A DNA stretch of 64,000 nt, taken from assembly GCF_900107795.1 (NCBI RefSeq), contig NZ_FNRL01000031.1:1-64000 (forward strand), written 5' to 3'. Shown here piece after piece: positions 1 to 64,000 of the stretch; the stretch's first letter is position 1; each line of letters begins with the position of its first letter. Below the pieces are notes generated by a model, which was not told the origin of the DNA, did no database searches, and saw nothing but the letters and a program-made list of their open reading frames with translations. The DNA comes from Chitinophaga terrae (ex Kim and Jung 2007). Lineage in GTDB: Bacteria; Bacteroidota; Bacteroidia; Chitinophagales; Chitinophagaceae. The translations under genes and the position numbers were made by a program.

Positions 1-247
1 CATCGAATTTTTATATATCCAGCCCGGAAAGCCCACGCAGAACGGTTTCGTGGAAAGATTGAACGGTACTTACCGTGATAATGTGTTGGACTGCTACCTG
101 TTTGACACATTGGACGAAGTGAGGGAAGTTACCTGGCAATGGATGGATGATTATAACAATCACAGGCCACATGACAGTCTTGGAAATATGCCACCAACAG
201 AATATGCTGCTCTATCCAATTTTGAAAGCGATAAACAGGCGTGTTAG
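1..247 (+). CDS. IS3-family transposase (OrfB), C-terminal fragment
   Basis: The reading frame is already open at base 2 and runs to a TAG at 245-247, so only the last ~81 codons are inside the window. The visible part is the end of an rve/DDE integrase core: a P-G-K-P-x-Q-N-G-F-V-E-R-x-N motif, where the E is the third acidic residue of the DDE triad, followed by Y-N-x-x-R-P-H-x-S-L-G and a P-P-x-E-Y tail. This arrangement is characteristic of IS3-type OrfB proteins. The GTG at 50 is internal, not a start. The left end and OrfA are outside the window, so completeness of the element cannot be judged. Confidence 0.93.
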
Positions 248-358
248 GGTATTTAGGTTTAGGTTAATTTGAAGAGAATTTTGTAAAATTACACAGTCTT
301 AATTTCGGGAAGCCGACATGTTCTGTTTGTATTAGGCAGTTGCTTTGGCTATGCACAA
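248..358 (+). other. IS right-end region joined to a remnant of a secretion signal
   Basis: This stretch should contain the right terminal repeat of the IS, but without the left end I cannot place it. The hydrolase frame downstream is open back to 287 with no ATG or GTG. Its last codons before the ATG at 359 read L-F-V-L-G-S-C-F-G-Y-A-Q, which looks like the hydrophobic core and cleavage site of a Bacteroidota signal peptide. I infer that the IS landed within the signal-peptide codons, with the breakpoint probably between about 305 and 325. Confidence 0.5.
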
Positions 359-1030
359 ATGCCAAAGGATTCAGCTACTGGAAATAAAAGAACGGTATAC
401 CTGTTCAGCGGCCTGGGCGCCGATTCAAGCGTTTTTAACAACCTGGAACTTCCCGGTTATAATAAAGTATATATCAAATGGATCCCTGCAGAGCATAACG
501 AATCATTAACTTCTTACGCAGGGAGGATCAAAAACCAGATCACTGCACCTAATCCTTATTTCATCGGGCTTTCTTTTGGCGGCATAGTAGCCGTAGAAGT
601 ATCAAAACAGGTGAGGGTAGATAAAATGGCGTTGATCTCTACAGCCAAAACCAGGGATGACCTGAACCGGATACAGTGCTTTTTCATGAAACTGGGTTTG
701 TATAAGATCATTCCGGGCTCCTTGCTGCGGCATTCCAATTTTCTTACCTATAGTTATTTCGGGGTAAAATCGCCTATGGATAAACAAGCTTTGTCGAAAC
801 TCTTAAGAGGCACCGATATTACTTTTTTCCGTTGGGCATTGAGAGCAATTGCCTTTTGGGACAACAGGGAAGCGCCTGAAAGGGTTATCCAGATCCACGG
901 AACGGCCGACAGGGTCATTCCCTGCTGGCTGGTGCATCCCGATTACAAGATCAAAGGCGGCGGGCATCTGATGGTCTATAACAAAGCAGATACCATCAAT
1001 CAGATCATCAATAATTATTTTAACAATTAG
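359..1030 (+). CDS. alpha/beta hydrolase, probably 5'-truncated by an IS
   Basis: This is a 223-residue alpha/beta-hydrolase fold protein; substrate unknown. Visible catalytic triad: nucleophile Ser72 in G-L-S-F-G-G, Asp184 in G-T-A-D-R-V-I-P and His203 in G-G-G-H-L. An oxyanion-type turn F-S-G-L-G-A-D lies near residue 17. The ATG at 359 is the only ATG near the N-terminus, but the frame continues upstream into a signal-peptide-like segment without a start codon, so the original protein was probably exported and this copy may be cytoplasmic or silent. Its stop shares the four bases TTAG with the stop of the convergent VOC gene. Confidence 0.8.
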   Translation: MPKDSATGNKRTVYLFSGLGADSSVFNNLELPGYNKVYIKWIPAEHNESLTSYAGRIKNQITAPNPYFIGLSFGGIVAVEVSKQVRVDKMALISTAKTRDDLNRIQCFFMKLGLYKIIPGSLLRHSNFLTYSYFGVKSPMDKQALSKLLRGTDITFFRWALRAIAFWDNREAPERVIQIHGTADRVIPCWLVHPDYKIKGGGHLMVYNKADTINQIINNYFNN

Positions 1031-1536
1031 CCGTTGGCCCGTTGCATTTGTTTGATCGCCGCCCATCCTTCGGGTGTTATACCCATAATCTCTGTAGCAA
1101 CACCTAAGGTGCGATATGTGTCAAAAAAAGCCATCCTGGCAATTGGGTGATCTACTTCACTGATAACAGTGTATCCCTGCTTATGTATCTCTTCGGTGAT
1201 CTTATCAAAGCCACTGATGGGCAACCGGAAAGCAAGATGTTGAGTCCCGCCGGCAGGATATTTAGCCAGGTAATCATGAAACATGCTCTGGCCCGTAAGT
1301 GGTTGTATTAGCTCAATAAAAGTGCCGCCATTGTAGGTTTGGGTTGCCAGCCAGTCGGCTTCCACTACTTTTCCCATGTAACTCATTTTCAGGTCCTGGG
1401 CCCGTATGTACTCTGGTTCCGGAAACCCGATGCCAAGCGTTTGCGACAGGAACCGTACCGTTGTATGAATATCCGGAACTACCCAGCCGATTTGAGCAAA
1501 TTCAAGGCCTGCAAGCGTACTGTTAATATTACTCAT
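1027..1536 (-). CDS. VOC-superfamily (glyoxalase-like) protein
   Basis: A 169-residue protein with two beta-alpha-beta-beta-beta units of the vicinal oxygen chelate fold. Putative metal ligands fall in the expected places: Gln15 (F-A-Q-I-G-W-V-V-P-D-I), Glu75 (F-I-E-L-I-Q-P), His100 (G-T-Q-H-L-A-F-R) and Glu149 (A-T-E-I-M-G). The order and spacing resemble methylmalonyl-CoA epimerase-type and related lyases or isomerases. The reaction cannot be named from the sequence. It is convergent with the hydrolase and upstream of the small DUF4342 gene on the other side. Confidence 0.8.
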   Translation of the reverse strand: MSNINSTLAGLEFAQIGWVVPDIHTTVRFLSQTLGIGFPEPEYIRAQDLKMSYMGKVVEADWLATQTYNGGTFIELIQPLTGQSMFHDYLAKYPAGGTQHLAFRLPISGFDKITEEIHKQGYTVISEVDHPIARMAFFDTYRTLGVATEIMGITPEGWAAIKQMQRANG

Positions 1537-1567
1537 AGTCAGTAAGTGAGTGGTAATACGTGAAAGA

Positions 1568-1831
1568 CTACACGCTCTCTTTTCCTTCCTTCGTTTCTTC
1601 TCTTTCTACAGTTATACTGCATTCTCCCACCAGCGCAGCAACCGCTCCAACCGCAGCCAGCACCGGGGCAAGTACTATACCAACCACTCCAAAGGTCAGC
1701 GGAAAGCTCATGATCTCTTTACCGTCTTTATGTGCGATGGTAATCTTCCTGATATTACCTTCTGCAATAAGTTCTTTTATTTTCTTTACCAGGTTTTCTC
1801 CGTGGAGAATAAATGTTTCTTTTGTAGTCAT
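1568..1831 (-). CDS. DUF4342-type small membrane-associated protein
   Basis: An 87-residue protein. The first ~43 residues form a charged helix-strand segment (E-N-L-V-K-K-I-K-E-L-I-A-E-G-N). They are followed by a hydrophobic Gly/Ala/Val-rich segment at about 44-68 and a short charged tail. This layout (amphipathic start, P-L-T-x-G-V-V-G hydrophobic hairpin) fits the DUF4342 family, whose function is unknown. It reads in the same direction as the amine oxidase 60 bases upstream and could be cotranscribed with it. Confidence 0.7.
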   Translation of the reverse strand: MTTKETFILHGENLVKKIKELIAEGNIRKITIAHKDGKEIMSFPLTFGVVGIVLAPVLAAVGAVAALVGECSITVEREETKEGKESV

Positions 1832-1891
1832 GGCGTCTTTTGTTTAAAAGTAGAGGTAATGAAGATAATGAAAATTGTCATCTCCTCATTT

Positions 1892-3193
1892 TTATACTGC
1901 ATATTTCAGCAACGTTTCTGCGGTATTTTTTCCGCTGATCAGCGCCGCTTCCACGGTGCCCATGGTAGGGCCGCTATAGAGGTATTCTCCTGCAAAATAG
2001 AGCGTACCCTCCACCGGTTGGTTCAGCAATTTCCGGGCTTTGGTACTTCCCACTTTATCGTAGGCATAGGACCCCCTGGTATAGGGGTCAGTGATCCAAT
2101 TGGCAACCTGCGATGCTGCCAGTTTGCTTCCCAGGGCTTCTGAACTGGTATTGAAAACATGGCTTAAGGTTTCCAGGGCCAGTTGTACCAGGGCAGCTGA
2201 CGACAGGTCTTTCTGCCGGTATGCCGGCGGACCGCCCAGCCAGCCTGTAAGCAGGTGAGGATGGGAGTCGGGCGTTGTCCAGAAGGTAGGGATTGACTGG
2301 CCTGCCAGCAACATCATTTTAGTGGCAGATAGGTCGCCGGCTTGCCTGATCGCCTCGTGCTTTTCCCAGAACGCATCATCAAATTTCAATAATAGCTTTA
2401 TTACAGATCCGAAGCCTATATTTCTCACTGCTTCCATATGGCTGTCGATGACCGGGTGAAATGCAATGGCGTCATCCGCCTGCAGCACTCCAAGCGGTAA
2501 GGCAATCACCACCTTGCCCGTCTTGTAAACATCGTTGCCTGCAGTTGTTACCTGCACGTTATTCTCTCTCCAATGGATTCCTCTTACCGGTGTGTTCAGT
2601 ACTATCTCGCTGCCATTATCCAGGCAGACTTTTGCCAAATAGTTCATCAGGGCGCTATAGCCGCCGGCTACACGATGCTGCGCGTCCTCATCTTCATTAT
2701 TCCATTCTTCCCGCAGGGCAAATGTACTTACATCCAAAAGGTCGGCGGTATCGTAGCCATTCACGTAGTTGGCAAGCTGCAAACGCATAGGGGCATATTT
2801 TTCTTCCGCGAAATTTTGAAGAATGAAATCATGCAGCGTCATATCCTCCTGCAGCTGGTTCACCTTTTCCATAAACTCGTCCCATCCTTCTACCAACTCC
2901 TCGCTTTCTTCAAACTTTCCATTTGCATGCCTCAACATTTCAAAACTAATGCTGTTGCTCTTAATACCGGCTTCCTTCAACAATCCCAGGGTTACAGGTA
3001 AGTTCCCATGAATGAATTCTGCTCCCAGCTCTATACCCGAAAAATGGTGCGCATCGCCGAATGTATGGACACGGCCACCAATGCGGTCGCGGGCTTCCAG
3101 TATGGTTACTTTTTTACCTGCTTTCACAAGGGTGTAGGCAGTCATGAGTCCTGCTGCTCCGGCTCCGATTATAAGAATATCTGTCTGTTTCAT
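1892..3193 (-). CDS. flavin monoamine oxidase family protein
   Basis: A 433-residue FAD-dependent amine oxidase. The N-terminus carries the Rossmann dinucleotide motif I-I-G-A-G-A-A-G-L (about residues 8-16), then E-A-R-D-R-I-G-G-R-V, which binds the FAD ribose/pyrophosphate. The C-terminal FAD motif L-Y-F-A-G-E-Y with G-T-V-E-A-A-L-x-S-G lies near residues 399-422. Length and motif order are normal for the family. There is no signal peptide, so it is probably cytoplasmic. Family members oxidise amines to imines and H2O2; the substrate here is unknown. Confidence 0.92.
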   Translation of the reverse strand: MKQTDILIIGAGAAGLMTAYTLVKAGKKVTILEARDRIGGRVHTFGDAHHFSGIELGAEFIHGNLPVTLGLLKEAGIKSNSISFEMLRHANGKFEESEELVEGWDEFMEKVNQLQEDMTLHDFILQNFAEEKYAPMRLQLANYVNGYDTADLLDVSTFALREEWNNEDEDAQHRVAGGYSALMNYLAKVCLDNGSEIVLNTPVRGIHWRENNVQVTTAGNDVYKTGKVVIALPLGVLQADDAIAFHPVIDSHMEAVRNIGFGSVIKLLLKFDDAFWEKHEAIRQAGDLSATKMMLLAGQSIPTFWTTPDSHPHLLTGWLGGPPAYRQKDLSSAALVQLALETLSHVFNTSSEALGSKLAASQVANWITDPYTRGSYAYDKVGSTKARKLLNQPVEGTLYFAGEYLYSGPTMGTVEAALISGKNTAETLLKYAV

Positions 3194-3355
3194 CTTTCTT
3201 TATTGCTGTACACAAGTTAGTATTTTGTTGAATTCAAATCCTCCGGCTTCAATAATCATTTTTGTAAAAACTGCGATGAGACAGGTTTATTATTTATCTT
3301 TAAGAAACATGTACGAGGTGTTTGATTGTTTTGTATACATCCGATTTTAGCCTTT

Positions 3356-3730
3356 ATGCCAGATACCTATAATATTGTTTGGAATGGAAATGCTGTTGGT
3401 GAAATTGAACTAATGTCCAGGGATATGTGGTACCTGGAAGGGAAATATATATTGTCTGGTACTGAAATCTCTACCGAATTTGAAAAAAGGCTCCGGGATG
3501 GAGATATGAAAGCATTTCAGCAAGATCCGGAAACGAATTCATTGAAGGTCATTTTACACAATACGGAAAATGCTGATCTGGTGCTTTATTGTCTTGCAAT
3601 TTATATTGATGATAATGTGATAAATCTCAGGCAGCTTGCGTCGTCTGAGGCCATAGACAAGTTTTTCCACAAACCAAAATATCCACGCATCCTTTCATTC
3701 ATTTTATCTATTTTTAACCCCAAACTATAA
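3356..3730 (+). CDS. small hypothetical protein, paralog 1 of a tandem pair
   Basis: I do not recognise the family. The ATG at 3356 gives 124 residues starting M-P-D-T, matching the start of the next gene; an ATG at 3326 would add ten residues absent from the paralog. Shared landmarks are W-N-G-N-x-x-G-E near residue 10, D-M-W-Y-x-x-G-K near 27, then E-F-E-x-x-L-R, D-P-x-x-N-S-x-K-V-x-L-H, Y-C-L-A and I-x-L-R. This copy has an extra basic, hydrophobic tail ending L-S-F-I-L-S-I-F-N-P-K-L. No signal peptide or membrane segment is evident. Confidence 0.72.
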   Translation: MPDTYNIVWNGNAVGEIELMSRDMWYLEGKYILSGTEISTEFEKRLRDGDMKAFQQDPETNSLKVILHNTENADLVLYCLAIYIDDNVINLRQLASSEAIDKFFHKPKYPRILSFILSIFNPKL

Positions 3731-3739
3731 CATAATTTT

Positions 3740-4063
3740 ATGCCGGATACCTTTACTATAACCTGGAACGGGAACCCGATCGGTGAACTCACAGATGTGG
3801 CCAATGACATGTGGTATATAACCGGAAAATGGAAATCGTCTGACACCCCGGCAGCCAGGGAATTTGAAACCCTGCTCCGTAATTTTGATAGTAAAACGCT
3901 CGAAGTCGATCCTGTTGCCAATTCAATAAAAGTAGTGCTGCATAGCAATCAGTACGCCGACTCCAGGCTTTACTGCCTGGCAATGTCTTTAAACGAAAAT
4001 GAAATTGATCTGCGAATGGTAGTGGGAGACGAAGACCTGGATAGATTTTTCCCGAACCGATAA
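3740..4063 (+). CDS. small hypothetical protein, paralog 2 of a tandem pair
   Basis: A 107-residue protein starting 9 bases after paralog 1 and clearly homologous along its whole length (M-P-D-T-F-T-I-T-W-N-G-N-P-I-G-E-L, D-M-W-Y-I-T-G-K-W, V-V-L-H, Y-C-L-A-M, I-D-L-R). The pair looks like a tandem duplication followed by divergence and is almost certainly cotranscribed. It is acidic and apparently cytoplasmic. No function can be assigned. A strong hairpin terminator follows at 4092-4129. Confidence 0.75.
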   Translation: MPDTFTITWNGNPIGELTDVANDMWYITGKWKSSDTPAAREFETLLRNFDSKTLEVDPVANSIKVVLHSNQYADSRLYCLAMSLNENEIDLRMVVGDEDLDRFFPNR

Positions 4064-4091
4064 GAACGATCCGTTGGTATTTAAAATACGC

Positions 4092-4135
4092 CAAGCGGTT
4101 GCCTCACCTGGTATCGAGGCAACCGCTTGTTTATT
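4092..4135. terminator. bidirectional intrinsic terminator
   Basis: A perfect 14-bp stem (4092-4105 with 4116-4129, CAAGCGGTTGCCTC and its complement) with a 10-base loop is followed by TTTATTT on the plus strand. It separates the convergent paralog pair and the DUF296 gene and probably serves both. Confidence 0.88.
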
Positions 4136-4188
4136 TAAAAGCAGCTTCAGGCCGGCGCCTCCGTGGAACGTTGCCTGTTTACATCTGC

Positions 4189-4701
4189 CTATTGCTCAAA
4201 ATCATAAAAGTTCAGTCCCACATTTTCATTCTTCACTTTAACAACCCTGCTGTTCAATGGATAAATGAAAAATTCGCCGGCGCCCCTCACATGTGCATCC
4301 TGCAAGTGTCCCGCCAGCGCTGTGTAATCGCTTTTGCCTAATGTGGCATGCAGGTGCAGCATAGGTTTCCCCTCTACTTCAGAAATATTTCCTGAAAGAT
4401 TACTTACCTCCATCTGCTCGTTGAACGTTTTGTCGACATACTTCTTTGTATCAGGGTTGAAGAAACGCAAGGTCGCTTCGTTCACCGCTCCGATACCGGT
4501 AATTTGCCCCGCACGTATTTGCTGGCTTGTTACGAAATCTGTCAGCGCATTTACGATACTCGATTTGTCAGCGACGCTTACAATATAAGCGTTGTCTACC
4601 TTCCGGGCCGTCCAGCCTTTGCCTTTTAATATCGTTTGTGCGGTGGTATTCATAGCAATAATATTTAGCAATGTGATAAAAATGAAAGCAGTCTTCTTCA
4701 T
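4189..4701 (-). CDS. secreted DUF296 (PPC/PCC-domain) protein
   Basis: The ATG at 4701 gives 170 residues beginning with a clear signal peptide (M-K-K-T-A-F-I-F-I-T-L-L-N ... T-T-A-Q, about 22 residues). The upstream extension of the open frame overlaps the neighbouring gene and is not protein-like. The mature part is one DUF296/PPC domain: G-Q-I-T-G-I-G-A-V, then L-H-L-H-A-T-L-G and A-G-H-L-x-x-A-x-V-x-G-A-G-E. The family is named after plant AT-hook proteins, but the bacterial single-domain members have no established function. Export argues against a role in DNA binding. Confidence 0.82.
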   Translation of the reverse strand: MKKTAFIFITLLNIIAMNTTAQTILKGKGWTARKVDNAYIVSVADKSSIVNALTDFVTSQQIRAGQITGIGAVNEATLRFFNPDTKKYVDKTFNEQMEVSNLSGNISEVEGKPMLHLHATLGKSDYTALAGHLQDAHVRGAGEFFIYPLNSRVVKVKNENVGLNFYDFEQ

Positions 4702-4774
4702 AGAACATCTGTTTAAAAAGACACCGGCATCAAAAGTTCTGCCATAAGATTGCTTTACATGTACCAACCAGCTG

Positions 4775-6151
4775 TTATATAGCTTGCAGCAACAGTACCC
4801 AGTCATTTTCCACCCCGAGGGCAGGAGGGGTGAAGGCATGTATCTCCCGGCCGCTAACCGCTTGAGTTGCCTGTTTCTTGCCGGTACGGGGATCAAACCA
4901 GGTGGCGTTCACCGTTTTCCCTTTCAGAAAATTCAGATCGATCTTTATTTCCGTTCCCACAGGCAAATATACCATTGCTATTTTCCCATCGGCGCTCTGG
5001 CAGGCCTGCTGGTAGGTCCCCTTTTCGCCGTTCGCAGATGCGATGAGTTTATTGTTGGGTTGCTGATTGGCAGAAGGATATTCCTGCATTAGTCGACAAA
5101 GATAACCGGCCTGGAAAGCGCCGGGCCTGTCCATCGCATTTTTCCATCCCCTGTCGGGGTAGTTGATGGCTTCCTGTTTATCGCCCATAAATTGCCAGAT
5201 GGCATGGTGACCGTAGGTAACGCCACAGGCGCCGGCGAAAACAGAACGGTACAATTGTTTGCGCACATCGTAGGCCCGGAAATAGCCATTGTCGGGATTC
5301 CATTTTGGCCAGGGACTGACAGGATGGTCTTCATAATTGGGTTCTGCATCCAGGGTGGGTTTAGGCGGACTCAAACCCCGGTCCTTCGTTACAAAATCCC
5401 AGCAGGCTACGTCGTGCCCGTTTCCATGCCCGCTCTGAAAGGTATTGACGTTCAGCCAGGGTTCATTATGCAACCACTGCGACGATGAACTTCCTCCTGA
5501 AGGATGGTAGGCGATCAGGCATTTATTGCCGGTAGCCGATTTAATACCGGCGGCCATGGCCCGCCAAACAGGCCTCCAGTCCTCGTTCTCCCTGGCTGCG
5601 GGCCTGTCGCCTCCCAGGATCCAAATGATGTTGGTATTGTTCTTATACCGGCTGCCTATCCATTTGCCGTAAGCGTATGCTTTGGCGCTGTCAAAGACCA
5701 CGGGCCCTGTGCCCCATAACTGAGTCACTTTGTCGCCCCAGGTAGGTAGCAGGCCGATGTAAAGATTGCGCTGCATGGCCCAGGCAATAGTACTATCGAT
5801 CAGCGAAAAGTAAGCGTTGTTGGGTTTCGCCGGGTCCTGGTTATCGAATGGTGTCTGACCGTAAACATTCGGTGTACGCAATCCGTCCATTTCCGCAAGC
5901 GCTACCGCCTGGATCACTGTAAATCCTTTAGCGGCGCGATTGTCGAGATATGATTTGATCTCTTCCCTGCTTAACCTGTGAAACAGCTCCCAGCCTGTAT
6001 CCCCCAACCAGAAGAAAGGGGCGCCGTCTGCATGTTCAAGAAAATGTCCGTCGGCGCTGACATGCAGGCGGTCTGCCATATGTTTTTGCTGCGCCATACC
6101 GCTTAATATCCATAGCAGGAGTACCGGTAATGTGAAAAAGCGTTTATCCAT
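4775..6151 (-). CDS. GH140-like glycoside hydrolase (DUF4038 + C-terminal DUF domain)
   Basis: A 458-residue exported enzyme. The signal peptide covers about 1-21 (ending G-M-A-Q). A DUF4038/apiosidase-like TIM barrel covers about 28-355: F-F-W-L-G-D-T-G-W-E near 46, I-I-W-I-L-G-G-D-R-P with Asp182, and L-D-A-E-P-N-Y-E-D with Glu270, the likely acid/base and nucleophile. Residues about 365-458 match the small beta domain (annotated as collagen-binding-like) that usually follows DUF4038. Characterised GH140 enzymes release apiose in rhamnogalacturonan II breakdown; that specificity is inference here. No SusCD pair is adjacent. Confidence 0.85.
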   Translation of the reverse strand: MDKRFFTLPVLLLWILSGMAQQKHMADRLHVSADGHFLEHADGAPFFWLGDTGWELFHRLSREEIKSYLDNRAAKGFTVIQAVALAEMDGLRTPNVYGQTPFDNQDPAKPNNAYFSLIDSTIAWAMQRNLYIGLLPTWGDKVTQLWGTGPVVFDSAKAYAYGKWIGSRYKNNTNIIWILGGDRPAARENEDWRPVWRAMAAGIKSATGNKCLIAYHPSGGSSSSQWLHNEPWLNVNTFQSGHGNGHDVACWDFVTKDRGLSPPKPTLDAEPNYEDHPVSPWPKWNPDNGYFRAYDVRKQLYRSVFAGACGVTYGHHAIWQFMGDKQEAINYPDRGWKNAMDRPGAFQAGYLCRLMQEYPSANQQPNNKLIASANGEKGTYQQACQSADGKIAMVYLPVGTEIKIDLNFLKGKTVNATWFDPRTGKKQATQAVSGREIHAFTPPALGVENDWVLLLQAI

Positions 6152-6225
6152 AACGTTTAAGGGCTCTTCAAAAGATAGGGATATTTTTTTGAGAGAGCAA
6201 ATGCGCCGGAAAGGGGAATCGTTGG

Positions 6226-6633
6226 CTAAACGAGTTTTTCCGGATTATCCAATGTGTAACAATGTTCCCACTGGCTCATGCCGATTTTGGGATAGTAATG
6301 GATTGCTTTTGGAGCGGCCAGCAAGATCAGCCTCGCATCCGGCGATTCGATTTTTGTTCTTCTTATCAATTCTCTTCCTATTCCCTGCTTTTGATAGGCT
6401 TCATCAACTGCGAGATCAGACAAATAAGTGCAGAAAGCAAAGTCGCTCAGTGACCTGGCTACGCCAACTAATTGGCCATTGTCCCTTGCCGTGATGATAA
6501 GGTTGGCATGTTGCAACATTTTGTTGATGCGGGAAGGATTATCAATTGGTCTGCGTTCGCCGAGGGTTGACCTGATCAGCAGGTCGGTGAATGCTGCAGC
6601 ATCCAGTTGTTGTTCTATCTGGTAGGTGATCAT
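6226..6633 (-). CDS. GNAT family N-acetyltransferase
   Basis: The ATG at 6633 gives 135 residues; a further upstream start would add nine poorly conserved residues. The acetyl-CoA-binding motif is clear: L-S-D-L-A-V-D-E-A-Y-Q-K-Q-G-I-G-R-E-L, followed by a beta-bulge strand L-I-L-L-A-A-P-K and Y-Y-P-K-I-G-M. It is a single-domain cytoplasmic acetyltransferase. The acceptor cannot be predicted. Confidence 0.87.
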   Translation of the reverse strand: MITYQIEQQLDAAAFTDLLIRSTLGERRPIDNPSRINKMLQHANLIITARDNGQLVGVARSLSDFAFCTYLSDLAVDEAYQKQGIGRELIRRTKIESPDARLILLAAPKAIHYYPKIGMSQWEHCYTLDNPEKLV

Positions 6634-6753
6634 TGTTGAAATTTGAAACAAATGTACCAAGGAGTTGGATCATCCGGGTAGTCCATTTTTGATAAAAACC
6701 GGTGGTCCAATTGTTGGCGTTGTTCACACCTCTTCTGAAGAAATAGGGCACAC

Positions 6754-7473
6754 TTATATCTCCAATTGTTCCCCTATCAGCTTAATCATCTTCTTATCCA
6801 TTCTATCCATCTTCCAGCCACTTTTCATGTGCTTGATGATCCCCATATTCTCATCATTCAGCGTGATTTCAAATTCCGAGCAGGTACCGTCTTCCCCGCA
6901 GGTTGCCAGTACAGGCAGCGCTTCTCCCTTATAATGCACATCCTGGTAATCAAATTCGAAAGTGATGGGTTCAATCTGCAACTGGTTAATGATCTCGTTT
7001 AAAAACTGTATCAGGTGTTTACGTTGCGTAGCAGCGCTGATATTCCATTTCTCTTTCCCTGCCCGTTTATGCGCCAGCTTGAATTTCAGGCCCGACATTT
7101 CGGTGGTGTAGTCATCTGCATTCAGCTTCACCACTTTCTGGTTGGCCAATATATACCATTGGTAGCCTGTTCCTACTTTGGCGCCGGAATTTTCCGGGGC
7201 ATGTCCTTTACGGCGCTTGGTCACTGCGTAGGAAATTTCCCACAGGTCAGGCGTGATCTTGGTTTCTTTCCAGTCGCCGGCGTCATATTGCCAATGGTGG
7301 CTGCGCCCAACCTGCATGCCTGTATACTCTTTCCCTTCAAAACTTTTAAATTTATTGTAGCCTTTGGCTAAATCTTTGACCACCACTTTGGGTGCTGATT
7401 TTTTGGCTACAGGCTTTTTAGCAGTTGTTGTCTTTTTGGTTTTAGGCGCCGGAGCCTTGACTTGAGTTGCCAT
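6754..7473 (-). CDS. hypothetical protein with a Lys/Ala/Pro-rich N-terminal tail
   Basis: The ATG at 7473 (M-A-T-Q-V-K-A-P) gives 239 residues; the frame stays open upstream but crosses the divergent promoter region. Residues 1-30 are a Lys-, Thr-, Ala- and Pro-rich low-complexity tail like histone H1 or HU-extension tails. The folded remainder is mixed alpha/beta, with H-H-W-Q-Y-D-A-G-D-W near 60 and a C-A-E-type Cys pair in T-C-G-E-D-G-T-C-S. I do not recognise the domain. The tail could bind nucleic acid, which is only inference. It is divergent from the MgtC-type gene. Confidence 0.75.
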   Translation of the reverse strand: MATQVKAPAPKTKKTTTAKKPVAKKSAPKVVVKDLAKGYNKFKSFEGKEYTGMQVGRSHHWQYDAGDWKETKITPDLWEISYAVTKRRKGHAPENSGAKVGTGYQWYILANQKVVKLNADDYTTEMSGLKFKLAHKRAGKEKWNISAATQRKHLIQFLNEIINQLQIEPITFEFDYQDVHYKGEALPVLATCGEDGTCSEFEITLNDENMGIIKHMKSGWKMDRMDKKMIKLIGEQLEI

Positions 7474-7560
7474 AACAATGATTTTCAGGTTTGTGATATG
7501 CGCTAAAACGGAGCGCGACAAAATGCGGGCCACTATCGTATTGGATCTATATTTAGTGAG

Positions 7561-8865
7561 ATGATAAAACTTTTGGAATTGAACGAACAATTTGTACACT
7601 TTAATGTAGCTGCCATTGCCCTGAAGATCGCTGTGGCGGTAGGTATGGGAATGTTGATCGGGTTGGAAAGGAATTGGTCGCACAAGGAAGCGGGCATACG
7701 TACTTTCTCTATCGTGTCGTTAACAGGGATGCTGGCGGTACAGATCAGCAGCGGGTTGGTGATAGGTGGATTAATAGCGGTATGCCTTTTAGTAGTGATT
7801 TCTAACGTTAAAAGCTTCCTGACGGATAAAAGCTCCGAAATGACCACCTCTGCAGCTTTAATAGCCTGCTATGTGTTAGGAGTGCTCACCGGATTGGGGC
7901 ATATTTTCACACCGGTTGCCTCAGCCATTGTGATTACCATGCTGCTCGCATGGAAAACGGAACTTAGCAGGTTTGCCGGAGATCTGCAAACTTCAGAGAT
8001 CAGGGGCGCCATATTGCTGGGATTGATCGGCTTCGTTATCTATCCTTTATTGCCCGACAGGTATGTCGATAAATGGAACCTCTTCAACCCCAGCGATGCA
8101 TGGGTCAGTATTATCGCGATTGCCGGGATTGGCTTTCTCAACTATGTATTCCTGAAGATCTTCAGCTCCAAAGGCCTGTACCTGGGCGCGGTATTCGGTG
8201 GACTGGTAAACAGTACGGCAACAATTGCTGAAATGACCACCCGGGTCCAGGAAGCAGGTACGCCAGGGAGGATCACTATCCTTTCCAGTATTATTAATAT
8301 TTCTATGTTCACCCGGAATATGATACTGGCCGCCATCTTTGTTCCGCTGTCATTGACCGCTACGCTGCTGCCGTTGCTGGCAATGTCGGTGGTGGCGGCT
8401 ATCTGGATATGGCGCGATCTCATGGCCGAGAAGGCCTACGGGCAACAGGAAGGCAAGCTGGAGTTAAAGTCGCCTATTTCAATAAGGAAACTGCTGACTT
8501 TCGGCTTGTTGTTTATCATCATCCAGGTTGGAGGAACTTTGTTGACCCGCGTGTTCGGAAACAGCGGTATCCTGGTTACAGGTTTCCTGGGAGGACTTGC
8601 CAGCAGCGCCAGTACCACAGCCGCGGCAGCTACGATGGCCATGCACGGACAAATTTCCCCTAACGTTGCCGGCAGTACGGCAATTATTTCTTCCATGGCC
8701 AGCGCCATGATAGACTTTCCTATTGTCTGGAAGAATATTAAAGATAAGACCCTTGTAAAGGCATTTACATGGAAACTGATGTCGGTACTGGCTGCCGGTG
8801 TATTATCCGTAGTACTGGATCATATCTTTAATATTTCAGGATCGCTGATCGGCGCTTTTCAGTGA
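7561..8865 (+). CDS. MgtC/SapB-type and DUF4010 membrane protein
   Basis: A 434-residue protein with around twelve hydrophobic segments. The MgtC/SapB signature is at 26-60: G-M-G-M-L-I-G-L-E-R-N-W, then A-G-I-R-T-F-S-I-V-S-L-T-G. The C-terminal half (about 190-425) is the DUF4010 membrane domain with G-G-L-V-N-S-T-A-T and G-L-A-S-S-A-S-T-T. Family members sit in the inner membrane and have been tied to magnesium limitation and acid adaptation; the transported species is not established. Its TGA stop directly abuts the stop of the convergent Coq4-like gene. Confidence 0.9.
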   Translation: MIKLLELNEQFVHFNVAAIALKIAVAVGMGMLIGLERNWSHKEAGIRTFSIVSLTGMLAVQISSGLVIGGLIAVCLLVVISNVKSFLTDKSSEMTTSAALIACYVLGVLTGLGHIFTPVASAIVITMLLAWKTELSRFAGDLQTSEIRGAILLGLIGFVIYPLLPDRYVDKWNLFNPSDAWVSIIAIAGIGFLNYVFLKIFSSKGLYLGAVFGGLVNSTATIAEMTTRVQEAGTPGRITILSSIINISMFTRNMILAAIFVPLSLTATLLPLLAMSVVAAIWIWRDLMAEKAYGQQEGKLELKSPISIRKLLTFGLLFIIIQVGGTLLTRVFGNSGILVTGFLGGLASSASTTAAAATMAMHGQISPNVAGSTAIISSMASAMIDFPIVWKNIKDKTLVKAFTWKLMSVLAAGVLSVVLDHIFNISGSLIGAFQ

Positions 8866-9561
8866 TCAGGATGCGGGAATATATTTTTTCGCCGCCAGGT
8901 TAGATAGCGCTATTAGCCCTGCGCCAGCAAGCACCGCTCCTCCTACAAATGGAAATCCGGCTCCGACCAGGTCGGCCACGGAAGCGGAGAAAAGGAATGG
9001 AAGACAGTACAACATTCCTGATAACCTGGCGATCATAGCGGCATATGCAGCAACCTTGGCAAAGAAGAATTGCGTATTCACTTTTGCATTGCTGGTTTCA
9101 AAAACCAGCGCTCTCAGTTCGCTGGTTGATCGATGCCCATATTCTTCTATTGTCCATGAGGCAATAGGGAGGGCATTTCGTCCGTTCTTAAAATCCTGGT
9201 AAAAGATCTTCCATTTTCCGGGCAGGAGTAATGCTCCATAAATAAAGATGGCTAAACTGATAAAGGTGATGTTGCCATTTCCCAGCATGAACGCCTGCAG
9301 GCGTATTTCATCCAATGCCGTCATCTTAAAGCCAAGAAGAACATGTTTGAGGTCATGACTCCCGAATCCGGGGATCAGGTCTAGTTTATTTGCCTGCAAG
9401 CAAGTTGAAATATCTTTGCCCAGTGTGCCGGCCGGCAACTCATCCAGTTGCTGCCTTTTTTCCTGGTATTGCTTCTTGTTGGAAAAGAGTTTGATCACCC
9501 ATACGCTTAAATAAAAGGAGATGCGGATAATCGCCTGGGCAACCCGTTGGAAGAAATTCAT
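8866..9561 (-). CDS. Coq4-like membrane-associated protein
   Basis: A 231-residue protein. Residues 60-85 contain His69-Asp70-x-x-His73 followed by eleven residues and Glu85. This is exactly the HDxxH-(x11)-E zinc-site pattern of COQ4, the ubiquinone-biosynthesis scaffold. A hydrophobic stretch follows at about 97-113, and two more lie at about 167-190 and 197-220, so it is probably a membrane protein, unlike classical COQ4. Bacteroidota normally make menaquinone, so a role in ubiquinone synthesis is unlikely; a lipid-quinone role or an unrelated one remains open. The homology call rests on the motif and its context alone. Confidence 0.62.
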   Translation of the reverse strand: MNFFQRVAQAIIRISFYLSVWVIKLFSNKKQYQEKRQQLDELPAGTLGKDISTCLQANKLDLIPGFGSHDLKHVLLGFKMTALDEIRLQAFMLGNGNITFISLAIFIYGALLLPGKWKIFYQDFKNGRNALPIASWTIEEYGHRSTSELRALVFETSNAKVNTQFFFAKVAAYAAMIARLSGMLYCLPFLFSASVADLVGAGFPFVGGAVLAGAGLIALSNLAAKKYIPAS

Positions 9562-9877
9562 GGTACAGTATTTAATTTATTTTAGAAATAGGGAACTGCT
9601 TTAGTATTTACCAGTAAGAAGATAAGACAACTACGGGAGAAAAAGAAAAGGAAAGATACATCTATCGCTGTCGCATGTAAAAAACTACATTACCGGGCTT
9701 TTGACCTTAGTTTTTTTCCCTTAATTTTACTGCTGCAAGTTTATTAAAAACATTATAGCAGTATTTAATCAACCAACAACAGGTCCTGGTTCCATGTTAT
9801 GAGATTGAAGCGATTGGTTGCATCATAACGTTCACCTTAGGTTTTTAAGATAACTGTGCCCTTTAGTGATTTCCATC
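9562..9877 (+). promoter_or_regulatory. 316-base upstream region of the Kelch/SARP regulator
   Basis: No coding sequence is apparent. Two inverted repeats are visible: TACTGCT (9728-9734) with AGCAGTA (9757-9763), and GTTATGA (9796-9802) with TCATAAC (9823-9829), 7-bp arms each. They are spaced about right for dimeric regulator sites, possibly autoregulatory. This region lies between divergent genes, so it must also hold the promoter of the Coq4-like gene. No clear TAnnTTTG box was found. Confidence 0.4.
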
Positions 9878-12451
9878 ATGAATATTTGCTCGTCGAAAGT
9901 ACTGATAGTAGTATGGGTCGTAATATTAATTGTAACAGGTCGGCCAGTCTGTTCGCAGGGATTGGTTTTCTCTTCCTTTGAACAGGTCCAGGAGAAAAGA
10001 ACCTCGCTGAATTTAAGCGATAAGGAACCATGGTGCCTGGATGGCGACTTTGGTATGTCTTTTCAATTCAGCTTCTATCCTGATAAACAGGTCTATTATG
10101 GTTACCTGTTGCGGATGGTCAATCAGCACGGGCAGAATATAGATCTCATCTACAATAATCAAAACCAGCAATTCAATATTGTTTCAGGAGGGAATTACAT
10201 GGATCTCTCCTTCACGATCGATAGCAGTTTGCTTTTCAGGAAATGGAATACCTGCGCGTTGGAATATAAGGACCAGACTTTATCGTTGTTCATAAACGGG
10301 AGATCCTGCGGCGGGCGACAGCTCGCGCTCCGGGATCATTGTTTCCTGATCAGTTTCGGGGCATCGCAACTGCCGAATTTTAAATCCAGCGACCTGCCGC
10401 CGATGAAGCTGAAAGATGTATCCCTGCACCGCGGAAGCAAACAATACGCTTTCTGGCCTTTGAAAGAAGTAGATGGAAATCTGGCAATAGACAGTATAGG
10501 AGGGAAGAAGGCACTCGTTACCAACCCTATCTGGGAAACGCCGCTGCATCAACGCTGGCAGCTGTTGCAAACCGTTACCGTTAAAGGGAACGGTAGTTAT
10601 ACTTTTAACCCGCTCGAAGAAGAAGTATATATGGTAGGGTCAGACAGCATTCATCGTTTCCTGCTGAGAGACCGTTCTTTGTCTGCTGATGGCCTGTCGA
10701 AACCGGTTTTTTTAGCAAGAGGATTTCAATCGATTTACAACCCGGCCGACAAGACCTTATATAGCATACATATTGATAAGCGGGAGATCACTGCCTTTCT
10801 TTTTGGTGCAAAAAAATGGGATCAGCAGATCGATTCCCTGGAAGTGACCCAGTACTGGCAATCAAATAAGTTCATCAACCAACGGGAAAACGCCTTGTAT
10901 GTACTCGGCGGCTATGGGCAGCTGAAGTACAAGAACCTGGTACAGCGTTGTTCCTTCAACGACCGCAAATGGGAAGAGGTAAAGGTACAGCAGCAGGATT
11001 ACAAGCCCCGTTACCTGGCGGCATTGGGTACCAAAGCCGGGGGCGATACAGCGTATATACTCGGCGGTTATGGCAGCAACACGGGCGAGCAGATGCTCAA
11101 TCCCCGCTACTACTACGACCTGTTGATGTTCGATGTAAAGAACCGGGAAATAAAAAAGATCTATACCCTGAAGGAACCGGAAGAGCCGTTCGCTTTTGCT
11201 TCTTCCATGGTTATAGATACCTCCGACAATAGTTATTACGCACTTATCTTTCCTAATGACCGTTTTAGGTCGGCCCTGCAACTGATCAAAGGATCGTTGC
11301 ACGAACCGACCTATCAGCTGGCCGCGGATACTATTCCTTATGCGTTTGCTGACAACTTATCAAGCGCGGATCTCTTTTACTGCGCCCGAAGCAACCAGTT
11401 GCTGGCCATTACCCAGCTCACGGCAAAAGACAGATCAACCGAGGTGCGTATCTACTCACTGGCCTTCCCGCCTCAGCAACTGCAGGAGGGCGCTACAGCC
11501 GCAACCAGTGCCGCCGGTTGGTATAACCGGCCCCGTTATTTATTAATAATTGCATTAATCGGCGTAGCTATTGCCTTATTTGTCTTTTTGCGTAAGTATT
11601 TGATTCGTAAACCTTTGCCGGCAATAACTAAACTTCCTGACGAGCCTGCGGCCCCGGCTTTACCAACCGTTAATACGGTTCCTGTGAAGCCCGTTGCGCC
11701 GGTAGCGGAACAAGGGCAAGACCCTAAGGAAGGGAAAGCTATATTAACCCTGTTCGGCGAATTTACAGTCAGGGATAAGGACAAGAACGCGCTGACACAT
11801 CTTTTTTCTCCCCTGATCAAAGAGATGTTCCTGCTGATCGTTATTCATACAGCTCGCACCGGCAAAGGCATTTCAACGGAAAAGCTATACGAAGTGCTGT
11901 GGTACGACAAATCGGAAAGAGATGCCCGGAATAACCGTTCCGTGAACATGGTGAAACTGAAAGGGATACTGGAGAAATTGGGAACAGGAGTGATCCAGCG
12001 GGAAGATGGCAAATGGAAGTTCGTGTATGACCCGGCGTTATTATGGGTAGACCTGATGGAATTCTATGCACTATCCAAGTCTAATAATTTGACAACGAAC
12101 GAATTACATACTTTATTGAATATTCTTAAAGAAGGAACCTTCCTTTTCAGAACGGAGTATTTATGGTTGGAAGATATTAAATCGGAAGTCTCCTCCCAGG
12201 TATTGGATATATTGTTAAGGGAGATAGGGCAGCTTCCCGGAAATGCATCTCCCGATACCTTTATAGAGATCGCCAATGCAATTTTCGTTTTTGATCCTAT
12301 ACATGAAGATGCACTTCGCTGGAAGTGCCGGAACCTGATACAGTTAAACAGGTTGACGTTAGCGAAATCTGTTTATGAGAAATTCTGTAAAGACTATCGT
12401 CATATCTATGGCGAATCATTTAACACCAGTTTCCAGGAAATCATCTCTTAA
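9878..12451 (+). CDS. membrane-tethered Kelch sensor with SARP-like DNA-binding domain
   Basis: The ATG at 9878 gives 857 residues; a GTG 12 bases upstream is less likely. Order of parts: signal peptide or anchor (1-27, ends V-C-S-Q); LamG-like beta-sandwich (about 35-200); Kelch-type repeats (about 220-540, with L-Y-V-L-G-G-Y-G and A-Y-I-L-G-G-Y-G); transmembrane helix (about 552-574); Pro-rich linker; winged helix beginning L-T-L-F-G-E-F-T-V (about 621-715); alpha-helical bacterial transcriptional activator domain to the end. This reads as a one-component sensor: ligand binding in the periplasm, DNA binding in the cytoplasm. Its place directly before SusC/SusD suggests it controls that locus. 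Confidence 0.82.
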   Translation: MNICSSKVLIVVWVVILIVTGRPVCSQGLVFSSFEQVQEKRTSLNLSDKEPWCLDGDFGMSFQFSFYPDKQVYYGYLLRMVNQHGQNIDLIYNNQNQQFNIVSGGNYMDLSFTIDSSLLFRKWNTCALEYKDQTLSLFINGRSCGGRQLALRDHCFLISFGASQLPNFKSSDLPPMKLKDVSLHRGSKQYAFWPLKEVDGNLAIDSIGGKKALVTNPIWETPLHQRWQLLQTVTVKGNGSYTFNPLEEEVYMVGSDSIHRFLLRDRSLSADGLSKPVFLARGFQSIYNPADKTLYSIHIDKREITAFLFGAKKWDQQIDSLEVTQYWQSNKFINQRENALYVLGGYGQLKYKNLVQRCSFNDRKWEEVKVQQQDYKPRYLAALGTKAGGDTAYILGGYGSNTGEQMLNPRYYYDLLMFDVKNREIKKIYTLKEPEEPFAFASSMVIDTSDNSYYALIFPNDRFRSALQLIKGSLHEPTYQLAADTIPYAFADNLSSADLFYCARSNQLLAITQLTAKDRSTEVRIYSLAFPPQQLQEGATAATSAAGWYNRPRYLLIIALIGVAIALFVFLRKYLIRKPLPAITKLPDEPAAPALPTVNTVPVKPVAPVAEQGQDPKEGKAILTLFGEFTVRDKDKNALTHLFSPLIKEMFLLIVIHTARTGKGISTEKLYEVLWYDKSERDARNNRSVNMVKLKGILEKLGTGVIQREDGKWKFVYDPALLWVDLMEFYALSKSNNLTTNELHTLLNILKEGTFLFRTEYLWLEDIKSEVSSQVLDILLREIGQLPGNASPDTFIEIANAIFVFDPIHEDALRWKCRNLIQLNRLTLAKSVYEKFCKDYRHIYGESFNTSFQEIIS

Positions 12452-12490
12452 TCCCGTCTTTTTATCTCCCCAGGCAAAAAAATCTGGCAA

Positions 12491-12548
12491 TTAATGGCGC
12501 GTTAATGCGAATGTTAATCCATTTATTAGCGTCTAGCGCATTGATTTG
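12491..12548 (+). promoter_or_regulatory. candidate promoter and activator repeats of the susCD operon
   Basis: Three TTAAT direct repeats start at 12491, 12502 and 12514, that is 11 and 12 bases apart, one helical turn each. A near-consensus Bacteroidota -7 box, TTGATTTG against TAnnTTTG, lies at 12541-12548. SARP-type activators of actinomycetes bind tandem direct repeats with 11-base period just upstream of the core promoter, so the layout fits the regulator encoded next door. This is inference from pattern only. Confidence 0.4.
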
Positions 12549-12712
12549 CAATATGATTTAACAAAAGCTGCGTTTCGGCGAAGCGATGACTTACTGGATT
12601 CCACGATTTGAAAGTACCATCCCTTTCCTGCAAATTCCTATAAGTACGATCAGCTAAACGCCATCAGGCTAACAGAAGTTCCACGATTTTTTAAACCATT
12701 AATTATCAATCA

Positions 12713-15700
12713 ATGATGCGATTCTGCTTGTCAGCTGTCCTGTCGCTTTGCCTTTTTTCGCAGGCAATGGCCCAACGCACCCAGATCCGGGGTAAAGCCA
12801 CAGACGACAAAAACAATCCGCTCCCGGGAGTAAGTATCCTGGTAAAGGGAACTAAAATGGGTACGGCTACCCAGGCCGATGGTACCTTTTCCCTGAATGT
12901 GAATGATCCAAACAACACGGTACTCAGAGCTACAATGACGGGTTATGAACCAAAAGAAATTGCTTTAAACGGGCGGACAGCCGTCCAGTTCCTGCTAACG
13001 CCTTCCGCCATCAACCTGAACAACGTGGTGATCACCGGGGCGATGGGGCTTACCAAAACGCAAAAACAGGTAGGCTATGCCTCCCAAACGGTAGATGCTA
13101 ACAATTTTACAGAAGCCCGCGACCTGAACCTGGTGAATGCCTTATCAGGAAAAGTAGCCGGTCTGCAGGTCACCAATATGGGACAACCGGGCAGCTCGGC
13201 CAGGGTAGTGATCCGCGGCGAGAACTCCATCACCCAGAACAACCAGCCGTTGTGGGTGATCGACGGGGTGCCTATCAACAACGATATGGGAGATGCCAAC
13301 GATAATAAGCTGGACTATGGCAACGGGGCGGCAGATATCAATCCCGACGACATCGAAACCATGACCGTTTTACAGGGGCCCAACGCCGCCGCTTTATACG
13401 GTTCCCGCGCTGCCAATGGCGCCATCCTCATCACTACCAAGAAAGGAAAAATAGGAGACGGGTCATTAGGGCTTTCCGTTAACCAGAACACCCAGGTGAA
13501 CAGCATCGCCCAGTTTCCGGAATACCAGAATGTATACGGCGAGGGAGGAAACGGGCAGCTGGTCGGAAATGGCAACAACATCGTAAAAGGCACCAATGGC
13601 GTGCGGATGGGGCAAAATAACAGCTCCTGGGGTATGCCAATGCTCGGGCAGCCATACAACGATTTTGCCGGCAACCCCATTCCCGGCGGTTACCGTCCGA
13701 AGCCCAATAATATTACCGACCTGTATAAGAACAGCATCACCAATTCTTCCAACGTAGCCATTAGCAGGGCCGATGGATTATCTTCCTTCCGTCTCTCTTA
13801 CGGCTATACGAATAGCAATGATGTGCTGAAAAATTCCAACCTGATCCAGAAACACAACCTCCAGCTGAATGCCAGCAGGAAAGTGGTGGACTGGCTGAAT
13901 ATTGATACCAGGGTAATATATACCACTCAGAACACGAAGAACAGGATGGTCAGGAACCTGGATCAGAACAGCCCGATGGCGGCATACGTATACCTGCCAC
14001 GCAGCTTCGACCTGGATGCCATGACCCCCTGGGCCGACGCCTTTGGCAACTCTACCACGCTGGGATCTACCAACAGTACGGAAAACCCGCTTTGGATGTT
14101 GTATGAGAACAGCAACCAGGATAAACGGAACAGGATCATAGGCGGTATCAGCGCTACCATTAACTTCTCCAATAAACTAAGTTTTAAAACCCAGGCATCT
14201 ACCGACATCCTGAATTTTAACAACTATACCTATACGGAGTTGGGAAGTTTAAGAACGCCAAGAGGCGCTTATAACACCACTTCCCAGATCAACCAGATGT
14301 GGGATTACCAGGGAATGCTCTCGTACCGCGATAAATTCGGTAAAGACTTCACCTTGCAGGCCAACGTGGGCGCGGAGTATGTGATGAATAACAACCAGAC
14401 CAAGTTCACCTCTACAGACGCGTTACTGACCCACGATATGCCGAGCATCCAGAACACCACTTCTCCTCCTGTTTCCAGGGAATATCTTTTAAGATCAAAT
14501 GTGCAATCGATTTTAGGAGATGCAACGCTGGGCTTCCGCGAGTTCCTGTTCCTGAATGTGACAGGGCGTAACGACTGGTCTTCTACCTTGCCGGTAAACA
14601 ATTCCAGTTTCTTTTACCCTTCTGTCAGCGGCAGTTTCGTTTTCTCTAACCTTTTACCCCAGTCCAGCGTCCTGAATTTCGGTAAACTAAGAGCTTCCTA
14701 TGCGCAGGTTGGTAACGCCGCCCCGCCGCTAACCCTGTATACCATGTACAGCAATGGCCTGTTCCTGGGCAATCCTTACCTGAACTATGCGCAGGTTGGT
14801 ACGTCCAATAACTATAAACTGATGAATCCAAACCTGAAACCTGAGAAAACAATATCCAGGGAGATAGGGCTGGAACTCTCTTTCTTCAAGAGCCGTTTGC
14901 AACTGACCACTAACTTCTACAAATCCAATACCCTTAACCAGATCATCGAGGCTAATGTGCCAAACGAAACGGGTTACAGCACCCGCATGATGAATGCCGG
15001 CGAGATGCAGAACAAGGGAGTGGAAATTTCCATGAACGCGGTGCCTTACCAGAACAAAGACTGGAAATGGACTGTCAGGGCTAACTGGTCCAAAAACGTG
15101 AATAAGGTTGTTTCTATAGCGCCGGGCATCGACAGGATCCGCCTGGGCGGTCAGTTGGGAGCTTCCGTATATGCCGTGGAAGGCCGCCAGTACGGTGAAC
15201 TGATCGGCAACGGGCCGTTGAAAAGAGGCGATACCATTATGGTCAGTTCCAGCAATGGCCGCACAATCGTAGACCAGAACGTTTACCTGGGCAACTTTCA
15301 CCCCGATTGGCTGGGATCAATAGGCTCCGGTTTAAAATATAAAAACTTCGACCTGTCGTTCCTTGTAACGGTGAAATGGGGAGGTAAACTGTTTTCAGGC
15401 TCCTATGCCAGGGCCAACTTTGCAGGAAGTACGCAGTCCAGCCTGTATGGCAGGGATGAATGGCTGATGAGCGCTATTGTGCTGGGAGAAAACGACCAGG
15501 AAAGGATGGGCCAGGGATTGCCTAACTCTAAAGGCAACACGCAGTATGCAGACGCAGAACGGCCTAAAGGGTCGATGTACCCGAATGCTTACTACTCGGC
15601 AACGGATAAAGACGGTAAACCTATCCTGGTGAAAAGCACCATCTGGATGAACCCTACTACTTACCAATCGGACATGGTAACCAACAATACGCCTGCCGTC

Positions 15701-15955
15701 ACTTTCGACGCCACCTGCATCCGCTTGTCAGAAGTGATCTTCGGCTATGCGCTGCCTAACGGTTTACTCAAACCTACTCCTGTCAGGTCGGCCCGGTTGG
15801 CGTTAGTAGGCCGCAACCTATGGACCATCTTCAAACACACGCCAAGAGGAATTGATCCTGAATCGGCTTTATCTACCGGCAATGCCCAGGGTATCGAACT
15901 GGGAGGGTCTTTCCCGTACTCTACTTATGGCTTTGACCTGAAACTCACGTTTTAA
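12713..15955 (+). CDS. SusC/RagA-family TonB-linked outer-membrane transporter
   Basis: A 1080-residue outer-membrane protein. Signal peptide 1-21 (ends A-M-A-Q); carboxypeptidase-regulatory-like beta domain about 23-100 (G-V-S-I-L-V-K-G-T, then G-T-F-S-L); TonB plug about 105-245 with the SusC signature N-A-L-S-G-K-V-A-G-L-Q-V and P-L-W-V-I-D-G-V-P-I; 22-strand barrel to the C-terminus, ending in an aromatic residue (L-T-F). It would import an oligosaccharide together with its SusD partner, using TonB energy. The ATG at 12716 is an equivalent alternative start. SusD follows after 9 bases. Confidence 0.96.
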   Translation: MMRFCLSAVLSLCLFSQAMAQRTQIRGKATDDKNNPLPGVSILVKGTKMGTATQADGTFSLNVNDPNNTVLRATMTGYEPKEIALNGRTAVQFLLTPSAINLNNVVITGAMGLTKTQKQVGYASQTVDANNFTEARDLNLVNALSGKVAGLQVTNMGQPGSSARVVIRGENSITQNNQPLWVIDGVPINNDMGDANDNKLDYGNGAADINPDDIETMTVLQGPNAAALYGSRAANGAILITTKKGKIGDGSLGLSVNQNTQVNSIAQFPEYQNVYGEGGNGQLVGNGNNIVKGTNGVRMGQNNSSWGMPMLGQPYNDFAGNPIPGGYRPKPNNITDLYKNSITNSSNVAISRADGLSSFRLSYGYTNSNDVLKNSNLIQKHNLQLNASRKVVDWLNIDTRVIYTTQNTKNRMVRNLDQNSPMAAYVYLPRSFDLDAMTPWADAFGNSTTLGSTNSTENPLWMLYENSNQDKRNRIIGGISATINFSNKLSFKTQASTDILNFNNYTYTELGSLRTPRGAYNTTSQINQMWDYQGMLSYRDKFGKDFTLQANVGAEYVMNNNQTKFTSTDALLTHDMPSIQNTTSPPVSREYLLRSNVQSILGDATLGFREFLFLNVTGRNDWSSTLPVNNSSFFYPSVSGSFVFSNLLPQSSVLNFGKLRASYAQVGNAAPPLTLYTMYSNGLFLGNPYLNYAQVGTSNNYKLMNPNLKPEKTISREIGLELSFFKSRLQLTTNFYKSNTLNQIIEANVPNETGYSTRMMNAGEMQNKGVEISMNAVPYQNKDWKWTVRANWSKNVNKVVSIAPGIDRIRLGGQLGASVYAVEGRQYGELIGNGPLKRGDTIMVSSSNGRTIVDQNVYLGNFHPDWLGSIGSGLKYKNFDLSFLVTVKWGGKLFSGSYARANFAGSTQSSLYGRDEWLMSAIVLGENDQERMGQGLPNSKGNTQYADAERPKGSMYPNAYYSATDKDGKPILVKSTIWMNPTTYQSDMVTNNTPAVTFDATCIRLSEVIFGYALPNGLLKPTPVRSARLALVGRNLWTIFKHTPRGIDPESALSTGNAQGIELGGSFPYSTYGFDLKLTF

Positions 15956-15964
15956 TCGACATTT

Positions 15965-17758
15965 ATGAAGAAACTTACAATATATATAAGCCTTCTGCTA
16001 TTCAGTTGGGGATGTACCCGCGACTTTGCAAGCATGAACAAAGACAGCTCCCAGTTTGGAAGCGCAACGCCTGAAGCCTCTATTCACGCCGCCAACAGGA
16101 ACCTGGTCCTGCAACTGGGAAATATGAACGGAACAAGGTTCTGGGACCTTAGCCACCTGGCCATCGCTGGTACCAGGTACGATGTAACCGACAATGGTTT
16201 CTGGCAGAATATTTACCAGGGCGTTCTCGGCAACCTTACACAGGTAGAACTGAACTACGGCGCCGATTCCATATATCGCAACCGGGTACAGGTAGCCCGT
16301 ATAATGAAAGCATATACTTATTCCATTCTTACAGGCATCTATGGCCCGGTTCCGATGACCCAGGCCAATAATACCGGTTACCTGAGCAATGTGTTGTTTG
16401 ATGATGAGGATGATGTTTACACTTATTCGCTGAATACCCTGAAAGATGCGGCCGGCAATCTCAATCCCTCCAGGGATAAGCTGACCTACGACGCTATCTT
16501 CAGCGGGGATATTAATAAATGGATCAAATTCGCCAACTCGCTGCGGCTGAAGATCGCGCTGAACATCCTGGAAAACCCGAAGCTGAAACAGTTTGCAGAA
16601 GGTCATATCAGGGAAGTGATGCAGAACGAAGGGGCGCTGATGAGCAGCGATGCCGACGCCGCGAAAATGCCTTTTGAAAACGTGTCGGGCAACGAAAATC
16701 CTTACTTCCAGCGATATGTGAAAAGCAATAACTTCTGGCCATACAACGCCAATTCAACGAATGCCGGACCAAAGATGAGCGAGTTTTTAAGTACCTTCTT
16801 CCGTTCTTACCCGGATCCCCGTATGAAGGTATATTACGACTCCGTACCTACCGCCAACCGGGCATTGATCACCGATACGCTGACAAGCCTGAACGACGAC
16901 TCCCTCCGCATAGTTCAATATCCAATAGATTACCTGGGGATGCCTTTGGCCAATACCAAGCTTACAGGATGGAATGCCTTCCTGAATCCCAACCAGGGAG
17001 TAGACCTGGGATCTAACGACCAGAAGGCGTTTTCTGCTGTGACACCAGCTATCATGCAGGTAACAAGGCCTTATGTGATCATGTCGTATGCCGAAGTGTT
17101 GTTCCTGAAAGCGGAAGCAGCCTACCGCGGCTATGGTTCAGGATCTGCGGAGTCGTATTATAACGAGGGCATTGCAGCCAATTTCAGGGCCTGGAATATT
17201 TCGTCGGCCGACCTGGGCAATTATATGAAAGTAGATGGTGTGAAATGGGGAACAGAAGGCAACCCGTTCTGGAACTACCTGCACCTGGTTAAACCGGCTA
17301 TACCTGCCGGTAACCTGAATAAGATATATGCACAACGCTGGCTGAATTACTTTCCTGACGGGGCTTTCGATTGCTGGTGCCTGCAACGCCGCACCCTGGT
17401 GTTTGACCTGCCTCCGCATACGAACCCGGGCGGTTATTCTTCCTATTCTTCTACGCCAACCTATGCCGACATCCCGGGCCGCGGATCTTACCCCACTTCA
17501 GTGCCTACCCTTAATCCGCAAGGTTATAACAGCGGCCTGAAATTGCTCAACGTTACAAGCGGGAATGATTACGATATGTACACCCGTTTGCATTTTGCAG
17601 TAGATGATAAAAGAGAGAGCAAGAAATGGAACGATCGTACCGACGTAGCTTATGATAACACCTATTTGCGTAAAAAATATCCTAACTGGGAAGCCTATGT
17701 AGAAGATTGCAGGAAAACAGGTATCCCGATCAGGCTTTCACAGACCATTAAACCGTAA
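15965..17758 (+). CDS. SusD/RagB-family nutrient-binding lipoprotein
   Basis: A 597-residue surface lipoprotein. The signal ends in F-S-W-G-C, so Cys17 is the likely lipidated residue. SusD features include the early N-K-D-S-S segment, many aromatic residues, a TPR-like helical body (Y-A-E-V-L-F-L-K-A-E-A-A-Y-R-G near 378) and the C-terminal region that caps the SusC barrel. Its position right after SusC, and 3 bases before the glycosidase gene, marks one operon. The glycan is not identifiable from the protein alone; the catalytic neighbour hints at a mannose-type glycan. Confidence 0.95.
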   Translation: MKKLTIYISLLLFSWGCTRDFASMNKDSSQFGSATPEASIHAANRNLVLQLGNMNGTRFWDLSHLAIAGTRYDVTDNGFWQNIYQGVLGNLTQVELNYGADSIYRNRVQVARIMKAYTYSILTGIYGPVPMTQANNTGYLSNVLFDDEDDVYTYSLNTLKDAAGNLNPSRDKLTYDAIFSGDINKWIKFANSLRLKIALNILENPKLKQFAEGHIREVMQNEGALMSSDADAAKMPFENVSGNENPYFQRYVKSNNFWPYNANSTNAGPKMSEFLSTFFRSYPDPRMKVYYDSVPTANRALITDTLTSLNDDSLRIVQYPIDYLGMPLANTKLTGWNAFLNPNQGVDLGSNDQKAFSAVTPAIMQVTRPYVIMSYAEVLFLKAEAAYRGYGSGSAESYYNEGIAANFRAWNISSADLGNYMKVDGVKWGTEGNPFWNYLHLVKPAIPAGNLNKIYAQRWLNYFPDGAFDCWCLQRRTLVFDLPPHTNPGGYSSYSSTPTYADIPGRGSYPTSVPTLNPQGYNSGLKLLNVTSGNDYDMYTRLHFAVDDKRESKKWNDRTDVAYDNTYLRKKYPNWEAYVEDCRKTGIPIRLSQTIKP

Positions 17759-17761
17759 TCG

Positions 17762-18880
17762 ATGAAACGTATCAAAATATTATTTACCATAGTTGCTGCC
17801 ACTGCGTTTATAATTTCCTGTAAGAAAGATCTAACAGGGCCTTCGGCAGATGATAATTTTCTGAACTACCAGATACCTGAGATACCGGTAACAGACGACT
17901 ATAACGTTGGCGCGTTCTATTACACCTTCGGCGGTTTTAACGCCAATGTAAAGGATACGCCGGTAGTAGGCCGTTATAATTATACCAATGGCGTACCCGC
18001 CCAGGCCAATATAATGGCGGCGCATATCAGCCAGGCAAAAAAAGCAGGTATCGATTTCTTTATCTTCAGTATTCGTTCTGCAAATAAAGACGCCGCGAAC
18101 TATCGCTCCGACTCTGCTACAGTCAGGAACTTCCTCAATAACAATGCAGAAGGCCAGCTGAAATTTGCCGTACAATACAACCTGAATACAGGCCAGTTTG
18201 GTTTGAGCCCTACAGCGCCTATTGAAAAGAATCCTGCTAACCTGGAAGCGTTTTTCAGCGATTTTGTCAGGCTTGTTCCTTACCTGAAAGATGATAACAG
18301 CGTAAAAGTGGATGGTAAACCAATGCTGTTTATCCAGAATGCGCAGAACCTGAACTCCGACAGCAGCAAAAAAGTATACGATACCCTCAGGGCAAGGCTG
18401 AAAGCCCAGGGCGTAGATGCCTACATCGTTGGGATGCAGGACCGCTGGACGCCGCCTGCCAGGTACGACCTGCGTTTCAGGGGCGGTACGGTAAATGCGC
18501 TTTATCATAGTTCTTACAGCACCCAGATCAGCAACTGGGACAGGTGGTACCTGTTGCCGCAGGTAATGGATCAGGCCTGGATTTACTCGAAACAGTATTT
18601 CAAGGATAACTTCCAGGCAGAATATATCCCGAATATTTCTCCCGCCTACGATCCGCTTATCACCAATGTGAATAGTACCAATCCAACTTATCCGCGTAGT
18701 GATAGCGGGGCGTTGTACCAGAAATTATGCAATGTAGCCAAGAAGAATGTCAGCAGCCAGCTCAGGATGATATTGATAGATTCATGGAATAACTGGTCGG
18801 AAGGCAGCCAGCTGGAGGCTTCCAAAGCTTATGGAGAGCTTTACCTGAACCTGACCAGGAAACAATTTAAGCGACAGTAA
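17762..18880 (+). CDS. GH99/WbsX-like glycoside hydrolase lipoprotein
   Basis: A 372-residue lipoprotein (lipobox I-I-S-C, Cys20). It has a TIM-barrel pattern with V-G-A-F-Y-Y near 49, A-K-K-A-G-I-D-F-F-I-F near 92 and a C-terminal W-N-N-W-S-E-G-S-Q-L-E (342-352), then Y-G-E-L-Y-L, typical of the GH99-like/WbsX group. Known GH99 enzymes act on alpha-mannosides and carry two Glu residues in an E-x-x-E-G motif. Here the first position is Asn344 and the second is Glu347. It may therefore have an altered mechanism or be a binding protein. It is the last gene of the susCD operon and a terminator follows. Confidence 0.75.
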   Translation: MKRIKILFTIVAATAFIISCKKDLTGPSADDNFLNYQIPEIPVTDDYNVGAFYYTFGGFNANVKDTPVVGRYNYTNGVPAQANIMAAHISQAKKAGIDFFIFSIRSANKDAANYRSDSATVRNFLNNNAEGQLKFAVQYNLNTGQFGLSPTAPIEKNPANLEAFFSDFVRLVPYLKDDNSVKVDGKPMLFIQNAQNLNSDSSKKVYDTLRARLKAQGVDAYIVGMQDRWTPPARYDLRFRGGTVNALYHSSYSTQISNWDRWYLLPQVMDQAWIYSKQYFKDNFQAEYIPNISPAYDPLITNVNSTNPTYPRSDSGALYQKLCNVAKKNVSSQLRMILIDSWNNWSEGSQLEASKAYGELYLNLTRKQFKRQ

Positions 18881-18910
18881 AGTCGCAACTCGTCAAAAGC
18901 AATATATACA

Positions 18911-18936
18911 GGGGCCGTTTTTACGGTCCCTTTTTT
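18911..18936 (+). terminator. intrinsic terminator of the susCD operon
   Basis: GGGGCCGT (18911-18918) pairs with ACGGTCCC (18923-18930, one G-T wobble), followed by TTTTTT. It lies 30 bases after the stop of the GH99-like gene. Confidence 0.85.
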
Positions 18937-19091
18937 ATATGTTGAAAGAGGAAAGAGAATTATTCTCTATGTTATTCAAGTTTGTATAAATTCATTTTAT
19001 TAAATTGGGAAAGCTGTAGCAGGTTTTTCCGATCTGTGCTGCGCATATTGACCCATAAATTCCATAACACATCTATACACTAGAAAACTTT

Positions 19092-20339
19092 ATGTTCCCG
19101 AACCCAAAAACTCTGGTTGTCTTTATATTCACCCTATTGGCCCACGTAGTTGTACGCTCCCAGGACCCGGTTGAAAAGCAGAAAGTGATGATCGATCCCT
19201 TGAATGCAATGGGAGGAGCAGCTTCCAAATATTTTGACGATGTGCAGTTTATTCCTTTACAGACAACCAAAGAGAGCCTGTTTGGAAGAATTGACCAGTT
19301 ATTTGTAACGCCTGAATATTATGTGATCCTGGACAAGGATACGGAAGCAGTGCTGTTTTTCAACAAAGATGGCAGTTTCCACCATAAAGTTAACAGGTTG
19401 AAATTCGACAGGGTATTTAGAACGGGGAGCAACGAAGGGCAGAGGCGGAGTATCATTTCTTCAATCAGTATTGCGGCAACTGGCGACAGGTTTTACGTTA
19501 GATCTGTTTTTGAGCCCAACGTTTTGTATGTTTATTCATTCGACGGTGAAAGGGTAGGGAAGATCATGCTTCCTAGATACACCCAGGATTATTTCCAGCT
19601 AAAGAACGGATATTTCGTTTGCAAGCAACTCCGGCCTTATTCTGAAAAAAGAATAAATGAATTTGTCCCTTTTGATATTTCAATTGTAAAAGATAGTTTG
19701 TCGGCTCCCGGTTTTTACCTGCCTGTCAACTTCCGGAATGCAACGCTGCTTGATGATTTAAGCATGCACATGAATTATTTCAATAGGGGGCCGGTAGATA
19801 GCGTTTGTCTTTACTCTCCAGACTTCAGCTATACTTTATACCAATTAGACGCTGGCGGTATACAAAAGGAAATTGAGATCCTGTTGCCAAAGGATCTGTC
19901 TATTCCCCTGAATTTTGATACTGATAGTATTTATAAAGGGAAGCGCCAGGAATGGCTGAAAGGCAAATCCCTTGTTCACTGCATCTGGGCGGCTTCATTC
20001 GTCAAAAACTACCTGTTGATGGACCTGAGGATGACAAACCCTGCTGCTGTTACTCTTTTATACAGTCCGCAAAGCGGCAGGCTTATTACACTTGATAAAA
20101 TAGCTGCTGATATAAAAACCGCCTATTTGCCGGTTTCAACGGGAAGCAGATCAGAAATGCTGTTCAGCGATCATGAAAATATATATTTCAGTGTTCCCTC
20201 CGTTGCGATGTTTGCTGCGAAGGAAGCCGCCAGGGACAAACATCCCGTTTACCCGGCACTGTTAGAGAATTACTTTAATACACAGGATAGAAAAAGCAAC
20301 CCGGTGTTACTTCAGTTAAGGCCCAAATCTAACCTTTAA
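19092..20339 (+). CDS. 6-bladed beta-propeller protein, exported
   Basis: A 415-residue protein with a signal peptide of about 24 residues (ending V-R-S-Q). The body contains repeated strands of the type V-I-L-D-K-D-T-E-A-V-L-F-F-N-K-D-G-S-F-H-H-K-V, which is the blade pattern of the Bacteroidota 6-bladed beta-propeller family. These proteins are usually periplasmic or surface-exposed and often pair with outer-membrane receptors. The stop codon overlaps the start of the next gene by one base (TAATG), which implies translational coupling with that receptor. Confidence 0.8.
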   Translation: MFPNPKTLVVFIFTLLAHVVVRSQDPVEKQKVMIDPLNAMGGAASKYFDDVQFIPLQTTKESLFGRIDQLFVTPEYYVILDKDTEAVLFFNKDGSFHHKVNRLKFDRVFRTGSNEGQRRSIISSISIAATGDRFYVRSVFEPNVLYVYSFDGERVGKIMLPRYTQDYFQLKNGYFVCKQLRPYSEKRINEFVPFDISIVKDSLSAPGFYLPVNFRNATLLDDLSMHMNYFNRGPVDSVCLYSPDFSYTLYQLDAGGIQKEIEILLPKDLSIPLNFDTDSIYKGKRQEWLKGKSLVHCIWAASFVKNYLLMDLRMTNPAAVTLLYSPQSGRLITLDKIAADIKTAYLPVSTGSRSEMLFSDHENIYFSVPSVAMFAAKEAARDKHPVYPALLENYFNTQDRKSNPVLLQLRPKSNL

Positions 20340-23170
20340 TGCGCAGGTCCCGGTTCTTAATAATTGCTGCTGTTTTGAAGCTGCTGTTCTTTTTACCTGC
20401 AACAGCGCAGAAAAAAGATACCGCCTCAACGGGGAGGTTAGAAGGCGCAGTAAGGGATTCTGTGCACGATTACGATCTTGTTTCCGCTACTGTGGCGCTG
20501 TACCTGGAAAAGGACTCCAGTCTTATTGCTTTCAGGTTAACCGGCAACGAGGGCGAATTCAGCTTTGCTCAACTGCCGGTCGAACAACCATTATACCTGG
20601 CGGTCAGCCATCTTAGCTATATTACACGCTATTTCCCGTTACTGATCTCAAAAGAAAAGCAGGTATTGCAACTGGAAGCAATAAACCTTGTTCAGAAAAA
20701 CAGGGAACTGCCAACCATCGAAATAGCCGCTCCGCCGGTTCAGTTCAATGGCGATACCCTCGAGTTTAATGCATCTGCATTCAAACTGGATAAGGCGGCA
20801 CAGGCGGAAGACCTGTTAAAGATGTTGCCGGGTGTTATTGTATGGAATGATGGAAGTATTACGGTAAACGGAAAGAAGGTATCAAGGGTGCAGGTGAATG
20901 GCAAACCATTTTTCGGAGGCGACACGAAGGTTGCTATCCAGAACCTGCCTAAAAATGCAGTTGATAAAATACAGGTCTATCAGGTTGCCGGTTCTCCGGG
21001 CAGCATACTTGATTCCCTCCTGGAAGTGAATATAAAACTGCGAAAAGGAAAAGGAGTGGGTTATTTCGGAAAGATGGCCGCCGGCGCCGGAACAGATCAG
21101 CATTATGAAGCAGATGCAGGTATGAACTTTTTTTCGGAAAAAAGCCAGCTTTCTCTTGTAGCGGCAGCAAATGATGTAAATAAGGTAGCTAAGGATCTCA
21201 ACACCATACTTCGAAATACTACCTTTAAAGGTGTAGGAACCAGCCTGGAATACCAACCGGAATTGATGGTACAAGGGTTGCATTCCCCTGTCAACGCAGG
21301 CGTTTCATGGCAATACGATTTTACTCCTGACGTGGGGAGTATGAAGATAAACAGGCTTAATCTTAACTACTTCATGGACGATATGCATGAATCGGTATCC
21401 AGGCAATCCAGGTCGGAAATACTCCTGGGCGATGGAGTTGGCAATATCCAGGAAAGCCAGAGCGCCTACAAAAGGCATTCCTCGGATCATTCATTCAGCT
21501 CAAAGTATGAGAAAAACAACCAGCTGTCTTCTTTCTCAACTGCCGTTTCTTTCAACCTGGGAAGCCTGCATAGCAACGGCAACGAAACTACCAGGTCGCT
21601 CGACTATGATAACCTGCCGCAAAGCAAGGATGTTCTTCAATCGACCGACGATTCGAGATACCAGCGACTTAACTGGACCATCGAAGCGGCAGGAAGAAAA
21701 TCAGTATCCAAAAGTCACCTGCGACCGGGAGATTACCAGGTGAAATATTCCCTGACGTTGAGCAATAACGAAGGTGACAGGGCCAGGGAAAGCGAGTTTA
21801 CAGCTTTGAAAGATATGACGCTTTCCAGGCATTTCGACAGGAAATATGAAGAAAAAAGGAAGGGTACTGACCAGTTGCTGGATACCAGGTGGGGGAATTT
21901 TCTTCCATGGATCGTAGGTTCATATAGCCCGCTTGCCAGATTTAACCTGCAAATTGTGAATGTACTGGAACTGAGGCAGGGAAGGGACGATAACAAGGCT
22001 TTCGACCGGTTAAAGTCGTCGGATGATTATTTCCTGAATCCTTTACTGACAGCAGAGCAGCGGAATACGGTCATCAATGAAGCGCCAGGTATCAGTATCA
22101 GCAGAAATTTTATTAAGTCGCTGTACCAGCGTTACCAGAAGAACCTGTTGGCAGAACTCATCCTGCAATACCAGTTCTACAGGCAAAAAAATGAATCGAC
22201 CCAGGAAAGCCAGCGATATGGTCTTAATGCCATAAAGTTTACGCCTATACTGACCATCAATTACCTGAACAATCAATATGGCGCTTTCCAGGATTCATAT
22301 AACTGGACCCTGGAAATAAAACCTGATTACCCAACCTCCGGCCAGATGGCGCCGTTGGTAGACAGTATCAACCAGTATTTCATTTTATTAAGAAATAAGG
22401 CATTAAAACCGGCCGACAGGTATGAATTATCGTTTAATATGCGGCATAATAATATCTCGGGCATCCAACCGTTCAATTATTTTGTCAATTTGAATATTGG
22501 AGCAATTAATAACCCTATAACAGAAGACATCACCACCGATAGCCTCGGCAGACGGACGTTCAGGTACATCAACCTGGGAACTGAAAAGCATGCGCGGATA
22601 GGCGTTAACATGAACAAAGCCTTCAAATTCAACTCCAATCTCCTGGAGCTGCAGCTGAATGCCACTTCAAATTATATAAACAGGCCTAACAGCATAAATG
22701 GATTTGCAAACGCTACCGGTTCTTTGAATAATACTATCAGGCTTGGTATTGCCTATTCTGCGGGACAGTTTATAGCGCTCAACCTTTCTCAACAGTTCTA
22801 TAGCTACCTGGCAGTACAAAAAAATATCAAGGCAGAGGAACTGAGAAGCCGTACCTATTCCACTATTTTAAGCGCCAGTTGCAACACGACTTCCCGGTTT
22901 ACTATCAATACCAACGTTTCCTATAACAATAATTCCGGCTATGGTATTGAGAACTTCATTCTCTGGAATGCCGCAGCTGTTTATCGTTTAACGAAAGCAA
23001 AGGACTGGGAGATAAGACTGTCGGCGTTGGATTTGTTGAGGCAGAACAGGGGCGTGTTTTACGAGGGAAGCAATAATATGCTAACTACAAGTACAGTTAA
23101 TGTACTAAGACAGTATTTTATGCTGTCGTTATCTTATTATCCGAGGAAGTTTGGTCGGAAAACTCAATAA
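20339..23170 (+). CDS. TonB-dependent-receptor-like outer-membrane beta-barrel protein
   Basis: A 943-residue outer-membrane protein. Signal peptide about 1-23 (ends A-T-A-Q), carboxypeptidase-regulatory-like domain about 30-120, plug-like domain about 125-230 with D-L-L-K-M-L-P-G-V and G-K-K-V-S-R-V-Q-V-N-G-K-P-F-F-G-G-D, and a large beta-barrel thereafter. The plug lacks the SusC signature and there is no SusD partner; its partner seems to be the beta-propeller protein encoded just upstream. This matches the outer-membrane beta-barrel family common in Chitinophagaceae; the cargo is unknown. Confidence 0.88.
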   Translation: MRRSRFLIIAAVLKLLFFLPATAQKKDTASTGRLEGAVRDSVHDYDLVSATVALYLEKDSSLIAFRLTGNEGEFSFAQLPVEQPLYLAVSHLSYITRYFPLLISKEKQVLQLEAINLVQKNRELPTIEIAAPPVQFNGDTLEFNASAFKLDKAAQAEDLLKMLPGVIVWNDGSITVNGKKVSRVQVNGKPFFGGDTKVAIQNLPKNAVDKIQVYQVAGSPGSILDSLLEVNIKLRKGKGVGYFGKMAAGAGTDQHYEADAGMNFFSEKSQLSLVAAANDVNKVAKDLNTILRNTTFKGVGTSLEYQPELMVQGLHSPVNAGVSWQYDFTPDVGSMKINRLNLNYFMDDMHESVSRQSRSEILLGDGVGNIQESQSAYKRHSSDHSFSSKYEKNNQLSSFSTAVSFNLGSLHSNGNETTRSLDYDNLPQSKDVLQSTDDSRYQRLNWTIEAAGRKSVSKSHLRPGDYQVKYSLTLSNNEGDRARESEFTALKDMTLSRHFDRKYEEKRKGTDQLLDTRWGNFLPWIVGSYSPLARFNLQIVNVLELRQGRDDNKAFDRLKSSDDYFLNPLLTAEQRNTVINEAPGISISRNFIKSLYQRYQKNLLAELILQYQFYRQKNESTQESQRYGLNAIKFTPILTINYLNNQYGAFQDSYNWTLEIKPDYPTSGQMAPLVDSINQYFILLRNKALKPADRYELSFNMRHNNISGIQPFNYFVNLNIGAINNPITEDITTDSLGRRTFRYINLGTEKHARIGVNMNKAFKFNSNLLELQLNATSNYINRPNSINGFANATGSLNNTIRLGIAYSAGQFIALNLSQQFYSYLAVQKNIKAEELRSRTYSTILSASCNTTSRFTINTNVSYNNNSGYGIENFILWNAAAVYRLTKAKDWEIRLSALDLLRQNRGVFYEGSNNMLTTSTVNVLRQYFMLSLSYYPRKFGRKTQ

Positions 23171-23192
23171 TTGCAGTTTAACCAAATAACAA

Positions 23193-23214
23193 AAGGACGT
23201 CAAAACGTCCCTTC
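23193..23214. terminator. bidirectional hairpin between convergent genes
   Basis: GGACGT (23195-23200) and ACGTCC (23205-23210) form a short stem with a CAAA loop, extended by flanking AA/TT with one bulge. The T-tract is modest on either strand. It sits between the convergent receptor and permease genes. Confidence 0.6.
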
Positions 23215-23270
23215 TGTAATACTGTCATTCATTTTCCATTAGTCCTGATACGTAGGAAGACTAAAGCTCT

Positions 23271-25643
23271 TTATTCTGATTTAATACTCTTTACAGGATC
23301 CAGCATGGAAGCCCTGATCGACTGGTAACTCACCGTAATGACACTGATAACTATCGCCGCTACTCCAGCCAGCACAAATACCAACGGCCCAATACTCACC
23401 CTGTACTGGTATTGGAGCAACCAATTATGCATTACCCAGTAAGCTACAGGGAACGCGATCAGCATAGCGATCATAACCAGTTTAAGGAAATCGATAGACA
23501 GCAACCTGGCAATGCTGCCTGTTGTAGCGCCTAATACCTTCCTGATGCCTATTTCCTTGGTTCGGCGTTCGGCGGTATAGGCAGAAAGACCAAATAATCC
23601 CAGGCAACTGATGATAATGGCTATCAGCGCAAAGATGCGCGACAGCTTCTGCATCAGCATTTCGTTCTGGAACATGCCATTGAACTGTTGGTCTGTAAAG
23701 GTATAAGAGAAGGGGTAGGCAGGATTGTATTTTTTAATCACTGCAGCCACCTTGTCCAGCGACTGGTCTGGAGGTAACTTGGCATTGATACGGGCAAAGA
23801 TGGTATTGGAGCCCGATGGGATGCCGAAGAAGATCACCGGATCAGGTTTGCCAAACATATCCCCGTATACATAGTCTTTTACGAGGCCCGTTATTTCCAA
23901 TCTTAACTTATTGCCATTGCCATCACTCATGTATAGCGATTTACCGATAGGACTGCCACTACCCAGTTGCCTGGCCATGGCTTCATTGATCATTACGTGG
24001 CTGCTGTCGTCGGCATCCCTGGTAAAATCTTTTCCTTCCAACAATGTCATACCGGTAGTGGCCAGGAAATCAGGGCCGATCTGCCGGATAGAAGTGATGG
24101 TTTTTAAGTTGGCAGGTTTGCCGTCCCAGGTTATTTCATCAGTGCTGTTGCCGTCGTACAAGGGGTTGTAATCTGCCAGCGCAGCCTTGTCAACCACTCC
24201 CGTGTTGTATAACTCCTGGCGGATAGCCGGGAAGCTTTTTACCAATCCTTCGTTGATGTCTATTGAAACCAGGTGCGATACATTGAATCCAAGGTCCCTG
24301 GATTTCACATGCTGTATTTGCTGGTATATAATAACCGTAGCAATGATCAGCACAATGGAGATACTAAATTGCGAAACAACCAGTCCGCGGCGGATAAATG
24401 CAGCGCCGCCGGTTTTGATCTTGAACCCTTTCAGGATCAAAACGGGATTGAAATTGCTGAGATATAAAGCAGGGTAGCTGCCTGCCAGCAGGCCGCAAAC
24501 TACTAATAAAGTTAAAATGGCCAGTAAATGAACAGGGTTAAGCAGGTGCAGCGACATGGTTTTTCCTACCAGCGCATTGAATCCTGGCAGTACCAGCAAT
24601 AACAAAAGTATAGCCAGCAGCGTAGCTAAAGCCGCCTGGATGAATGATTCGCCCATAAATTGTTTCACCAGGGCGCCCCTGCCTGCTCCCAACGCTTTCC
24701 GTACCCCGATCTCTTTCGCCCTCTGTTCGCTGTTGGCAGTAGCTAAGTTCATAAAATTGATACAGGCTATCAACAATATAATACCGGCAATGATAAGGAA
24801 CAGGCGAATATAGACAATGCGGCCGCCCGATTGCACGCCGTCTTTGAATGCGTTGCGCAGGCGCCAGTCTTTCATGTTAAGCAGGGCAACAGTAGTGGTG
24901 CTGATATTGGGTTGCGCAGAAATGATCTTATCCAGCTTGCTTTTGATCTGGCCCAGGTCGGCTCCCGGTGCAGTCTGTAAATATGTTTCCAATGAACAGT
25001 TATCCCATTTTTTTAATTTTCCGGGATCTTCGAAGGCATCTGCCAGTGGTGCAAGCCATTCGTACCTGATGGTAGTATTATCCGGAATATCTTTTATCAA
25101 CCCCGTAACTGTGTAGGCTTCGCGGTTTGAAACAACAATCGTTTTACCGACAACGTTAGAAGTTGTTTTGAAGAATTTTGCAGCCGTCTTTTCTGTAACG
25201 ACCAGCGACCGCGGATTGCTGAAAGCCGTAGCAGGAGAACCCTCCAGGAAATGGCATTCAAATATCCTGAAGAAGGAAGTATCTACATACTTCCCACTGC
25301 TGTACATGGGATTATTATTATAGTTGAACAGGGCGGTAGTGGCGCCCTCTGTACTCCTGCAATAGGCAGTAACGCCCGGGATCTCTGCGAGGGCTGCCGG
25401 GCCTACAGGACCGGAGGTAGAAGTATAGGTCCGTATTTCGTTGTTTAATGACCAGTTGAATTTGACAAGTTGGGTATGGTCCCTGTCTTTGTAGTAATTA
25501 TTATAACTAAACTCATCTTCTACCCATAACAAAATCAGCGCAGCACATACAATCCCGATACTCAACCCGAAAATATTCAGGAAGCTATAGGTCTTGTTCT
25601 TTCTGATATTACGCAATGCTGTTTTCAGATAGTTTATAATCAT
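23271..25643 (-). CDS. FtsX/MacB-type ABC transporter permease
   Basis: A 790-residue inner-membrane protein of the double-FtsX type. N-terminal M-I-I-N-Y-L-K-T-A-L-R-N-I-R-K-N-K is the usual start, then one membrane helix and a periplasmic MacB core domain (about 45-240). The first FtsX domain is near 285-405 (A-T-A-N-S-E-Q-R-A-K-E-I-G-V-R-K-A-L-G-A), a second periplasmic domain lies at about 430-660, and the second FtsX domain is near 675-785 (R-R-T-K-E-I-G-I-R-K-V-L-G-A). Such permeases work with a LolD/MacB-type ATPase, but no ATPase gene is adjacent, so it is an orphan here. Confidence 0.93.
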   Translation of the reverse strand: MIINYLKTALRNIRKNKTYSFLNIFGLSIGIVCAALILLWVEDEFSYNNYYKDRDHTQLVKFNWSLNNEIRTYTSTSGPVGPAALAEIPGVTAYCRSTEGATTALFNYNNNPMYSSGKYVDTSFFRIFECHFLEGSPATAFSNPRSLVVTEKTAAKFFKTTSNVVGKTIVVSNREAYTVTGLIKDIPDNTTIRYEWLAPLADAFEDPGKLKKWDNCSLETYLQTAPGADLGQIKSKLDKIISAQPNISTTTVALLNMKDWRLRNAFKDGVQSGGRIVYIRLFLIIAGIILLIACINFMNLATANSEQRAKEIGVRKALGAGRGALVKQFMGESFIQAALATLLAILLLLLVLPGFNALVGKTMSLHLLNPVHLLAILTLLVVCGLLAGSYPALYLSNFNPVLILKGFKIKTGGAAFIRRGLVVSQFSISIVLIIATVIIYQQIQHVKSRDLGFNVSHLVSIDINEGLVKSFPAIRQELYNTGVVDKAALADYNPLYDGNSTDEITWDGKPANLKTITSIRQIGPDFLATTGMTLLEGKDFTRDADDSSHVMINEAMARQLGSGSPIGKSLYMSDGNGNKLRLEITGLVKDYVYGDMFGKPDPVIFFGIPSGSNTIFARINAKLPPDQSLDKVAAVIKKYNPAYPFSYTFTDQQFNGMFQNEMLMQKLSRIFALIAIIISCLGLFGLSAYTAERRTKEIGIRKVLGATTGSIARLLSIDFLKLVMIAMLIAFPVAYWVMHNWLLQYQYRVSIGPLVFVLAGVAAIVISVITVSYQSIRASMLDPVKSIKSE

Positions 25644-25775
25644 AAGGAAGTTGACTTTGCCTGGTTGATGCCAAGAAGGTGCCAGCTTGCGAAAGTACTG
25701 AAAACAGGGCGTTTTACCTGGAAAAGATAAGCGGATCTGTCCAGTTCTGATACAGTAAATGTCCAGAAACGGACA

Positions 25776-26276
25776 TTAGGCGCGGGAGTTTTTTAACAAC
25801 TTATCCAATTCCGCAAATACGGTATTGGCATAAAATGTCCGGATATCTACAGGGTCGCTGACCGATTTGGGTGTGATCTTGCCTGCTTTGGCAATTTTAT
25901 GGTTATAAGCGATAGCATAAAAAGCAAACACTTTTTCAATTCCCAATTCCGGAACCGGAGAAGCATAACCCGTTATACCCAATGCCCAATGTGATATAAA
26001 ATAGCCGCAGCAATTGGCGGAAAGTACTTTTGCGGTATCGGGAGAAACACAGTTGCATGCTTCCCCATGAATGGGATCTAAACCCAGGTGTTTCACTTTT
26101 TGTCCAAGATTGTACACAGTTATACCGCCCTGGAAATAACTGGTTGCCTGCCCGCCCGACGATAGTCCTGTCTGCAACAGCCCGGCTGTTACACTTTCAG
26201 CTACTGCGATGGTTTCCTTACGGGTAATGAGTTTCTTGCCGATTTGATCTATGAGTTTTAGGTCGAGGTTTATCAT
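25776..26276 (-). CDS. CinA C-terminal-domain (nicotinamide-nucleotide amidase-like) protein
   Basis: The ATG at 26276 gives 166 residues (M-I-N-L-D-L-K-L-I); the open frame continues upstream but would overlap the divergent PrpD gene. It carries the CinA C-domain signature A-E-S-V-T-A-G-L-L-Q-T-G-L-S, then Y-F-Q-G-G-I-T-V-Y-N and G-I-T-G-Y-A-S-P. In PncC-type enzymes this domain deamidates NMN. Here a usual S-G-x-A-G-P segment appears as T-G-Y-A-S-P-V, and the protein has extra residues around Cys-rich H-G-E-A-C-N-C. Activity is therefore uncertain. The standalone form lacks the CinA N-terminal half. Confidence 0.78.
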   Translation of the reverse strand: MINLDLKLIDQIGKKLITRKETIAVAESVTAGLLQTGLSSGGQATSYFQGGITVYNLGQKVKHLGLDPIHGEACNCVSPDTAKVLSANCCGYFISHWALGITGYASPVPELGIEKVFAFYAIAYNHKIAKAGKITPKSVSDPVDIRTFYANTVFAELDKLLKNSRA

Positions 26277-26350
26277 GCCTGTGCCTGCGCTAATCTTATG
26301 CCAACCTTTGGCATAGAGTTTTGGTGCTGAACGTTTGAAACTATTAGCTG

Positions 26351-27727
26351 ATGACACAAACAGAAAGAATTGCTGAATTCGCAAACTCCGTATCCTTTAA
26401 CGCTATTCCGTCTGCCACGATCGACAGGCTAAAACTTCACCTGCTGGATGCCATTGCTTCATTCGTCTGGGCGCAGTTCCAGGAACTGCCTGCTAATGTA
26501 AAGAAAGCTTTAACTGCTTTATCGCCCGACGGCATTATGCCCGCAGACCATCTCGCCCAGCTTTACACTACTTATATCAGGTATCCTGATTTTATGGATA
26601 ACTTCCTGGCTAAAGAATCTACCTGCCATCCATCCGATAATATCGGTATCCTGCTGGCAGCCGGCCATCTGGAAGAGATCCAGGGAAAAGACTTTCTCAC
26701 CGCTATGGCTATTGCTTATGATGTGGAATGCCGCCTTACCGAGCTTTTTCCTGTAATGATCGAAGGGTATGATCACACAGTACTGCTGTCGTTCTCTGCA
26801 ACTGCGGGAGCGGGGCGACTGCTGGGGTTAAGCAGGGAGGAACTGACGAACGCCCTCGGCATTGCAGGCTGCAGCTTTAACCCGGTTGTAACGTCAAGAG
26901 CTTCTTATACCAGCCAATGGAAAGGACTGGTTTCTTCGATGGTCAACGCCGGTTGCATGAACATCCTCTCCATTGCCAAACAAGGGATCACCGGGCCTGA
27001 AAAGCTCTTCGAGATCCCCGAAAAAGGATTGAACGCTATCTATAAACAACACCTGGATGTGGATTGGTCGAAGGAAGATTTCAGCATTATCTCCAGGTGC
27101 TCTCTTAAAACCTTTAACGCCGAAGTGCATGCGCAATCAGTGCTGGAACTGATCTCCGAGCTGGCCGCCGCTCACCGGTTCGCTGCGGGGGAAATAGAGC
27201 AGGTAGATATCACTACTTTCCTCACCGCCTACCATATTATCGGCAACGGCGAGTACGGCGATCGCACTGTAGTGTATTCCAAAGAGCAGGCGGATCACAG
27301 TCTCCCTTACCTGGCAGCTGTTACGATCCTGGATAAACAGGTATATCCGCAGCAACTGATCGCCGACCGGATCACCAGCCCGGATGTGCAGGAATTATTG
27401 AAGAAAGTAAAGGTACACACCGGTTTCCCGTTGCATAAACCCGTGAAAGTGGCAGGGATGCTGGACCCTTACACCTCTGCGTACCCGGACAAGGTTAAGT
27501 GCAAAGTGGAAATAGTGCTTAAAGATGGAAAGAAGATATCTGGAGAAAAGGAAACCTATAAAGGCTTCTATTCAACGCCTTTAACGTATGAGGATGTGCA
27601 GCAAAAGTTCATTAAGCTGAATGAAAGTTATGTAGATAGAGAGTCCGCTAACCGGATCTTTACGCTGGTAAGCAACCTGGAGAACGCTTCCGTAAAAGAA
27701 CTCCTGGACGCTATCAACTTCAGATAA
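26351..27727 (+). CDS. MmgE/PrpD family protein
   Basis: A 458-residue cytoplasmic protein of the MmgE/PrpD fold, which includes 2-methylcitrate dehydratase and cis-aconitate decarboxylase. Landmarks are the helical N-terminal domain with L-H-L-L-D-A-I-A-S near 27, C-H-P-S-D-N-I-G near 91, A-L-G-I-A-G-C-S-F-N near 165, L-K-T-F-N-A-E-V-H-A-Q near 261, and D-R-T-V-V-Y-S-K-E-Q-A-D-H-S-L-P-Y near 300, the conserved late active-site segment. No prpB or prpC neighbour is present, so the substrate cannot be set. Divergent from the CinA-like gene. Confidence 0.85.
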   Translation: MTQTERIAEFANSVSFNAIPSATIDRLKLHLLDAIASFVWAQFQELPANVKKALTALSPDGIMPADHLAQLYTTYIRYPDFMDNFLAKESTCHPSDNIGILLAAGHLEEIQGKDFLTAMAIAYDVECRLTELFPVMIEGYDHTVLLSFSATAGAGRLLGLSREELTNALGIAGCSFNPVVTSRASYTSQWKGLVSSMVNAGCMNILSIAKQGITGPEKLFEIPEKGLNAIYKQHLDVDWSKEDFSIISRCSLKTFNAEVHAQSVLELISELAAAHRFAAGEIEQVDITTFLTAYHIIGNGEYGDRTVVYSKEQADHSLPYLAAVTILDKQVYPQQLIADRITSPDVQELLKKVKVHTGFPLHKPVKVAGMLDPYTSAYPDKVKCKVEIVLKDGKKISGEKETYKGFYSTPLTYEDVQQKFIKLNESYVDRESANRIFTLVSNLENASVKELLDAINFR

Positions 27728-27805
27728 CAACGTATATGCCTGTAGGTTAGGTGTGGCGTTTGTTTCCAACTCGCTTCTGAAAAAGGGAAGTTTTTGCCCA
27801 AAAAC

Positions 27806-27820
27806 GCCGGAGCTTCCGGC
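27806..27820. repeat. small GC-rich hairpin upstream of Mn catalase
   Basis: GCCGGA (27806-27811) and TCCGGC (27815-27820) form a 6-bp stem with a 3-base loop in the 190-base gap between the PrpD-type and catalase genes. No T-tract follows, so it is more likely an mRNA structure or a short dispersed palindrome than a terminator. Confidence 0.35.
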
Positions 27821-27917
27821 ATTCGTTGAACGCCAGGATAGACGCCCATGGCGGAACACTGCTGAAATAACAATGCCGGACTGCTTTTTGGACCGTGTAG
27901 TTATAAAAATTTCGCTT

Positions 27918-28916
27918 ATGTTTTATCACGTAAAAGAACTTCAATTTGATGCAAGGGTTTCTAAACCCGATCCGGCATTTGCTACCTTGTTATTGGAACA
28001 GTTCGGTGGGGCAAACGGCGAATTGGCCGCAGCACTGCGATATTTCGGGCAGGCTTTCGCAGCCAGGAAGCCATTCCCTGATAAATATGATTTGCTGATG
28101 GATATCGCTACGGAGGAATTCAGTCACCTCGAAATCGTCGGAGCTACCATCCAGATGCTGCTGCAAGGTATCAACGGCGACCTGAAAAGAGCTGCCGACG
28201 AATCAGAGATCATGGCTTTGCTGGATGGCAAGAAAGCAAAGGAGGAATTCATTCACCAGGCTTTAGTGGCGCCTCAAACACTGGTTTCGTCTGGCGGCGG
28301 CCCGGCTTATACGAACAGCCAGGGTGTTCCCTGGTCGGCGGCTTACATTAATGGCGACTGTAACGGCGACTTAACCGTGGACCTGCGCTCCGATATCGCT
28401 GCCGAATCAAGGGCTAAGATCACGTACGAATACCTCCTGCAGTTTACAGACGATCCGTATGTTAAACAAACCCTGAACTTCCTGATGACAAGAGAGGTAG
28501 CGCACTTCCAGATGTTCGAAGCGGCGCTGGAATCCATCCAGCCAAACTTCCCTCCGGGCGTACGCCAGTCAGATCCGCGTTACAGCAACCTGTATTTCAA
28601 CATGTCCAGCGGTGCAGACATTCGCGGACCATGGAACGAAGGCGAGTCTTCTCAATTAGGCGAAACCTGGCAGTTTATTGATGACCCTGTAAGATACGTG
28701 ATGGAAACCAACGGGCTTACCAACCTGGAACCTAACGGAACTCCAAGGACCGTTAAGGGAGTGGATAAGCTGGATAAGGAAATGAGCGAAACAAGAAGCG
28801 AGGAAGTAAATATGGCCGTGCCGATCGGAGAACAGGCATGGAGTCAGCATAGTATCGATCAGATGGAAAGTCCTGCTAAAGGAACTAAGAAAAGAAACAG
28901 CCGCTCAAATGAATAG
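27918..28916 (+). CDS. manganese (non-haem) catalase
   Basis: The ATG at 27918 gives 332 residues (M-F-Y-H-V-K-E-L-Q-F), the usual start of this family; the earlier frame is not conserved-looking. The dinuclear Mn ligands of the ferritin-like bundle are recognisable: Glu35 in G-A-N-G-E-L, Glu67 and His70 in E-E-F-S-H-L-E, and a second pair in the R-E-V-A-H-F-Q-M-F segment, preceded by an E-x-R-A-K-I-T-Y-E helix. It converts H2O2 to water and oxygen in the cytoplasm. Its last 8 bases overlap the next gene, so the two are coupled. Confidence 0.93.
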   Translation: MFYHVKELQFDARVSKPDPAFATLLLEQFGGANGELAAALRYFGQAFAARKPFPDKYDLLMDIATEEFSHLEIVGATIQMLLQGINGDLKRAADESEIMALLDGKKAKEEFIHQALVAPQTLVSSGGGPAYTNSQGVPWSAAYINGDCNGDLTVDLRSDIAAESRAKITYEYLLQFTDDPYVKQTLNFLMTREVAHFQMFEAALESIQPNFPPGVRQSDPRYSNLYFNMSSGADIRGPWNEGESSQLGETWQFIDDPVRYVMETNGLTNLEPNGTPRTVKGVDKLDKEMSETRSEEVNMAVPIGEQAWSQHSIDQMESPAKGTKKRNSRSNE

Positions 28917-29556
28917 ATTCAATATAGTTTATTACACAGACCCCTTATGTTGCTGGAGCTGGGCCTTTGAGTCCACGCTCCGGCAATTAAGGGAGTACCT
29001 GAAAGATGATTGCGAGATACGTTATTGCATGGGGGGCATGCTTGCCTCCTGGAATACCTACCAGGATACATTGCTGATGGTGACAAGACCTGCGCAGATG
29101 GGACCTGTATGGATGCAGGTCAGACAGGTGACAGGAGCAAAGCTCAATGAAAGGATATGGCATTTCGACCCGCCCGCTTCTTCCTATCCCGCCTGTATTG
29201 CGGTAAAGTGTATGGGCCGCCAGTCGAAGAACGCGGAAGAGGAATATTTGTACAGGCTGCGCAAAGCAGTAATGCTGGAAGAGAAGAATATCGCGAAACC
29301 CGAAGTGCTGCTTCAGCTGGCCGAAGCGCTGGATAAAGAGGCGCCGGGCTTATTCGATCTGCCACTCTTTAAACAACAATTAACAGATGAAACTACTATC
29401 AATGCTTTTAAAGCTGATCTCAACGAACGGAAGGAAAGAAACATTTCCCGGTTTCCGAGTTTATGGATATCGACGCAGGAGGATGAAAGAAAATCTTTAT
29501 TGATTACGGGTAACCGACCGTTTGAAGCGCTACAAACCTTGATTCATCAGTTTTAA
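28909..29556 (+). CDS. DsbA-family (FrnE/SpxH-like) thioredoxin-fold protein with altered active site
   Basis: A 215-residue cytoplasmic protein starting Y-T-D-P-L-C-C-W-S-W-A-F-E. The D-P-L-C start and helical insertion match the DsbA-like group that includes FrnE and SpxH/YjbH. The usual C-x-x-C is here Cys14-Cys15-Trp16-Ser17: the second Cys is Ser and an extra Cys sits next to the first. The cis-Pro loop appears as R-F-P-S-L-W-I. It overlaps the Mn catalase gene by 8 bases, which suggests an oxidative-stress role, perhaps as an isomerase or adaptor rather than an oxidase. Confidence 0.83.
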   Translation: MNRFNIVYYTDPLCCWSWAFESTLRQLREYLKDDCEIRYCMGGMLASWNTYQDTLLMVTRPAQMGPVWMQVRQVTGAKLNERIWHFDPPASSYPACIAVKCMGRQSKNAEEEYLYRLRKAVMLEEKNIAKPEVLLQLAEALDKEAPGLFDLPLFKQQLTDETTINAFKADLNERKERNISRFPSLWISTQEDERKSLLITGNRPFEALQTLIHQF

Positions 29557-29629
29557 ATCGGCCAGCATTTCCATGTACAGGTCGAAAAAGGTCGAGGAGA
29601 TCCTTGCCGGTTTCCCCGTCCTTGTTTTA

Positions 29630-30439
29630 TCAGTTTGTTGGCTTGGTAGCTTTAAGGGAAAACAACAGAGGGATCTTATTTTCCAGGCCCGTGATCTGGA
29701 AGCTGCCGGGCTCAACTTCTGTCATGGTACGAAAACTATGATAAGGAGAAGATTTGTGTTCGTTGAAAAATTCGATCGTTAACCCTGCTTCGATCAGCGA
29801 ATTCAGGATATCGCTGATGCTGTGATTCCATCCATATTCCGTATCATGAAGGTCGGCCGACCTGTCGGCATACGTACCACTGCTTACTTCTTCAAATGGT
29901 TTCCCTTCGTTGAAATAGGGGTACTGGATATGGGTGAACATGTTGTCAAACATCCAGACGATAGGATGAAAGTCTACTATGTAGAACATAGCGCCCGGCT
30001 TCAGCCGTTCTGCTATTACATTCGCCCACTTTTTCAGATCCGGCAACCAGCCAATAGTGCCATAGGATGTAAAAACAATATCAAACTGTTCCCTGATGTA
30101 AAGGTCTGTGTCATATACGTTGGCGCAAACAAAACGACTGTTCACCTGCAGCTCTTTAGCCAGTTGATTGGCCTGGCTGATCGCCTTGTCTGAAAAGTCC
30201 AGCCCTGTGGTGATAGCGCCTTTCCTTGCCCAGGAAATCGTATCCATACCAAAATGACATTGCAGGTGCAGTAATGTTTTTCCACTCACATCGCCCACTT
30301 CCTGCAATTCTACGGCATTCAGAGAAGTACCGCCGGCTTTGAACCTTTCAACATTATAAAAATCTGAAGCTACATGTACATCTACTTTATTGTTCCAGAG
30401 TTTTTGATTCGCTAAAAAATATATATTAATGTCTTCCAT
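29630..30439 (-). CDS. class I SAM-dependent methyltransferase
   Basis: A 269-residue protein. Motif I appears as L-L-H-L-Q-C-H-F-G-M-D-T (about 56-67), followed by G-L-D-F-S-D-K-A-I (motif II acidic end) and F-D-I-V-F-T-S-Y-G-T-I (motif IV). The Q-C-H-F-G version of motif I is usual in a group of small-molecule methyltransferases. There is no membrane segment. The substrate is unknown. It is convergent with the DsbA-like gene and reads away from the GNAT gene upstream on the same strand. Confidence 0.87.
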   Translation of the reverse strand: MEDINIYFLANQKLWNNKVDVHVASDFYNVERFKAGGTSLNAVELQEVGDVSGKTLLHLQCHFGMDTISWARKGAITTGLDFSDKAISQANQLAKELQVNSRFVCANVYDTDLYIREQFDIVFTSYGTIGWLPDLKKWANVIAERLKPGAMFYIVDFHPIVWMFDNMFTHIQYPYFNEGKPFEEVSSGTYADRSADLHDTEYGWNHSISDILNSLIEAGLTIEFFNEHKSSPYHSFRTMTEVEPGSFQITGLENKIPLLFSLKATKPTN

Positions 30440-30491
30440 CTTTTAAAAATTAAAATGAATATAGGTTAATAAAGAGGGCTGTTGAAGGAAG

Positions 30492-31025
30492 TTACTTTTT
30501 CTGCCAGTCAGCTTTCTTTATCTCATAAATAAAGTTGTGACGAGGCGGTTCGCCGTAATAAGACATTTCCTTCTCATCTATCTTTTTAGCGCCTATCCTG
30601 CCAATGGCGATCTGCGACCTCAGGTTGTCGGCGCCAATCACAAAATATACTTTGTCAACATACCGGAAAGCATAGTCCAGCATCAGTTTTTTAACCATAG
30701 GGTTAATACCTGTTCCCCAGTATTTAGTAGAGTAGAAGGTATAACCTATCTGAATGCTGTTGTCGGCTTCGTCGTAATCATAAAACCTGGTAGAACCGAT
30801 AACGACATCGTTCGACTTGTCAATTATCTTATACGCACCTTTGCTTTTAATGGCGCCTTCAAAAAAATTCCTGAATACCTCTTCCTGCCAGCGGTCTTTG
30901 TTCGGGTGCTGCTCCCAGATCTTTTTGTCGGAAGCTACGGCGTATAAAGAGTCGAAATCACTTTCCTGCAACGGAAGGAGCTTGATTTTGTCATTTTCCA
31001 GGATGGGTTGAATGTCGAATTGCAT
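30492..31025 (-). CDS. GNAT family N-acetyltransferase (RimJ/RimL-like)
   Basis: The ATG at 31025 gives 177 residues (M-Q-F-D-I-Q-P); an alternative GTG lies 18 bases upstream. The sequence shows the RimJ/RimL-type pattern: I-K-L-L-P-L-Q-E-S-D-F, Y-K-I-I-D-K-S, V-V-I-G-S-T-R-F, I-Q-I-G-Y-T-F and G-T-G-I-N-P-M-V-K-K-L-M-L, the acetyl-CoA-binding helix start. Related proteins acetylate protein N-termini or small amines. It probably forms a short run with the DinB gene 26 bases upstream and the methyltransferase downstream. Confidence 0.87.
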   Translation of the reverse strand: MQFDIQPILENDKIKLLPLQESDFDSLYAVASDKKIWEQHPNKDRWQEEVFRNFFEGAIKSKGAYKIIDKSNDVVIGSTRFYDYDEADNSIQIGYTFYSTKYWGTGINPMVKKLMLDYAFRYVDKVYFVIGADNLRSQIAIGRIGAKKIDEKEMSYYGEPPRHNFIYEIKKADWQKK

Positions 31026-31051
31026 GGATGTTTGATTTGACACGAAGATAT

Positions 31052-31504
31052 TTAATATTCAACTATCTGCCTGAGATGGTGCTCCATGTGGTTCACATAG
31101 TCTTCCACTATATAGTCGAGCGTGAAGGGAACGCCTTCTCCGCCTATTCCTTCGCGGTTTAGCGCAGAAGCAGGAAGATGTTGCAATATGCCTTTCAGGA
31201 AAAGATTATACTGCTTCCAGGTATCGATCAATAGCTTTGTTTCCTGCAACTGGTGATAGCTGTAGTAATTCCAGTCGTTCTGCTGGTAACGGATGGTAGG
31301 CGTACACTCAAACTGTATCCTGACAAACCGTTGATGGTTATTGGCGGCGCTGTCAATCAGGTGCCCGAGTATTTCTTTCCTGCTCCACTTTTCGGGACTG
31401 CTTTTAAAACTCCATTGTTCTTCGGGAATAGCCGCCAGTTTCGCGGGAAGGTTTTCCAATATCCAGGTTAACCGGTCCAATGAGGGATGAAGAGCTGTTG
31501 ACAT
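31052..31504 (-). CDS. DinB-family four-helix-bundle protein
   Basis: A 150-residue DinB/YfiT-like protein. The three-His metal-site pattern is visible: His in L-G-H-L-I-D-S (about 47), and the C-terminal N-H-M-E-H-H-L-R-Q-I pair (about 138-142). Between them, N-N-H-Q-R-F-V-R-I and the long helix resemble bacillithiol or mycothiol S-transferase-type proteins. The cofactor and reaction are not known for this branch. Confidence 0.85.
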   Translation of the reverse strand: MSTALHPSLDRLTWILENLPAKLAAIPEEQWSFKSSPEKWSRKEILGHLIDSAANNHQRFVRIQFECTPTIRYQQNDWNYYSYHQLQETKLLIDTWKQYNLFLKGILQHLPASALNREGIGGEGVPFTLDYIVEDYVNHMEHHLRQIVEY

Positions 31505-31577
31505 ACGATTATTTTTCCTGTAAGTTACTAAAATCTATGGTGAGCGGAGATGAGGATTTTGGGGAAGAAGATAGACG

Positions 31578-31614
31578 GAACGGCCCGGGAAATATTTGAC
31601 TTCCCGGGCCGTTC
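31578..31614 (-). terminator. terminator of the minus-strand metal-efflux operon
   Basis: A perfect 14-bp stem, GAACGGCCCGGGAA (31578-31591) with its complement (31601-31614) and a 9-base loop, begins 3 bases past the CzcA stop. The minus-strand continuation is T-rich (CTATCTTCTT) but not a pure T-tract. Confidence 0.8.
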
Positions 31615-31616
31615 GA

Positions 31617-34600
31617 TTATTTCTTAGGCTTAAATACCCAGTAATAAAGCGGCGGGATCAGTGCCGGTGTAAACAGCAGGGTAAAGGTAAGTCCCCCGAT
31701 AATCACAGTGGCCAGCGGCCGTTGTACATCCGAACCGATACCAGTACTCAGCGCAGCGGGAACCAGGCCGATGATCGCTACCATCAGCATCATCATGATT
31801 GCCCGGTATTGCTCTACCGACGTTCGTTCTACGGTATTGATCAGCGGATCGTTGCTGATGAGCGTTTCCCTGTTCAGCGCCGAAACCAGCAACACCCCGG
31901 CCATTACAGAAATACCAAAGATGGAAACGAAACCCACACCGGCCGAAACATTGAAGTGATAACCCCGTATGAACAGCGCCACAATTCCTCCTGCCAACGC
32001 TACCAGGATGCAGCTCATGGTAATGAATGTCTGCTTCATATTCTTGAACAGCATGAAGAGGAATACGAACACGATGACGATTGTAAGCGGGATGGTGAAC
32101 GCAAGCTGTTTGCCCGCCCGCTCCAGGTTTTCGTACTGGCCTCCGTAGATAATGGAATAACCTTTGGGTACATGAACGGTTTGCCCTATCCGATCCTGTA
32201 ATTCCTTTACAAACGAACCCTGGTCGCGCCCTCTCACATTCGTGCGTACTGTTACCATTCTTTTGCCATCGATACGGTAGATATTCGTTTGCCCGTCTAT
32301 AAACTTAACTTCCGCCAGCTGATCCATCGGGATAAGGGCGCCGGTAGCCGATGGCACCTGTAACGATTTAATGGCTTCGATCGTACTCCTGTACTCGGGC
32401 AGGTAACGGATCACGATATCGTACCGCTTGGTGCCGTCGTACAACGTGCCGATAGGTTTGCCTCCAATGGCCGCTTCTATCATGGCTTGTATATCGCTTA
32501 CATTAATAGCGAACCTCGCTGCATTCTCGCGGTTGATATTGATCGCCAGCTGGGCCTGCGTACCTTCCTGCTCAATGTTCACAGATGCTGATCCCTGCGT
32601 GGCTTTTACGATGGCAGCAATACTGTCGGCTTTCCGCCGCATCATCTGCAGGTCGTCGCCCACTACGGAAATCGCGAGGTCGGCGGCGCTTCCGGTAACA
32701 ATTTCCATTACCTGGTCTATAATCGGTTGCCCGGAGTTGAACGAAGCGCCCGGAATACTTCTTTCCAAATCGCTTTGTATCCGCCTTACCAGTTCCTTTT
32801 TGGAAATGGTATCGCTCCATAGCTTATAGTCCTTCAGGCCAACCAGTATTTCCGTCCTGTTGGCAGGGAAGGGGTCTGTTCCATCGTCGTTCCGGCCTGT
32901 TTGCGTGATCACGTAACGTACAGGGCTATACTTACTGATGATGGCCCTGATCTGCGGCGCTATCTTCGCATTTTCCTGTATGGTAACGCCGGCGGGAAGG
33001 AATGCGCGCATGAATATAGATCCTTCATCCAGTTCCGGTAAAAACTCTGTACCTAACCTTGTTCCTAATCCTACCAGCGCCACGATAGCCAGGCCGGCAA
33101 TCAGGATGGTCCGTTTATACGATTTAAGGAAAACAACCAGGGTCCGGTGATACGAACGTTCGAAGAAGTTCAGCACCGGGTTTTTATGCTCCTTCATTGG
33201 CGCATCCGTTGAAAGCGCCTTCCTGTAAGCAAAGGATATCAGTACCGGGATGAGGGTAAGGGCGCAGATCATGGCGCCTATCACTGCAAAGGCCAGGGTT
33301 AAGGCCATGGGAGAAAACAGTTTTCCTTCTACCCGCGTCATCATCAGGATGGGCGTATATGCGAGGATGATAATGGTAACGGAGAAGAAAATTTCCCTGC
33401 CTACTTCCTGTGCGGCCGCCAGCGTGATCCCGATAATACCCGTCCTCTTCTCTTCAGGCGTTGCACTCCTGTACCGCCTGATCAGGTGCTCGGCCATTAC
33501 GCAGGCGCCGTCAACAATGATCCCGAAGTCTATGGCGCCTAAGGAAAGCAGGTTGGCGGGTATTCCTGTAAGCCGCATGAGTATAAATGCGAACAACAGC
33601 GAGAAAGGAATAGTGGCGGTTACTACCAGCGCCGATCTTAAACTTCCCAGGAAGAACACCAGTACGATCACTACGATGCTGATACCCATAAAAAGGGTAT
33701 GCGACACGGTTTCAAGGGAATGGTCAATTAGGAAGCTCCTGTCGTAAAGCACGCGGAGTTTCACCCCTTCCGGCAATTCCGTTTCGCTTAACTCGGCTAT
33801 TTTGCTTTTAAGGGATTTCAGTACTTCGCTGGGATTTTCGCCCCTGCGCAAAAGGATGATCCCTTCGGGAGAGCCGATCTTGTCTATGCCCTCATCAGGA
33901 ATAGAATACCCCAATACGCCGGATGGAGGAGGAGGCGCTATTTCTACCGTTGCCACATCCCGCACATAGATAGGCGTACCGCTAACCGCTGCCAGTACTA
34001 TGTTCTCAATATCATGTTCTGTTTTAACGGCTCCAAGCCCCCGTACGGCAAAGCCCTGGCCCCCGCGGGCAATTACATTGCCTCCCGTATTAAGGTTGTT
34101 TTTCTGCACCGCGTTGATCACATCTTCCAACGTGAGGTTATACTTGCGAAGTTTGGTAGGAGAGGTGAGTATATGAAACTCTTTTAACGGCCCCCCGAAC
34201 GTTGTCACATCAGCAATGCCCGGCACCTGTAAAATAGCAGGGCGGATCACCCAGTCCTGCAGGTCGCGCAGCTGCATGGCGGTATAATTGGCAGGCGCTT
34301 CTACCACGTACCTGTAAATTTCACCTACTGCCGTGGTGAGCGGCGCCAGTTGCGGGGTAACGCCATCCGGCAGGCTGATGGAAGATAACCGCTCTATCAC
34401 CTGCTGCCTGGCAAAATAATCGTCTGTTCCATCCTGGAAGGTCAGCTGTACAACGGAAAGTCCGAAGATGGTACGGCTTCTCCTGTCCAGCACCCTGGGC
34501 ACATTGTTAAGCGCCCGTTCTATAGGAATGGTCACCTGCTGCTCTACTTCTTCGGCCGCCCGTCCGTCGAACGGCGCCACTATAATTACGTTGGTATCTG

Positions 34601-34727
34601 CAATGTCGGGATAGGCTTCTATCTTCAGCTGTGTAAAGCACCAGTAGCCGATGGCCGACAACACGATGGCTGCTATGATAACAGCCCACCTGTTGCGCAG
34701 GGAAAATATCAGAATGTTGCGGATCAT
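31617..34727 (-). CDS. CusA/CzcA-family heavy-metal RND efflux pump
   Basis: A 1036-residue inner-membrane RND transporter with the usual twelve-helix duplicated layout. The heavy-metal (HME) proton-relay motif reads G-A-I-D-F-G-I-I-V-D-G-A-C-V-M-A-E (near 400), retaining Asp, Asp and Glu. Other marks are P-D-I-A-D-T-N-V near 37, R-S-I-F-type docking segments, and G-V-G-F-V-S-I-F-G near 920. It would drive a proton/metal antiport across the envelope with the adaptor and TolC protein encoded upstream. The start overlaps the DUF190 gene stop by 4 bases. Whether it exports Cu/Ag or Zn/Co/Cd is not determinable by eye. Confidence 0.95.
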   Translation of the reverse strand: MIRNILIFSLRNRWAVIIAAIVLSAIGYWCFTQLKIEAYPDIADTNVIIVAPFDGRAAEEVEQQVTIPIERALNNVPRVLDRRSRTIFGLSVVQLTFQDGTDDYFARQQVIERLSSISLPDGVTPQLAPLTTAVGEIYRYVVEAPANYTAMQLRDLQDWVIRPAILQVPGIADVTTFGGPLKEFHILTSPTKLRKYNLTLEDVINAVQKNNLNTGGNVIARGGQGFAVRGLGAVKTEHDIENIVLAAVSGTPIYVRDVATVEIAPPPPSGVLGYSIPDEGIDKIGSPEGIILLRRGENPSEVLKSLKSKIAELSETELPEGVKLRVLYDRSFLIDHSLETVSHTLFMGISIVVIVLVFFLGSLRSALVVTATIPFSLLFAFILMRLTGIPANLLSLGAIDFGIIVDGACVMAEHLIRRYRSATPEEKRTGIIGITLAAAQEVGREIFFSVTIIILAYTPILMMTRVEGKLFSPMALTLAFAVIGAMICALTLIPVLISFAYRKALSTDAPMKEHKNPVLNFFERSYHRTLVVFLKSYKRTILIAGLAIVALVGLGTRLGTEFLPELDEGSIFMRAFLPAGVTIQENAKIAPQIRAIISKYSPVRYVITQTGRNDDGTDPFPANRTEILVGLKDYKLWSDTISKKELVRRIQSDLERSIPGASFNSGQPIIDQVMEIVTGSAADLAISVVGDDLQMMRRKADSIAAIVKATQGSASVNIEQEGTQAQLAININRENAARFAINVSDIQAMIEAAIGGKPIGTLYDGTKRYDIVIRYLPEYRSTIEAIKSLQVPSATGALIPMDQLAEVKFIDGQTNIYRIDGKRMVTVRTNVRGRDQGSFVKELQDRIGQTVHVPKGYSIIYGGQYENLERAGKQLAFTIPLTIVIVFVFLFMLFKNMKQTFITMSCILVALAGGIVALFIRGYHFNVSAGVGFVSIFGISVMAGVLLVSALNRETLISNDPLINTVERTSVEQYRAIMMMLMVAIIGLVPAALSTGIGSDVQRPLATVIIGGLTFTLLFTPALIPPLYYWVFKPKK

Positions 34728-35029
34728 GCGTCTATCAGGTCTACTGGATGAGTAATAATAAGCCCTCCTTTATATTGTTCTCTCAATAATTTCAATACGG
34801 ATAATACCTTCTCATCTTCATCTATAAAAACGATCATCATGGAAGGATCATCAAAGGAGAATATCTGGTTGGGTCGTTTGATCTTGTGGTTAATACCGAA
34901 TCCCATCATGCCGGTGAATGCCGTAGCGCCTTTAACGTTATGCCGTAACAGGAACTGCATAATGAACTCATATAAGGGCTGTGAGTGGATCAGGTTATCT
35001 TTGTCTATAAAGATCTGTGCTTGTAGCAT
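34724..35029 (-). CDS. DUF190 (PII-like) protein
   Basis: A 101-residue protein matching DUF190: A-Q-I-F-I-D-K-D near 4, L-L-R-H-N-V-K-G-A-T-A-F-T-G-M-M-G-F-G near 27-46, and a ferredoxin-like strand M-I-V-F-I-D. DUF190 proteins have a PII-like trimeric fold and bind small molecules or metal-dependent ligands in known cases. It is embedded in a metal RND operon between adaptor and pump, with ATGA overlap with the pump gene, which suggests it senses or regulates the pump in the cytoplasm. Confidence 0.85.
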   Translation of the reverse strand: MLQAQIFIDKDNLIHSQPLYEFIMQFLLRHNVKGATAFTGMMGFGINHKIKRPNQIFSFDDPSMMIVFIDEDEKVLSVLKLLREQYKGGLIITHPVDLIDA

Positions 35030-35040
35030 AAGACAATATT

Positions 35041-36102
35041 TTAATATCCGAATGAAAGTCCTTTTAATTGCATCGCTCCATCGGTGACCACCTGGTCGCC
35101 TTCGTTCAGGCCGCGGTATATGATGATCCGGTTATTGGCTTCCGGGCCTGATACCACTTCGCGGCGACGGAACGAATTATCTGCCTCTTTCGTAAACACA
35201 TAGTTGCCGCCCTGTACGGTGATCAGCGCCGCTTTCGGAACTGAAAGGCTGTTACCTTCGTTCACCCCGAACCTTACCGTGGCAAACATGCCTGCCCGTA
35301 GTTTGCCGCCGGGATCGTCAACGCCTATACGTAATTTCACCATCCTCGTCACATTGTCTATCACTTCCCCTATATCTTCGATCGTGCCCGGGAATTCTTC
35401 GCTGGGGTAGGAAGTAAAAAGAAGCTTGCAGGCATTGTTCTTCTTTACTTTGGTCACCTGGTTCTCCGGCATTTCGCAGATGACCCAGGTTTTGTTTAAC
35501 CGGGCGTTCACCAGGGCCTGCGGATCAAAGCCTGCCAGTTTGAGCTTTGATTCATGCTCTATAATGGAAGTGCGTTCGTTGATCAGCTCTGTCTGCGCCA
35601 TGGCCAGGTCAGTTTCTGCAGATATAAGGTCTGTTTTAGCGTCTGATACGTCTTTACCCGTCCCCGCTCCATGAGCTGCCAGATCGCTGAACCTGTCCAG
35701 CTCTATTTGCTTTTGGGAAACGATTGCTTTACGCTGTTGCACGATGTTCCCCTTTTGCCGGATATTGATAATATGCTGCAACATAGCGGTATAATTGGCT
35801 GTGAGTTCCGGGTTATCGAATAACACCAGGTTCTGGCTGGGATTTTCTTTTGAATAGACCACGGTGGCCGCCACCATTGCAGGCGCTGTCAGCTCCGCGC
35901 TGATATCGGTTTTGGTAACGGCAGCTGTTTTGAAATAGCTTAAAGTAAGACTGTCGGGCGGAAACCTCACAACCAGTCCGCTGTCTTCAACCGTGGGTTT
36001 GGTGGATACCGGGGCGTTGGTTTTCTTCTGTTCATGACCGCCACAGGATATTGCCGTCCAGGATATAACAGCGAATATTAAGCTATAGACTGATGTTTTC
36101 AT
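35041..36102 (-). CDS. RND efflux periplasmic adaptor (membrane-fusion) lipoprotein
   Basis: A 353-residue CusB/CzcB-type adaptor. The lipobox T-A-I-S-C places lipidated Cys at 20. A coiled-coil hairpin of about 115-190 (Q-R-K-A-I-V-S-Q-K-Q-I-E-L, D-L-A-M-A-Q-T-E-L-I-N-E-R) is flanked by lipoyl-like halves. The beta-barrel domain follows (D-D-P-G-G-K-L-R-A-G-M-F-A-T-V) and the membrane-proximal domain ends with E-G-D-Q-V-V-T-D-G. It bridges the RND pump and TolC. No His- or Met-rich metal-binding extension is seen, unlike the second adaptor at 46062. Confidence 0.93.
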   Translation of the reverse strand: MKTSVYSLIFAVISWTAISCGGHEQKKTNAPVSTKPTVEDSGLVVRFPPDSLTLSYFKTAAVTKTDISAELTAPAMVAATVVYSKENPSQNLVLFDNPELTANYTAMLQHIINIRQKGNIVQQRKAIVSQKQIELDRFSDLAAHGAGTGKDVSDAKTDLISAETDLAMAQTELINERTSIIEHESKLKLAGFDPQALVNARLNKTWVICEMPENQVTKVKKNNACKLLFTSYPSEEFPGTIEDIGEVIDNVTRMVKLRIGVDDPGGKLRAGMFATVRFGVNEGNSLSVPKAALITVQGGNYVFTKEADNSFRRREVVSGPEANNRIIIYRGLNEGDQVVTDGAMQLKGLSFGY

Positions 36103-36133
36103 TCGTTGATATTTAACTGTGATCGATTTTCGT

Positions 36134-37399
36134 TTAGAGCACCTGGGTATATTGATTGATTAAACCGGTAACCGACAGGAGTTGCAGGTAATTCTTCCTG
36201 TAATTGTAAAGCGCCTCGTAATACATTTTCTGTGTATCGAACCAGGTTCTTTGGGCATCCAGGAAATCGATGATCGTAGTACCGCCCCTGGTATACGCAT
36301 ACTTCACGGATTGCAGCACGGTTTCCGACTTTTCAATAATGTTCCTGTATTTGGTCATAGTTTCCCTGCTCAGTTGAAAGCTTCTCCACGCATTCTGAAC
36401 TTCCGTTTGTACCTGTTGCTGCAAAGCGCTGAGGGACTGTTCCGACTGTTGCAGTTGCAACCGCGATTTCCTGATCTCGCCCTGGTTCCTGTTGAAGAAG
36501 GGCAGGGGAATAGTGCCATAAATGCCCGCGTACTGGATAGTGTTCTGCGGGTTATAGATCACGCCCAGCTCCGGAACTGGTTTGGCCAGCGATCTTTGCA
36601 ACCTGATATTGCTTTTGGCCGATTCAATGCTGCTTTGTACAACCTGTACATCAGGGCGTTGTTGCAGGGAAAGCTGCAGCAGGCTGTCTATCCGCGTTGT
36701 GGCGATATAGTTGATAGCAGTATCCTTTTCATTGATGCTGATACTGTCTGTTCGTCCTATCATCAGTTTGAGGTTCTGAAGTTCATTGTTGTAATCCTGT
36801 TCTGCATTCCTGTACTGAAGCTGGTACTGTTCCAGCAGCAACTGTGTTCTCAATAATTCGCTGGAACTGATCACCTGGTTCTTTAACCGGATCTGCTGGA
36901 TCTTCAGCAGGCTGTCGATATTGTCTTTAGCTTCCTGGACCAGTGTCAGGTTGATCTTGTTGAACCAGACATCCAGCCATTTGTTGCCTGCGGAGGTAAG
37001 CACGTTCCGTTCAATATCTGCGTAATTCCTTTCGGCGGTGACAACATTCCTGTTGGCCACTTCCTGTTTCAGTTTGCGTTGTCCCGAGAACTGGAACTCC
37101 TTGGTCAGTTGCCACCAGCTCTGGTTATTATGGGAGTTATAGAAATTGGTTCCCGGCTGGAAATGCTCTGTACCCAGGAGCTGCAAGGTTTGGTTATTCA
37201 GGACCGGGTTAGGTCTGAGCCCTGCTGTGATAACATCCGATTGCGCGATGGAAATATCGAGACTGGCAGGCCGGAGGAACGGGTTGTTCTTCTGGGCTGC
37301 CTGCAATGTTTCCACCAGTGACAGGTTGTTTTGGGCGTGCAGGCTTGCAGGTATAACAGGTATTATACATGCAAGGAGTAGATAGCGTATTGATCGCAT
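36134..37399 (-). CDS. TolC-family outer-membrane efflux protein
   Basis: A 421-residue protein with a signal peptide (ends S-L-H-A-Q, about 23) and two repeats of the TolC fold: L-V-E-T-L-Q-A-A-Q-K-N-N-P early and G-T-I-P-L-P-F-F-N-R-N-Q-G-E-I-R near 285, with long coiled-coil helices (E-Q-S-L-S-A-L-Q-Q-Q-V-Q-T-E-V). It forms the outer-membrane duct for the pump encoded downstream. It is the first gene of the structural operon, about 390 bases below the histidine kinase gene. Confidence 0.93.
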   Translation of the reverse strand: MRSIRYLLLACIIPVIPASLHAQNNLSLVETLQAAQKNNPFLRPASLDISIAQSDVITAGLRPNPVLNNQTLQLLGTEHFQPGTNFYNSHNNQSWWQLTKEFQFSGQRKLKQEVANRNVVTAERNYADIERNVLTSAGNKWLDVWFNKINLTLVQEAKDNIDSLLKIQQIRLKNQVISSSELLRTQLLLEQYQLQYRNAEQDYNNELQNLKLMIGRTDSISINEKDTAINYIATTRIDSLLQLSLQQRPDVQVVQSSIESAKSNIRLQRSLAKPVPELGVIYNPQNTIQYAGIYGTIPLPFFNRNQGEIRKSRLQLQQSEQSLSALQQQVQTEVQNAWRSFQLSRETMTKYRNIIEKSETVLQSVKYAYTRGGTTIIDFLDAQRTWFDTQKMYYEALYNYRKNYLQLLSVTGLINQYTQVL

Positions 37400-37785
37400 G
37401 CCTGGCTGTTGGGTTTATATTTGATGAATAAGTTTGTTGTGTTTGTGTATTCCGGACAATCGACTATTTCAGACCTGGTTGTTATGGGAACGTATGCCTG
37501 CCATTCTGGAACGGGGCTAAATATTTTTCTTTACTGAATTTAAATACAAAATATAAGACTGCAAAAGTAAGGTTGCTGAAAGCTGTTGGTTTGGTGCAGG
37601 AAAGGTAGTTGATACCCTTTTTGTTGTTGCTGTAGGTAAAGTTGATCATGCCTCAATTTTAAGAACCGGGAAGGGAGTTCCCGGTAGTTGCCCGATATTG
37701 TTAATCTACTGCAAAGCTAAGCTGGCAAGGGCTAAGAGGCTATTATATACCAGATAGAAAAATATTAGAATTTTATTAGAAAGGG
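37400..37785 (-). promoter_or_regulatory. 386-base gap with candidate promoter of the tolC-adaptor-DUF190-czcA operon
   Basis: No credible coding sequence. On the minus strand TACTTTTG (37569 down to 37562) is a full match to the Bacteroidota -7 box TAnnTTTG, leaving a leader of about 155 bases before the TolC start. The region next to the kinase stop (37740-37785) is AT-rich with no clear terminator, so read-through from the two-component genes is possible. Confidence 0.5.
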
Positions 37786-39153
37786 TTACAGGTGTTTTAG
37801 TTTGATAGTAAACGTAGTTCCCTTGTTCGGAGTCGAAACTACAAATATCTGCCCCTTGTGCAGTTGTATGATCTTATGGGTGAGGGAAAGACCAATGCCA
37901 TTTCCGTCAGCAAATGATTTGTTGCTTCCCCTGAAGAAAGGAGTAAAGATATCCGGCAGGTCGGCAGTGTTGATCCCAATTCCCTGGTCGGTGAATTGGA
38001 GTATAGTAAAGTCAGGTTCAATAATAATGTTTACGGTGTTCTGATGATCTGTTGAAAATTTGCAACCATTCTCCATCAGGTTCATGAACGCTACTTTCAA
38101 CAGGTATTCATTACCCGATACTGAAATATTATCCGCATCATCAATTTCCTGTTCAAAAACTACGCTGATATGGTAATCCGGGTTGCTTTTCAATACCTGC
38201 TGCCGGGCGTCGAGCAGCACTTCGTCTATCCTTACCGGTTTGAATGTGATCTCCGAAGGGTCGTAGCTGGCTTTGGCCAGATCGAGCAGGCCGTTGGAAA
38301 GACGGGCCATCCTTTTGGCATCTGCCAGGGCATTTTTTATTACGGCTTTATATTCTTCCTGCGTCCTGTCCTTAATGGCCGAAAGTTCCAGTTCGGCGGT
38401 GATAGTGGCCAAAGGCGTTCTCAATTCATGGGAAACATTGGATACAAATTGTTTCTGGGCATCAAACGAGTTCTCAAGCCTGTTCAGCATCTGGTTGAAG
38501 GTAATGGCCAGTTCCGCTATTTCGTCTTTCCTGTTGCCTTCATCAACCCGCAGATCCAGGTTGGTAGCGGTGATCTCTTCTACGCGTTTCACCATCCTGG
38601 AAACGGGGTATAGGGCTCTTTTTGCAAAGAAACTGCCGGCTGCCAATGTGAGGATGATAGCAATGGAAAAACAGATGATCAGCGTGTATTTCAGTTTACG
38701 TAGTTTACCCAGCCCATATTGGTCAAACGCCGCGGCGGTAATGATGTATTGTTTGTTTGCATGTTCGTACAGGAATCCCACTGCCTGGAGCTTTCCTATA
38801 TGGAAATCCAGTTCCTTCAGCCGTACGATGCTATCCAGCATGCCGGGAGTTTCCTTTACCTTGTCAATACCTGCGGCATCATGGTACAGGAGGTTGTGAG
38901 AAGTATCGTAAATGGCCACTTCCTCTTCTGTCAGGGTATTGGGAGCATTGCGGTGCAGCAGCTGGAGTACAGAAGGACTTACTTTCGCTTCCAGCCAGAG
39001 ATTGGCCCTGTTGGCCGCCTGTAGTTTCAGGCGTTTGAAATACTCATCTTCCCGGTTCTCGGCATACGAAAGATAGGTCACGATCGCAAATGCAGCCAGC
39101 AATGTTGCAAAAAGCGCGGTAAACAATAACGTAAGCCTTAACCGTATCTTCAT
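37786..39153 (-). CDS. sensor histidine kinase (HAMP, HisKA, HATPase)
   Basis: A 455-residue membrane kinase. Transmembrane helix about 7-28, periplasmic sensor about 30-152, second helix about 155-175, HAMP about 178-232, phospho-acceptor His242 in N-V-S-H-E-L-R-T-P-L, N box in N-L-M-E-N-G-C-K-F, G boxes in D-Q-G-I-G-I and G-N-G-I-G-L-S-L. The periplasmic domain has no obvious Met or His metal cluster. It begins 3 bases after the response regulator stop; context suggests it senses a metal and controls the efflux operon downstream. Confidence 0.94.
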   Translation of the reverse strand: MKIRLRLTLLFTALFATLLAAFAIVTYLSYAENREDEYFKRLKLQAANRANLWLEAKVSPSVLQLLHRNAPNTLTEEEVAIYDTSHNLLYHDAAGIDKVKETPGMLDSIVRLKELDFHIGKLQAVGFLYEHANKQYIITAAAFDQYGLGKLRKLKYTLIICFSIAIILTLAAGSFFAKRALYPVSRMVKRVEEITATNLDLRVDEGNRKDEIAELAITFNQMLNRLENSFDAQKQFVSNVSHELRTPLATITAELELSAIKDRTQEEYKAVIKNALADAKRMARLSNGLLDLAKASYDPSEITFKPVRIDEVLLDARQQVLKSNPDYHISVVFEQEIDDADNISVSGNEYLLKVAFMNLMENGCKFSTDHQNTVNIIIEPDFTILQFTDQGIGINTADLPDIFTPFFRGSNKSFADGNGIGLSLTHKIIQLHKGQIFVVSTPNKGTTFTIKLKHL

Positions 39154-39156
39154 GGA

Positions 39157-39837
39157 TCAGTTTTCTTTTAGAATGAAACCCAGCCCTGGTTTTGTATGAA
39201 TTAATTTTACGGGGTGGTCTTTGTCTATCTTCTTCCTTAAATAATTAATATAAACATCAATAAAATTGGTACCTGTGTCAAACGTCGTATCCCATACTTT
39301 TTCAGCGATTTCGGCCCTGGTAAGTACCCTTTCCTTGTTGCGCATCATGTATTCGAGCAGCTTGAACTCTTTAGGGGTAAGGTTAATTTCTTTTCCGTCC
39401 CGGGTGGCTGTCATGGTTTGCAGGTTAAGCGCCAGGTCGGATAGTTTCAGGATATAGCCGTTGCTATAGCTGTTAACAGCATTGCGTTTGGTAACATTCC
39501 TTATTCTTGCCAGCAGTTCCCGGAAATCGAATGGTTTTACCAGGTAGTCATCCGCTCCTGCATCCAGCCCTTCTATCTTATCATCCGTTGTTCCCAACGC
39601 GGTAAGCATAATAATAGGCAAGTGGGGTCTTACTTCCCTGATCTGTTTGCAAAGATCCAATCCGTTTACCTGGGGAAGAATAATATCCATGATCACTACA
39701 TCGTATTCGTTCTGTAACAGCAGTTTCCTGCCTATAGCCCCGTCAAAGGCTATTTCCACGGTGAACTGGTGCTCTTCCAGTCCCCGTTTCAGCAGGTCGG
39801 CCACTCTTTGTTCATCTTCTATCACTAAAATATGCAT
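39157..39837 (-). CDS. OmpR/PhoB-family response regulator
   Basis: The ATG at 39837 gives 226 residues (M-H-I-L-V-I-E-D-E); the open frame extends 15 codons upstream without family similarity. Receiver domain 1-115 with acidic pocket Glu7/Asp8, phospho-acceptor Asp51 in V-I-M-D-I-I-L-P, Thr in M-L-T-A-L and Lys in L-V-K-P-F-D. Winged-helix DNA-binding domain about 125-224 (L-T-P-K-E-F-K-L-L-E-Y, Y-I-N-Y-L-R-K-K-I). It is the CusR-like partner of the kinase that follows, and probably activates the tolC operon. Confidence 0.95.
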   Translation of the reverse strand: MHILVIEDEQRVADLLKRGLEEHQFTVEIAFDGAIGRKLLLQNEYDVVIMDIILPQVNGLDLCKQIREVRPHLPIIMLTALGTTDDKIEGLDAGADDYLVKPFDFRELLARIRNVTKRNAVNSYSNGYILKLSDLALNLQTMTATRDGKEINLTPKEFKLLEYMMRNKERVLTRAEIAEKVWDTTFDTGTNFIDVYINYLRKKIDKDHPVKLIHTKPGLGFILKEN

Positions 39838-39880
39838 GGGCTGAATATTTGCAGATTGCCTGCAAGTTAACAGAAATTCC

Positions 39881-39911
39881 AAAACAAAAAGGGCCGGCCA
39901 TTGGCCAACCC
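39881..39911 (-). terminator. terminator of the peroxiredoxin-DsbA operon
   Basis: On the minus strand GGG-TT-GGCC and GGCC-GG-CCC fold into an interrupted stem around ATG (39891-39911), followed by TTTTTGTTTT. It lies about 57 bases past the DsbA-type stop and upstream of the response regulator start. Confidence 0.72.
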
Positions 39912-39967
39912 TTGAAACTATTATTGAATGAATATCTCACGGTAAAGCGGATACACCTGGTTGGAAG

Positions 39968-40486
39968 CTACATTGCAATGGCGCTTTCCAATGATTCCAG
40001 GCTTCCGTCGAACTGATCGAACCGATGGCCGTTGATAAAGAAACAGGGCGTTCCGTTCACTCCACTGCGAAGGCCCCCTTCATAATCTTTTTCTATCCGG
40101 TTTAGGAGTTCCTGGCTTTTCCAATCGGCCCTGAACTGTTCCATGTCCAACCCAATTTCTTCTGCGAAGTTCATGATATGCTGGATAGTCAGGTCTGCCT
40201 GGTTTTCGTAGATGATATCATGCATTTCCCAGAATTTGGATTGCCTGGCCGCCGCTTCTGCCGCCAGGGCAGCGGGCATCGCTTCGGGGTGCGATTCCTG
40301 GAGCGGGAAATTGCGGAAAACAAATAATAGGTTATGCTGGTGTTTGGCTATCAACTCCTTGATAATAGGGTAAGCCTCGCCACAACTTGGGCATTGATAA
40401 TCGCCATATTCCACCAACACCCTGGGTGCGTGCAGGCTGCCAAGTGTATGATCCTGTGCGTTTACGGGTACTTTTAACATCGACAT
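39968..40486 (-). CDS. DsbA-family thiol oxidoreductase
   Basis: A 172-residue thioredoxin-fold protein with active site Cys32-Pro-Ser-Cys35 in G-D-Y-Q-C-P-S-C-G, a helical insertion typical of DsbA (P-E-A-M-P-A-A-L-A-A-E-A-A) and the cis-Pro loop G-V-N-G-T-P-C-F-F-I-N-G near 150, with a further Cys. There is no signal peptide, so it should be cytoplasmic, as in many Bacteroidota paralogs. A second ATG two codons later is possible. It begins 6 bases after the peroxiredoxin stop, in one operon with it. Confidence 0.9.
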   Translation of the reverse strand: MSMLKVPVNAQDHTLGSLHAPRVLVEYGDYQCPSCGEAYPIIKELIAKHQHNLLFVFRNFPLQESHPEAMPAALAAEAAARQSKFWEMHDIIYENQADLTIQHIMNFAEEIGLDMEQFRADWKSQELLNRIEKDYEGGLRSGVNGTPCFFINGHRFDQFDGSLESLESAIAM

Positions 40487-40492
40487 AATCTG

Positions 40493-40966
40493 TTATTGGT
40501 TTTTTGACTGATCAAGTGATTCCAGGGCTTCCAGTATTCCGTCTGCCCCCGGGTTAATGCCATCAGGCGATAAATAACTCCATTGTATGATCCCGTGTTC
40601 ATCGATCAGGAACAATGCGCGCCTGCTTTCTCCTTCTTCCTCATTATATACGCCATATTGTTTTGATACCAATCCTTTGGGCTCAAAATCTGCCAGTAAC
40701 GGGAAATGCAATTTCCGGCTTTGTGCAAATGCCATATGGCTCCATTTGCTATCTACCGAAATACCCAATAATACTGCCTTATGTTCTGTAAAAAGTTTTA
40801 AACTTTCGTTAAATAAACTTAACTCGTCGCTGCAAACAGGGCTCCAGTCGGCAGGATAAAAGGCCAGGATTACTCTCTGCCCTTTGAAGTCGCTAAGTTT
40901 AAGCCGTTGGTCCGGCGTGGAAAAAAGATCAAATTCCGGTGCTGGTGTATTTTTTTCTAGTATCAT
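40493..40966 (-). CDS. peroxiredoxin (AhpC/TSA, BCP-like)
   Basis: The ATG at 40966 gives 157 residues (M-I-L-E-K-N-T-P-A-P-E-F). The peroxidatic Cys45 is in Y-P-A-D-W-S-P-V-C-S-D-E-L, where Ser42 replaces the usual Thr of P-x-x-x-T-x-x-C. No second Cys in the standard resolving position is obvious, so it may be of the 1-Cys type or use the neighbouring DsbA-like protein for resolution. It reduces peroxides in the cytoplasm. It sits between the two metal-efflux systems. Confidence 0.92.
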   Translation of the reverse strand: MILEKNTPAPEFDLFSTPDQRLKLSDFKGQRVILAFYPADWSPVCSDELSLFNESLKLFTEHKAVLLGISVDSKWSHMAFAQSRKLHFPLLADFEPKGLVSKQYGVYNEEEGESRRALFLIDEHGIIQWSYLSPDGINPGADGILEALESLDQSKNQ

Positions 40967-41334
40967 AACAAAAATTTGATGCTTATAAAATATCTGCAGG
41001 TCCTTTACTCCAGGTAAATTCTCCGAGATCTGTTGTTTGCTGATGGATGGGTACTCACGGTATTGACTACACTGGCGGAAAAACGACCGTGAATACCGGT
41101 TGGTCAACAACAATTATGCCCGTGTATCTCACCCGTGCCAGGTGAAAAAAATGCGGGTTCCGGACGCCATGAACCGGTTTTTCGTTCTTATTTAACAGGT
41201 AAACAAAGATGCCTGTTCAACGGTATAACGAATGCCCGGTCATTCCTGGATTTTAATTGATCAGCCGCCTGAAAATGCAACAGGTGATCATTAATCGCCC
41301 ATCGCTTTTATAATAAAAGTTTTACATTTGCCTT

Positions 41335-41643
41335 ATGCGATTTATCACCTTCATATTAGCATTCCTGGTCCTTTCGCTCAGTTGTATTCCCTGTGCGGAT
41401 GGAGTGGCTGCTGGTATGCAGGGAGGAACAGAAATTGCACAAACCGGTCACCAACATCCACAGCATACGGACTATTGTTCCCCGCTTTGTATCTGCGCCT
41501 GTTGCGGTACCGTATCATTCATTACCGTTCATGCAACAGTAGAATGCCCGGTGATCCCCGTACCACGCAACTATATCGTATTCGAAACCTCATCAGTACA
41601 GGACTTGCCTCTTCCTGTATGGCAGCCCCCTCAGCTTAGTTAA
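41335..41643 (+). CDS. small exported Cys/His-rich protein (DUF6660-type)
   Basis: A 102-residue protein with an N-terminal signal sequence (F-I-T-F-I-L-A-F-L-V-L-S-L-S-C). After it comes a likely metal-binding stretch with H-Q-H-P-Q-H-T-D-Y-C and C-I-C-A-C-C near 40-58. Small proteins of this kind commonly precede CusA/CzcA genes in Bacteroidota; DUF6660 is my best family guess. It lies about 100 bases before the CzcA-TolC fusion and could be a periplasmic metal chaperone or sensor. A TACATTTG box lies only 5 bases before the ATG. Confidence 0.7.
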   Translation: MRFITFILAFLVLSLSCIPCADGVAAGMQGGTEIAQTGHQHPQHTDYCSPLCICACCGTVSFITVHATVECPVIPVPRNYIVFETSSVQDLPLPVWQPPQLS

Positions 41644-41745
41644 TTTTTATTTCTTATGTAGTAATTAGTTCATACGCCTGTATGAACATGACAGCCTGCG
41701 TCCTGTACGGATGCACTGAAGCCCAGTTAAAATAAAGCTTTCCGC

Positions 41746-44700
41746 ATGTTAAGTACGATCATCCGGTTTTCAATTCAACATAAACTGATAATCGGGCTGC
41801 TTACCCTGGCCCTTGTAGGCTGGGGGATCTGGAGCGCCCGGCAATTACCAATAGATGCAGTTCCTGATATCACCAATAACCAGGTACAGATCATCACCAA
41901 TACGCCAACCTTAGCCAGCCAGGAAGTAGAACAACTGGTCACTTACCCGATAGAACAAAGCCTGGCCAACCTGCCAGACCTGATAGAACTCAGGTCTATC
42001 TCCCGCTTTGGCTTATCAGTGATCACTATTGTTTTTAAAGAAGGAGTAGATATTTATTTCGCCCGTCAACTGATCGCGGAGAAATTAAGAGAGGCAGAAG
42101 AAAAAATACCTCCCAAAGTAGGGAAACCGGAAATGGCCCCGGTAAGCACAGGGTTGGGAGAAGTTTATCAATACGTGATCCACCCGAAAAAAGGCAGTGA
42201 AAACAAATACACGGCCATGGAGCTGAGAACCATGCAGGACTGGATCGTAGCCCGCCAGTTATACGGCACTCCCGGTATTGCAGAAGTGAACAGCTTCGGC
42301 GGACTTGTAAAGCAATACGAGGTAGCTGTAAAGCCCGACAGGCTGAAAGCCCTGAATGTAACGTTGCCGGAAATTTTCCAGGCGCTCGAAAAGAATAACG
42401 AGAATACAGGAGGCGCGTATATCGATAAGAAGCCGAATGCCTATTTTATCCGCGGCATTGGCCTGGTCTCTTCGCTGGAAGATATCGGGAACATCGTTAT
42501 CAAAACCGCCGACGGTATCCCTGTATTGATCAGGAACGTAGCTACCGTGCAGTTCGGGCATGCGGTAAGATACGGGGCGCTGACCTACAACGGTGAGAAA
42601 GAAGCCGTAGGAGGCATCGTAATGATGCTGAAAGGCGCGAACAGCGCTGAAGTAGTGGGGCGCATCAGGGAAAAGATGGAAACCATCAAAAGCTCCCTGC
42701 CTGCGGATGTGGAGATAGAGCCCTTCCTCGACCGAACAGGCCTTGTAAACCGGGCAATAAACACCGTTAAACGTAACCTGGTTGAAGGGGCGCTGATCGT
42801 TATATTCGTACTGGTGCTGTTCCTGGGTAATATTCGTGCAGGCCTTATCGTTGCTTCCGCCATTCCTTTGTCCATGCTTTTTGCACTGGGCCTGATGAAC
42901 CTCTTCGGGGTAAGCGCTAACCTGATGAGCCTTGGAGCCATTGACTTCGGGCTGATAGTAGATGGCGCCGTGATCATCGTGGAAGCGACTATGCACCATT
43001 TGGGCCTCAGACCTTCCAGGCGCCGGCTTTCACAGGCCGAGATGGATGAAGAAGTGTTCAACGCGGCTGCCAGGATACGTAACAGCGCCGCATTCGGCGA
43101 GATCATCATCCTGATAGTTTACATTCCTATCCTCACCCTTGTGGGCATTGAAGGAAAGATGTTCCGCCCGATGGCGCAAACAGTAGGGTTTGCGATCCTT
43201 GGAGCGCTTATCCTCTCGCTTACTTATATCCCTATGATGTCGGCCCTCTTTTTACCGAAGCAACACGCTGAGAAAGAAACCTGGTCCGATAAACTTATGG
43301 CCTGGTTGCAGCGGCATTATGAGCCCGTCCTGAAACAGGCCATTAAGCTGAAATACTGGGTAATAGGCGTTTCTGTGACATTGCTGGCTATCGCTATCAT
43401 CCTGTTCAGCAGGATGGGTGGAGAATTCATACCACAGTTGCAGGAAGGTGATTATGCGTTCCATTGTATCCTGCCGCAGGGTTCTTCTCTTTCCCAGAGC
43501 ATTGAGACATCTATGCAGGCAAGCCGTATCATTAAATCATTTCCGCAGGTAAAAATGGTAGTGGGTAAAACAGGATCGGCTGAAGTGCCTACTGATCCTA
43601 TGCCTCCGGAGGCTTCCGACCTGGTTATCTCGCTGAAGCCGCGTAAAGAATGGCCGGTAAAAGAAAGCTATGAATCGCTCGCTTCCCGTATGCTGGAAGA
43701 GCTGGAGGCGATCCCCGGCGTGTTCTTTGAAGCCTCGCAGCCGATCCAGATGCGTTTCAATGAACTGATGACAGGCGTAAGGCAGGATGTGGCTATAAAA
43801 ATATTTGGTGAGAATATCGATACATTGGCTACCCTGGCGCCAAAAGTGGCAGCTATTGTGCAGAAGGTAAAGGGCGCAACGGCGCCGCAGGTAGAACGGA
43901 CAGTGGGGCTGCCGCAGATCACCGTAACATACGACAGGGCGCGTATGGCCGGCTACGGCCTGAATATCCAGGACATTAATAATACCGTAGCAATGGCGTT
44001 TGCCGGCAAGGCCGCCAGCGTAGTGTTTGAGAATGAAAGGAAATTCGACCTGGTAGTACGCCTCGACTCCACCAGCCGCAGCACGGTCGATGATGTGAAC
44101 AATCTTTACATCGCGTTGCCCGATGGTACCCAGATCCCTTTAGACCAGGTGGCGAAAGTGGCTATTAAGGAAGGGCCGGCGCAGATCAGCCGCGAAGAAG
44201 GCAAACGCCGGATCGTGGTAGGATTCAATGTAAAAGGCAGGGATGTTGCTTCTGTAGTGGCAGATATTCAAAAGCAGCTGAAAGCAGCCAACCTTCTTCC
44301 TACCGGCTACTATTATACTTATGGCGGAACCTTCGAAAATCTGCAAGAGGCCTCCGACCGTTTGCGTTTAGCCGTTCCTGTTTGCCTGCTGCTGATCTTT
44401 CTCTTGCTCTATTTCACTTTCCGCTCCATGAACGAGGCGTTGCTCATTTTTACAGCTATCCCGATGAGCGCCATTGGCGGCGTATTTGCCTTATTGCTTC
44501 GAGGTATGCCTTTCAGCATTTCCGCAGGCGTTGGGTTTATCGCCTTATTCGGGGTAGCGGTATTAAACGGGATCGTGTTGATCAGCACTTTTAACCAATT
44601 GAAAAAGGATGGAGTAACGGATATGGTAGAACGAATTATCACAGGCACCAAAACCAGGCTCAGGCCGGTGTTAATGACTGCCGTGGTAGCCTCCTTTGGA

Positions 44701-46053
44701 TTCCTGCCAATGGCCCTGTCGACCGGCGCCGGCGCGGAGGTACAGAAACCGCTGGCTACAGTAGTGATCGGAGGATTGATCACTGCCACATTGCTCACGC
44801 TTATTGTGTTGCCGTTATTATACCTGTTGTTTGGCGAGGGTAAGAAGATCAATATCCGACCAGCAGGGGGATTAGGCATAATAGCCGTGTTGCTCCTCGC
44901 TCCAGGAACTATCCAGGCGCAAACAAGAGTATCCGTGGATGAGGCGATCGGAATGGGAAGCAGCAACCTGTTGCTGGCAGCCAACCAGCAACTGATCAAT
45001 AAGGGAAAGGCGCAGGTAAGAACTGCCAGCCTTATTCCCAAAACGGGCGTTTTTGCGGAAAACGAAGATTACCGGCCTTCAGATAAAACAGGCATCCTGA
45101 AAATTGGTCTTTCCCAAAGTATAGTATGGCCAGGATTGTATAAATCACAGCGCCGGCTATACGAAGCAACGCTGAAAGGATACCAGATCAGCGGGGAAGT
45201 AGTTGCCGCATCATTGAAAACGGAGATCCGCAGCGCATATTACCAGCTTTGGTTCCTGGAGGAAAAACAGAAACTCTACAACCGGTTGGATAGCATCTAC
45301 CGTACGCTGGATAACGCTGCCAGGCTGAAAGTTAAAACCGGCGACAGCCCGGGACTCGACAGCATAGCGGCCAATGTACGGTCAAAAGAGATCAGGGTTT
45401 TGATCCGCCAGTTGGACAACGATATGCTGATCCAGCAACAGGAGCTGCAACGATTGTTGAATACTACAGAGGTGCTGCTGCCGGTGAACGGGCCGCTGGA
45501 GAAGATGGATTTTGTGGCAATGGGCAACGATAGTTTGCATCCCCAGTTGTTGAACCAAAAGCAGCAGGTAGAAATTGCCAATGCAGGAATATCGGTTGCG
45601 AAAAATGAGAACAGGCCTGAGTTCTCGGGAAGATTTTTCAATCAACGCCTCTACGGCAAACCTGATCCTTATGCCGGTTTTTCTGTAACCGCCGCTGTAC
45701 CACTGTTTGGAATGGGTGCGTACAGGAACAGGGTTAAAACCGCCCAGGCGGAAGCCGCCTACCAGGCTTCTCAATACCAGTACGAATCGCAGCGCTTCGA
45801 AACTCAATTGCAACAGGCATTGCAGGAGGTGCAGAAGAACAGGAACCTGTTGCAGTTTTATGAAAGCGCGGGATTAATGCAGGCAGAAGAGATCATCAAA
45901 GCATCCACCCTGGCTTACAGGGCAGGACAGATCAGCTTCGCCGAACTATCGCAGTTCCTGGGCCAGGCCATCGATATTGAGAAAAACTATCTCGATAGCC
46001 TGAATGCCTATAATCATGCGGTCATTAACTATAATTATTTCATTCATCAATAA
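41746..46053 (+). CDS. CusA/CzcA-family RND pump fused to a TolC-like domain
   Basis: A 1435-residue fusion. Residues 1-1035 are a complete HME-type RND pump: P-D-I-T-N-N-Q-V near 38 and the relay G-A-I-D-F-G-L-I-V-D-G-A-V-I-I-V-E near 405. Residues about 1041-1059 form a second hydrophobic segment ending I-Q-A-Q that looks like a signal peptide, and from about 1060 a TolC-like outer-membrane protein follows with coiled-coil helices (A-A-V-P-L-F-G-M-G-A-Y-R-N-R). Pump and duct therefore come as one polypeptide, possibly cut after export. This long form is known in Bacteroidota. The adaptor gene follows after 8 bases. Confidence 0.93.
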   Translation: MLSTIIRFSIQHKLIIGLLTLALVGWGIWSARQLPIDAVPDITNNQVQIITNTPTLASQEVEQLVTYPIEQSLANLPDLIELRSISRFGLSVITIVFKEGVDIYFARQLIAEKLREAEEKIPPKVGKPEMAPVSTGLGEVYQYVIHPKKGSENKYTAMELRTMQDWIVARQLYGTPGIAEVNSFGGLVKQYEVAVKPDRLKALNVTLPEIFQALEKNNENTGGAYIDKKPNAYFIRGIGLVSSLEDIGNIVIKTADGIPVLIRNVATVQFGHAVRYGALTYNGEKEAVGGIVMMLKGANSAEVVGRIREKMETIKSSLPADVEIEPFLDRTGLVNRAINTVKRNLVEGALIVIFVLVLFLGNIRAGLIVASAIPLSMLFALGLMNLFGVSANLMSLGAIDFGLIVDGAVIIVEATMHHLGLRPSRRRLSQAEMDEEVFNAAARIRNSAAFGEIIILIVYIPILTLVGIEGKMFRPMAQTVGFAILGALILSLTYIPMMSALFLPKQHAEKETWSDKLMAWLQRHYEPVLKQAIKLKYWVIGVSVTLLAIAIILFSRMGGEFIPQLQEGDYAFHCILPQGSSLSQSIETSMQASRIIKSFPQVKMVVGKTGSAEVPTDPMPPEASDLVISLKPRKEWPVKESYESLASRMLEELEAIPGVFFEASQPIQMRFNELMTGVRQDVAIKIFGENIDTLATLAPKVAAIVQKVKGATAPQVERTVGLPQITVTYDRARMAGYGLNIQDINNTVAMAFAGKAASVVFENERKFDLVVRLDSTSRSTVDDVNNLYIALPDGTQIPLDQVAKVAIKEGPAQISREEGKRRIVVGFNVKGRDVASVVADIQKQLKAANLLPTGYYYTYGGTFENLQEASDRLRLAVPVCLLLIFLLLYFTFRSMNEALLIFTAIPMSAIGGVFALLLRGMPFSISAGVGFIALFGVAVLNGIVLISTFNQLKKDGVTDMVERIITGTKTRLRPVLMTAVVASFGFLPMALSTGAGAEVQKPLATVVIGGLITATLLTLIVLPLLYLLFGEGKKINIRPAGGLGIIAVLLLAPGTIQAQTRVSVDEAIGMGSSNLLLAANQQLINKGKAQVRTASLIPKTGVFAENEDYRPSDKTGILKIGLSQSIVWPGLYKSQRRLYEATLKGYQISGEVVAASLKTEIRSAYYQLWFLEEKQKLYNRLDSIYRTLDNAARLKVKTGDSPGLDSIAANVRSKEIRVLIRQLDNDMLIQQQELQRLLNTTEVLLPVNGPLEKMDFVAMGNDSLHPQLLNQKQQVEIANAGISVAKNENRPEFSGRFFNQRLYGKPDPYAGFSVTAAVPLFGMGAYRNRVKTAQAEAAYQASQYQYESQRFETQLQQALQEVQKNRNLLQFYESAGLMQAEEIIKASTLAYRAGQISFAELSQFLGQAIDIEKNYLDSLNAYNHAVINYNYFIHQ

Positions 46054-46061
46054 TAAAAAAT

Positions 46062-47246
46062 ATGAGGTATATAAAGATTATTGCCTTATTTATTGCTGCA
46101 ATAGTTTTCTTCTCCTGCAACAACAACCAGCCGGTAGCCGAAGGCCATGACCATGAACAGGAAGAAGGGGAGGAAGGACATACCGATTCCCTGTTCCTGA
46201 CCCCGGCACAGATAAAAAGCATAGGCATTGAATTTGGAAGCATTCAGCATAAACAACTGACAGCTTCGCTGAGGGCCAACGGCGTATTGAAAGTGCCGAA
46301 CCAGAACAAGGCTACTGTAAATACATTGTATAACGGTGTGGTAAAAACCCTGCTTATTCAAACAGGTAATACGGTGAAAAAGGGAGAGGTGATCGCCACT
46401 ATTTCCAATCCCCAGTTTATTGCCGCGCAGGAAGAATACCTGGCATTGAAACCTAAGATCCTGCTGGCAGAACAGGAAGTAGCAAGACAGAAGGAACTGA
46501 ACGAGGGCAATGCCGGTGCATTGAAGAACCTCCAGGCGGCATCAGCGGAATTGCATGCGCTGCAAACCCGCTCGGCTGCGCTGAAAGAACAGATCAGGCT
46601 AATGGGCATTAACCCCGAACAACTGAGCAATGGTAAGCTGGTATCCGTGATCGCTGTTCATAGTCCTATTTCCGGCGTGATCAGCAAAGTGACCGCCAAT
46701 GTAGGCAGCTACCTCGACATCAACACCCCGCTGGCAGAAGTAGTAGACAACAGCCAGTTGCACCTCGACCTGTTTATCTACGAAAAGGACCTGCCCAAAC
46801 TGAAAACCGGGCAACTGATCCACTTCACCCTGACGAACGACCCGGGTAAGGAATATGACGCCACTATCTTCTCGTTAGGCTCCTCTTTCGAAGGCGAGAG
46901 CAAGGCGATCAGCGTACATGCAAAGGTGAATGGCGACAAAACAGGATTGATAGACGGGATGGGCATCACTGCACTGATCAGTCTCGATAAAGCAGTAGTG
47001 CCGGCGGTTCCGGCAGAAGCAGTGGTCAACTACCAGAACCAGGACTATATTTTTGTTGTTACTAATCCTGCCGCTGCTTCCGGAAACAAATATTTTGAGC
47101 GGATACCTGTTGCCAAGGGTACAACAGATGTTGGCTTTACAGAAATAACGCCGCTGAAGGATATCCCGGATAGTTCAACGGTAGTTGTCAAAGGCGCTTT
47201 CTTTATATTAGCTAAACAGACGAATTCCGGCGAACATGAACACTAA
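46062..47246 (+). CDS. His-rich RND periplasmic adaptor lipoprotein
   Basis: A 394-residue CusB/CzcB-type adaptor. Lipobox F-F-S-C gives Cys19. The mature N-terminus carries an acidic and His-rich stretch G-H-D-H-E-Q-E-E-G-E-E-G-H (about 27-39), and the C-terminus ends E-H-E-H, so both ends can bind metal. Between them are the lipoyl halves, a coiled-coil hairpin (A-E-Q-E-V-A-R-Q-K-E-L-N-E-G) and the barrel domain. The His content points to Zn, Co or Cd rather than Cu/Ag, whose adaptors favour Met. It joins the fusion pump to the outer membrane. Confidence 0.93.
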   Translation: MRYIKIIALFIAAIVFFSCNNNQPVAEGHDHEQEEGEEGHTDSLFLTPAQIKSIGIEFGSIQHKQLTASLRANGVLKVPNQNKATVNTLYNGVVKTLLIQTGNTVKKGEVIATISNPQFIAAQEEYLALKPKILLAEQEVARQKELNEGNAGALKNLQAASAELHALQTRSAALKEQIRLMGINPEQLSNGKLVSVIAVHSPISGVISKVTANVGSYLDINTPLAEVVDNSQLHLDLFIYEKDLPKLKTGQLIHFTLTNDPGKEYDATIFSLGSSFEGESKAISVHAKVNGDKTGLIDGMGITALISLDKAVVPAVPAEAVVNYQNQDYIFVVTNPAAASGNKYFERIPVAKGTTDVGFTEITPLKDIPDSSTVVVKGAFFILAKQTNSGEHEH

Positions 47247-47256
47247 TCATTAAGTT

Positions 47257-49737
47257 ATGGAAAAGATCAAGATCAATTTACATCTGCTGCTCCCCGAAGT
47301 GCCCGACGAACGCGATGCATGCGTGGCAAGGATCATCTTTATCATGGAGCATCATAAAGGTATTGACAAAGCGCACCTGGTACCGGCAAATGATGGACAG
47401 GATGCACAACTGTGTTTCCACTACAATCCCGACGAGATCACTTTGCAACAGATACAGCGCTTCGCACAGAACGCCGGGGCAGCCATCACAGGCAAATACG
47501 GTCACCTGACTGTGGAAGTAGCATATACCCGGGAGCTGGAAGATAAGGCAATAGAGGACCAGCTCCGCAAACAGGCCGGCGTTGCAGGCGCCGTTGTTTC
47601 TTCGACAGGAAACATCCGCCTGGAATTTGACCGCAAACAGACAGACAGCAAACAGCTGCTGGCAGCGATCAGGAAACAAGGACTGAAAGTATTGAAAGGA
47701 GAAGAGAAACATCATGATCATACGCACGAACACGGAGCGGACCATGATCATGAGGCAGAAGGCGGGGAAGACCACGACCACGGTCATGACCATGGCGGCG
47801 GAGAACCTGTATGGCCCGCTATCGTCAGCTTTGGCATGCTGGTATTGGGTATTGCTGCCGATAACTTCTGGCAGCCGGCTTTCTTCACCGGGATCGTCAG
47901 ATTTGCCTGGTACGCACTGGCCTACCTGCCCGTCGGGTTCCCGGTAGCGTTGCGGGGTGTAAAATTGTTGCTGAAAGGAGACCTGTTCACGGAGTTCGTG
48001 TTAATGACCATTGCTACTTTAGGCGCTTTCTACATCGGCGAATACCCCGAGGGCGTAGCGGTCATGTTATTTTATACGGTAGGAGAACTGTTCCAGGATG
48101 CCGCTGTAAACCGCGCCAAACGAAGCATCAAGGCGTTGCTCGATATCAGACCTGATACGGCCGCTGTGCTGGTGAACGGAAGTTTTAAGGAAGTGCCGCC
48201 CGCCCAGGTGGAAATTGGCAGTACCATCCAGGTAAAGGCTGGAGAAAAAGTGCCGCTGGATGGCCTGATGCTAAGCGAGAGCAGTACTTTTAATACAGCC
48301 GCACTGACGGGCGAAAGCAAACCTGCCACTATCCGCAAAGGCGAAGCTGTGTTGGCTGGTATGATCAACCAGCAACAGGTGATCACCCTGGAAGTCACCA
48401 AACGGTTCAATGACAGCTCCCTGGCCCGTATCTTAACCATGGTACAGGAAGCAACTACCCGTAAGGCGAAAACAGAACAGTTTATCAGGAAGTTTGCGCG
48501 TATCTATACGCCGATAGTCGTACTATTGGCTGTATTGATCGCCCTGTTGCCTTATTTCTTTGTAGAGAATTACCGGTTCAACGATTGGTTATACAGGGCA
48601 TTGATCTTCCTGGTGATTTCCTGTCCATGCGCCCTCGTTATCTCTATCCCGCTCGGCTACTTCGGCGGCATAGGCGCAGCTTCCAGTAAGGGCATACTGT
48701 TCAAGGGCTCCAATTACCTCGACCTTATCACAAAGGTCAACAACGTGATCATGGATAAAACCGGGACGTTGACAAAAGGAGTATTTAAAGTGCAAACCGT
48801 TGAACATGCAACCAGCGATAAAACGGAATGGCTCTCACTGGCCGCAACATTGGAAGCGCAATCCACCCATCCCATCGCGAAGGCGGTGGTGGAGTATGTT
48901 GGCGTAAATAGCGCCGATAAGGCCACCAATATCGAAGAAATAAGCGGGCATGGATTGAAAGGGAACGTGAATGGAAAAATGGTATTGGCAGGCAACATCA
49001 AATTGCTGGAACAACAAGGGATCAAAGTGCCCGATGCGGTAAGACAAGTGACAGATACCATGGTAGCAGTAGCCGTGGATAGTAATTACACAGGATACCT
49101 GTCTATCGCCGATGAGATCAAAGAGGACAGCAAGGAAGCGATTGAACAACTACATAAACTGAATATTCGCACTACTATGTTGAGCGGCGATAAACAGTCG
49201 GTCGTCGATAAGGTATCCGGATCATTGAAGATTGATAACGCCTATGGCAACCTGTTGCCGGAAGACAAGGTGAAAAAGGTGGAAGATGTGAAAAAAGTTC
49301 CGGGCGCTGTAGTAGCATTTGTGGGAGATGGGATCAACGATGCACCGGTACTGGCGTTGAGCGATGTGGGTATTGCAATGGGAGGATTAGGTAGTGATGC
49401 AGCTATTGAAACAGCTGACGTAGTGATACAAACCGACCAACCATCCCGGATCGTGACGGCTATCAATATCGGAAAAGCTACCAGGAGAGTAGTGTGGCAA
49501 AACATTGTCTTTGCCTTTGGGGTGAAAGCCATTGTATTGGTATTAGGGGCGGGAGGACTTGCAACGATGTGGGAAGCTGTATTTGCAGATGTCGGCGTAG
49601 CATTGCTGGCCATCGTCAACGCGGTAAGAATCCAGCGAATGTTTCACGCAGAGACGCAAAAGGGGCAAAGAGGCATAAGATTTTTTTTAAGAGACATAAG
49701 TTTTTTTAAGAAAAATATTAGGAGAAAGCAAAAATAA
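47257..49737 (+). CDS. heavy-metal P1B-type ATPase with His-rich loop
   Basis: An 826-residue ATPase. Two ferredoxin-like units lie at about 1-148 without the C-x-x-C metal site, followed by a His/Asp-rich loop at 152-179. Core motifs: T-G-E-S 351-354 (actuator), Cys456-Pro-Cys458 in the membrane, phosphorylated Asp500 in D-K-T-G-T-L-T, and G-D-G-I-N-D-A-P in the hinge. CPC plus His-rich N-terminus fits a Zn/Cd/Pb exporter (ZntA/CadA group). The last ~30 residues are a basic extension beyond the usual N-A-V-R-I-Q-R end and are encoded by a repeat-like DNA stretch (49646-49737). Confidence 0.93.
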   Translation: MEKIKINLHLLLPEVPDERDACVARIIFIMEHHKGIDKAHLVPANDGQDAQLCFHYNPDEITLQQIQRFAQNAGAAITGKYGHLTVEVAYTRELEDKAIEDQLRKQAGVAGAVVSSTGNIRLEFDRKQTDSKQLLAAIRKQGLKVLKGEEKHHDHTHEHGADHDHEAEGGEDHDHGHDHGGGEPVWPAIVSFGMLVLGIAADNFWQPAFFTGIVRFAWYALAYLPVGFPVALRGVKLLLKGDLFTEFVLMTIATLGAFYIGEYPEGVAVMLFYTVGELFQDAAVNRAKRSIKALLDIRPDTAAVLVNGSFKEVPPAQVEIGSTIQVKAGEKVPLDGLMLSESSTFNTAALTGESKPATIRKGEAVLAGMINQQQVITLEVTKRFNDSSLARILTMVQEATTRKAKTEQFIRKFARIYTPIVVLLAVLIALLPYFFVENYRFNDWLYRALIFLVISCPCALVISIPLGYFGGIGAASSKGILFKGSNYLDLITKVNNVIMDKTGTLTKGVFKVQTVEHATSDKTEWLSLAATLEAQSTHPIAKAVVEYVGVNSADKATNIEEISGHGLKGNVNGKMVLAGNIKLLEQQGIKVPDAVRQVTDTMVAVAVDSNYTGYLSIADEIKEDSKEAIEQLHKLNIRTTMLSGDKQSVVDKVSGSLKIDNAYGNLLPEDKVKKVEDVKKVPGAVVAFVGDGINDAPVLALSDVGIAMGGLGSDAAIETADVVIQTDQPSRIVTAINIGKATRRVVWQNIVFAFGVKAIVLVLGAGGLATMWEAVFADVGVALLAIVNAVRIQRMFHAETQKGQRGIRFFLRDISFFKKNIRRKQK
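49646..49710 (+). repeat. repeat-like CACGCAGAGACGCAAA stretch inside the ATPase 3' end
   Basis: The bases CACGCAGAGACGCAAA followed by GGGGCAAAGAGGCATAAGA and two TTTTTTTAAG units look like a short dispersed repeat with internal near-repeats (GCAGAGACGCAAA, GGCAAAGAGGC). Sequences beginning in this way occur between genes in many genomes. Here it lies in frame and supplies the last codons of the ATPase, which suggests the stop codon was displaced by the insertion of the repeat. Confidence 0.45.
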
Positions 49738-49969
49738 GCAAATCGGTTAAAACCGTTCATATACAGTGGTTTATAATGCGTGAGGCAAAATTTGGAAGTA
49801 GGTGTCCAACAAGTTTTGGGCTTGAAATGACGAGGTTAGGTTACTAAATCGTTACTGATTACAGCTAACTGAATATTATATAAAAATCTATATTTCAGTC
49901 ATTTGCACCTCTTTTCATATTCCCTTGTAACTCAATGAAAGTTAATTTTAAACGTTAAACAATTGAGTT
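49738..49969 (+). other. junction region between host block and mobile element; int leader
   Basis: No gene is evident. At 49752-49765 a small palindrome (CGGTT-AA-AACCG) is present. Directly before the integrase start, TAACTCAAT (49928-49936) pairs with ATTGAGTTA (49962-49970); the right arm overlaps the A of the start codon. The left attachment site should be in or near here, but the matching right end is not in the window, so I cannot define its core. Confidence 0.5.
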
Positions 49970-51220
49970 ATGGAACAAGAGAAAAGATCCACGTTCAAAC
50001 TGCTTTTTTACCTGAAGAAGAATGAACCTAAGAAGAACGGAAACGTGCCTGTTATGGGACGTATCACTATTGACGGAATACCAAAATCCTTTAGTACCAA
50101 ACTGGACATCAACCCCAATAATTGGGATTTAAAGCACGGAAGAGTTTTAGGTAAAAGTGCCCAAGCCTTGGGTACCAATCTCAAATTGGACAATATTCGG
50201 ATGCGTATCAACAAGATTTACGATGATATGCTCAAGGATGAAGGCTTTGCAACTGCACAAAAAGTAAAGCTGTCCTTTTTAGGGGTTAGTGTAATGGATG
50301 ATGCCATTCTTAAAGTATTTAAAGACCAGAATGAAGATTTTGAAAGAATGGTAAGCAAGGGCAAACGTTCTCAGAATACTTACAATAAATACAAGACTGT
50401 ATATAACCATCTTAATGAATTTATAAAGGAACGCTATCACAGAGAAGATTTGGCATTTCGAGAACTTACCTCAGACTTTATCCGGGAGTTCGATTTCTTT
50501 CTACGAATAGATAAGGAATGTACACATAATACGGTTTGGGTTTATACCATGCCGGTTATTGCTTTGGCTGATCTTGCGATTAAAAAAGGCCTTATACGCC
50601 AAAACCCTTTTGAGGATTACGAAATCAGTATGGAAGAAACTGATCGCAGCTATCTTTTAAAGGAGAATGTAGAAAAGCTAATGCTTCTAAAACCGTCGAA
50701 GGACAAATATGAATTTGTAAAAGATATTTTCATTTTCAGTTGCTTTACAGGGCTTTTTTATATTGATATTCAAAAGCTGAAATGGAGCAATATACAGTCC
50801 TTTTTTGATGGGCACCAATGGATCATCAACAGAAGAAAAAAATCAGATGTTGCTTCAAACGTCCGCCTTTTGGAAATTCCGAAACGTATAATTGAAAAAT
50901 ACAGGGGACTTACACGTAGCGATTATGTTTTTCCGGTTCCTTCCAATGCTACCTGCAATAGCCATGTAAAGAAAATGATAGAAGAAGCAGAAATTGTTAC
51001 AGAACAAAAAATAACATTTCATACTGCACGCCACACATTTGCTACCATGTTCCTGACCGAAGGTGTTCCACTTGAAAGCCTTAGCAAAATGATGGGACAT
51101 AAAAATATTTCAACCACACAGATTTACGCCAAGATTACAAGTCAAAAAATCAGCAAGGATATGGATTTGGTGGCTCCCAAATTTAAGGAGATTGAAGACG
51201 CATTTTTGACAGTCTTATAA
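49970..51220 (+). CDS. tyrosine recombinase (integrase) of a mobile element
   Basis: A 416-residue site-specific recombinase of the Bacteroidota transposon/ICE type. Arm-binding domain about 8-100, SAM-like core-binding domain about 112-215, catalytic domain about 228-400. Catalytic residues seen: His351 and Arg354 in H-T-A-R-H-T-F, His377 in M-M-G-H-K-N, nucleophile Tyr386 in Q-I-Y-A-K. The first Arg, normally in T-G-L-R, is replaced by Phe263 (T-G-L-F-Y-I-D). Loss of this Arg is known in some Bacteroides integrases such as IntDOT. Codon usage is more AT-rich than the genes to the left. Confidence 0.93.
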   Translation: MEQEKRSTFKLLFYLKKNEPKKNGNVPVMGRITIDGIPKSFSTKLDINPNNWDLKHGRVLGKSAQALGTNLKLDNIRMRINKIYDDMLKDEGFATAQKVKLSFLGVSVMDDAILKVFKDQNEDFERMVSKGKRSQNTYNKYKTVYNHLNEFIKERYHREDLAFRELTSDFIREFDFFLRIDKECTHNTVWVYTMPVIALADLAIKKGLIRQNPFEDYEISMEETDRSYLLKENVEKLMLLKPSKDKYEFVKDIFIFSCFTGLFYIDIQKLKWSNIQSFFDGHQWIINRRKKSDVASNVRLLEIPKRIIEKYRGLTRSDYVFPVPSNATCNSHVKKMIEEAEIVTEQKITFHTARHTFATMFLTEGVPLESLSKMMGHKNISTTQIYAKITSQKISKDMDLVAPKFKEIEDAFLTVL

Positions 51221-51240
51221 TTAACTTCTATCAATAACGA

Positions 51241-51267
51241 GCAGAACTTATCGGTTCTGCTTTTTTT
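51241..51267 (+). terminator. integrase terminator
   Basis: GCAGAAC (51241-51247) pairs with GTTCTGC (51254-51260) across a 6-base loop and is followed by seven T, 20 bases after the integrase stop. Confidence 0.9.
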
Positions 51268-51743
51268 ATGCCCTTACTTTTTGCAGCCAAAGCACATTTA
51301 ATTTCCTATTCCCCTACTGTAAAAGAGCTTTTCGGCTACTCCTGGAACAGAAGATTAAAAAATATTGCCATCAACTTCTCCCATACAAAATAATTTTAAT
51401 CCTCCGTAAGTGTGGCTCTAATAGCCACACAGCTTTGAAAAAGTGATTTAAAAATTCAGCGAATTGGAAGTGTTATTTCAATGCACTGTAAACCATTTCT
51501 CAATGCCATCTTCTTGGCTTCCACATTCATTTTATCCAAAGACCCGTATGCTTTTTTGTCCCATTTCAAGAGCAAAGGTATTTCCGTGTTCTTAACGCAT
51601 CACAAAGGTCAGGCAAGTTTGGAAAATAATCTCCACCCTTTGGGTAGTATTTTTTTCCAAAACCTTGGTGCTGCTAAACACGAACCTTTTATGCTCGTGA
51701 AACGAAACATAGCATACTCCGGCTCTTTAAACGAATAAAAAAA

Positions 51744-51851
51744 ATGTCAGACAGAAAGATTAAAAACATTGGAAATGGTAATGAAACGAAACAGCACCTC
51801 CTCTCATTGCCGAATAAGTCTAAAAAAATCAAATCAGAACAAATTTCATAA
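51744..51851 (+). CDS. possible 35-residue basic peptide upstream of ssb
   Basis: An ATG-started frame of 35 codons ends 18 bases before the ssb start. The peptide is Lys-, Asn- and Ser-rich (starts M-S-D-R-K-I-K-N-I-G) with no recognisable motif. Preceding poly-A matches the translation-initiation style of the genes around it. It could be a leader peptide or chance. Confidence 0.25.
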   Translation: MSDRKIKNIGNGNETKQHLLSLPNKSKKIKSEQIS

Positions 51852-51869
51852 CGCAAAAAAGTAGAAAAC

Positions 51870-52247
51870 ATGAACATCACAGGAAGACTGACAAGGGATG
51901 CGGAAGTACGCATAACGTCACAGGACAAACAAGTAGTAAACTTTTCGATAGCAACCAACGACAGCTACCGTAACAAACAGGGCGAACGCAAAGAGCAAAC
52001 TACCTATTTCGATTGCTCATACTGGATAAGCCCGAATGTAGCGAAGATACTCACTAAAGGTATATTGGTGGAGCTGACAGGCAGGGTAAGTGCTAGGGCG
52101 TGGACAGGTAATGACGGAGAAGCACACGCAGGATTGAATTTCCATACCTCAAACATCAAACTGCACGGAGGGGGCAAGAAATCAGAAACCGCACAAACTA
52201 CCACAGGAACAAGCAACAACAAGTCAGAGGACGATCTCCCATTTTAA
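51870..52247 (+). CDS. ssb: single-stranded DNA-binding protein
   Basis: A 125-residue SSB. OB fold 1-105 with the usual start M-N-I-T-G-R-L-T-R-D-A-E-V-R, aromatic residues for ssDNA stacking (Y31, W50 region), and V-E-L-T-G-R-V-S-A-R-A-W. The C-terminal tail ends S-E-D-D-L-P-F, the acidic tip that recruits replication and repair proteins. It is the plasmid/ICE-type SSB and probably protects single-stranded transfer or replication intermediates of the element. Confidence 0.95.
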   Translation: MNITGRLTRDAEVRITSQDKQVVNFSIATNDSYRNKQGERKEQTTYFDCSYWISPNVAKILTKGILVELTGRVSARAWTGNDGEAHAGLNFHTSNIKLHGGGKKSETAQTTTGTSNNKSEDDLPF

Positions 52248-52282
52248 CAACGAATATTTCAAACATTTAAAATCATTTTATC

Positions 52283-53356
52283 ATGGCACATAATATCAAT
52301 TTCAACGAGAGAACAGGGCGTTATTCATTCTTTAGCGTACAACAAAAAGCGTGGCACGGTTTAGGGCAAATCGTGGAGCAATACCCTACAAGCGAGGAAG
52401 CTATCAAATATGCAGGGTTAGATTATGAAGTCGTAAAATCTCCATTGTTTACAAAAGGTTCGGACATTATCGAAACCACCAATGGTATAGAGATAGGCAG
52501 TACTGAATTAGAAGTGCCTAATTATTACGCTAACATTCGCACCGATAACAATAAAGTATTGGGAGTAGTCGGCAAGGATTACCACATTGTACAAAACCGT
52601 GAAGCCTTTAATTTCTTTGATGCTATTGTAGGCGGTGACGAGGGCATTCTGTACGAAACCGCAGGAGCATTAGGCAACGGAGAACGCATTTTCATCACAG
52701 CCAAACTGCCCGACTATATCCGTGTGGGTAATGGCGATGACGTTACGGAAAAGTACATTTTCTTAACCACTTCGCACGATGGTAGCGGAAGTATCACAGC
52801 CGCATTTACACCAATCCGTATTGTTTGCCAAAATACCTTAAACGCTTCATTACGAAGTATGACCAATGTAGTCCGTATCAAGCACACTTCGGGAGCGAAA
52901 CAACGTATCGAGAACGCTCATAAGATTATGGGACTTGCGAACACATTGAGCGACCAATTAGAGGGGATTTTTAACGAATGGGCAAAAGTAAAGGTAACAG
53001 ACCGTGAAGTTAAAAAGCTAATACAATTGGCACTTTGCCCGAATAAGGAAACGCTTGACCTTATCAAAAAAGGTGCAGAAGATGAAATTTCCACCGTGTT
53101 CAAAAACACCGTAGAGGATGCCTTTGCATACGCAATGATAAGCGACACCCAACAAATGGACACTACCAAAGGTACATTGTTCGGAGCGTATAATGCGGTT
53201 ACTGGCTACTATCAGAACGTAAGAAAGTACAAAGATGATGAAGCCAAGTTACAGAGTATTGTACTGGGTGGAACTGCTCAACTCAAGTCACAGAAAGCAT
53301 TTGAATTGTGTAATGGCTTTGCATTAGACGGAGCAGAAATCTTTAATCTTAATTAA
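52283..53356 (+). CDS. DUF932 (phage/plasmid-like) protein
   Basis: A 357-residue protein with the DUF932 pattern: W-H-G-L-G-Q near 28, Y-A-G-L-D-Y-E-V near 46, V-G-K-D-Y-x-I-V-Q-N near 95, F-I-T-A-K-L-P near 138, and N-T-L-N-A-S-L near 185. The family is almost confined to phages, plasmids and integrative elements and has no established biochemical role. It is cytoplasmic and lies 35 bases after ssb in the same direction. Confidence 0.9.
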   Translation: MAHNINFNERTGRYSFFSVQQKAWHGLGQIVEQYPTSEEAIKYAGLDYEVVKSPLFTKGSDIIETTNGIEIGSTELEVPNYYANIRTDNNKVLGVVGKDYHIVQNREAFNFFDAIVGGDEGILYETAGALGNGERIFITAKLPDYIRVGNGDDVTEKYIFLTTSHDGSGSITAAFTPIRIVCQNTLNASLRSMTNVVRIKHTSGAKQRIENAHKIMGLANTLSDQLEGIFNEWAKVKVTDREVKKLIQLALCPNKETLDLIKKGAEDEISTVFKNTVEDAFAYAMISDTQQMDTTKGTLFGAYNAVTGYYQNVRKYKDDEAKLQSIVLGGTAQLKSQKAFELCNGFALDGAEIFNLN

Positions 53357-53365
53357 ATAACAACA

Positions 53366-53391
53366 GGCTACCGCTTTCATCGGTGGTAGCC
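53366..53391 (+). other. hairpin between DUF932 and Api92-like genes
   Basis: GGCTACC (53366-53372) pairs with GGTAGCC (53385-53391), with no T-tract after it. It may stabilise or process the polycistronic message. Confidence 0.4.
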
Positions 53392-53408
53392 CACTAAAAA
53401 TATTCATT

Positions 53409-53885
53409 ATGGCAAATTGGTGCAGTAATACAGTTGTATTCGAGGGGAAACCCGAAACAATCACAGCAATACAGAAACTTTTTCAATTAATGAAGAAAGA
53501 GGAAGAAGAAACAGAAGAAGGACAATTACCCGAATTTATTTCTAAAGACAATGGCGGTTATTTCTTCAATATCTATTGGAACGAGGGCGATGAAGGACAA
53601 TTTCAGTATGAAACAAAGTGGTCGCCTAATATAGAAATCATTCAAAAGATAGCGGAACATTACGATGTGAATTTTACACACGATTATGAAGAAATAGGCA
53701 ATCTAGTATATGGCAGAGCAACATTTTTTGACAAGGTACTCACAGATATTTATTTAGAGGACGAGGATTTTGAGCAATACAATTTCAATGAAGAAACAGA
53801 TACGTACCATTTCGAGGGGAAAACATTCGATAGCGATTGTGGGATACTAGAAACACTTTTAGAACGAAAACTATCATTGCTATGA
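53409..53885 (+). CDS. Api92-like/DUF1281-type element protein
   Basis: A 158-residue acidic protein starting M-A-N-W-C-S-N-T-V-V-F-E-G, the hallmark of the ferredoxin-like Api92/DUF1281 group found on plasmids and phages. W-S-P-N-I-E near 75 and Y-E-E-I-G-N-L-V-Y-G-R near 98 fit that fold. Function unknown. Its TGA overlaps the next ATG (ATGA), so the two are translationally coupled. Confidence 0.78.
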   Translation: MANWCSNTVVFEGKPETITAIQKLFQLMKKEEEETEEGQLPEFISKDNGGYFFNIYWNEGDEGQFQYETKWSPNIEIIQKIAEHYDVNFTHDYEEIGNLVYGRATFFDKVLTDIYLEDEDFEQYNFNEETDTYHFEGKTFDSDCGILETLLERKLSLL

Positions 53886-54091
53886 AAATAACAGACTTGA
53901 ACGGTTGTCTTATTGAGGTAACGAACCTCAGAGAAGCTATTGAAATAGCAAGGCAGTACAAAGAGTATCGCCACGAGGATAAAAGTTTCTCCGAGTTTGA
54001 CAAACGGCAAAAAGCCTATTGGGCAGATATGCACGAGAAACTAGAAAAAGCAAAGGAAAAAACAACAACAATTAAAATTTCAGAACTATGA
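53882..54091 (+). CDS. small helical hypothetical protein
   Basis: The ATG at 53882 gives 69 residues; an earlier in-frame ATG lies deep inside the previous gene and is unlikely. It has a short beta start (I-T-D-L-N-G-C-L-I-E-V) then an amphipathic Glu/Lys-rich helix. Both ends overlap neighbours by 4 bases (ATGA), so it is locked into the operon. Conserved position in PRTRC-type elements is my inference; no function is known to me. Confidence 0.7.
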   Translation: MKITDLNGCLIEVTNLREAIEIARQYKEYRHEDKSFSEFDKRQKAYWADMHEKLEKAKEKTTTIKISEL

Positions 54092-54612
54092 ACGCAAATT
54101 TTTTCAATCAGATAGCACAGTTGGACTTTACAGGAATTTTACAACTAAACATAGCCAAAGGAGCAGAAAGCAACCTAATTGTATCAGTAATACTCAATAA
54201 CGAGCAATGCGGAGATAACGCCAAAAACCTCATTCCCCCATTGACATTTAACGCTACACCACAGGAGTTTGACGAGGGATTTTTTCAGCAGATAAACACG
54301 CCTATACAAAAGGCTTCGGGCTTAATGGTGGATATGGAAGTATTTATGAAGCAATTGGAAGAAGCTAAAAAACAATCAGCAATGGAGAAAGAAAAAGCAG
54401 AGAAAGAGAAAAAAGATAAGGAAGCCAAAGACAAGAAGTATAAAGACGGTATGGCAAAGGCTGACGAACTGGAGAAAGATGGCAAATTCCGTGATGCGTG
54501 GATGAAAGTACCCGATATAACGGAGTTCCCCGAAAAAGCGGACGAAATCCGTAAACGCAAATCAGAATTATCGGAGAAGTTTTCAACGCCAAGCCTTTTC
54601 GGAGCAGAGTAA
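54088..54612 (+). CDS. PRTRC system protein E
   Basis: A 174-residue protein. N-terminal folded part (about 1-80: L-N-I-A-K-G-A-E, N-N-E-Q-C-G-D-N-A, P-P-L-T-F-N-A-T-P-Q-E-F-D-E-G-F-F), then a long Lys/Glu-rich coiled coil (about 85-135), then K-A-D-E-L-E-K-D-G-K-F-R-D-A-W. This matches protein E of the PRTRC cassette (ParB-related, ThiF-related cassette), a gene set of unknown function on plasmids and integrative elements. Protein C follows directly. Confidence 0.85.
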   Translation: MNANFFNQIAQLDFTGILQLNIAKGAESNLIVSVILNNEQCGDNAKNLIPPLTFNATPQEFDEGFFQQINTPIQKASGLMVDMEVFMKQLEEAKKQSAMEKEKAEKEKKDKEAKDKKYKDGMAKADELEKDGKFRDAWMKVPDITEFPEKADEIRKRKSELSEKFSTPSLFGAE

Positions 54613-54642
54613 ACCAATTGTTTAACACTTAAAACGAGCATC

Positions 54643-54861
54643 ATGTTATTAGCAACGCAATTAGAGAGGGTATTTATACTCAACGATAAAGGACAGCAAA
54701 TTAAACTGACCGACCCAGAACCCAAATGGAGCGTGGAAGCCGTGATGAATTTCTATGCAAATTCTTATCCGATACTGACCACTGCCAAAGTATCTGCCCC
54801 TGTTATCCGTGACGATACAGTACAGTACCGATTTGAGAGTGTAATGGGAACGAAAGGTTAA
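54643..54861 (+). CDS. PRTRC system protein C
   Basis: A 72-residue protein with R-V-F-I-L-N-D-K-G, L-x-D-P-E-P-K-W-S-V-E-A-V-M-N-F-Y-A-N-S-Y-P-I-L-T-T-A and a C-terminal V-Q-Y-R-F-E-S-V-M-G-T-K-G. This matches PRTRC protein C, a small cassette member. The remaining cassette genes (B, A, ThiF-type F, ParM-type D) are missing here because the element is interrupted about 490 bases downstream. Confidence 0.88.
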   Translation: MLLATQLERVFILNDKGQQIKLTDPEPKWSVEAVMNFYANSYPILTTAKVSAPVIRDDTVQYRFESVMGTKG

Positions 54862-54878
54862 ACCAAAAATCAAAAAAA

Positions 54879-55379
54879 ATGAATTATGCAAGGCAACATC
54901 ATATCGGGCATCATCAAAACCCCACAACAACCCAAACAGCGGACTTTGCACAAACAATTGGGCGAGTTCGCAGACTGGATGCAAAGACCAAAGAACGCAG
55001 ACGAAATAAGAAAAGACAAACTGAAATCGGTACCGATAACGGTGCTACCAATGGTTTTCTAAAATGCTCATTTCTGCCTAAACTGCAAGAAGCACAAACC
55101 GTACAGGCTTGTGGAAAACCCGAAAAGACGGAAAGGGATTTTTATCAGTCCCTTTCCAAATTGGCAGGGCATTACGGTATACAACCTATGCAGTCCAGGC
55201 AATACGGCTATCCCTACAATATCGCTTTGGCTTTGGATGATACAGAAGAACAGTTAAGGAAAAAGTTTTGTGATTGGGAAGAAATACGTTTGATACAGGA
55301 TAGTAAGAAAACTTATTTCGTTAGCGAGGAACGGTGCAGTACAGGTGCGACCCGAAAATTAAGTTCATCATTGATTTGA
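54879..55379 (+). pseudogene. PRTRC-element hypothetical gene, 3'-truncated
   Basis: The frame from 54879 to 55379 encodes 166 residues. From about residue 60 it reads like a normal protein (L-A-G-H-Y-G-I-Q-P-M-Q-S, N-I-A-L-A-L-D-D). It breaks after S-E-E-R-C-S-T-G-A-T at about 55352, where the DNA switches to the reverse strand of an AraC-type gene, so the last ~9 residues are foreign. The N-terminal part is doubtful: another frame (54886-55062, 58 codons) also looks protein-like there, so a frameshift near 55020-55060 or two overlapping genes are possible. Function unknown. Confidence 0.6.
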
Positions 55380-55729
55380 TTAAATAATTGCGACACCGTT
55401 TTCAGCTGGTCTTCCAGCAAATCCACCTTTGGAATTTCAAAAATATTGTTGAATAAAAGTCCGTCACAAGCCACCTCTTCGTCGTGAATCTGAATGCAGT
55501 AAAAATCTCTGTTGTAATAAATCAAAAAAGCATCTTCATCAGTTGCCGATTGAATATCAAGATATTGATTGGTGTTAATGAAAAACAAAGCCGGATTTTC
55601 AGTTTCATAAACATTGAAATCTACCGTCAAAGAATAACCTGCGGGAACGAACAAAACTTTGATGTAAGGTCTGAATGTTTCTCCATTCACAAAATCCAAC
55701 GTTTCGGAATTGAAAGAAATCAAACCCAA
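55313..55729 (-). pseudogene. AraC-type regulator, N-terminal sensor domain remnant
   Basis: The frame encodes an effector-binding half-domain of AraC regulators: P-Y-I-K-V-L-F-V-P-A-G-Y, A-L-F-F-I-N-T-N-Q-Y, then the linker Q-L-K-T-V-S-Q-L-F-N-Q-I-N-D-E-L-N-F. The helix-turn-helix half is missing; after N-F (about 55355) the sequence is that of the mobile element read backwards. There is no in-frame ATG either (TTG at 55729, open to 55784), so the 5' end may be decayed too. This gene marks the broken left edge of the AT-rich block. Confidence 0.7.
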
Positions 55730-55819
55730 TTTTTTGTGATGAGATTCAAAAGTTTTTGTAGAATTATTAATTGCCGAAAATGTTTAAGTAATTGCTTTAT
55801 ACTGATTTGTTTAAAATAA

Positions 55820-56233
55820 TTAAAGTGCTTTTCTGAGATTTTCTTGCGCTCTTTTTAGAAATGCTTCTTTGTCTTTTTTTACGTCCTGTAGAAATTTTTT
55901 ATGGTTTTCAGACAGCTCAAAATATTGCTCGCCCCACAAATAAATCTCTATTAAAACGGGAAGTAAACTGATGCCTTTTTCGGTCAGTTTATACAAAAAC
56001 TTTGCTTTACTTTCAGGATGTTGCGATTTGGAAATGATTTCTTCAGCCTCTAAAATTTGCAGTTTTGTCGCCAAAATATTAGTTGCTATTTTTTCTTCAG
56101 ATTTCAAAAAATCACCGTATGTACACTGTTTTTCATACATCAAATCTCTCACAATCAACAAACTCCATTTATCGCCCCAGATATCCAAAGAGTTGCTCAC
56201 CGGACATCCGGAATTTCTATTTTTTTTTGCCAT
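55820..56233 (-). CDS. HxlR-family transcriptional regulator
   Basis: The ATG at 56233 gives 137 residues (M-A-K-K-N-R-N-S-G-C-P). HxlR marks: C-P-V-S-N-S-L-D-I-W-G-D-K-W-S-L-L-I-V-R-D-L (10-31), winged helix with T-Y-G-D-F-L-K-S and I-A-T-N-I-L-A-x-K-L, and Y-x-L-T-E-K-G near 89. The conserved Cys10 is the redox/electrophile-sensing residue in known family members. It is divergent from the enoyl-CoA hydratase gene, and the intergenic region carries palindromic half-sites that it probably binds. Confidence 0.92.
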   Translation of the reverse strand: MAKKNRNSGCPVSNSLDIWGDKWSLLIVRDLMYEKQCTYGDFLKSEEKIATNILATKLQILEAEEIISKSQHPESKAKFLYKLTEKGISLLPVLIEIYLWGEQYFELSENHKKFLQDVKKDKEAFLKRAQENLRKAL

Positions 56234-56373
56234 AAATATTCTACTTGTATTTTGCAAGTTAGTTAGTATCTTTACACTTTCAATTTGCAAGCAAAAATAC
56301 TGAAATATTTCTCACTTGTCAATTTGAATAAGATTTTATCCAATTACAAATAAACTTTAAAAAAGAAATTACT
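56234..56373. promoter_or_regulatory. HxlR operator region and divergent promoters
   Basis: ACTTG (56243-56247) and CAAGT (56255-56259) form a spaced palindrome. Further half-sites TTGCAAG (56285-56291) and ACTTG (56314-56318) follow. A TATCTTTA element (near-consensus -7 box, 56267-56274) lies between them. The pattern suits a dimeric HxlR regulator acting on itself and on the hydratase-reductase pair. Confidence 0.55.
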
Positions 56374-57177
56374 ATGATTTTTACAACACAAAAAATTACA
56401 GATAGCTATTGGAAAGTAGCGATCAATCATCCTCCGGTAAACGTGTTCGACCCTGAATTTTCGGTTCAGTTAAGAACATTAATGGACGAATTGGAAGCTA
56501 ATGAAAACTTAAAAGTAGTCGTTTTTGAAAGTTCCAATTCCGAATTTTATGTTGCTCACGCAGAATTGGTCAACATTTTTGATTTTCCTAAAGGAGAAGG
56601 AAAAACCGGACTTTCAAAATCTTGGCCCGATGTTGCAAAACGTCTCGAACAGGCTCCGTTTGTAAGTATTGCGTCTATCAGAGGAAGAGCGAGAGGTTTG
56701 GGAAGTGAGTTTATTCAGGCTTTCGATATGCGTTTTGCAAGCAAGGAAAAAGCATTTTTCGCACAACCGGAAATCGGAATCGGTTCTTTTCCTGGTGGTG
56801 GCGGATTGGAGCGTCTTCATCTCTTAACAGGAAAAGCCAGAGCTCTTGAAATTATTTTAAGTGGGGACGATTATGATGCTCAAACTGCCGCTGATTACGG
56901 TTGGATTAATCGAGCATTTCCCGATAACGATTTGGATGCATTCGTAGAAAATTTAGCCAAAAGAATTGACTCATTTGATTTGAAAATCATCAAAAAAATA
57001 AAAGCAACGATGAATGAAAGAGTGATTATTCCAAAAAATGAACATATTATGGAAACGCAAATAGCCTTTTTCGAATCATTGACAGAGCCTGAAGCAAGAA
57101 CCAGAATTAAAAAATTGTTAGACCAAGGATTACAAACCTACGGCGATGTCGAACTAAATCTTGGAAAATATTTATAA
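56374..57177 (+). CDS. enoyl-CoA hydratase/isomerase-family protein
   Basis: A 267-residue crotonase-fold protein. The oxyanion-hole segments read A-S-I-R-G-R-A-R-G-L-G-S-E-F (near 102-115) and P-E-I-G-I-G-S-F-P-G-G-G-G (near 134-146). The first catalytic Glu of enoyl-CoA hydratases lies around the S-E-F-I-Q-A segment but the second (E164-like) is not obvious, so isomerase, hydrolase or a non-CoA role is possible. It pairs with the quinone-reductase gene 4 bases downstream and is under the HxlR operator. Confidence 0.85.
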   Translation: MIFTTQKITDSYWKVAINHPPVNVFDPEFSVQLRTLMDELEANENLKVVVFESSNSEFYVAHAELVNIFDFPKGEGKTGLSKSWPDVAKRLEQAPFVSIASIRGRARGLGSEFIQAFDMRFASKEKAFFAQPEIGIGSFPGGGGLERLHLLTGKARALEIILSGDDYDAQTAADYGWINRAFPDNDLDAFVENLAKRIDSFDLKIIKKIKATMNERVIIPKNEHIMETQIAFFESLTEPEARTRIKKLLDQGLQTYGDVELNLGKYL

Positions 57178-57181
57178 TTAA

Positions 57182-57748
57182 ATGAAAGCATTAATCATCA
57201 ACGGTCATATCAAATGGCCACAAATTGCAGAAGGAAATCTCAACAAAACGATTTTCGAAAAAAGTAAAAGTGTTTTTGAAGAAAAAGGCTACGAAATTCT
57301 CGAAACAGTTATCGATAATGGTTACGAAATTCCACAGGAAATTGAAAAATGGGTAAATGCAGATTTTGTACTCCTTCATTTTCCGATTAATTGGTTTGGG
57401 ATGCCTGCCAAAACAAAAGATTATATCGATAAAGTTTTGATGAGTGGTTACGGAAAAATCTACGCCGGAGATGGTAGAAGTAATGGCGGAAATTACGGTA
57501 CAGGCGGACTTCTGAAAAGCAAAGGAATGATTGTGAATACTTGGAACGCTCCCGAAGAGACTTTTGGAAACTCAGGTCAATTGCTTGAAGATTTCTCAAT
57601 GGAAGAATTAACAAGACCTTTCACGGCAACGCTTCAGTTTGTAGGAGTTCAGCCATTGCCGACATTTGCGTTTTATGATGTTTTTAAAAACCCAAATATA
57701 GAACAGGAATTGGCTTCATTTGAAACACATTTAAAAAGTAATATTTAA
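57182..57748 (+). CDS. NAD(P)H:quinone oxidoreductase (MdaB/flavodoxin-like)
   Basis: A 188-residue flavodoxin-like protein. The FMN/FAD phosphate loop is A-L-I-I-N-G-H near the N-terminus, W-F-G-M-P-A-K-T-K-D-Y-I-D-K-V is the family signature, and G-G-N-Y-G-T-G-G-L-L follows in the central part. Such enzymes reduce quinones by two electrons and are typically induced by electrophiles through HxlR- or MarR-type regulators, which fits the neighbour. Confidence 0.87.
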   Translation: MKALIINGHIKWPQIAEGNLNKTIFEKSKSVFEEKGYEILETVIDNGYEIPQEIEKWVNADFVLLHFPINWFGMPAKTKDYIDKVLMSGYGKIYAGDGRSNGGNYGTGGLLKSKGMIVNTWNAPEETFGNSGQLLEDFSMEELTRPFTATLQFVGVQPLPTFAFYDVFKNPNIEQELASFETHLKSNI

Positions 57749-57820
57749 ACTTAACTTAATAAGTTGGGAGAATTTTCTTCCGATTTTATTTTAAAATTTA
57801 AATTAAAACTCTCTCCGTAA

Positions 57821-57893
57821 TTCTGTGCTATTCTTCCGCTGATTTGGGTTACAAGCTTGGTGCTGATGAGAGATAACTTTGTCTTATCAAAAT
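57821..57893 (+). promoter_or_regulatory. shared box plus -7 promoter element, copy A
   Basis: A 22-base box at 57821-57842 (starts TTCTGTGCTATTC) is identical to 63405-63426. TGGGTTA, GTGCTGAT and TAACTTTG (57874-57881, perfect TAnnTTTG -7 box) recur in both. The distance from the box start to the -7 box is 53 bases in both copies. It precedes the SDR gene by about 40 bases. Confidence 0.85.
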
Positions 57894-57922
57894 TTAAAAA
57901 CAAACAATCAAAATTTTAAAAA

Positions 57923-58747
57923 ATGGCAAAGACAATTTTTATCACAGGAGCATCAAGAGGATTTGGAAAACTTTGGACAGAAGCATTGCTAAAAAGAGGC
58001 GACAAAGTAGCGGCAACATCAAGAAACATTGAATCTTATAAAGATTTGGCAGAACAATATCCCGAAACTTTTCTTCCTATTTCTTTAGATATCACCGACA
58101 GAGAAGCGGTTTTTGAAGCAGTAAACAAAGCTAAAAATCACTTCGGAAGTTTAGATGTTGTCATCAATAACGCCGGTTATGGTGTTTTCGGAGCGGTGGA
58201 AGAAGTGGGAGAAAAAGCAATTAAAGATGTTTTTGAAGCCAATGTTTTTGGTACGCTTTGGGTAACACAGGCTGCTTTGCCGATTTTCAGAGCGCAGGGA
58301 AGCGGTCATGTGATTCAGTTATCGAGTGTTTTAGGGGTTTGGAGCTTACCGACTTTAGGAATTTACAACGCTACTAAATTTGCGGTGGAAGGTTTCAGCG
58401 AAGCTTTGGCAACAGAAGTGAAAGCGTTCGGAATTAACGTGACCATGATTGAACCTAATGGCTACACAACCGATTTTGGTGGAAGTTCTGCAGTTCACGG
58501 CGATGCAATTCCGGCTTATGATGCTTTGAAAGCCAGTTTGGGAGAAGCTGAAGGTCTTTTACCTGAAGATTATGGAACACCGGATGCTACCGTTCCTGCA
58601 ATTTTAAAATTAATCGACAGCGAAAACCCGCCACTTCGTTTATTCTTAGGAAAAGTAGGATTAAGAAAAACCGAACGAGTTTATGCCGAAAAACTAAAGG
58701 TCTGGAACGATTGGAAAGAAGTTTCCGAAGCAGCTCACGGTCATTAA
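57923..58747 (+). CDS. short-chain dehydrogenase/reductase
   Basis: A 274-residue classical SDR. Cofactor motif T-G-A-S-R-G-F-G (7-14), D-I-T near 59, N-N-A-G-Y-G near 84, catalytic Ser in Q-L-S-S-V-L-G, and Y-N-A-T-K (Tyr and Lys near 151 and 155). Arg and Ser following the glycine motif suggest NADP preference. Its substrate is unknown. It carries the duplicated upstream box that also precedes the AhpD-like gene at 63501. Confidence 0.93.
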   Translation: MAKTIFITGASRGFGKLWTEALLKRGDKVAATSRNIESYKDLAEQYPETFLPISLDITDREAVFEAVNKAKNHFGSLDVVINNAGYGVFGAVEEVGEKAIKDVFEANVFGTLWVTQAALPIFRAQGSGHVIQLSSVLGVWSLPTLGIYNATKFAVEGFSEALATEVKAFGINVTMIEPNGYTTDFGGSSAVHGDAIPAYDALKASLGEAEGLLPEDYGTPDATVPAILKLIDSENPPLRLFLGKVGLRKTERVYAEKLKVWNDWKEVSEAAHGH

Positions 58748-58756
58748 TTTTTTTAT

Positions 58757-58797
58757 GAAAGCCTTGCTGATAAAAAAGAGCAAGGCTTTCTTTTTTT
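58757..58797 (+). terminator. terminator of the SDR gene
   Basis: A perfect 12-bp stem, GAAAGCCTTGCT (58757-58768) with its complement (58779-58790), is followed by TTTTTTT. So the SDR is monocistronic and the MFS gene needs its own promoter. Confidence 0.93.
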
Positions 58798-58810
58798 AAA
58801 TCCTATCAAT

Positions 58811-60028
58811 ATGAAATTTCAAAATACAAAATATTTGTACATCAGTACAATATTGGCGTTTATGCTCATTCCGCTGGGTGGCTTAACGACGGATATTTAC
58901 ATTCCGTCACTTCCTGCGATGGCAGAAGATTTGAGTGTACCGGTTGAGAAAGTGCAGATTTCACTACTTTTATTTATGGTAAGTTCAGGATTTAGCCAGC
59001 TTTTTATCGGAAGTATTCTTGATAGTTTTGGGAGATACAGAATCAATATTTTTGCTTTAATCACCTTTTCTTTGGCAAGTTTTATCATTGCCTTGGTTCC
59101 GGAAATTTATGTGATTTATTTGATGAGAATTATTCAGGGGATCACGGTTTCACTCATTATTGTCGGGAAAAGAGCTTTTTTTGTTGACCTATACAAAGGC
59201 GAAAAACTGAAACACTACACCAGTCTTTTTTCGATTGTCTGGGCAACTGCACCTATTGTTGCACCCTTCATTGGTGGCTATTTACAGGTACTTTTCGGGT
59301 GGAAATCCAATTTTTATCTCTTAGGAATTCTTACCATCATTATTTTGATTTTCGAACTTCGGTTTACAGGAGAATCTCTACAGAATTTTCAGGTGTTTAA
59401 AAGAAAAGAAATTGTAGCAGTTTACAAAAAAATGTTGGGAACACCTGATTTTTATTTAGGATTAATCATTATTGGTTTAAGCTATTCACTTCTAGTAGTT
59501 TACGGAATGGTAAGTCCCTTTATTATTGAAAAAGTATATGGATTTTCGCCAGTCGTTACGGGGTATAGCTCACTGGCTTCGGGAATTGCTTTAATGAGTG
59601 GCGGAATTACTTCTAAATTAATGATTAAAAAGAGACTTTTTACCAAAATAAATACGGCGATAATTTTACAGCTACTCATCGTTTTTGCAATGCTTACTGT
59701 CACTTCAAAGTATGACGGATTAGTATTTTTACTGGGTTTCACTTTATCATTACATCTTTTATCGGGATTTATTTTCAATAATGTTTATGCGTACAGTTTA
59801 CAGAGATTCACGACAAATGCCGGAATTGCAAGTGGTTTGACTGGTGGTGGTGTGTATGTAGTAAGCTCAGTTGCGGGCTATGGATTAATTAATTTATTTG
59901 AAATTAAAGATATTCAGACATTTGCTTTGGTAAATTTTATCATTGTTGGAACATTATTCGTTACCATTTTACTGTTCAGAAAAGCTTCGATGCATCAAAG
60001 ATTGGAAGCAAGCTCGCAGGTAGGTTAG
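58811..60028 (+). CDS. MFS transporter, Bcr/CflA-like drug exporter
   Basis: A 405-residue protein with twelve hydrophobic segments. T-T-D-I-Y-I-P-S-L-P in helix 1 and the loop-2 motif G-S-I-L-D-S-F-G-R-Y-R-I (G-x-L-x-D-x-x-G-R-R-type, motif A) fit DHA1/Bcr-CflA. Motif C appears as A-T-A-P-I-V-A-P-F-I-G-G. It probably exports small toxic molecules across the inner membrane. The gene has little space for a promoter because the SDR terminator ends 13 bases upstream. Confidence 0.88.
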   Translation: MKFQNTKYLYISTILAFMLIPLGGLTTDIYIPSLPAMAEDLSVPVEKVQISLLLFMVSSGFSQLFIGSILDSFGRYRINIFALITFSLASFIIALVPEIYVIYLMRIIQGITVSLIIVGKRAFFVDLYKGEKLKHYTSLFSIVWATAPIVAPFIGGYLQVLFGWKSNFYLLGILTIIILIFELRFTGESLQNFQVFKRKEIVAVYKKMLGTPDFYLGLIIIGLSYSLLVVYGMVSPFIIEKVYGFSPVVTGYSSLASGIALMSGGITSKLMIKKRLFTKINTAIILQLLIVFAMLTVTSKYDGLVFLLGFTLSLHLLSGFIFNNVYAYSLQRFTTNAGIASGLTGGGVYVVSSVAGYGLINLFEIKDIQTFALVNFIIVGTLFVTILLFRKASMHQRLEASSQVG

Positions 60029-60041
60029 TTACTATACAAAA

Positions 60042-60068
60042 CAGAAGTGCTGTCCATTTCTGCTTTTT
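60042..60068 (+). terminator. terminator after the MFS gene
   Basis: CAGAAGTG (60042-60049) pairs with CATTTCTG (60055-60062, one G-T wobble), with CTTTTT following. The MFS stop is 13 bases upstream. Confidence 0.7.
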
Positions 60069-60114
60069 AATTTCTTAAATTTGATAATACTTAAAGCTTT
60101 TAGCCCAATTAAAT

Positions 60115-61023
60115 ATGGAAAAAATCAATCACTATAAAAGCATCGTAGAATTGCACGAGAAAAGCGGTTTCGAACCTCCGAAAAATCCCCTTTTGAGTTT
60201 GATGACTTGTAAAGAATTAATGACCTATTCTGTAGGTGAAGACCGATTTACAGGAGATTTTTATATGATTGGTTTAAAAAAAATCAAGTCTGGTTATGTG
60301 TTATATGGTAAAACTAAATATGATCACAACAATGGCTCGGCGGTTTTTATGAAGCCCAGACAAATCATTGAAGTTCGCAATGTTCAGTTTGCTGAAAAGG
60401 GTTTTGTGATGTTTTTCCACGAAGATTATTTATCGGGACATCCACTGAACGAGCAAATCAAAAAGTACGGTTATTTTGAATATGAGATCAATGAAGCGCT
60501 TCACATTTCGCCTTCGGAAGAAGTGATTATGTGGGAACTTTATGAGAAAATCAGAAGAGAATATGATGAAAATTCGGACGAATTCAGCAGGGAAATTATA
60601 TTGTCGCATATCGATTCTATTTTAAAATATTCTGACCGTTTTTACAAAAGACAGTTCATAGACCGAAGCCCGAATGTTTCGGGAAGTATGGTTAAAAAAT
60701 TCCTAACGGTTCTGGATGAGTATTTCAAAGCGAACAAACATATTGATGACGGTTTGCCAAGCGTTAATTTTATGGCTGGAGAACTTGCGATTTCTCCCCG
60801 TTATCTCAGCGATATTCTGAAACAGGAAACCGGAAAAACAGCCTTGGAACACGTTCATATTTATTTGATTAAAGAAGCTAAAAATCTGCTGTTGAGTTCA
60901 GAAAGCAACGTTGCAGGAATTGCCTATGATTTAGGTTTCGAAAGTCCGTCATATTTTACCAGATTATTTAAAAAAGTGGTTGGGGTAACGCCTGTTCAAT
61001 ATAAAAAAGAAGCGGTTAAATAA
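60115..61023 (+). CDS. AraC-family transcriptional regulator
   Basis: A 302-residue regulator. N-terminal cupin-like sensor half about 25-150 (Y-V-L-Y-G-K-T-K-Y near 62), then two helix-turn-helix motifs: M-A-G-E-L-A-I-S-P-R-Y-L-S-D-I-L-K near 222 and I-A-Y-D-L-G-F-E-S-P-S-Y-F-T-R-L-F-K-K-V near 267. The G-V-T-P-V-Q-Y end is the family signature. It is a good candidate to bind the duplicated box upstream of the SDR and AhpD-like genes. Confidence 0.93.
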   Translation: MEKINHYKSIVELHEKSGFEPPKNPLLSLMTCKELMTYSVGEDRFTGDFYMIGLKKIKSGYVLYGKTKYDHNNGSAVFMKPRQIIEVRNVQFAEKGFVMFFHEDYLSGHPLNEQIKKYGYFEYEINEALHISPSEEVIMWELYEKIRREYDENSDEFSREIILSHIDSILKYSDRFYKRQFIDRSPNVSGSMVKKFLTVLDEYFKANKHIDDGLPSVNFMAGELAISPRYLSDILKQETGKTALEHVHIYLIKEAKNLLLSSESNVAGIAYDLGFESPSYFTRLFKKVVGVTPVQYKKEAVK

Positions 61024-61065
61024 TATTTAGAATTAAAAGAAACTGATCTTTTTTACAAAGTTTAT

Positions 61066-61116
61066 TTTTCATTTCTCATCTAAATTTATATCGTAAAATT
61101 AGATGAGAAATGAAAA
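61066..61116. terminator. long AT-rich bidirectional hairpin between convergent genes
   Basis: A perfect 18-bp inverted repeat (61066-61083 with 61099-61116, arm TTTTCATTTCTCATCTAA) with a 15-base loop lies between the AraC gene and the convergent deacetylase gene. Arms have T-rich and A-rich outer ends, so each strand has a U-tract. It is unusually long for a terminator and low in GC. Confidence 0.75.
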
Positions 61117-61123
61117 TTTCCAA

Positions 61124-62086
61124 TCATTCTATTATCGTGGTTTTATCTTCCAAAGCCATCTTCGCAATTTCGTCTTTACGCTTAAAACTTACACCTTCGT
61201 GTTTTTTTATATATGTGAACAGTTCTTTCGCCGCCTGTACCATTTGCGGTGTGCCGCCAATTCGGTCGTGGAAGCTGATGGACATTTGCCTTCTGCGATT
61301 TGCGGCTTCTTCATACAACTGATCAAACTCCATTTTCACCTGATGTACGAATTGATCAACAGAGAAATTTTTGCCTTCAATGAGTTGAATGTCGTTGCAA
61401 CGTAATGTGTAAGGAACCGTTACAAAATCCTTTCCGTTTACCTTTTGAATAAAAGGTTCATCCCTACTTAAATCATCTATGTGGTACAAAAATCCCAATT
61501 CCTGTAAAATTTTCAACGTGTTTTCGCCCCTGCGCAACCAATTGGCATTATAACCAATTGCATCAAAACCAGTAATTTTTTTGATGGCATCCACACCGTC
61601 TTTAATAAACTTTTTCTCCTCGTTGTATGACATTGTGTATTGCGTAGCCCAGTTCATTCCGTGTGCAGCAGCTTCGTGACCACGATCTACAATTTCTTTT
61701 GCCAATGCCGGATTTTTTAGCACTGCACTGCCCACCATATGCGAGGTGATTTTTACACCCAACTTATCCCAGTTATCCAACATCCGAGGAATACCTTCTT
61801 TATATCCGTACTCATACCAGGTTGTTGCCGGTAAATCTTTATAGCCTTTTTCCATATTTTGAGGGAAAGGGCTTTCTGCATTTTCGGGTTGCCCGCCGGC
61901 TTCAAACTGCATAGAAACTGAAACCACCAATCTTGAACCATCCAACCATTTTGATTTTTTTGATTTGGATTCTGGTTGCATATTTTTTCCGCTTTGCGCC
62001 ATTCCAGAAAATGGTACGGCGCTTGCAACCAAGCCCGCTGTGGTAAGCAAACTGCCTTGTTTTATGAACTTTCTTCTGTCAATCAT
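61124..62086 (-). CDS. exported polysaccharide-deacetylase-family protein
   Basis: A 320-residue protein. N-terminus M-I-D-R-R-K-F-I-K-Q-G-S-L-L-T-T-A-G is Tat-like (R-R-K-F-I), followed by a hydrophobic stretch ending G-M-A-Q. The NodB-like barrel has G-H-E-A-A-A-H-G-M-N-W (the H-x-x-x-x-H-type metal pair) and I-S-F-H-D-R-I-G near the end. The region resembles the allantoinase (PuuE)-type branch more than chitin deacetylases. Its stop lies 8 bases past the long hairpin. It is cotranscribed with DoxX, 4 bases away. Confidence 0.88.
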   Translation of the reverse strand: MIDRRKFIKQGSLLTTAGLVASAVPFSGMAQSGKNMQPESKSKKSKWLDGSRLVVSVSMQFEAGGQPENAESPFPQNMEKGYKDLPATTWYEYGYKEGIPRMLDNWDKLGVKITSHMVGSAVLKNPALAKEIVDRGHEAAAHGMNWATQYTMSYNEEKKFIKDGVDAIKKITGFDAIGYNANWLRRGENTLKILQELGFLYHIDDLSRDEPFIQKVNGKDFVTVPYTLRCNDIQLIEGKNFSVDQFVHQVKMEFDQLYEEAANRRRQMSISFHDRIGGTPQMVQAAKELFTYIKKHEGVSFKRKDEIAKMALEDKTTIIE

Positions 62087-62090
62087 ATTT

Positions 62091-62483
62091 TTATTTTTTA
62101 AAAAATTGGTCTAGTGAAATGCTGTTTGCAGCGATGAATTGGTACAGCGCAACAAGGATGATGGCGTGTATCATTTGCGATGGTAAAGCCTCCCAATTTT
62201 CTATTAGGCAAGTGCCGAACATTAATAGGAGCATCACAACCCAACCTGCGATAATTACTTTAGGAGAAAAGATGCCCAAGATTAGTAATATACCGATAGT
62301 GAATTCTGCCACTGGCAAGGCGTAGCTAAAAGGCGTAACCAAACTTTGTGGCAACATTGATTTTGAAAAACTGCCAGTCATCCATTGACTAAAAGCATTC
62401 AATTTTGGTAACCTTACCAAACCGTGCCCGAAAAAACTGATGCCCGCCACCAGACGTAACATCAGATAAGAAATATCATTCAT
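62091..62483 (-). CDS. DoxX-family membrane protein
   Basis: The ATG at 62483 gives 130 residues; an upstream ATG adds eight. Four hydrophobic helices, with L-M-L-R-L-V-A-G-I-S-F-F-G-H-G-L-V-R near the start and P-F-S-Y-A-L-P-V-A-E-F-T-I-G-I-L-L-I-L-G in the middle, match DoxX. Inner membrane; proposed roles in redox homeostasis exist for relatives, none proven here. It pairs with the deacetylase gene and is divergent from an AraC regulator. Confidence 0.88.
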   Translation of the reverse strand: MNDISYLMLRLVAGISFFGHGLVRLPKLNAFSQWMTGSFSKSMLPQSLVTPFSYALPVAEFTIGILLILGIFSPKVIIAGWVVMLLLMFGTCLIENWEALPSQMIHAIILVALYQFIAANSISLDQFFKK

Positions 62484-62564
62484 AATAAAGTTTTTTACAA
62501 AGTTCAACTAAACACAAGGAAGGAAACAAGGTTTTTTACTGGATTTTTTTGTAAAATTGCAGGT

Positions 62565-63392
62565 ATGGAAGTGCAAAATTTATACAGTACCTATGAATTA
62601 GAATGGCTCGAAACGCACGAGTACACCGCCAAACCCCGAAAAAATACTTTTTTTGAGATGGTTTTTGTGATGGAAGGAACAGGCATCCAAATCATTAATG
62701 AGCATCAACTTCCTTATGCGCCTAACAAATTATTCCTGATTTTTCCAGAGGATCTGCATAGTTTCGAGGTTCAATCGTTAAGCCAGTTTTTCTTCATCAG
62801 GTTTAATAACGATTATATTAAAACCCAAAACAGCCAAAACATCCGTGAGCTGGAATATATTTTTAACAGCCACAATCATCTTCCGGGTTGCATTCTAAAA
62901 ACCGTTACCGACAAGCCGTTTATCCGTGCCGCCGTCGAAGCTTTAATTCGTGAAAGGGCAAGCCAGGCACCTCATCAGGAGCAAGTCATTCAACAATTAA
63001 TAAATACCATTATTACCTATGCTGCCCGCAATCTTACTTTGCAGGAAAAGGAAGTTTTCAATGGTAAAATTTCCAGTGTAATGCCTATCATTAATTACCT
63101 TCATCAACATATTTTCGAGCCAGAGAAATTAAAAGTCAACCAACTGGCGGCACAGTTTCATCTTTCTCCAAAATATATGGGCGAATATTTTAAAAAACAC
63201 ACCGGAGAAAGCCTGCAACAATATATTATGCTTTATAAGTTGAAGCTCATTGAAAGCCGTTTAATGTTAACTGATATGCGTATTAATGAAATTGCTTTAG
63301 AATTTGGTTTTACAGACCAAAGTCATTTAAACAGGATCTTTAAAAAATATAAAGGTAAATCCCCTTCTTCGTATCGAAAGAGAAGCATTTAA
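62565..63392 (+). CDS. AraC-family transcriptional regulator (cupin sensor)
   Basis: A 275-residue regulator. Cupin-like N-terminal half about 20-145 (F-E-M-V-F-V-M-E-G-T-G near 29, F-L-I-F-P-E-D-L near 57), then two HTH motifs (L-A-A-Q-F-H-L-S-P-K-Y-M-G-E-Y-F-K-K near 196 and I-A-L-E-F-G-F-T-D-Q-S-H-L-N-R-I-F-K-K near 244) and P-S-S-Y-R-K. It faces the DoxX-deacetylase pair across an 81-base gap and ends 109 bases before the AhpD-like gene, so it could regulate either. Confidence 0.93.
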   Translation: MEVQNLYSTYELEWLETHEYTAKPRKNTFFEMVFVMEGTGIQIINEHQLPYAPNKLFLIFPEDLHSFEVQSLSQFFFIRFNNDYIKTQNSQNIRELEYIFNSHNHLPGCILKTVTDKPFIRAAVEALIRERASQAPHQEQVIQQLINTIITYAARNLTLQEKEVFNGKISSVMPIINYLHQHIFEPEKLKVNQLAAQFHLSPKYMGEYFKKHTGESLQQYIMLYKLKLIESRLMLTDMRINEIALEFGFTDQSHLNRIFKKYKGKSPSSYRKRSI

Positions 63393-63404
63393 TACTATGG
63401 GTAT

Positions 63405-63475
63405 TTCTGTGCTATTCTTCCGCTGAAATGGGTTAGTAATTTCTTTGTGTGCTGATATAACTTTGTATTAACAAA
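63405..63475 (+). promoter_or_regulatory. shared box plus -7 promoter element, copy B
   Basis: The 22-base box at 63405-63426 is identical to copy A. TGGGTTA follows at 63429 and GTGCTGAT at 63449-63456, directly before TAACTTTG at 63458-63465. The fixed 53-base spacing from box to -7 element supports an activator site at about -60 to -40. It serves the gene starting at 63501. Confidence 0.85.
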
Positions 63476-63500
63476 ATGAAATAATTTAAATCGTAAAAAA

Positions 63501-64000
63501 ATGAAAACAATTTCAGTACCCGAAAAAGAACAGCTAAGCTTTAGTGCACAGAGCATTTTAGAATCTGTAGAGAAAAAAATGGGAAAAATTCCCAATTTGT
63601 ACGCAACGATAGGCTATTCATCATCCGCTTTAAAATCAATGTTGGAAACCGAGGCATCTTTGGCGCACGACTCATCGTTTACGGCAAAAGAAAGAGAAGC
63701 GATTAATCTAATCGTTTCGCAAGTCAATGAATGTGATTACTGTTTGGCAGCGCACACTACATTGGCGAAAATGAGAGGTTTTACAGAAGAAGATACGCTG
63801 GAAATCAGAAAAGGAAGTTTTTCTGAGGCAAAATTAGAAGCTGCGATTAAATTGGCTCACTCCATTGCAAACAATAAAGGCAACGCAGGAAACGGGGCTT
63901 TAGAAAATTTCTTCAATGCAGGTTTCGACGAAAAAGCTCTAGTTGAACTGACTGCTTTGGTGGCGCTCAGAAGCTTTACCAACTATGTATTTGCCAACAC
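63501..64000 (+). CDS. carboxymuconolactone-decarboxylase-family (AhpD-like) protein, 3' end outside
   Basis: The ATG at 63501 opens a frame that continues to the window end (166 codons visible, no stop). Core motif E-C-D-Y-C-L-A-A-H (about 76-84) is the E-x-x-x-C-x-x-C-x-x-x-H-type AhpD site with both Cys and His. The protein starts M-K-T-I-S-V-P-E-K-E-Q-L. AhpD-like proteins reduce thioredoxin-fold or lipoyl partners in peroxide defence. It shares its promoter box with the SDR gene. Confidence 0.9.
   Translation, partial: MKTISVPEKEQLSFSAQSILESVEKKMGKIPNLYATIGYSSSALKSMLETEASLAHDSSFTAKEREAINLIVSQVNECDYCLAAHTTLAKMRGFTEEDTLEIRKGSFSEAKLEAAIKLAHSIANNKGNAGNGALENFFNAGFDEKALVELTALVALRSFTNYVFAN

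Follow-up and report, generated by a model that had tools for sequence, protein, structure and literature searches.

The locus considered here raises the question of what kind of regulator is encoded beside a susC-susD pair in Chitinophaga terrae, and how it relates to the three regulator types that a 2013 comparative study of Bacteroides distinguishes for glycan loci (PMC3878776). The gene lies in a stretch of 64,000 nucleotides of contig NZ_FNRL01000031.1, which is referred to below as the window. The original prediction, made from the sequence of the window, had read its product as a LamG-Kelch sensor joined by one membrane helix to a SARP-like output, encoded directly upstream of SusC/SusD, and as a possible distinct sensing mode for glycan loci. 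The architecture is confirmed by a structure model, by a match to the SARP fold and by family alignments. The features of this gene, designated REG, are as follows.

9878..12451, + strand: regulator gene REG, 857 aa, an open reading frame of a conserved family
9878..9955, + strand: N-terminal hydrophobic export signal, residues 1-26, from the sequence and a model helix at residues 5-20
9962..10522, + strand: LamG-like beta-sandwich, residues 29-215, from the model, with a weak, below cut-off match to Laminin_G_3
10559..11467, + strand: Kelch beta-propeller, residues 228-530
11531..11599, + strand: single transmembrane helix, residues 552-574, from a model helix and the charge asymmetry across it in the family
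11600..11737, + strand: flexible linker, residues 575-620, of low model confidence (pLDDT; alignment A1)
11738..12049, + strand: OmpR-type winged helix (ODB) of the SARP fold, residues 621-724, from the model and its match to AfsR/EmbR
11915..11980, + strand: presumed recognition helix, residues 680-701, from alignments A1 and A2 and covariation with array letters
12050..12409, + strand: helical BTAD part of the SARP fold, residues 725-844

The domain order of REG is kept in alignments of 30 and 44 rows, which rules out a chance open reading frame or mis-joined domains. An N-terminal hydrophobic segment is present in 88 of 97 family rows and, by a crude hydropathy measure, exactly one membrane segment follows residue 300 in 70 of the 97, the remaining 27 having either none or a second; in the window protein the second call corresponds to helix 1 of the winged helix. 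In 67 of the 70 single-segment rows (out of 97) the net charge is more positive after the helix than before it. The linker, which has a pLDDT below 50 at residues 575-586 and 588-613 of the model, varies in length across the family and is often rich in Pro/Ala (alignment A1). Kelch models match all 44 aligned members; a structure search with the whole model was dominated by Kelch matches, and the LamG-like sandwich was read from the model itself.

The C-terminal part has the layout of a SARP in the structure match, viz. an ODB winged helix followed by a BTAD, as in AfsR and EmbR, and on the basis of this model the output fold of REG is that of a SARP. The BTAD family model matched two of the 44 members at E<=0.1 and did not match the window protein, the C-terminus of which received no recognition from Pfam. 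The presumed recognition helix is among the best-conserved parts of the protein: residue 684 (R in the window copy) is variable, the motif NNRSVN is conserved (alignments A1 and A2), and N685, N686, S688, V689 and N690 are invariant in 44 rows. The SARP-type DNA-binding part is otherwise best known from Streptomyces antibiotic regulators; the typical SARP carries it at the N-terminus of a cytoplasmic actinomycete protein. In REG it sits at the C-terminal end, behind the signal, the sensor and the membrane helix, and the host phylum is Bacteroidota; hence, we regard it as a SARP-type output domain and not as a Streptomyces antibiotic regulator.

The placement of REG directly upstream of SusC/SusD likewise holds, with susC starting at 12713 and susD at 15965:

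12713..15955, + strand: SusC-like TonB-dependent transporter (Pfam CarbopepD_reg_2, Plug and TonB barrel)
15965..17758, + strand: SusD-like lipoprotein (Pfam SusD-like_2)
17762..18880, + strand: WbsX / GH99-like protein (PF14307, E 1.8e-14; GH99 at E 3e-4, below cut-off)

Farther along the window, at 31617-49737, there are two RND-type efflux systems and a P-type ATPase.

A single scan of genome contigs yielded 408 relatives, of which 80 loci were retained, from Chitinophaga, Segetibacter, Paraflavitalea, Pedobacter, Mucilaginibacter, Dyadobacter, Spirosoma, Larkinella and other genera. REG is contained in a single open reading frame in 79 of these 80 (in L094 the homolog is divided into two), and in 56 of the 79 each flank extends over 9 kb or more. 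A survey of these fully flanked loci, of the kind that the original prediction had proposed, bore out the linkage to susCD: SusC lies within five genes of REG in 46/56 of them as compared with 10/20 control regions of 20 kb (p 0.007), within 1 kb in 18/56 and within 3 kb in 30/56. The gene adjacent to REG is SusC in 23/151 cases versus 12/316 in the controls (p 2.6e-5). Two control sets were used. The first consisted of twenty 20-kb regions at round coordinates in the genomes of the family search, ten of which contain SusC and none of which contains GH92, GH99-like or WbsX genes; the second was drawn from the surroundings of PF13620 matches in the genome of the window (twenty regions, none longer than 19 kb), where SusC was recognised in 15, GH92 in one and GH99-like and WbsX genes in none. 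As SusC is abundant in genomes that carry REG, the susCD linkage test is by itself modest, and because of the SusC density of the control regions, controls based upon adjacency, enzymes and promoters were used.

The enzyme neighbours and the operator arrays described below are stronger links than SusC proximity. Genes for GH92 occur near REG in 30/56 and those of a GH99-like family in 36/56 fully flanked loci, and at least one of GH92, GH99-like or WbsX is found in 49/56, as compared with 0/20 and 1/20 in the two control sets (p 8e-13 and 3e-11); these p values, like that for the adjacent SusC gene, are too small because the loci are related. Each of the 39 proteins in the GH92 cluster has a confirming Pfam match. 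The GH99-like family, represented by L111:17577-18875 with its cluster of 31 neighbours, is frequent near REG; the one member scanned had no Pfam match, and the family profile matches endo-alpha-mannosidases of the PDB (E 5.7e-9). The GH92 and GH99 families act on alpha-mannosides, and the likely substrate class is therefore alpha-mannoside glycans. These neighbouring enzymes suggest that REG loci target such glycans, the case being weakest for the window itself, where GH92 is absent among the genes scanned and the WbsX protein is the sole fitting gene. In the clade of REG with Q at residue 684 (L073, L091, L101, L102), the genes between REG and SusC encode a GDSL-TPR protein, a carbamoyltransferase and, in L073, an SxtJ-like protein, a gene set that is odd for a glycan locus.

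Within the family of the window REG was matched in 19/195 genomes and 14/101 genera, and a phylum-wide search with a profile of the C-terminal part matched 11/395 genomes, the genome of the window being included in both counts; this genome carries three REG paralogs. Three loci (L078, L086 and L144) stand under the record labels Beijerinckiaceae or Williamsia, which are probably wrong because the tree groups these rows among the Bacteroidota. Some members depart from the usual layout. A 683-aa protein (L155) has the sandwich and the SARP part without a recognisable Kelch propeller, and it adjoins another REG copy with an open frame of 868 aa (L155, L156). In L152:1390-2205 and L161:2514-3329, a 271-aa open reading frame with only the SARP part follows a longer REG homolog, and it is possibly a soluble partner. 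A BTAD-type domain by itself is nothing unusual in Bacteroidota, being above the cut-off in 62/198 genomes. Among 12 such loci that were opened (L205-L216), small, TPR-type or receiver-type proteins and no exported sensor were seen, where for L207 a reverse-strand frame and not the BTAD frame was inspected, and the frames of L209, L213, L215 and L216 run off their fragments so that their N-termini lie outside the view; L215 has one hydropathy segment.

Intergenic DNA of the 80 REG loci holds runs of three to four TTA[A/G] repeats in tandem, which recur every 11-12 bp. In a DNA alignment of the window with three orthologs, a tandem TTAAT block is conserved before susC, and in other aligned groups the same design precedes at least GH92, GH3, GH95 and GH99-like genes. 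In the window this block forms a candidate operator:

12491..12529, + strand: candidate operator with repeats TTAAT/TTAAT/TTAAT/TTAG starting at 12491, 12502, 12514 and 12526 (spacings 11, 12 and 12), from the ortholog alignment, the sequence and the enrichment

The arrays were first noticed by eye in part of the loci, many of which are close relatives, and their frequency was then counted in the intergenic DNA with a strict pattern (TTAAB-N6/7-TTAAB-N6/7-TTAR) and a loose one using TTARB, the expectation being taken from 20 dinucleotide shuffles each. The strict pattern is present in 70 segments from 54/80 loci (1.0 expected) and in one segment of the control regions (0.4 expected); the loose pattern is present in 96 segments from 69/80 loci (2.2 expected), leaving 11 of the 80 without it, and again in one control segment (0.8 expected). 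In loci outside the groups used for pattern discovery the strict and loose patterns were found in 26/42 and 33/42, and in those within them in 28/38 and 36/38, respectively. A scan for equal gaps gave 38 segments at a period of 11, 22 at 12 and one each at 10 and 13, with none in the controls at both 11 and 12; periods 7 and 14 (12 and 6 segments versus 8 and 3 in controls) represent the background. The set from the phylum search, with the genome of the window left out, is independent of the pattern definition; here, with the fifth-letter rule dropped and flanks of 1.5 kb, arrays lie beside REG in 6/10 distant genomes (L148, L149, L151, L152/L161, L153, L157) and none was found within these flanks in the other four (L150, L154/L162, L155/L159, L156/L160).

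The arrays also have a preferred place. A loose array is present at 36/58 SusC promoters of REG loci, the other 22 being without one, versus 0/16 in control loci (p 3e-6), and all 20 directional TTAG-type arrays face a gene start. As genome-wide motifs the arrays were rejected: in the genome of the window, the strict pattern has 27 matches versus 17 for the reversed pattern, and the TTAG type has 7 versus 12, three of the seven being at the locus of the Q684 paralog. With counts near or below those of the reversed controls, the arrays are distinctive only together with their position. Autoregulation as their main role was set aside as well, since only 6 of 79 selected arrays face REG. Upstream of REG itself, the alignment of window orthologs shows little conservation beyond the start region. 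The paralog L035 of the same genome has no array. The leader of susC in the window contains TTCCACGATTT twice (12599-12609 and 12679-12689), as that of the Chitinophaga silvatica ortholog (L067) nearly does, and a similar ATTCCACGA lies close to gene starts in L073, L091, L101 and L102.

The letters of the repeats vary with residue 684 of REG. In the 12 Q684 rows with arrays the fourth letter is G in 54/70 repeats, as compared with 26/288 where R or K is present (these counts include overlapping arrays and both strands), and TTAG makes up at least half of the repeats in 12/12 Q684 loci versus 5/70 other rows, each of the five having exactly half. Rows with S684 (Larkinella, Spirosoma) mostly have TTAAG (17/24), and in the rows that diverge most (L039, L063, L065, L066) the repeats beside REG are of the TTAACCC type with a period of 12. 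As proof of a recognition code this was set aside, because in a tree of 97 rows the Q684 class and the S/G684 class form one clade each, so that the match between residue and operator amounts to at most two events. Within the genome of the window, the copy described here has R684 and TTAAT, and the Q684 paralog has TTAG-rich arrays before SusC and before the gene adjacent to REG; overall base composition therefore provides no explanation.

These observations bear upon the possibility that the arrays are intrinsic to the promoter, as flexible steps in phase or an upstream element rich in AT, or that some other factor binds there, with REG acting elsewhere. The TTAA repeats are indeed rich in AT and their phasing is close to one helical turn, and in four aligned Pedobacter loci a LacI gene directly follows REG; however, the SusC promoters of control loci have no arrays, the letters (TTAG, TTAAG, TTAACCC) track the REG subfamily even between paralogs of one genome, the arrays precede many kinds of neighbours, and LacI was labelled just five times across the loci. 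We consider this explanation unlikely, and infer that REG itself binds the arrays.

The arrays often lie at a set distance from a box resembling the -7 element, as in the window:

12541..12548, + strand: -7-like box TTGATTTG, which departs from TAnnTTTG at one position and begins 15 bp after the last repeat starts, from the sequence and the spacing preferred across the family

In Bacteroides, promoters carry a TAnnTTTG element at -7 and a TTTG around -33; no such TTTG was found for Flavobacterium johnsoniae (PMC7366714). A box with at least six of the eight letters of TAnnTTTGCA follows 47/116 gene-facing arrays, and in 20 of these 47 it starts 14 or 15 bp past the start of the last repeat; the other 27 are spread in distance with small peaks at 27 and 40, which may reflect a missed last repeat. 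In the 79 arrays selected for a box of at least five of eight letters 12-18 bp on, the repeat spacings are 12 (107) and 11 (95). With a repeat core of about 8 bp, 6-8 bp are left before the box and the preceding repeat covers the -33 region. At SARP sites the direct repeats are spaced by 11 or 22 bp, 8 bp separate the final repeat from the -10 element, and contacts fall within the first 8 bp of every repeat (PMC10936776); the sequence recognised by AfsR is CGTT(T/C)ATCGNN (PMC10972967). At the sequence level the arrays follow this promoter grammar, with direct repeats at helical-turn spacing and often a set distance to the -7-like box.

Since the arrays overlie the region bound by RNA polymerase, REG could instead be a repressor, with membrane-held SARP protomers covering the -33 region until a ligand frees them. 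This we regard as improbable, as the SARP domain of AfsR, similarly placed, is an activator (PMC10936776), and the susC promoter of the window has, by eye, no TTTG at the expected -33 place. That the SARP-like part has lost DNA binding, REG being a surface sensor or a galactose-oxidase-like Kelch enzyme of the glycan locus, is highly improbable despite the occurrence of Kelch propellers in enzymes also and the blindness of Pfam to the C-terminus of the window protein, given that the presumed recognition helix retains its invariant residues and that arrays accompany the gene.

In our assessment REG is quite probably a one-component, membrane-anchored SARP-type transcription activator of glycan loci. 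The LamG-Kelch part would most likely reside in the periplasm and sense a glycan product, probably of the alpha-mannoside type, and the single helix and flexible linker would hold the SARP DNA-binding and activation domain in the cytoplasm. Three or four SARP protomers, side by side, may bind the tandem TTA[A/G] repeats over the -33 region and recruit RNA polymerase to the promoters of susC-susD and the enzymes, the predicted target of the window protein being the susC promoter at 12491-12548, with the start site of susC predicted near 12555. The signal could cross the membrane by ligand-driven clustering, which would concentrate the tethered protomers at an array of several repeats, or by cleavage releasing the SARP part; a linker of variable length and often Pro/Ala-rich suits both. 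We give roughly an even chance to the fuller proposal that residue 684 sets the fourth and fifth letters of the repeats, that the SARP promoter grammar has been carried over to the -33/-7 promoter of Bacteroidota, and that ligand-driven clustering loads the phased array from the membrane, mainly in response to alpha-mannoside glycans, in a further class of regulator.

The view of REG as a distinct regulator class for glycan loci is supported by the SARP fold, the enzyme linkage and the operator arrays, and if correct it would add a further class beside the ECF pairs, the hybrid two-component systems (HTCS) and the SusR types, and would bring with it a predicted operator suited to sequence scans and a predicted glycan class. 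The Bacteroidota have an unusual primary sigma factor, and a SARP mechanism known from antibiotic regulation would thereby be placed in such a phylum. It also poses a mechanistic problem, namely how an array bound to DNA is switched by a receptor that has one helix and a disordered linker, and a portable set of sensor, output and operator would help in engineering soil and plant Bacteroidota. Searches of the open-access literature turned up no publication that describes a glycan-locus regulator combining Kelch and SARP parts.

Of the known systems, REG resembles in its predicted layout and role the SusR-like regulators, which are membrane proteins that sense in the periplasm, bind DNA through a C-terminal domain and control glycan genes (PMC3878776). 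It is set apart from them by site spacing: the predicted SusR sites are two repeats 67 or 77 bp apart (PMC3878776), whereas the repeats in REG loci are 11-12 bp apart and mostly three to four in number. With the HTCS it would share the use of one membrane-spanning protein to control glycan genes and direct-repeat sites. An HTCS joins a sensor kinase to an AraC-type response regulator and has two sites about 21 bp apart (PMC3878776); no histidine kinase, receiver or AraC-type HTH was found by Pfam in the window REG, or among the 25 of 29 families listed for the 44 members. As neither REG nor seven scanned neighbours in the window have sigma-70 or FecR-type domains, it is not an ECF sigma/anti-sigma system. 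In ToxR, CadC and TcpP the winged helix is N-terminal and there is, to our knowledge, no BTAD; REG differs from them in having the reverse domain order and a BTAD. The closest likeness in output is to the SARPs AfsR and EmbR, with which REG shares the whole output-domain fold (ODB and BTAD), and the arrays of its loci resemble SARP sites in being direct repeats of about one helical turn over -33/-35 at a set distance from the -7/-10 box (PMC10936776). Unlike in these, the output domain of REG comes last in the chain, after an exported sensor and a membrane helix, and is encoded in glycan loci of Bacteroidota; the arrays have a period of 11 or 12 bp, mostly three to four repeats and the core TTA[A/G]. 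This comparison suggests that the output fold and the promoter grammar are known ones, and that what appears new is their setting in a membrane-anchored receptor together with the candidate operator.
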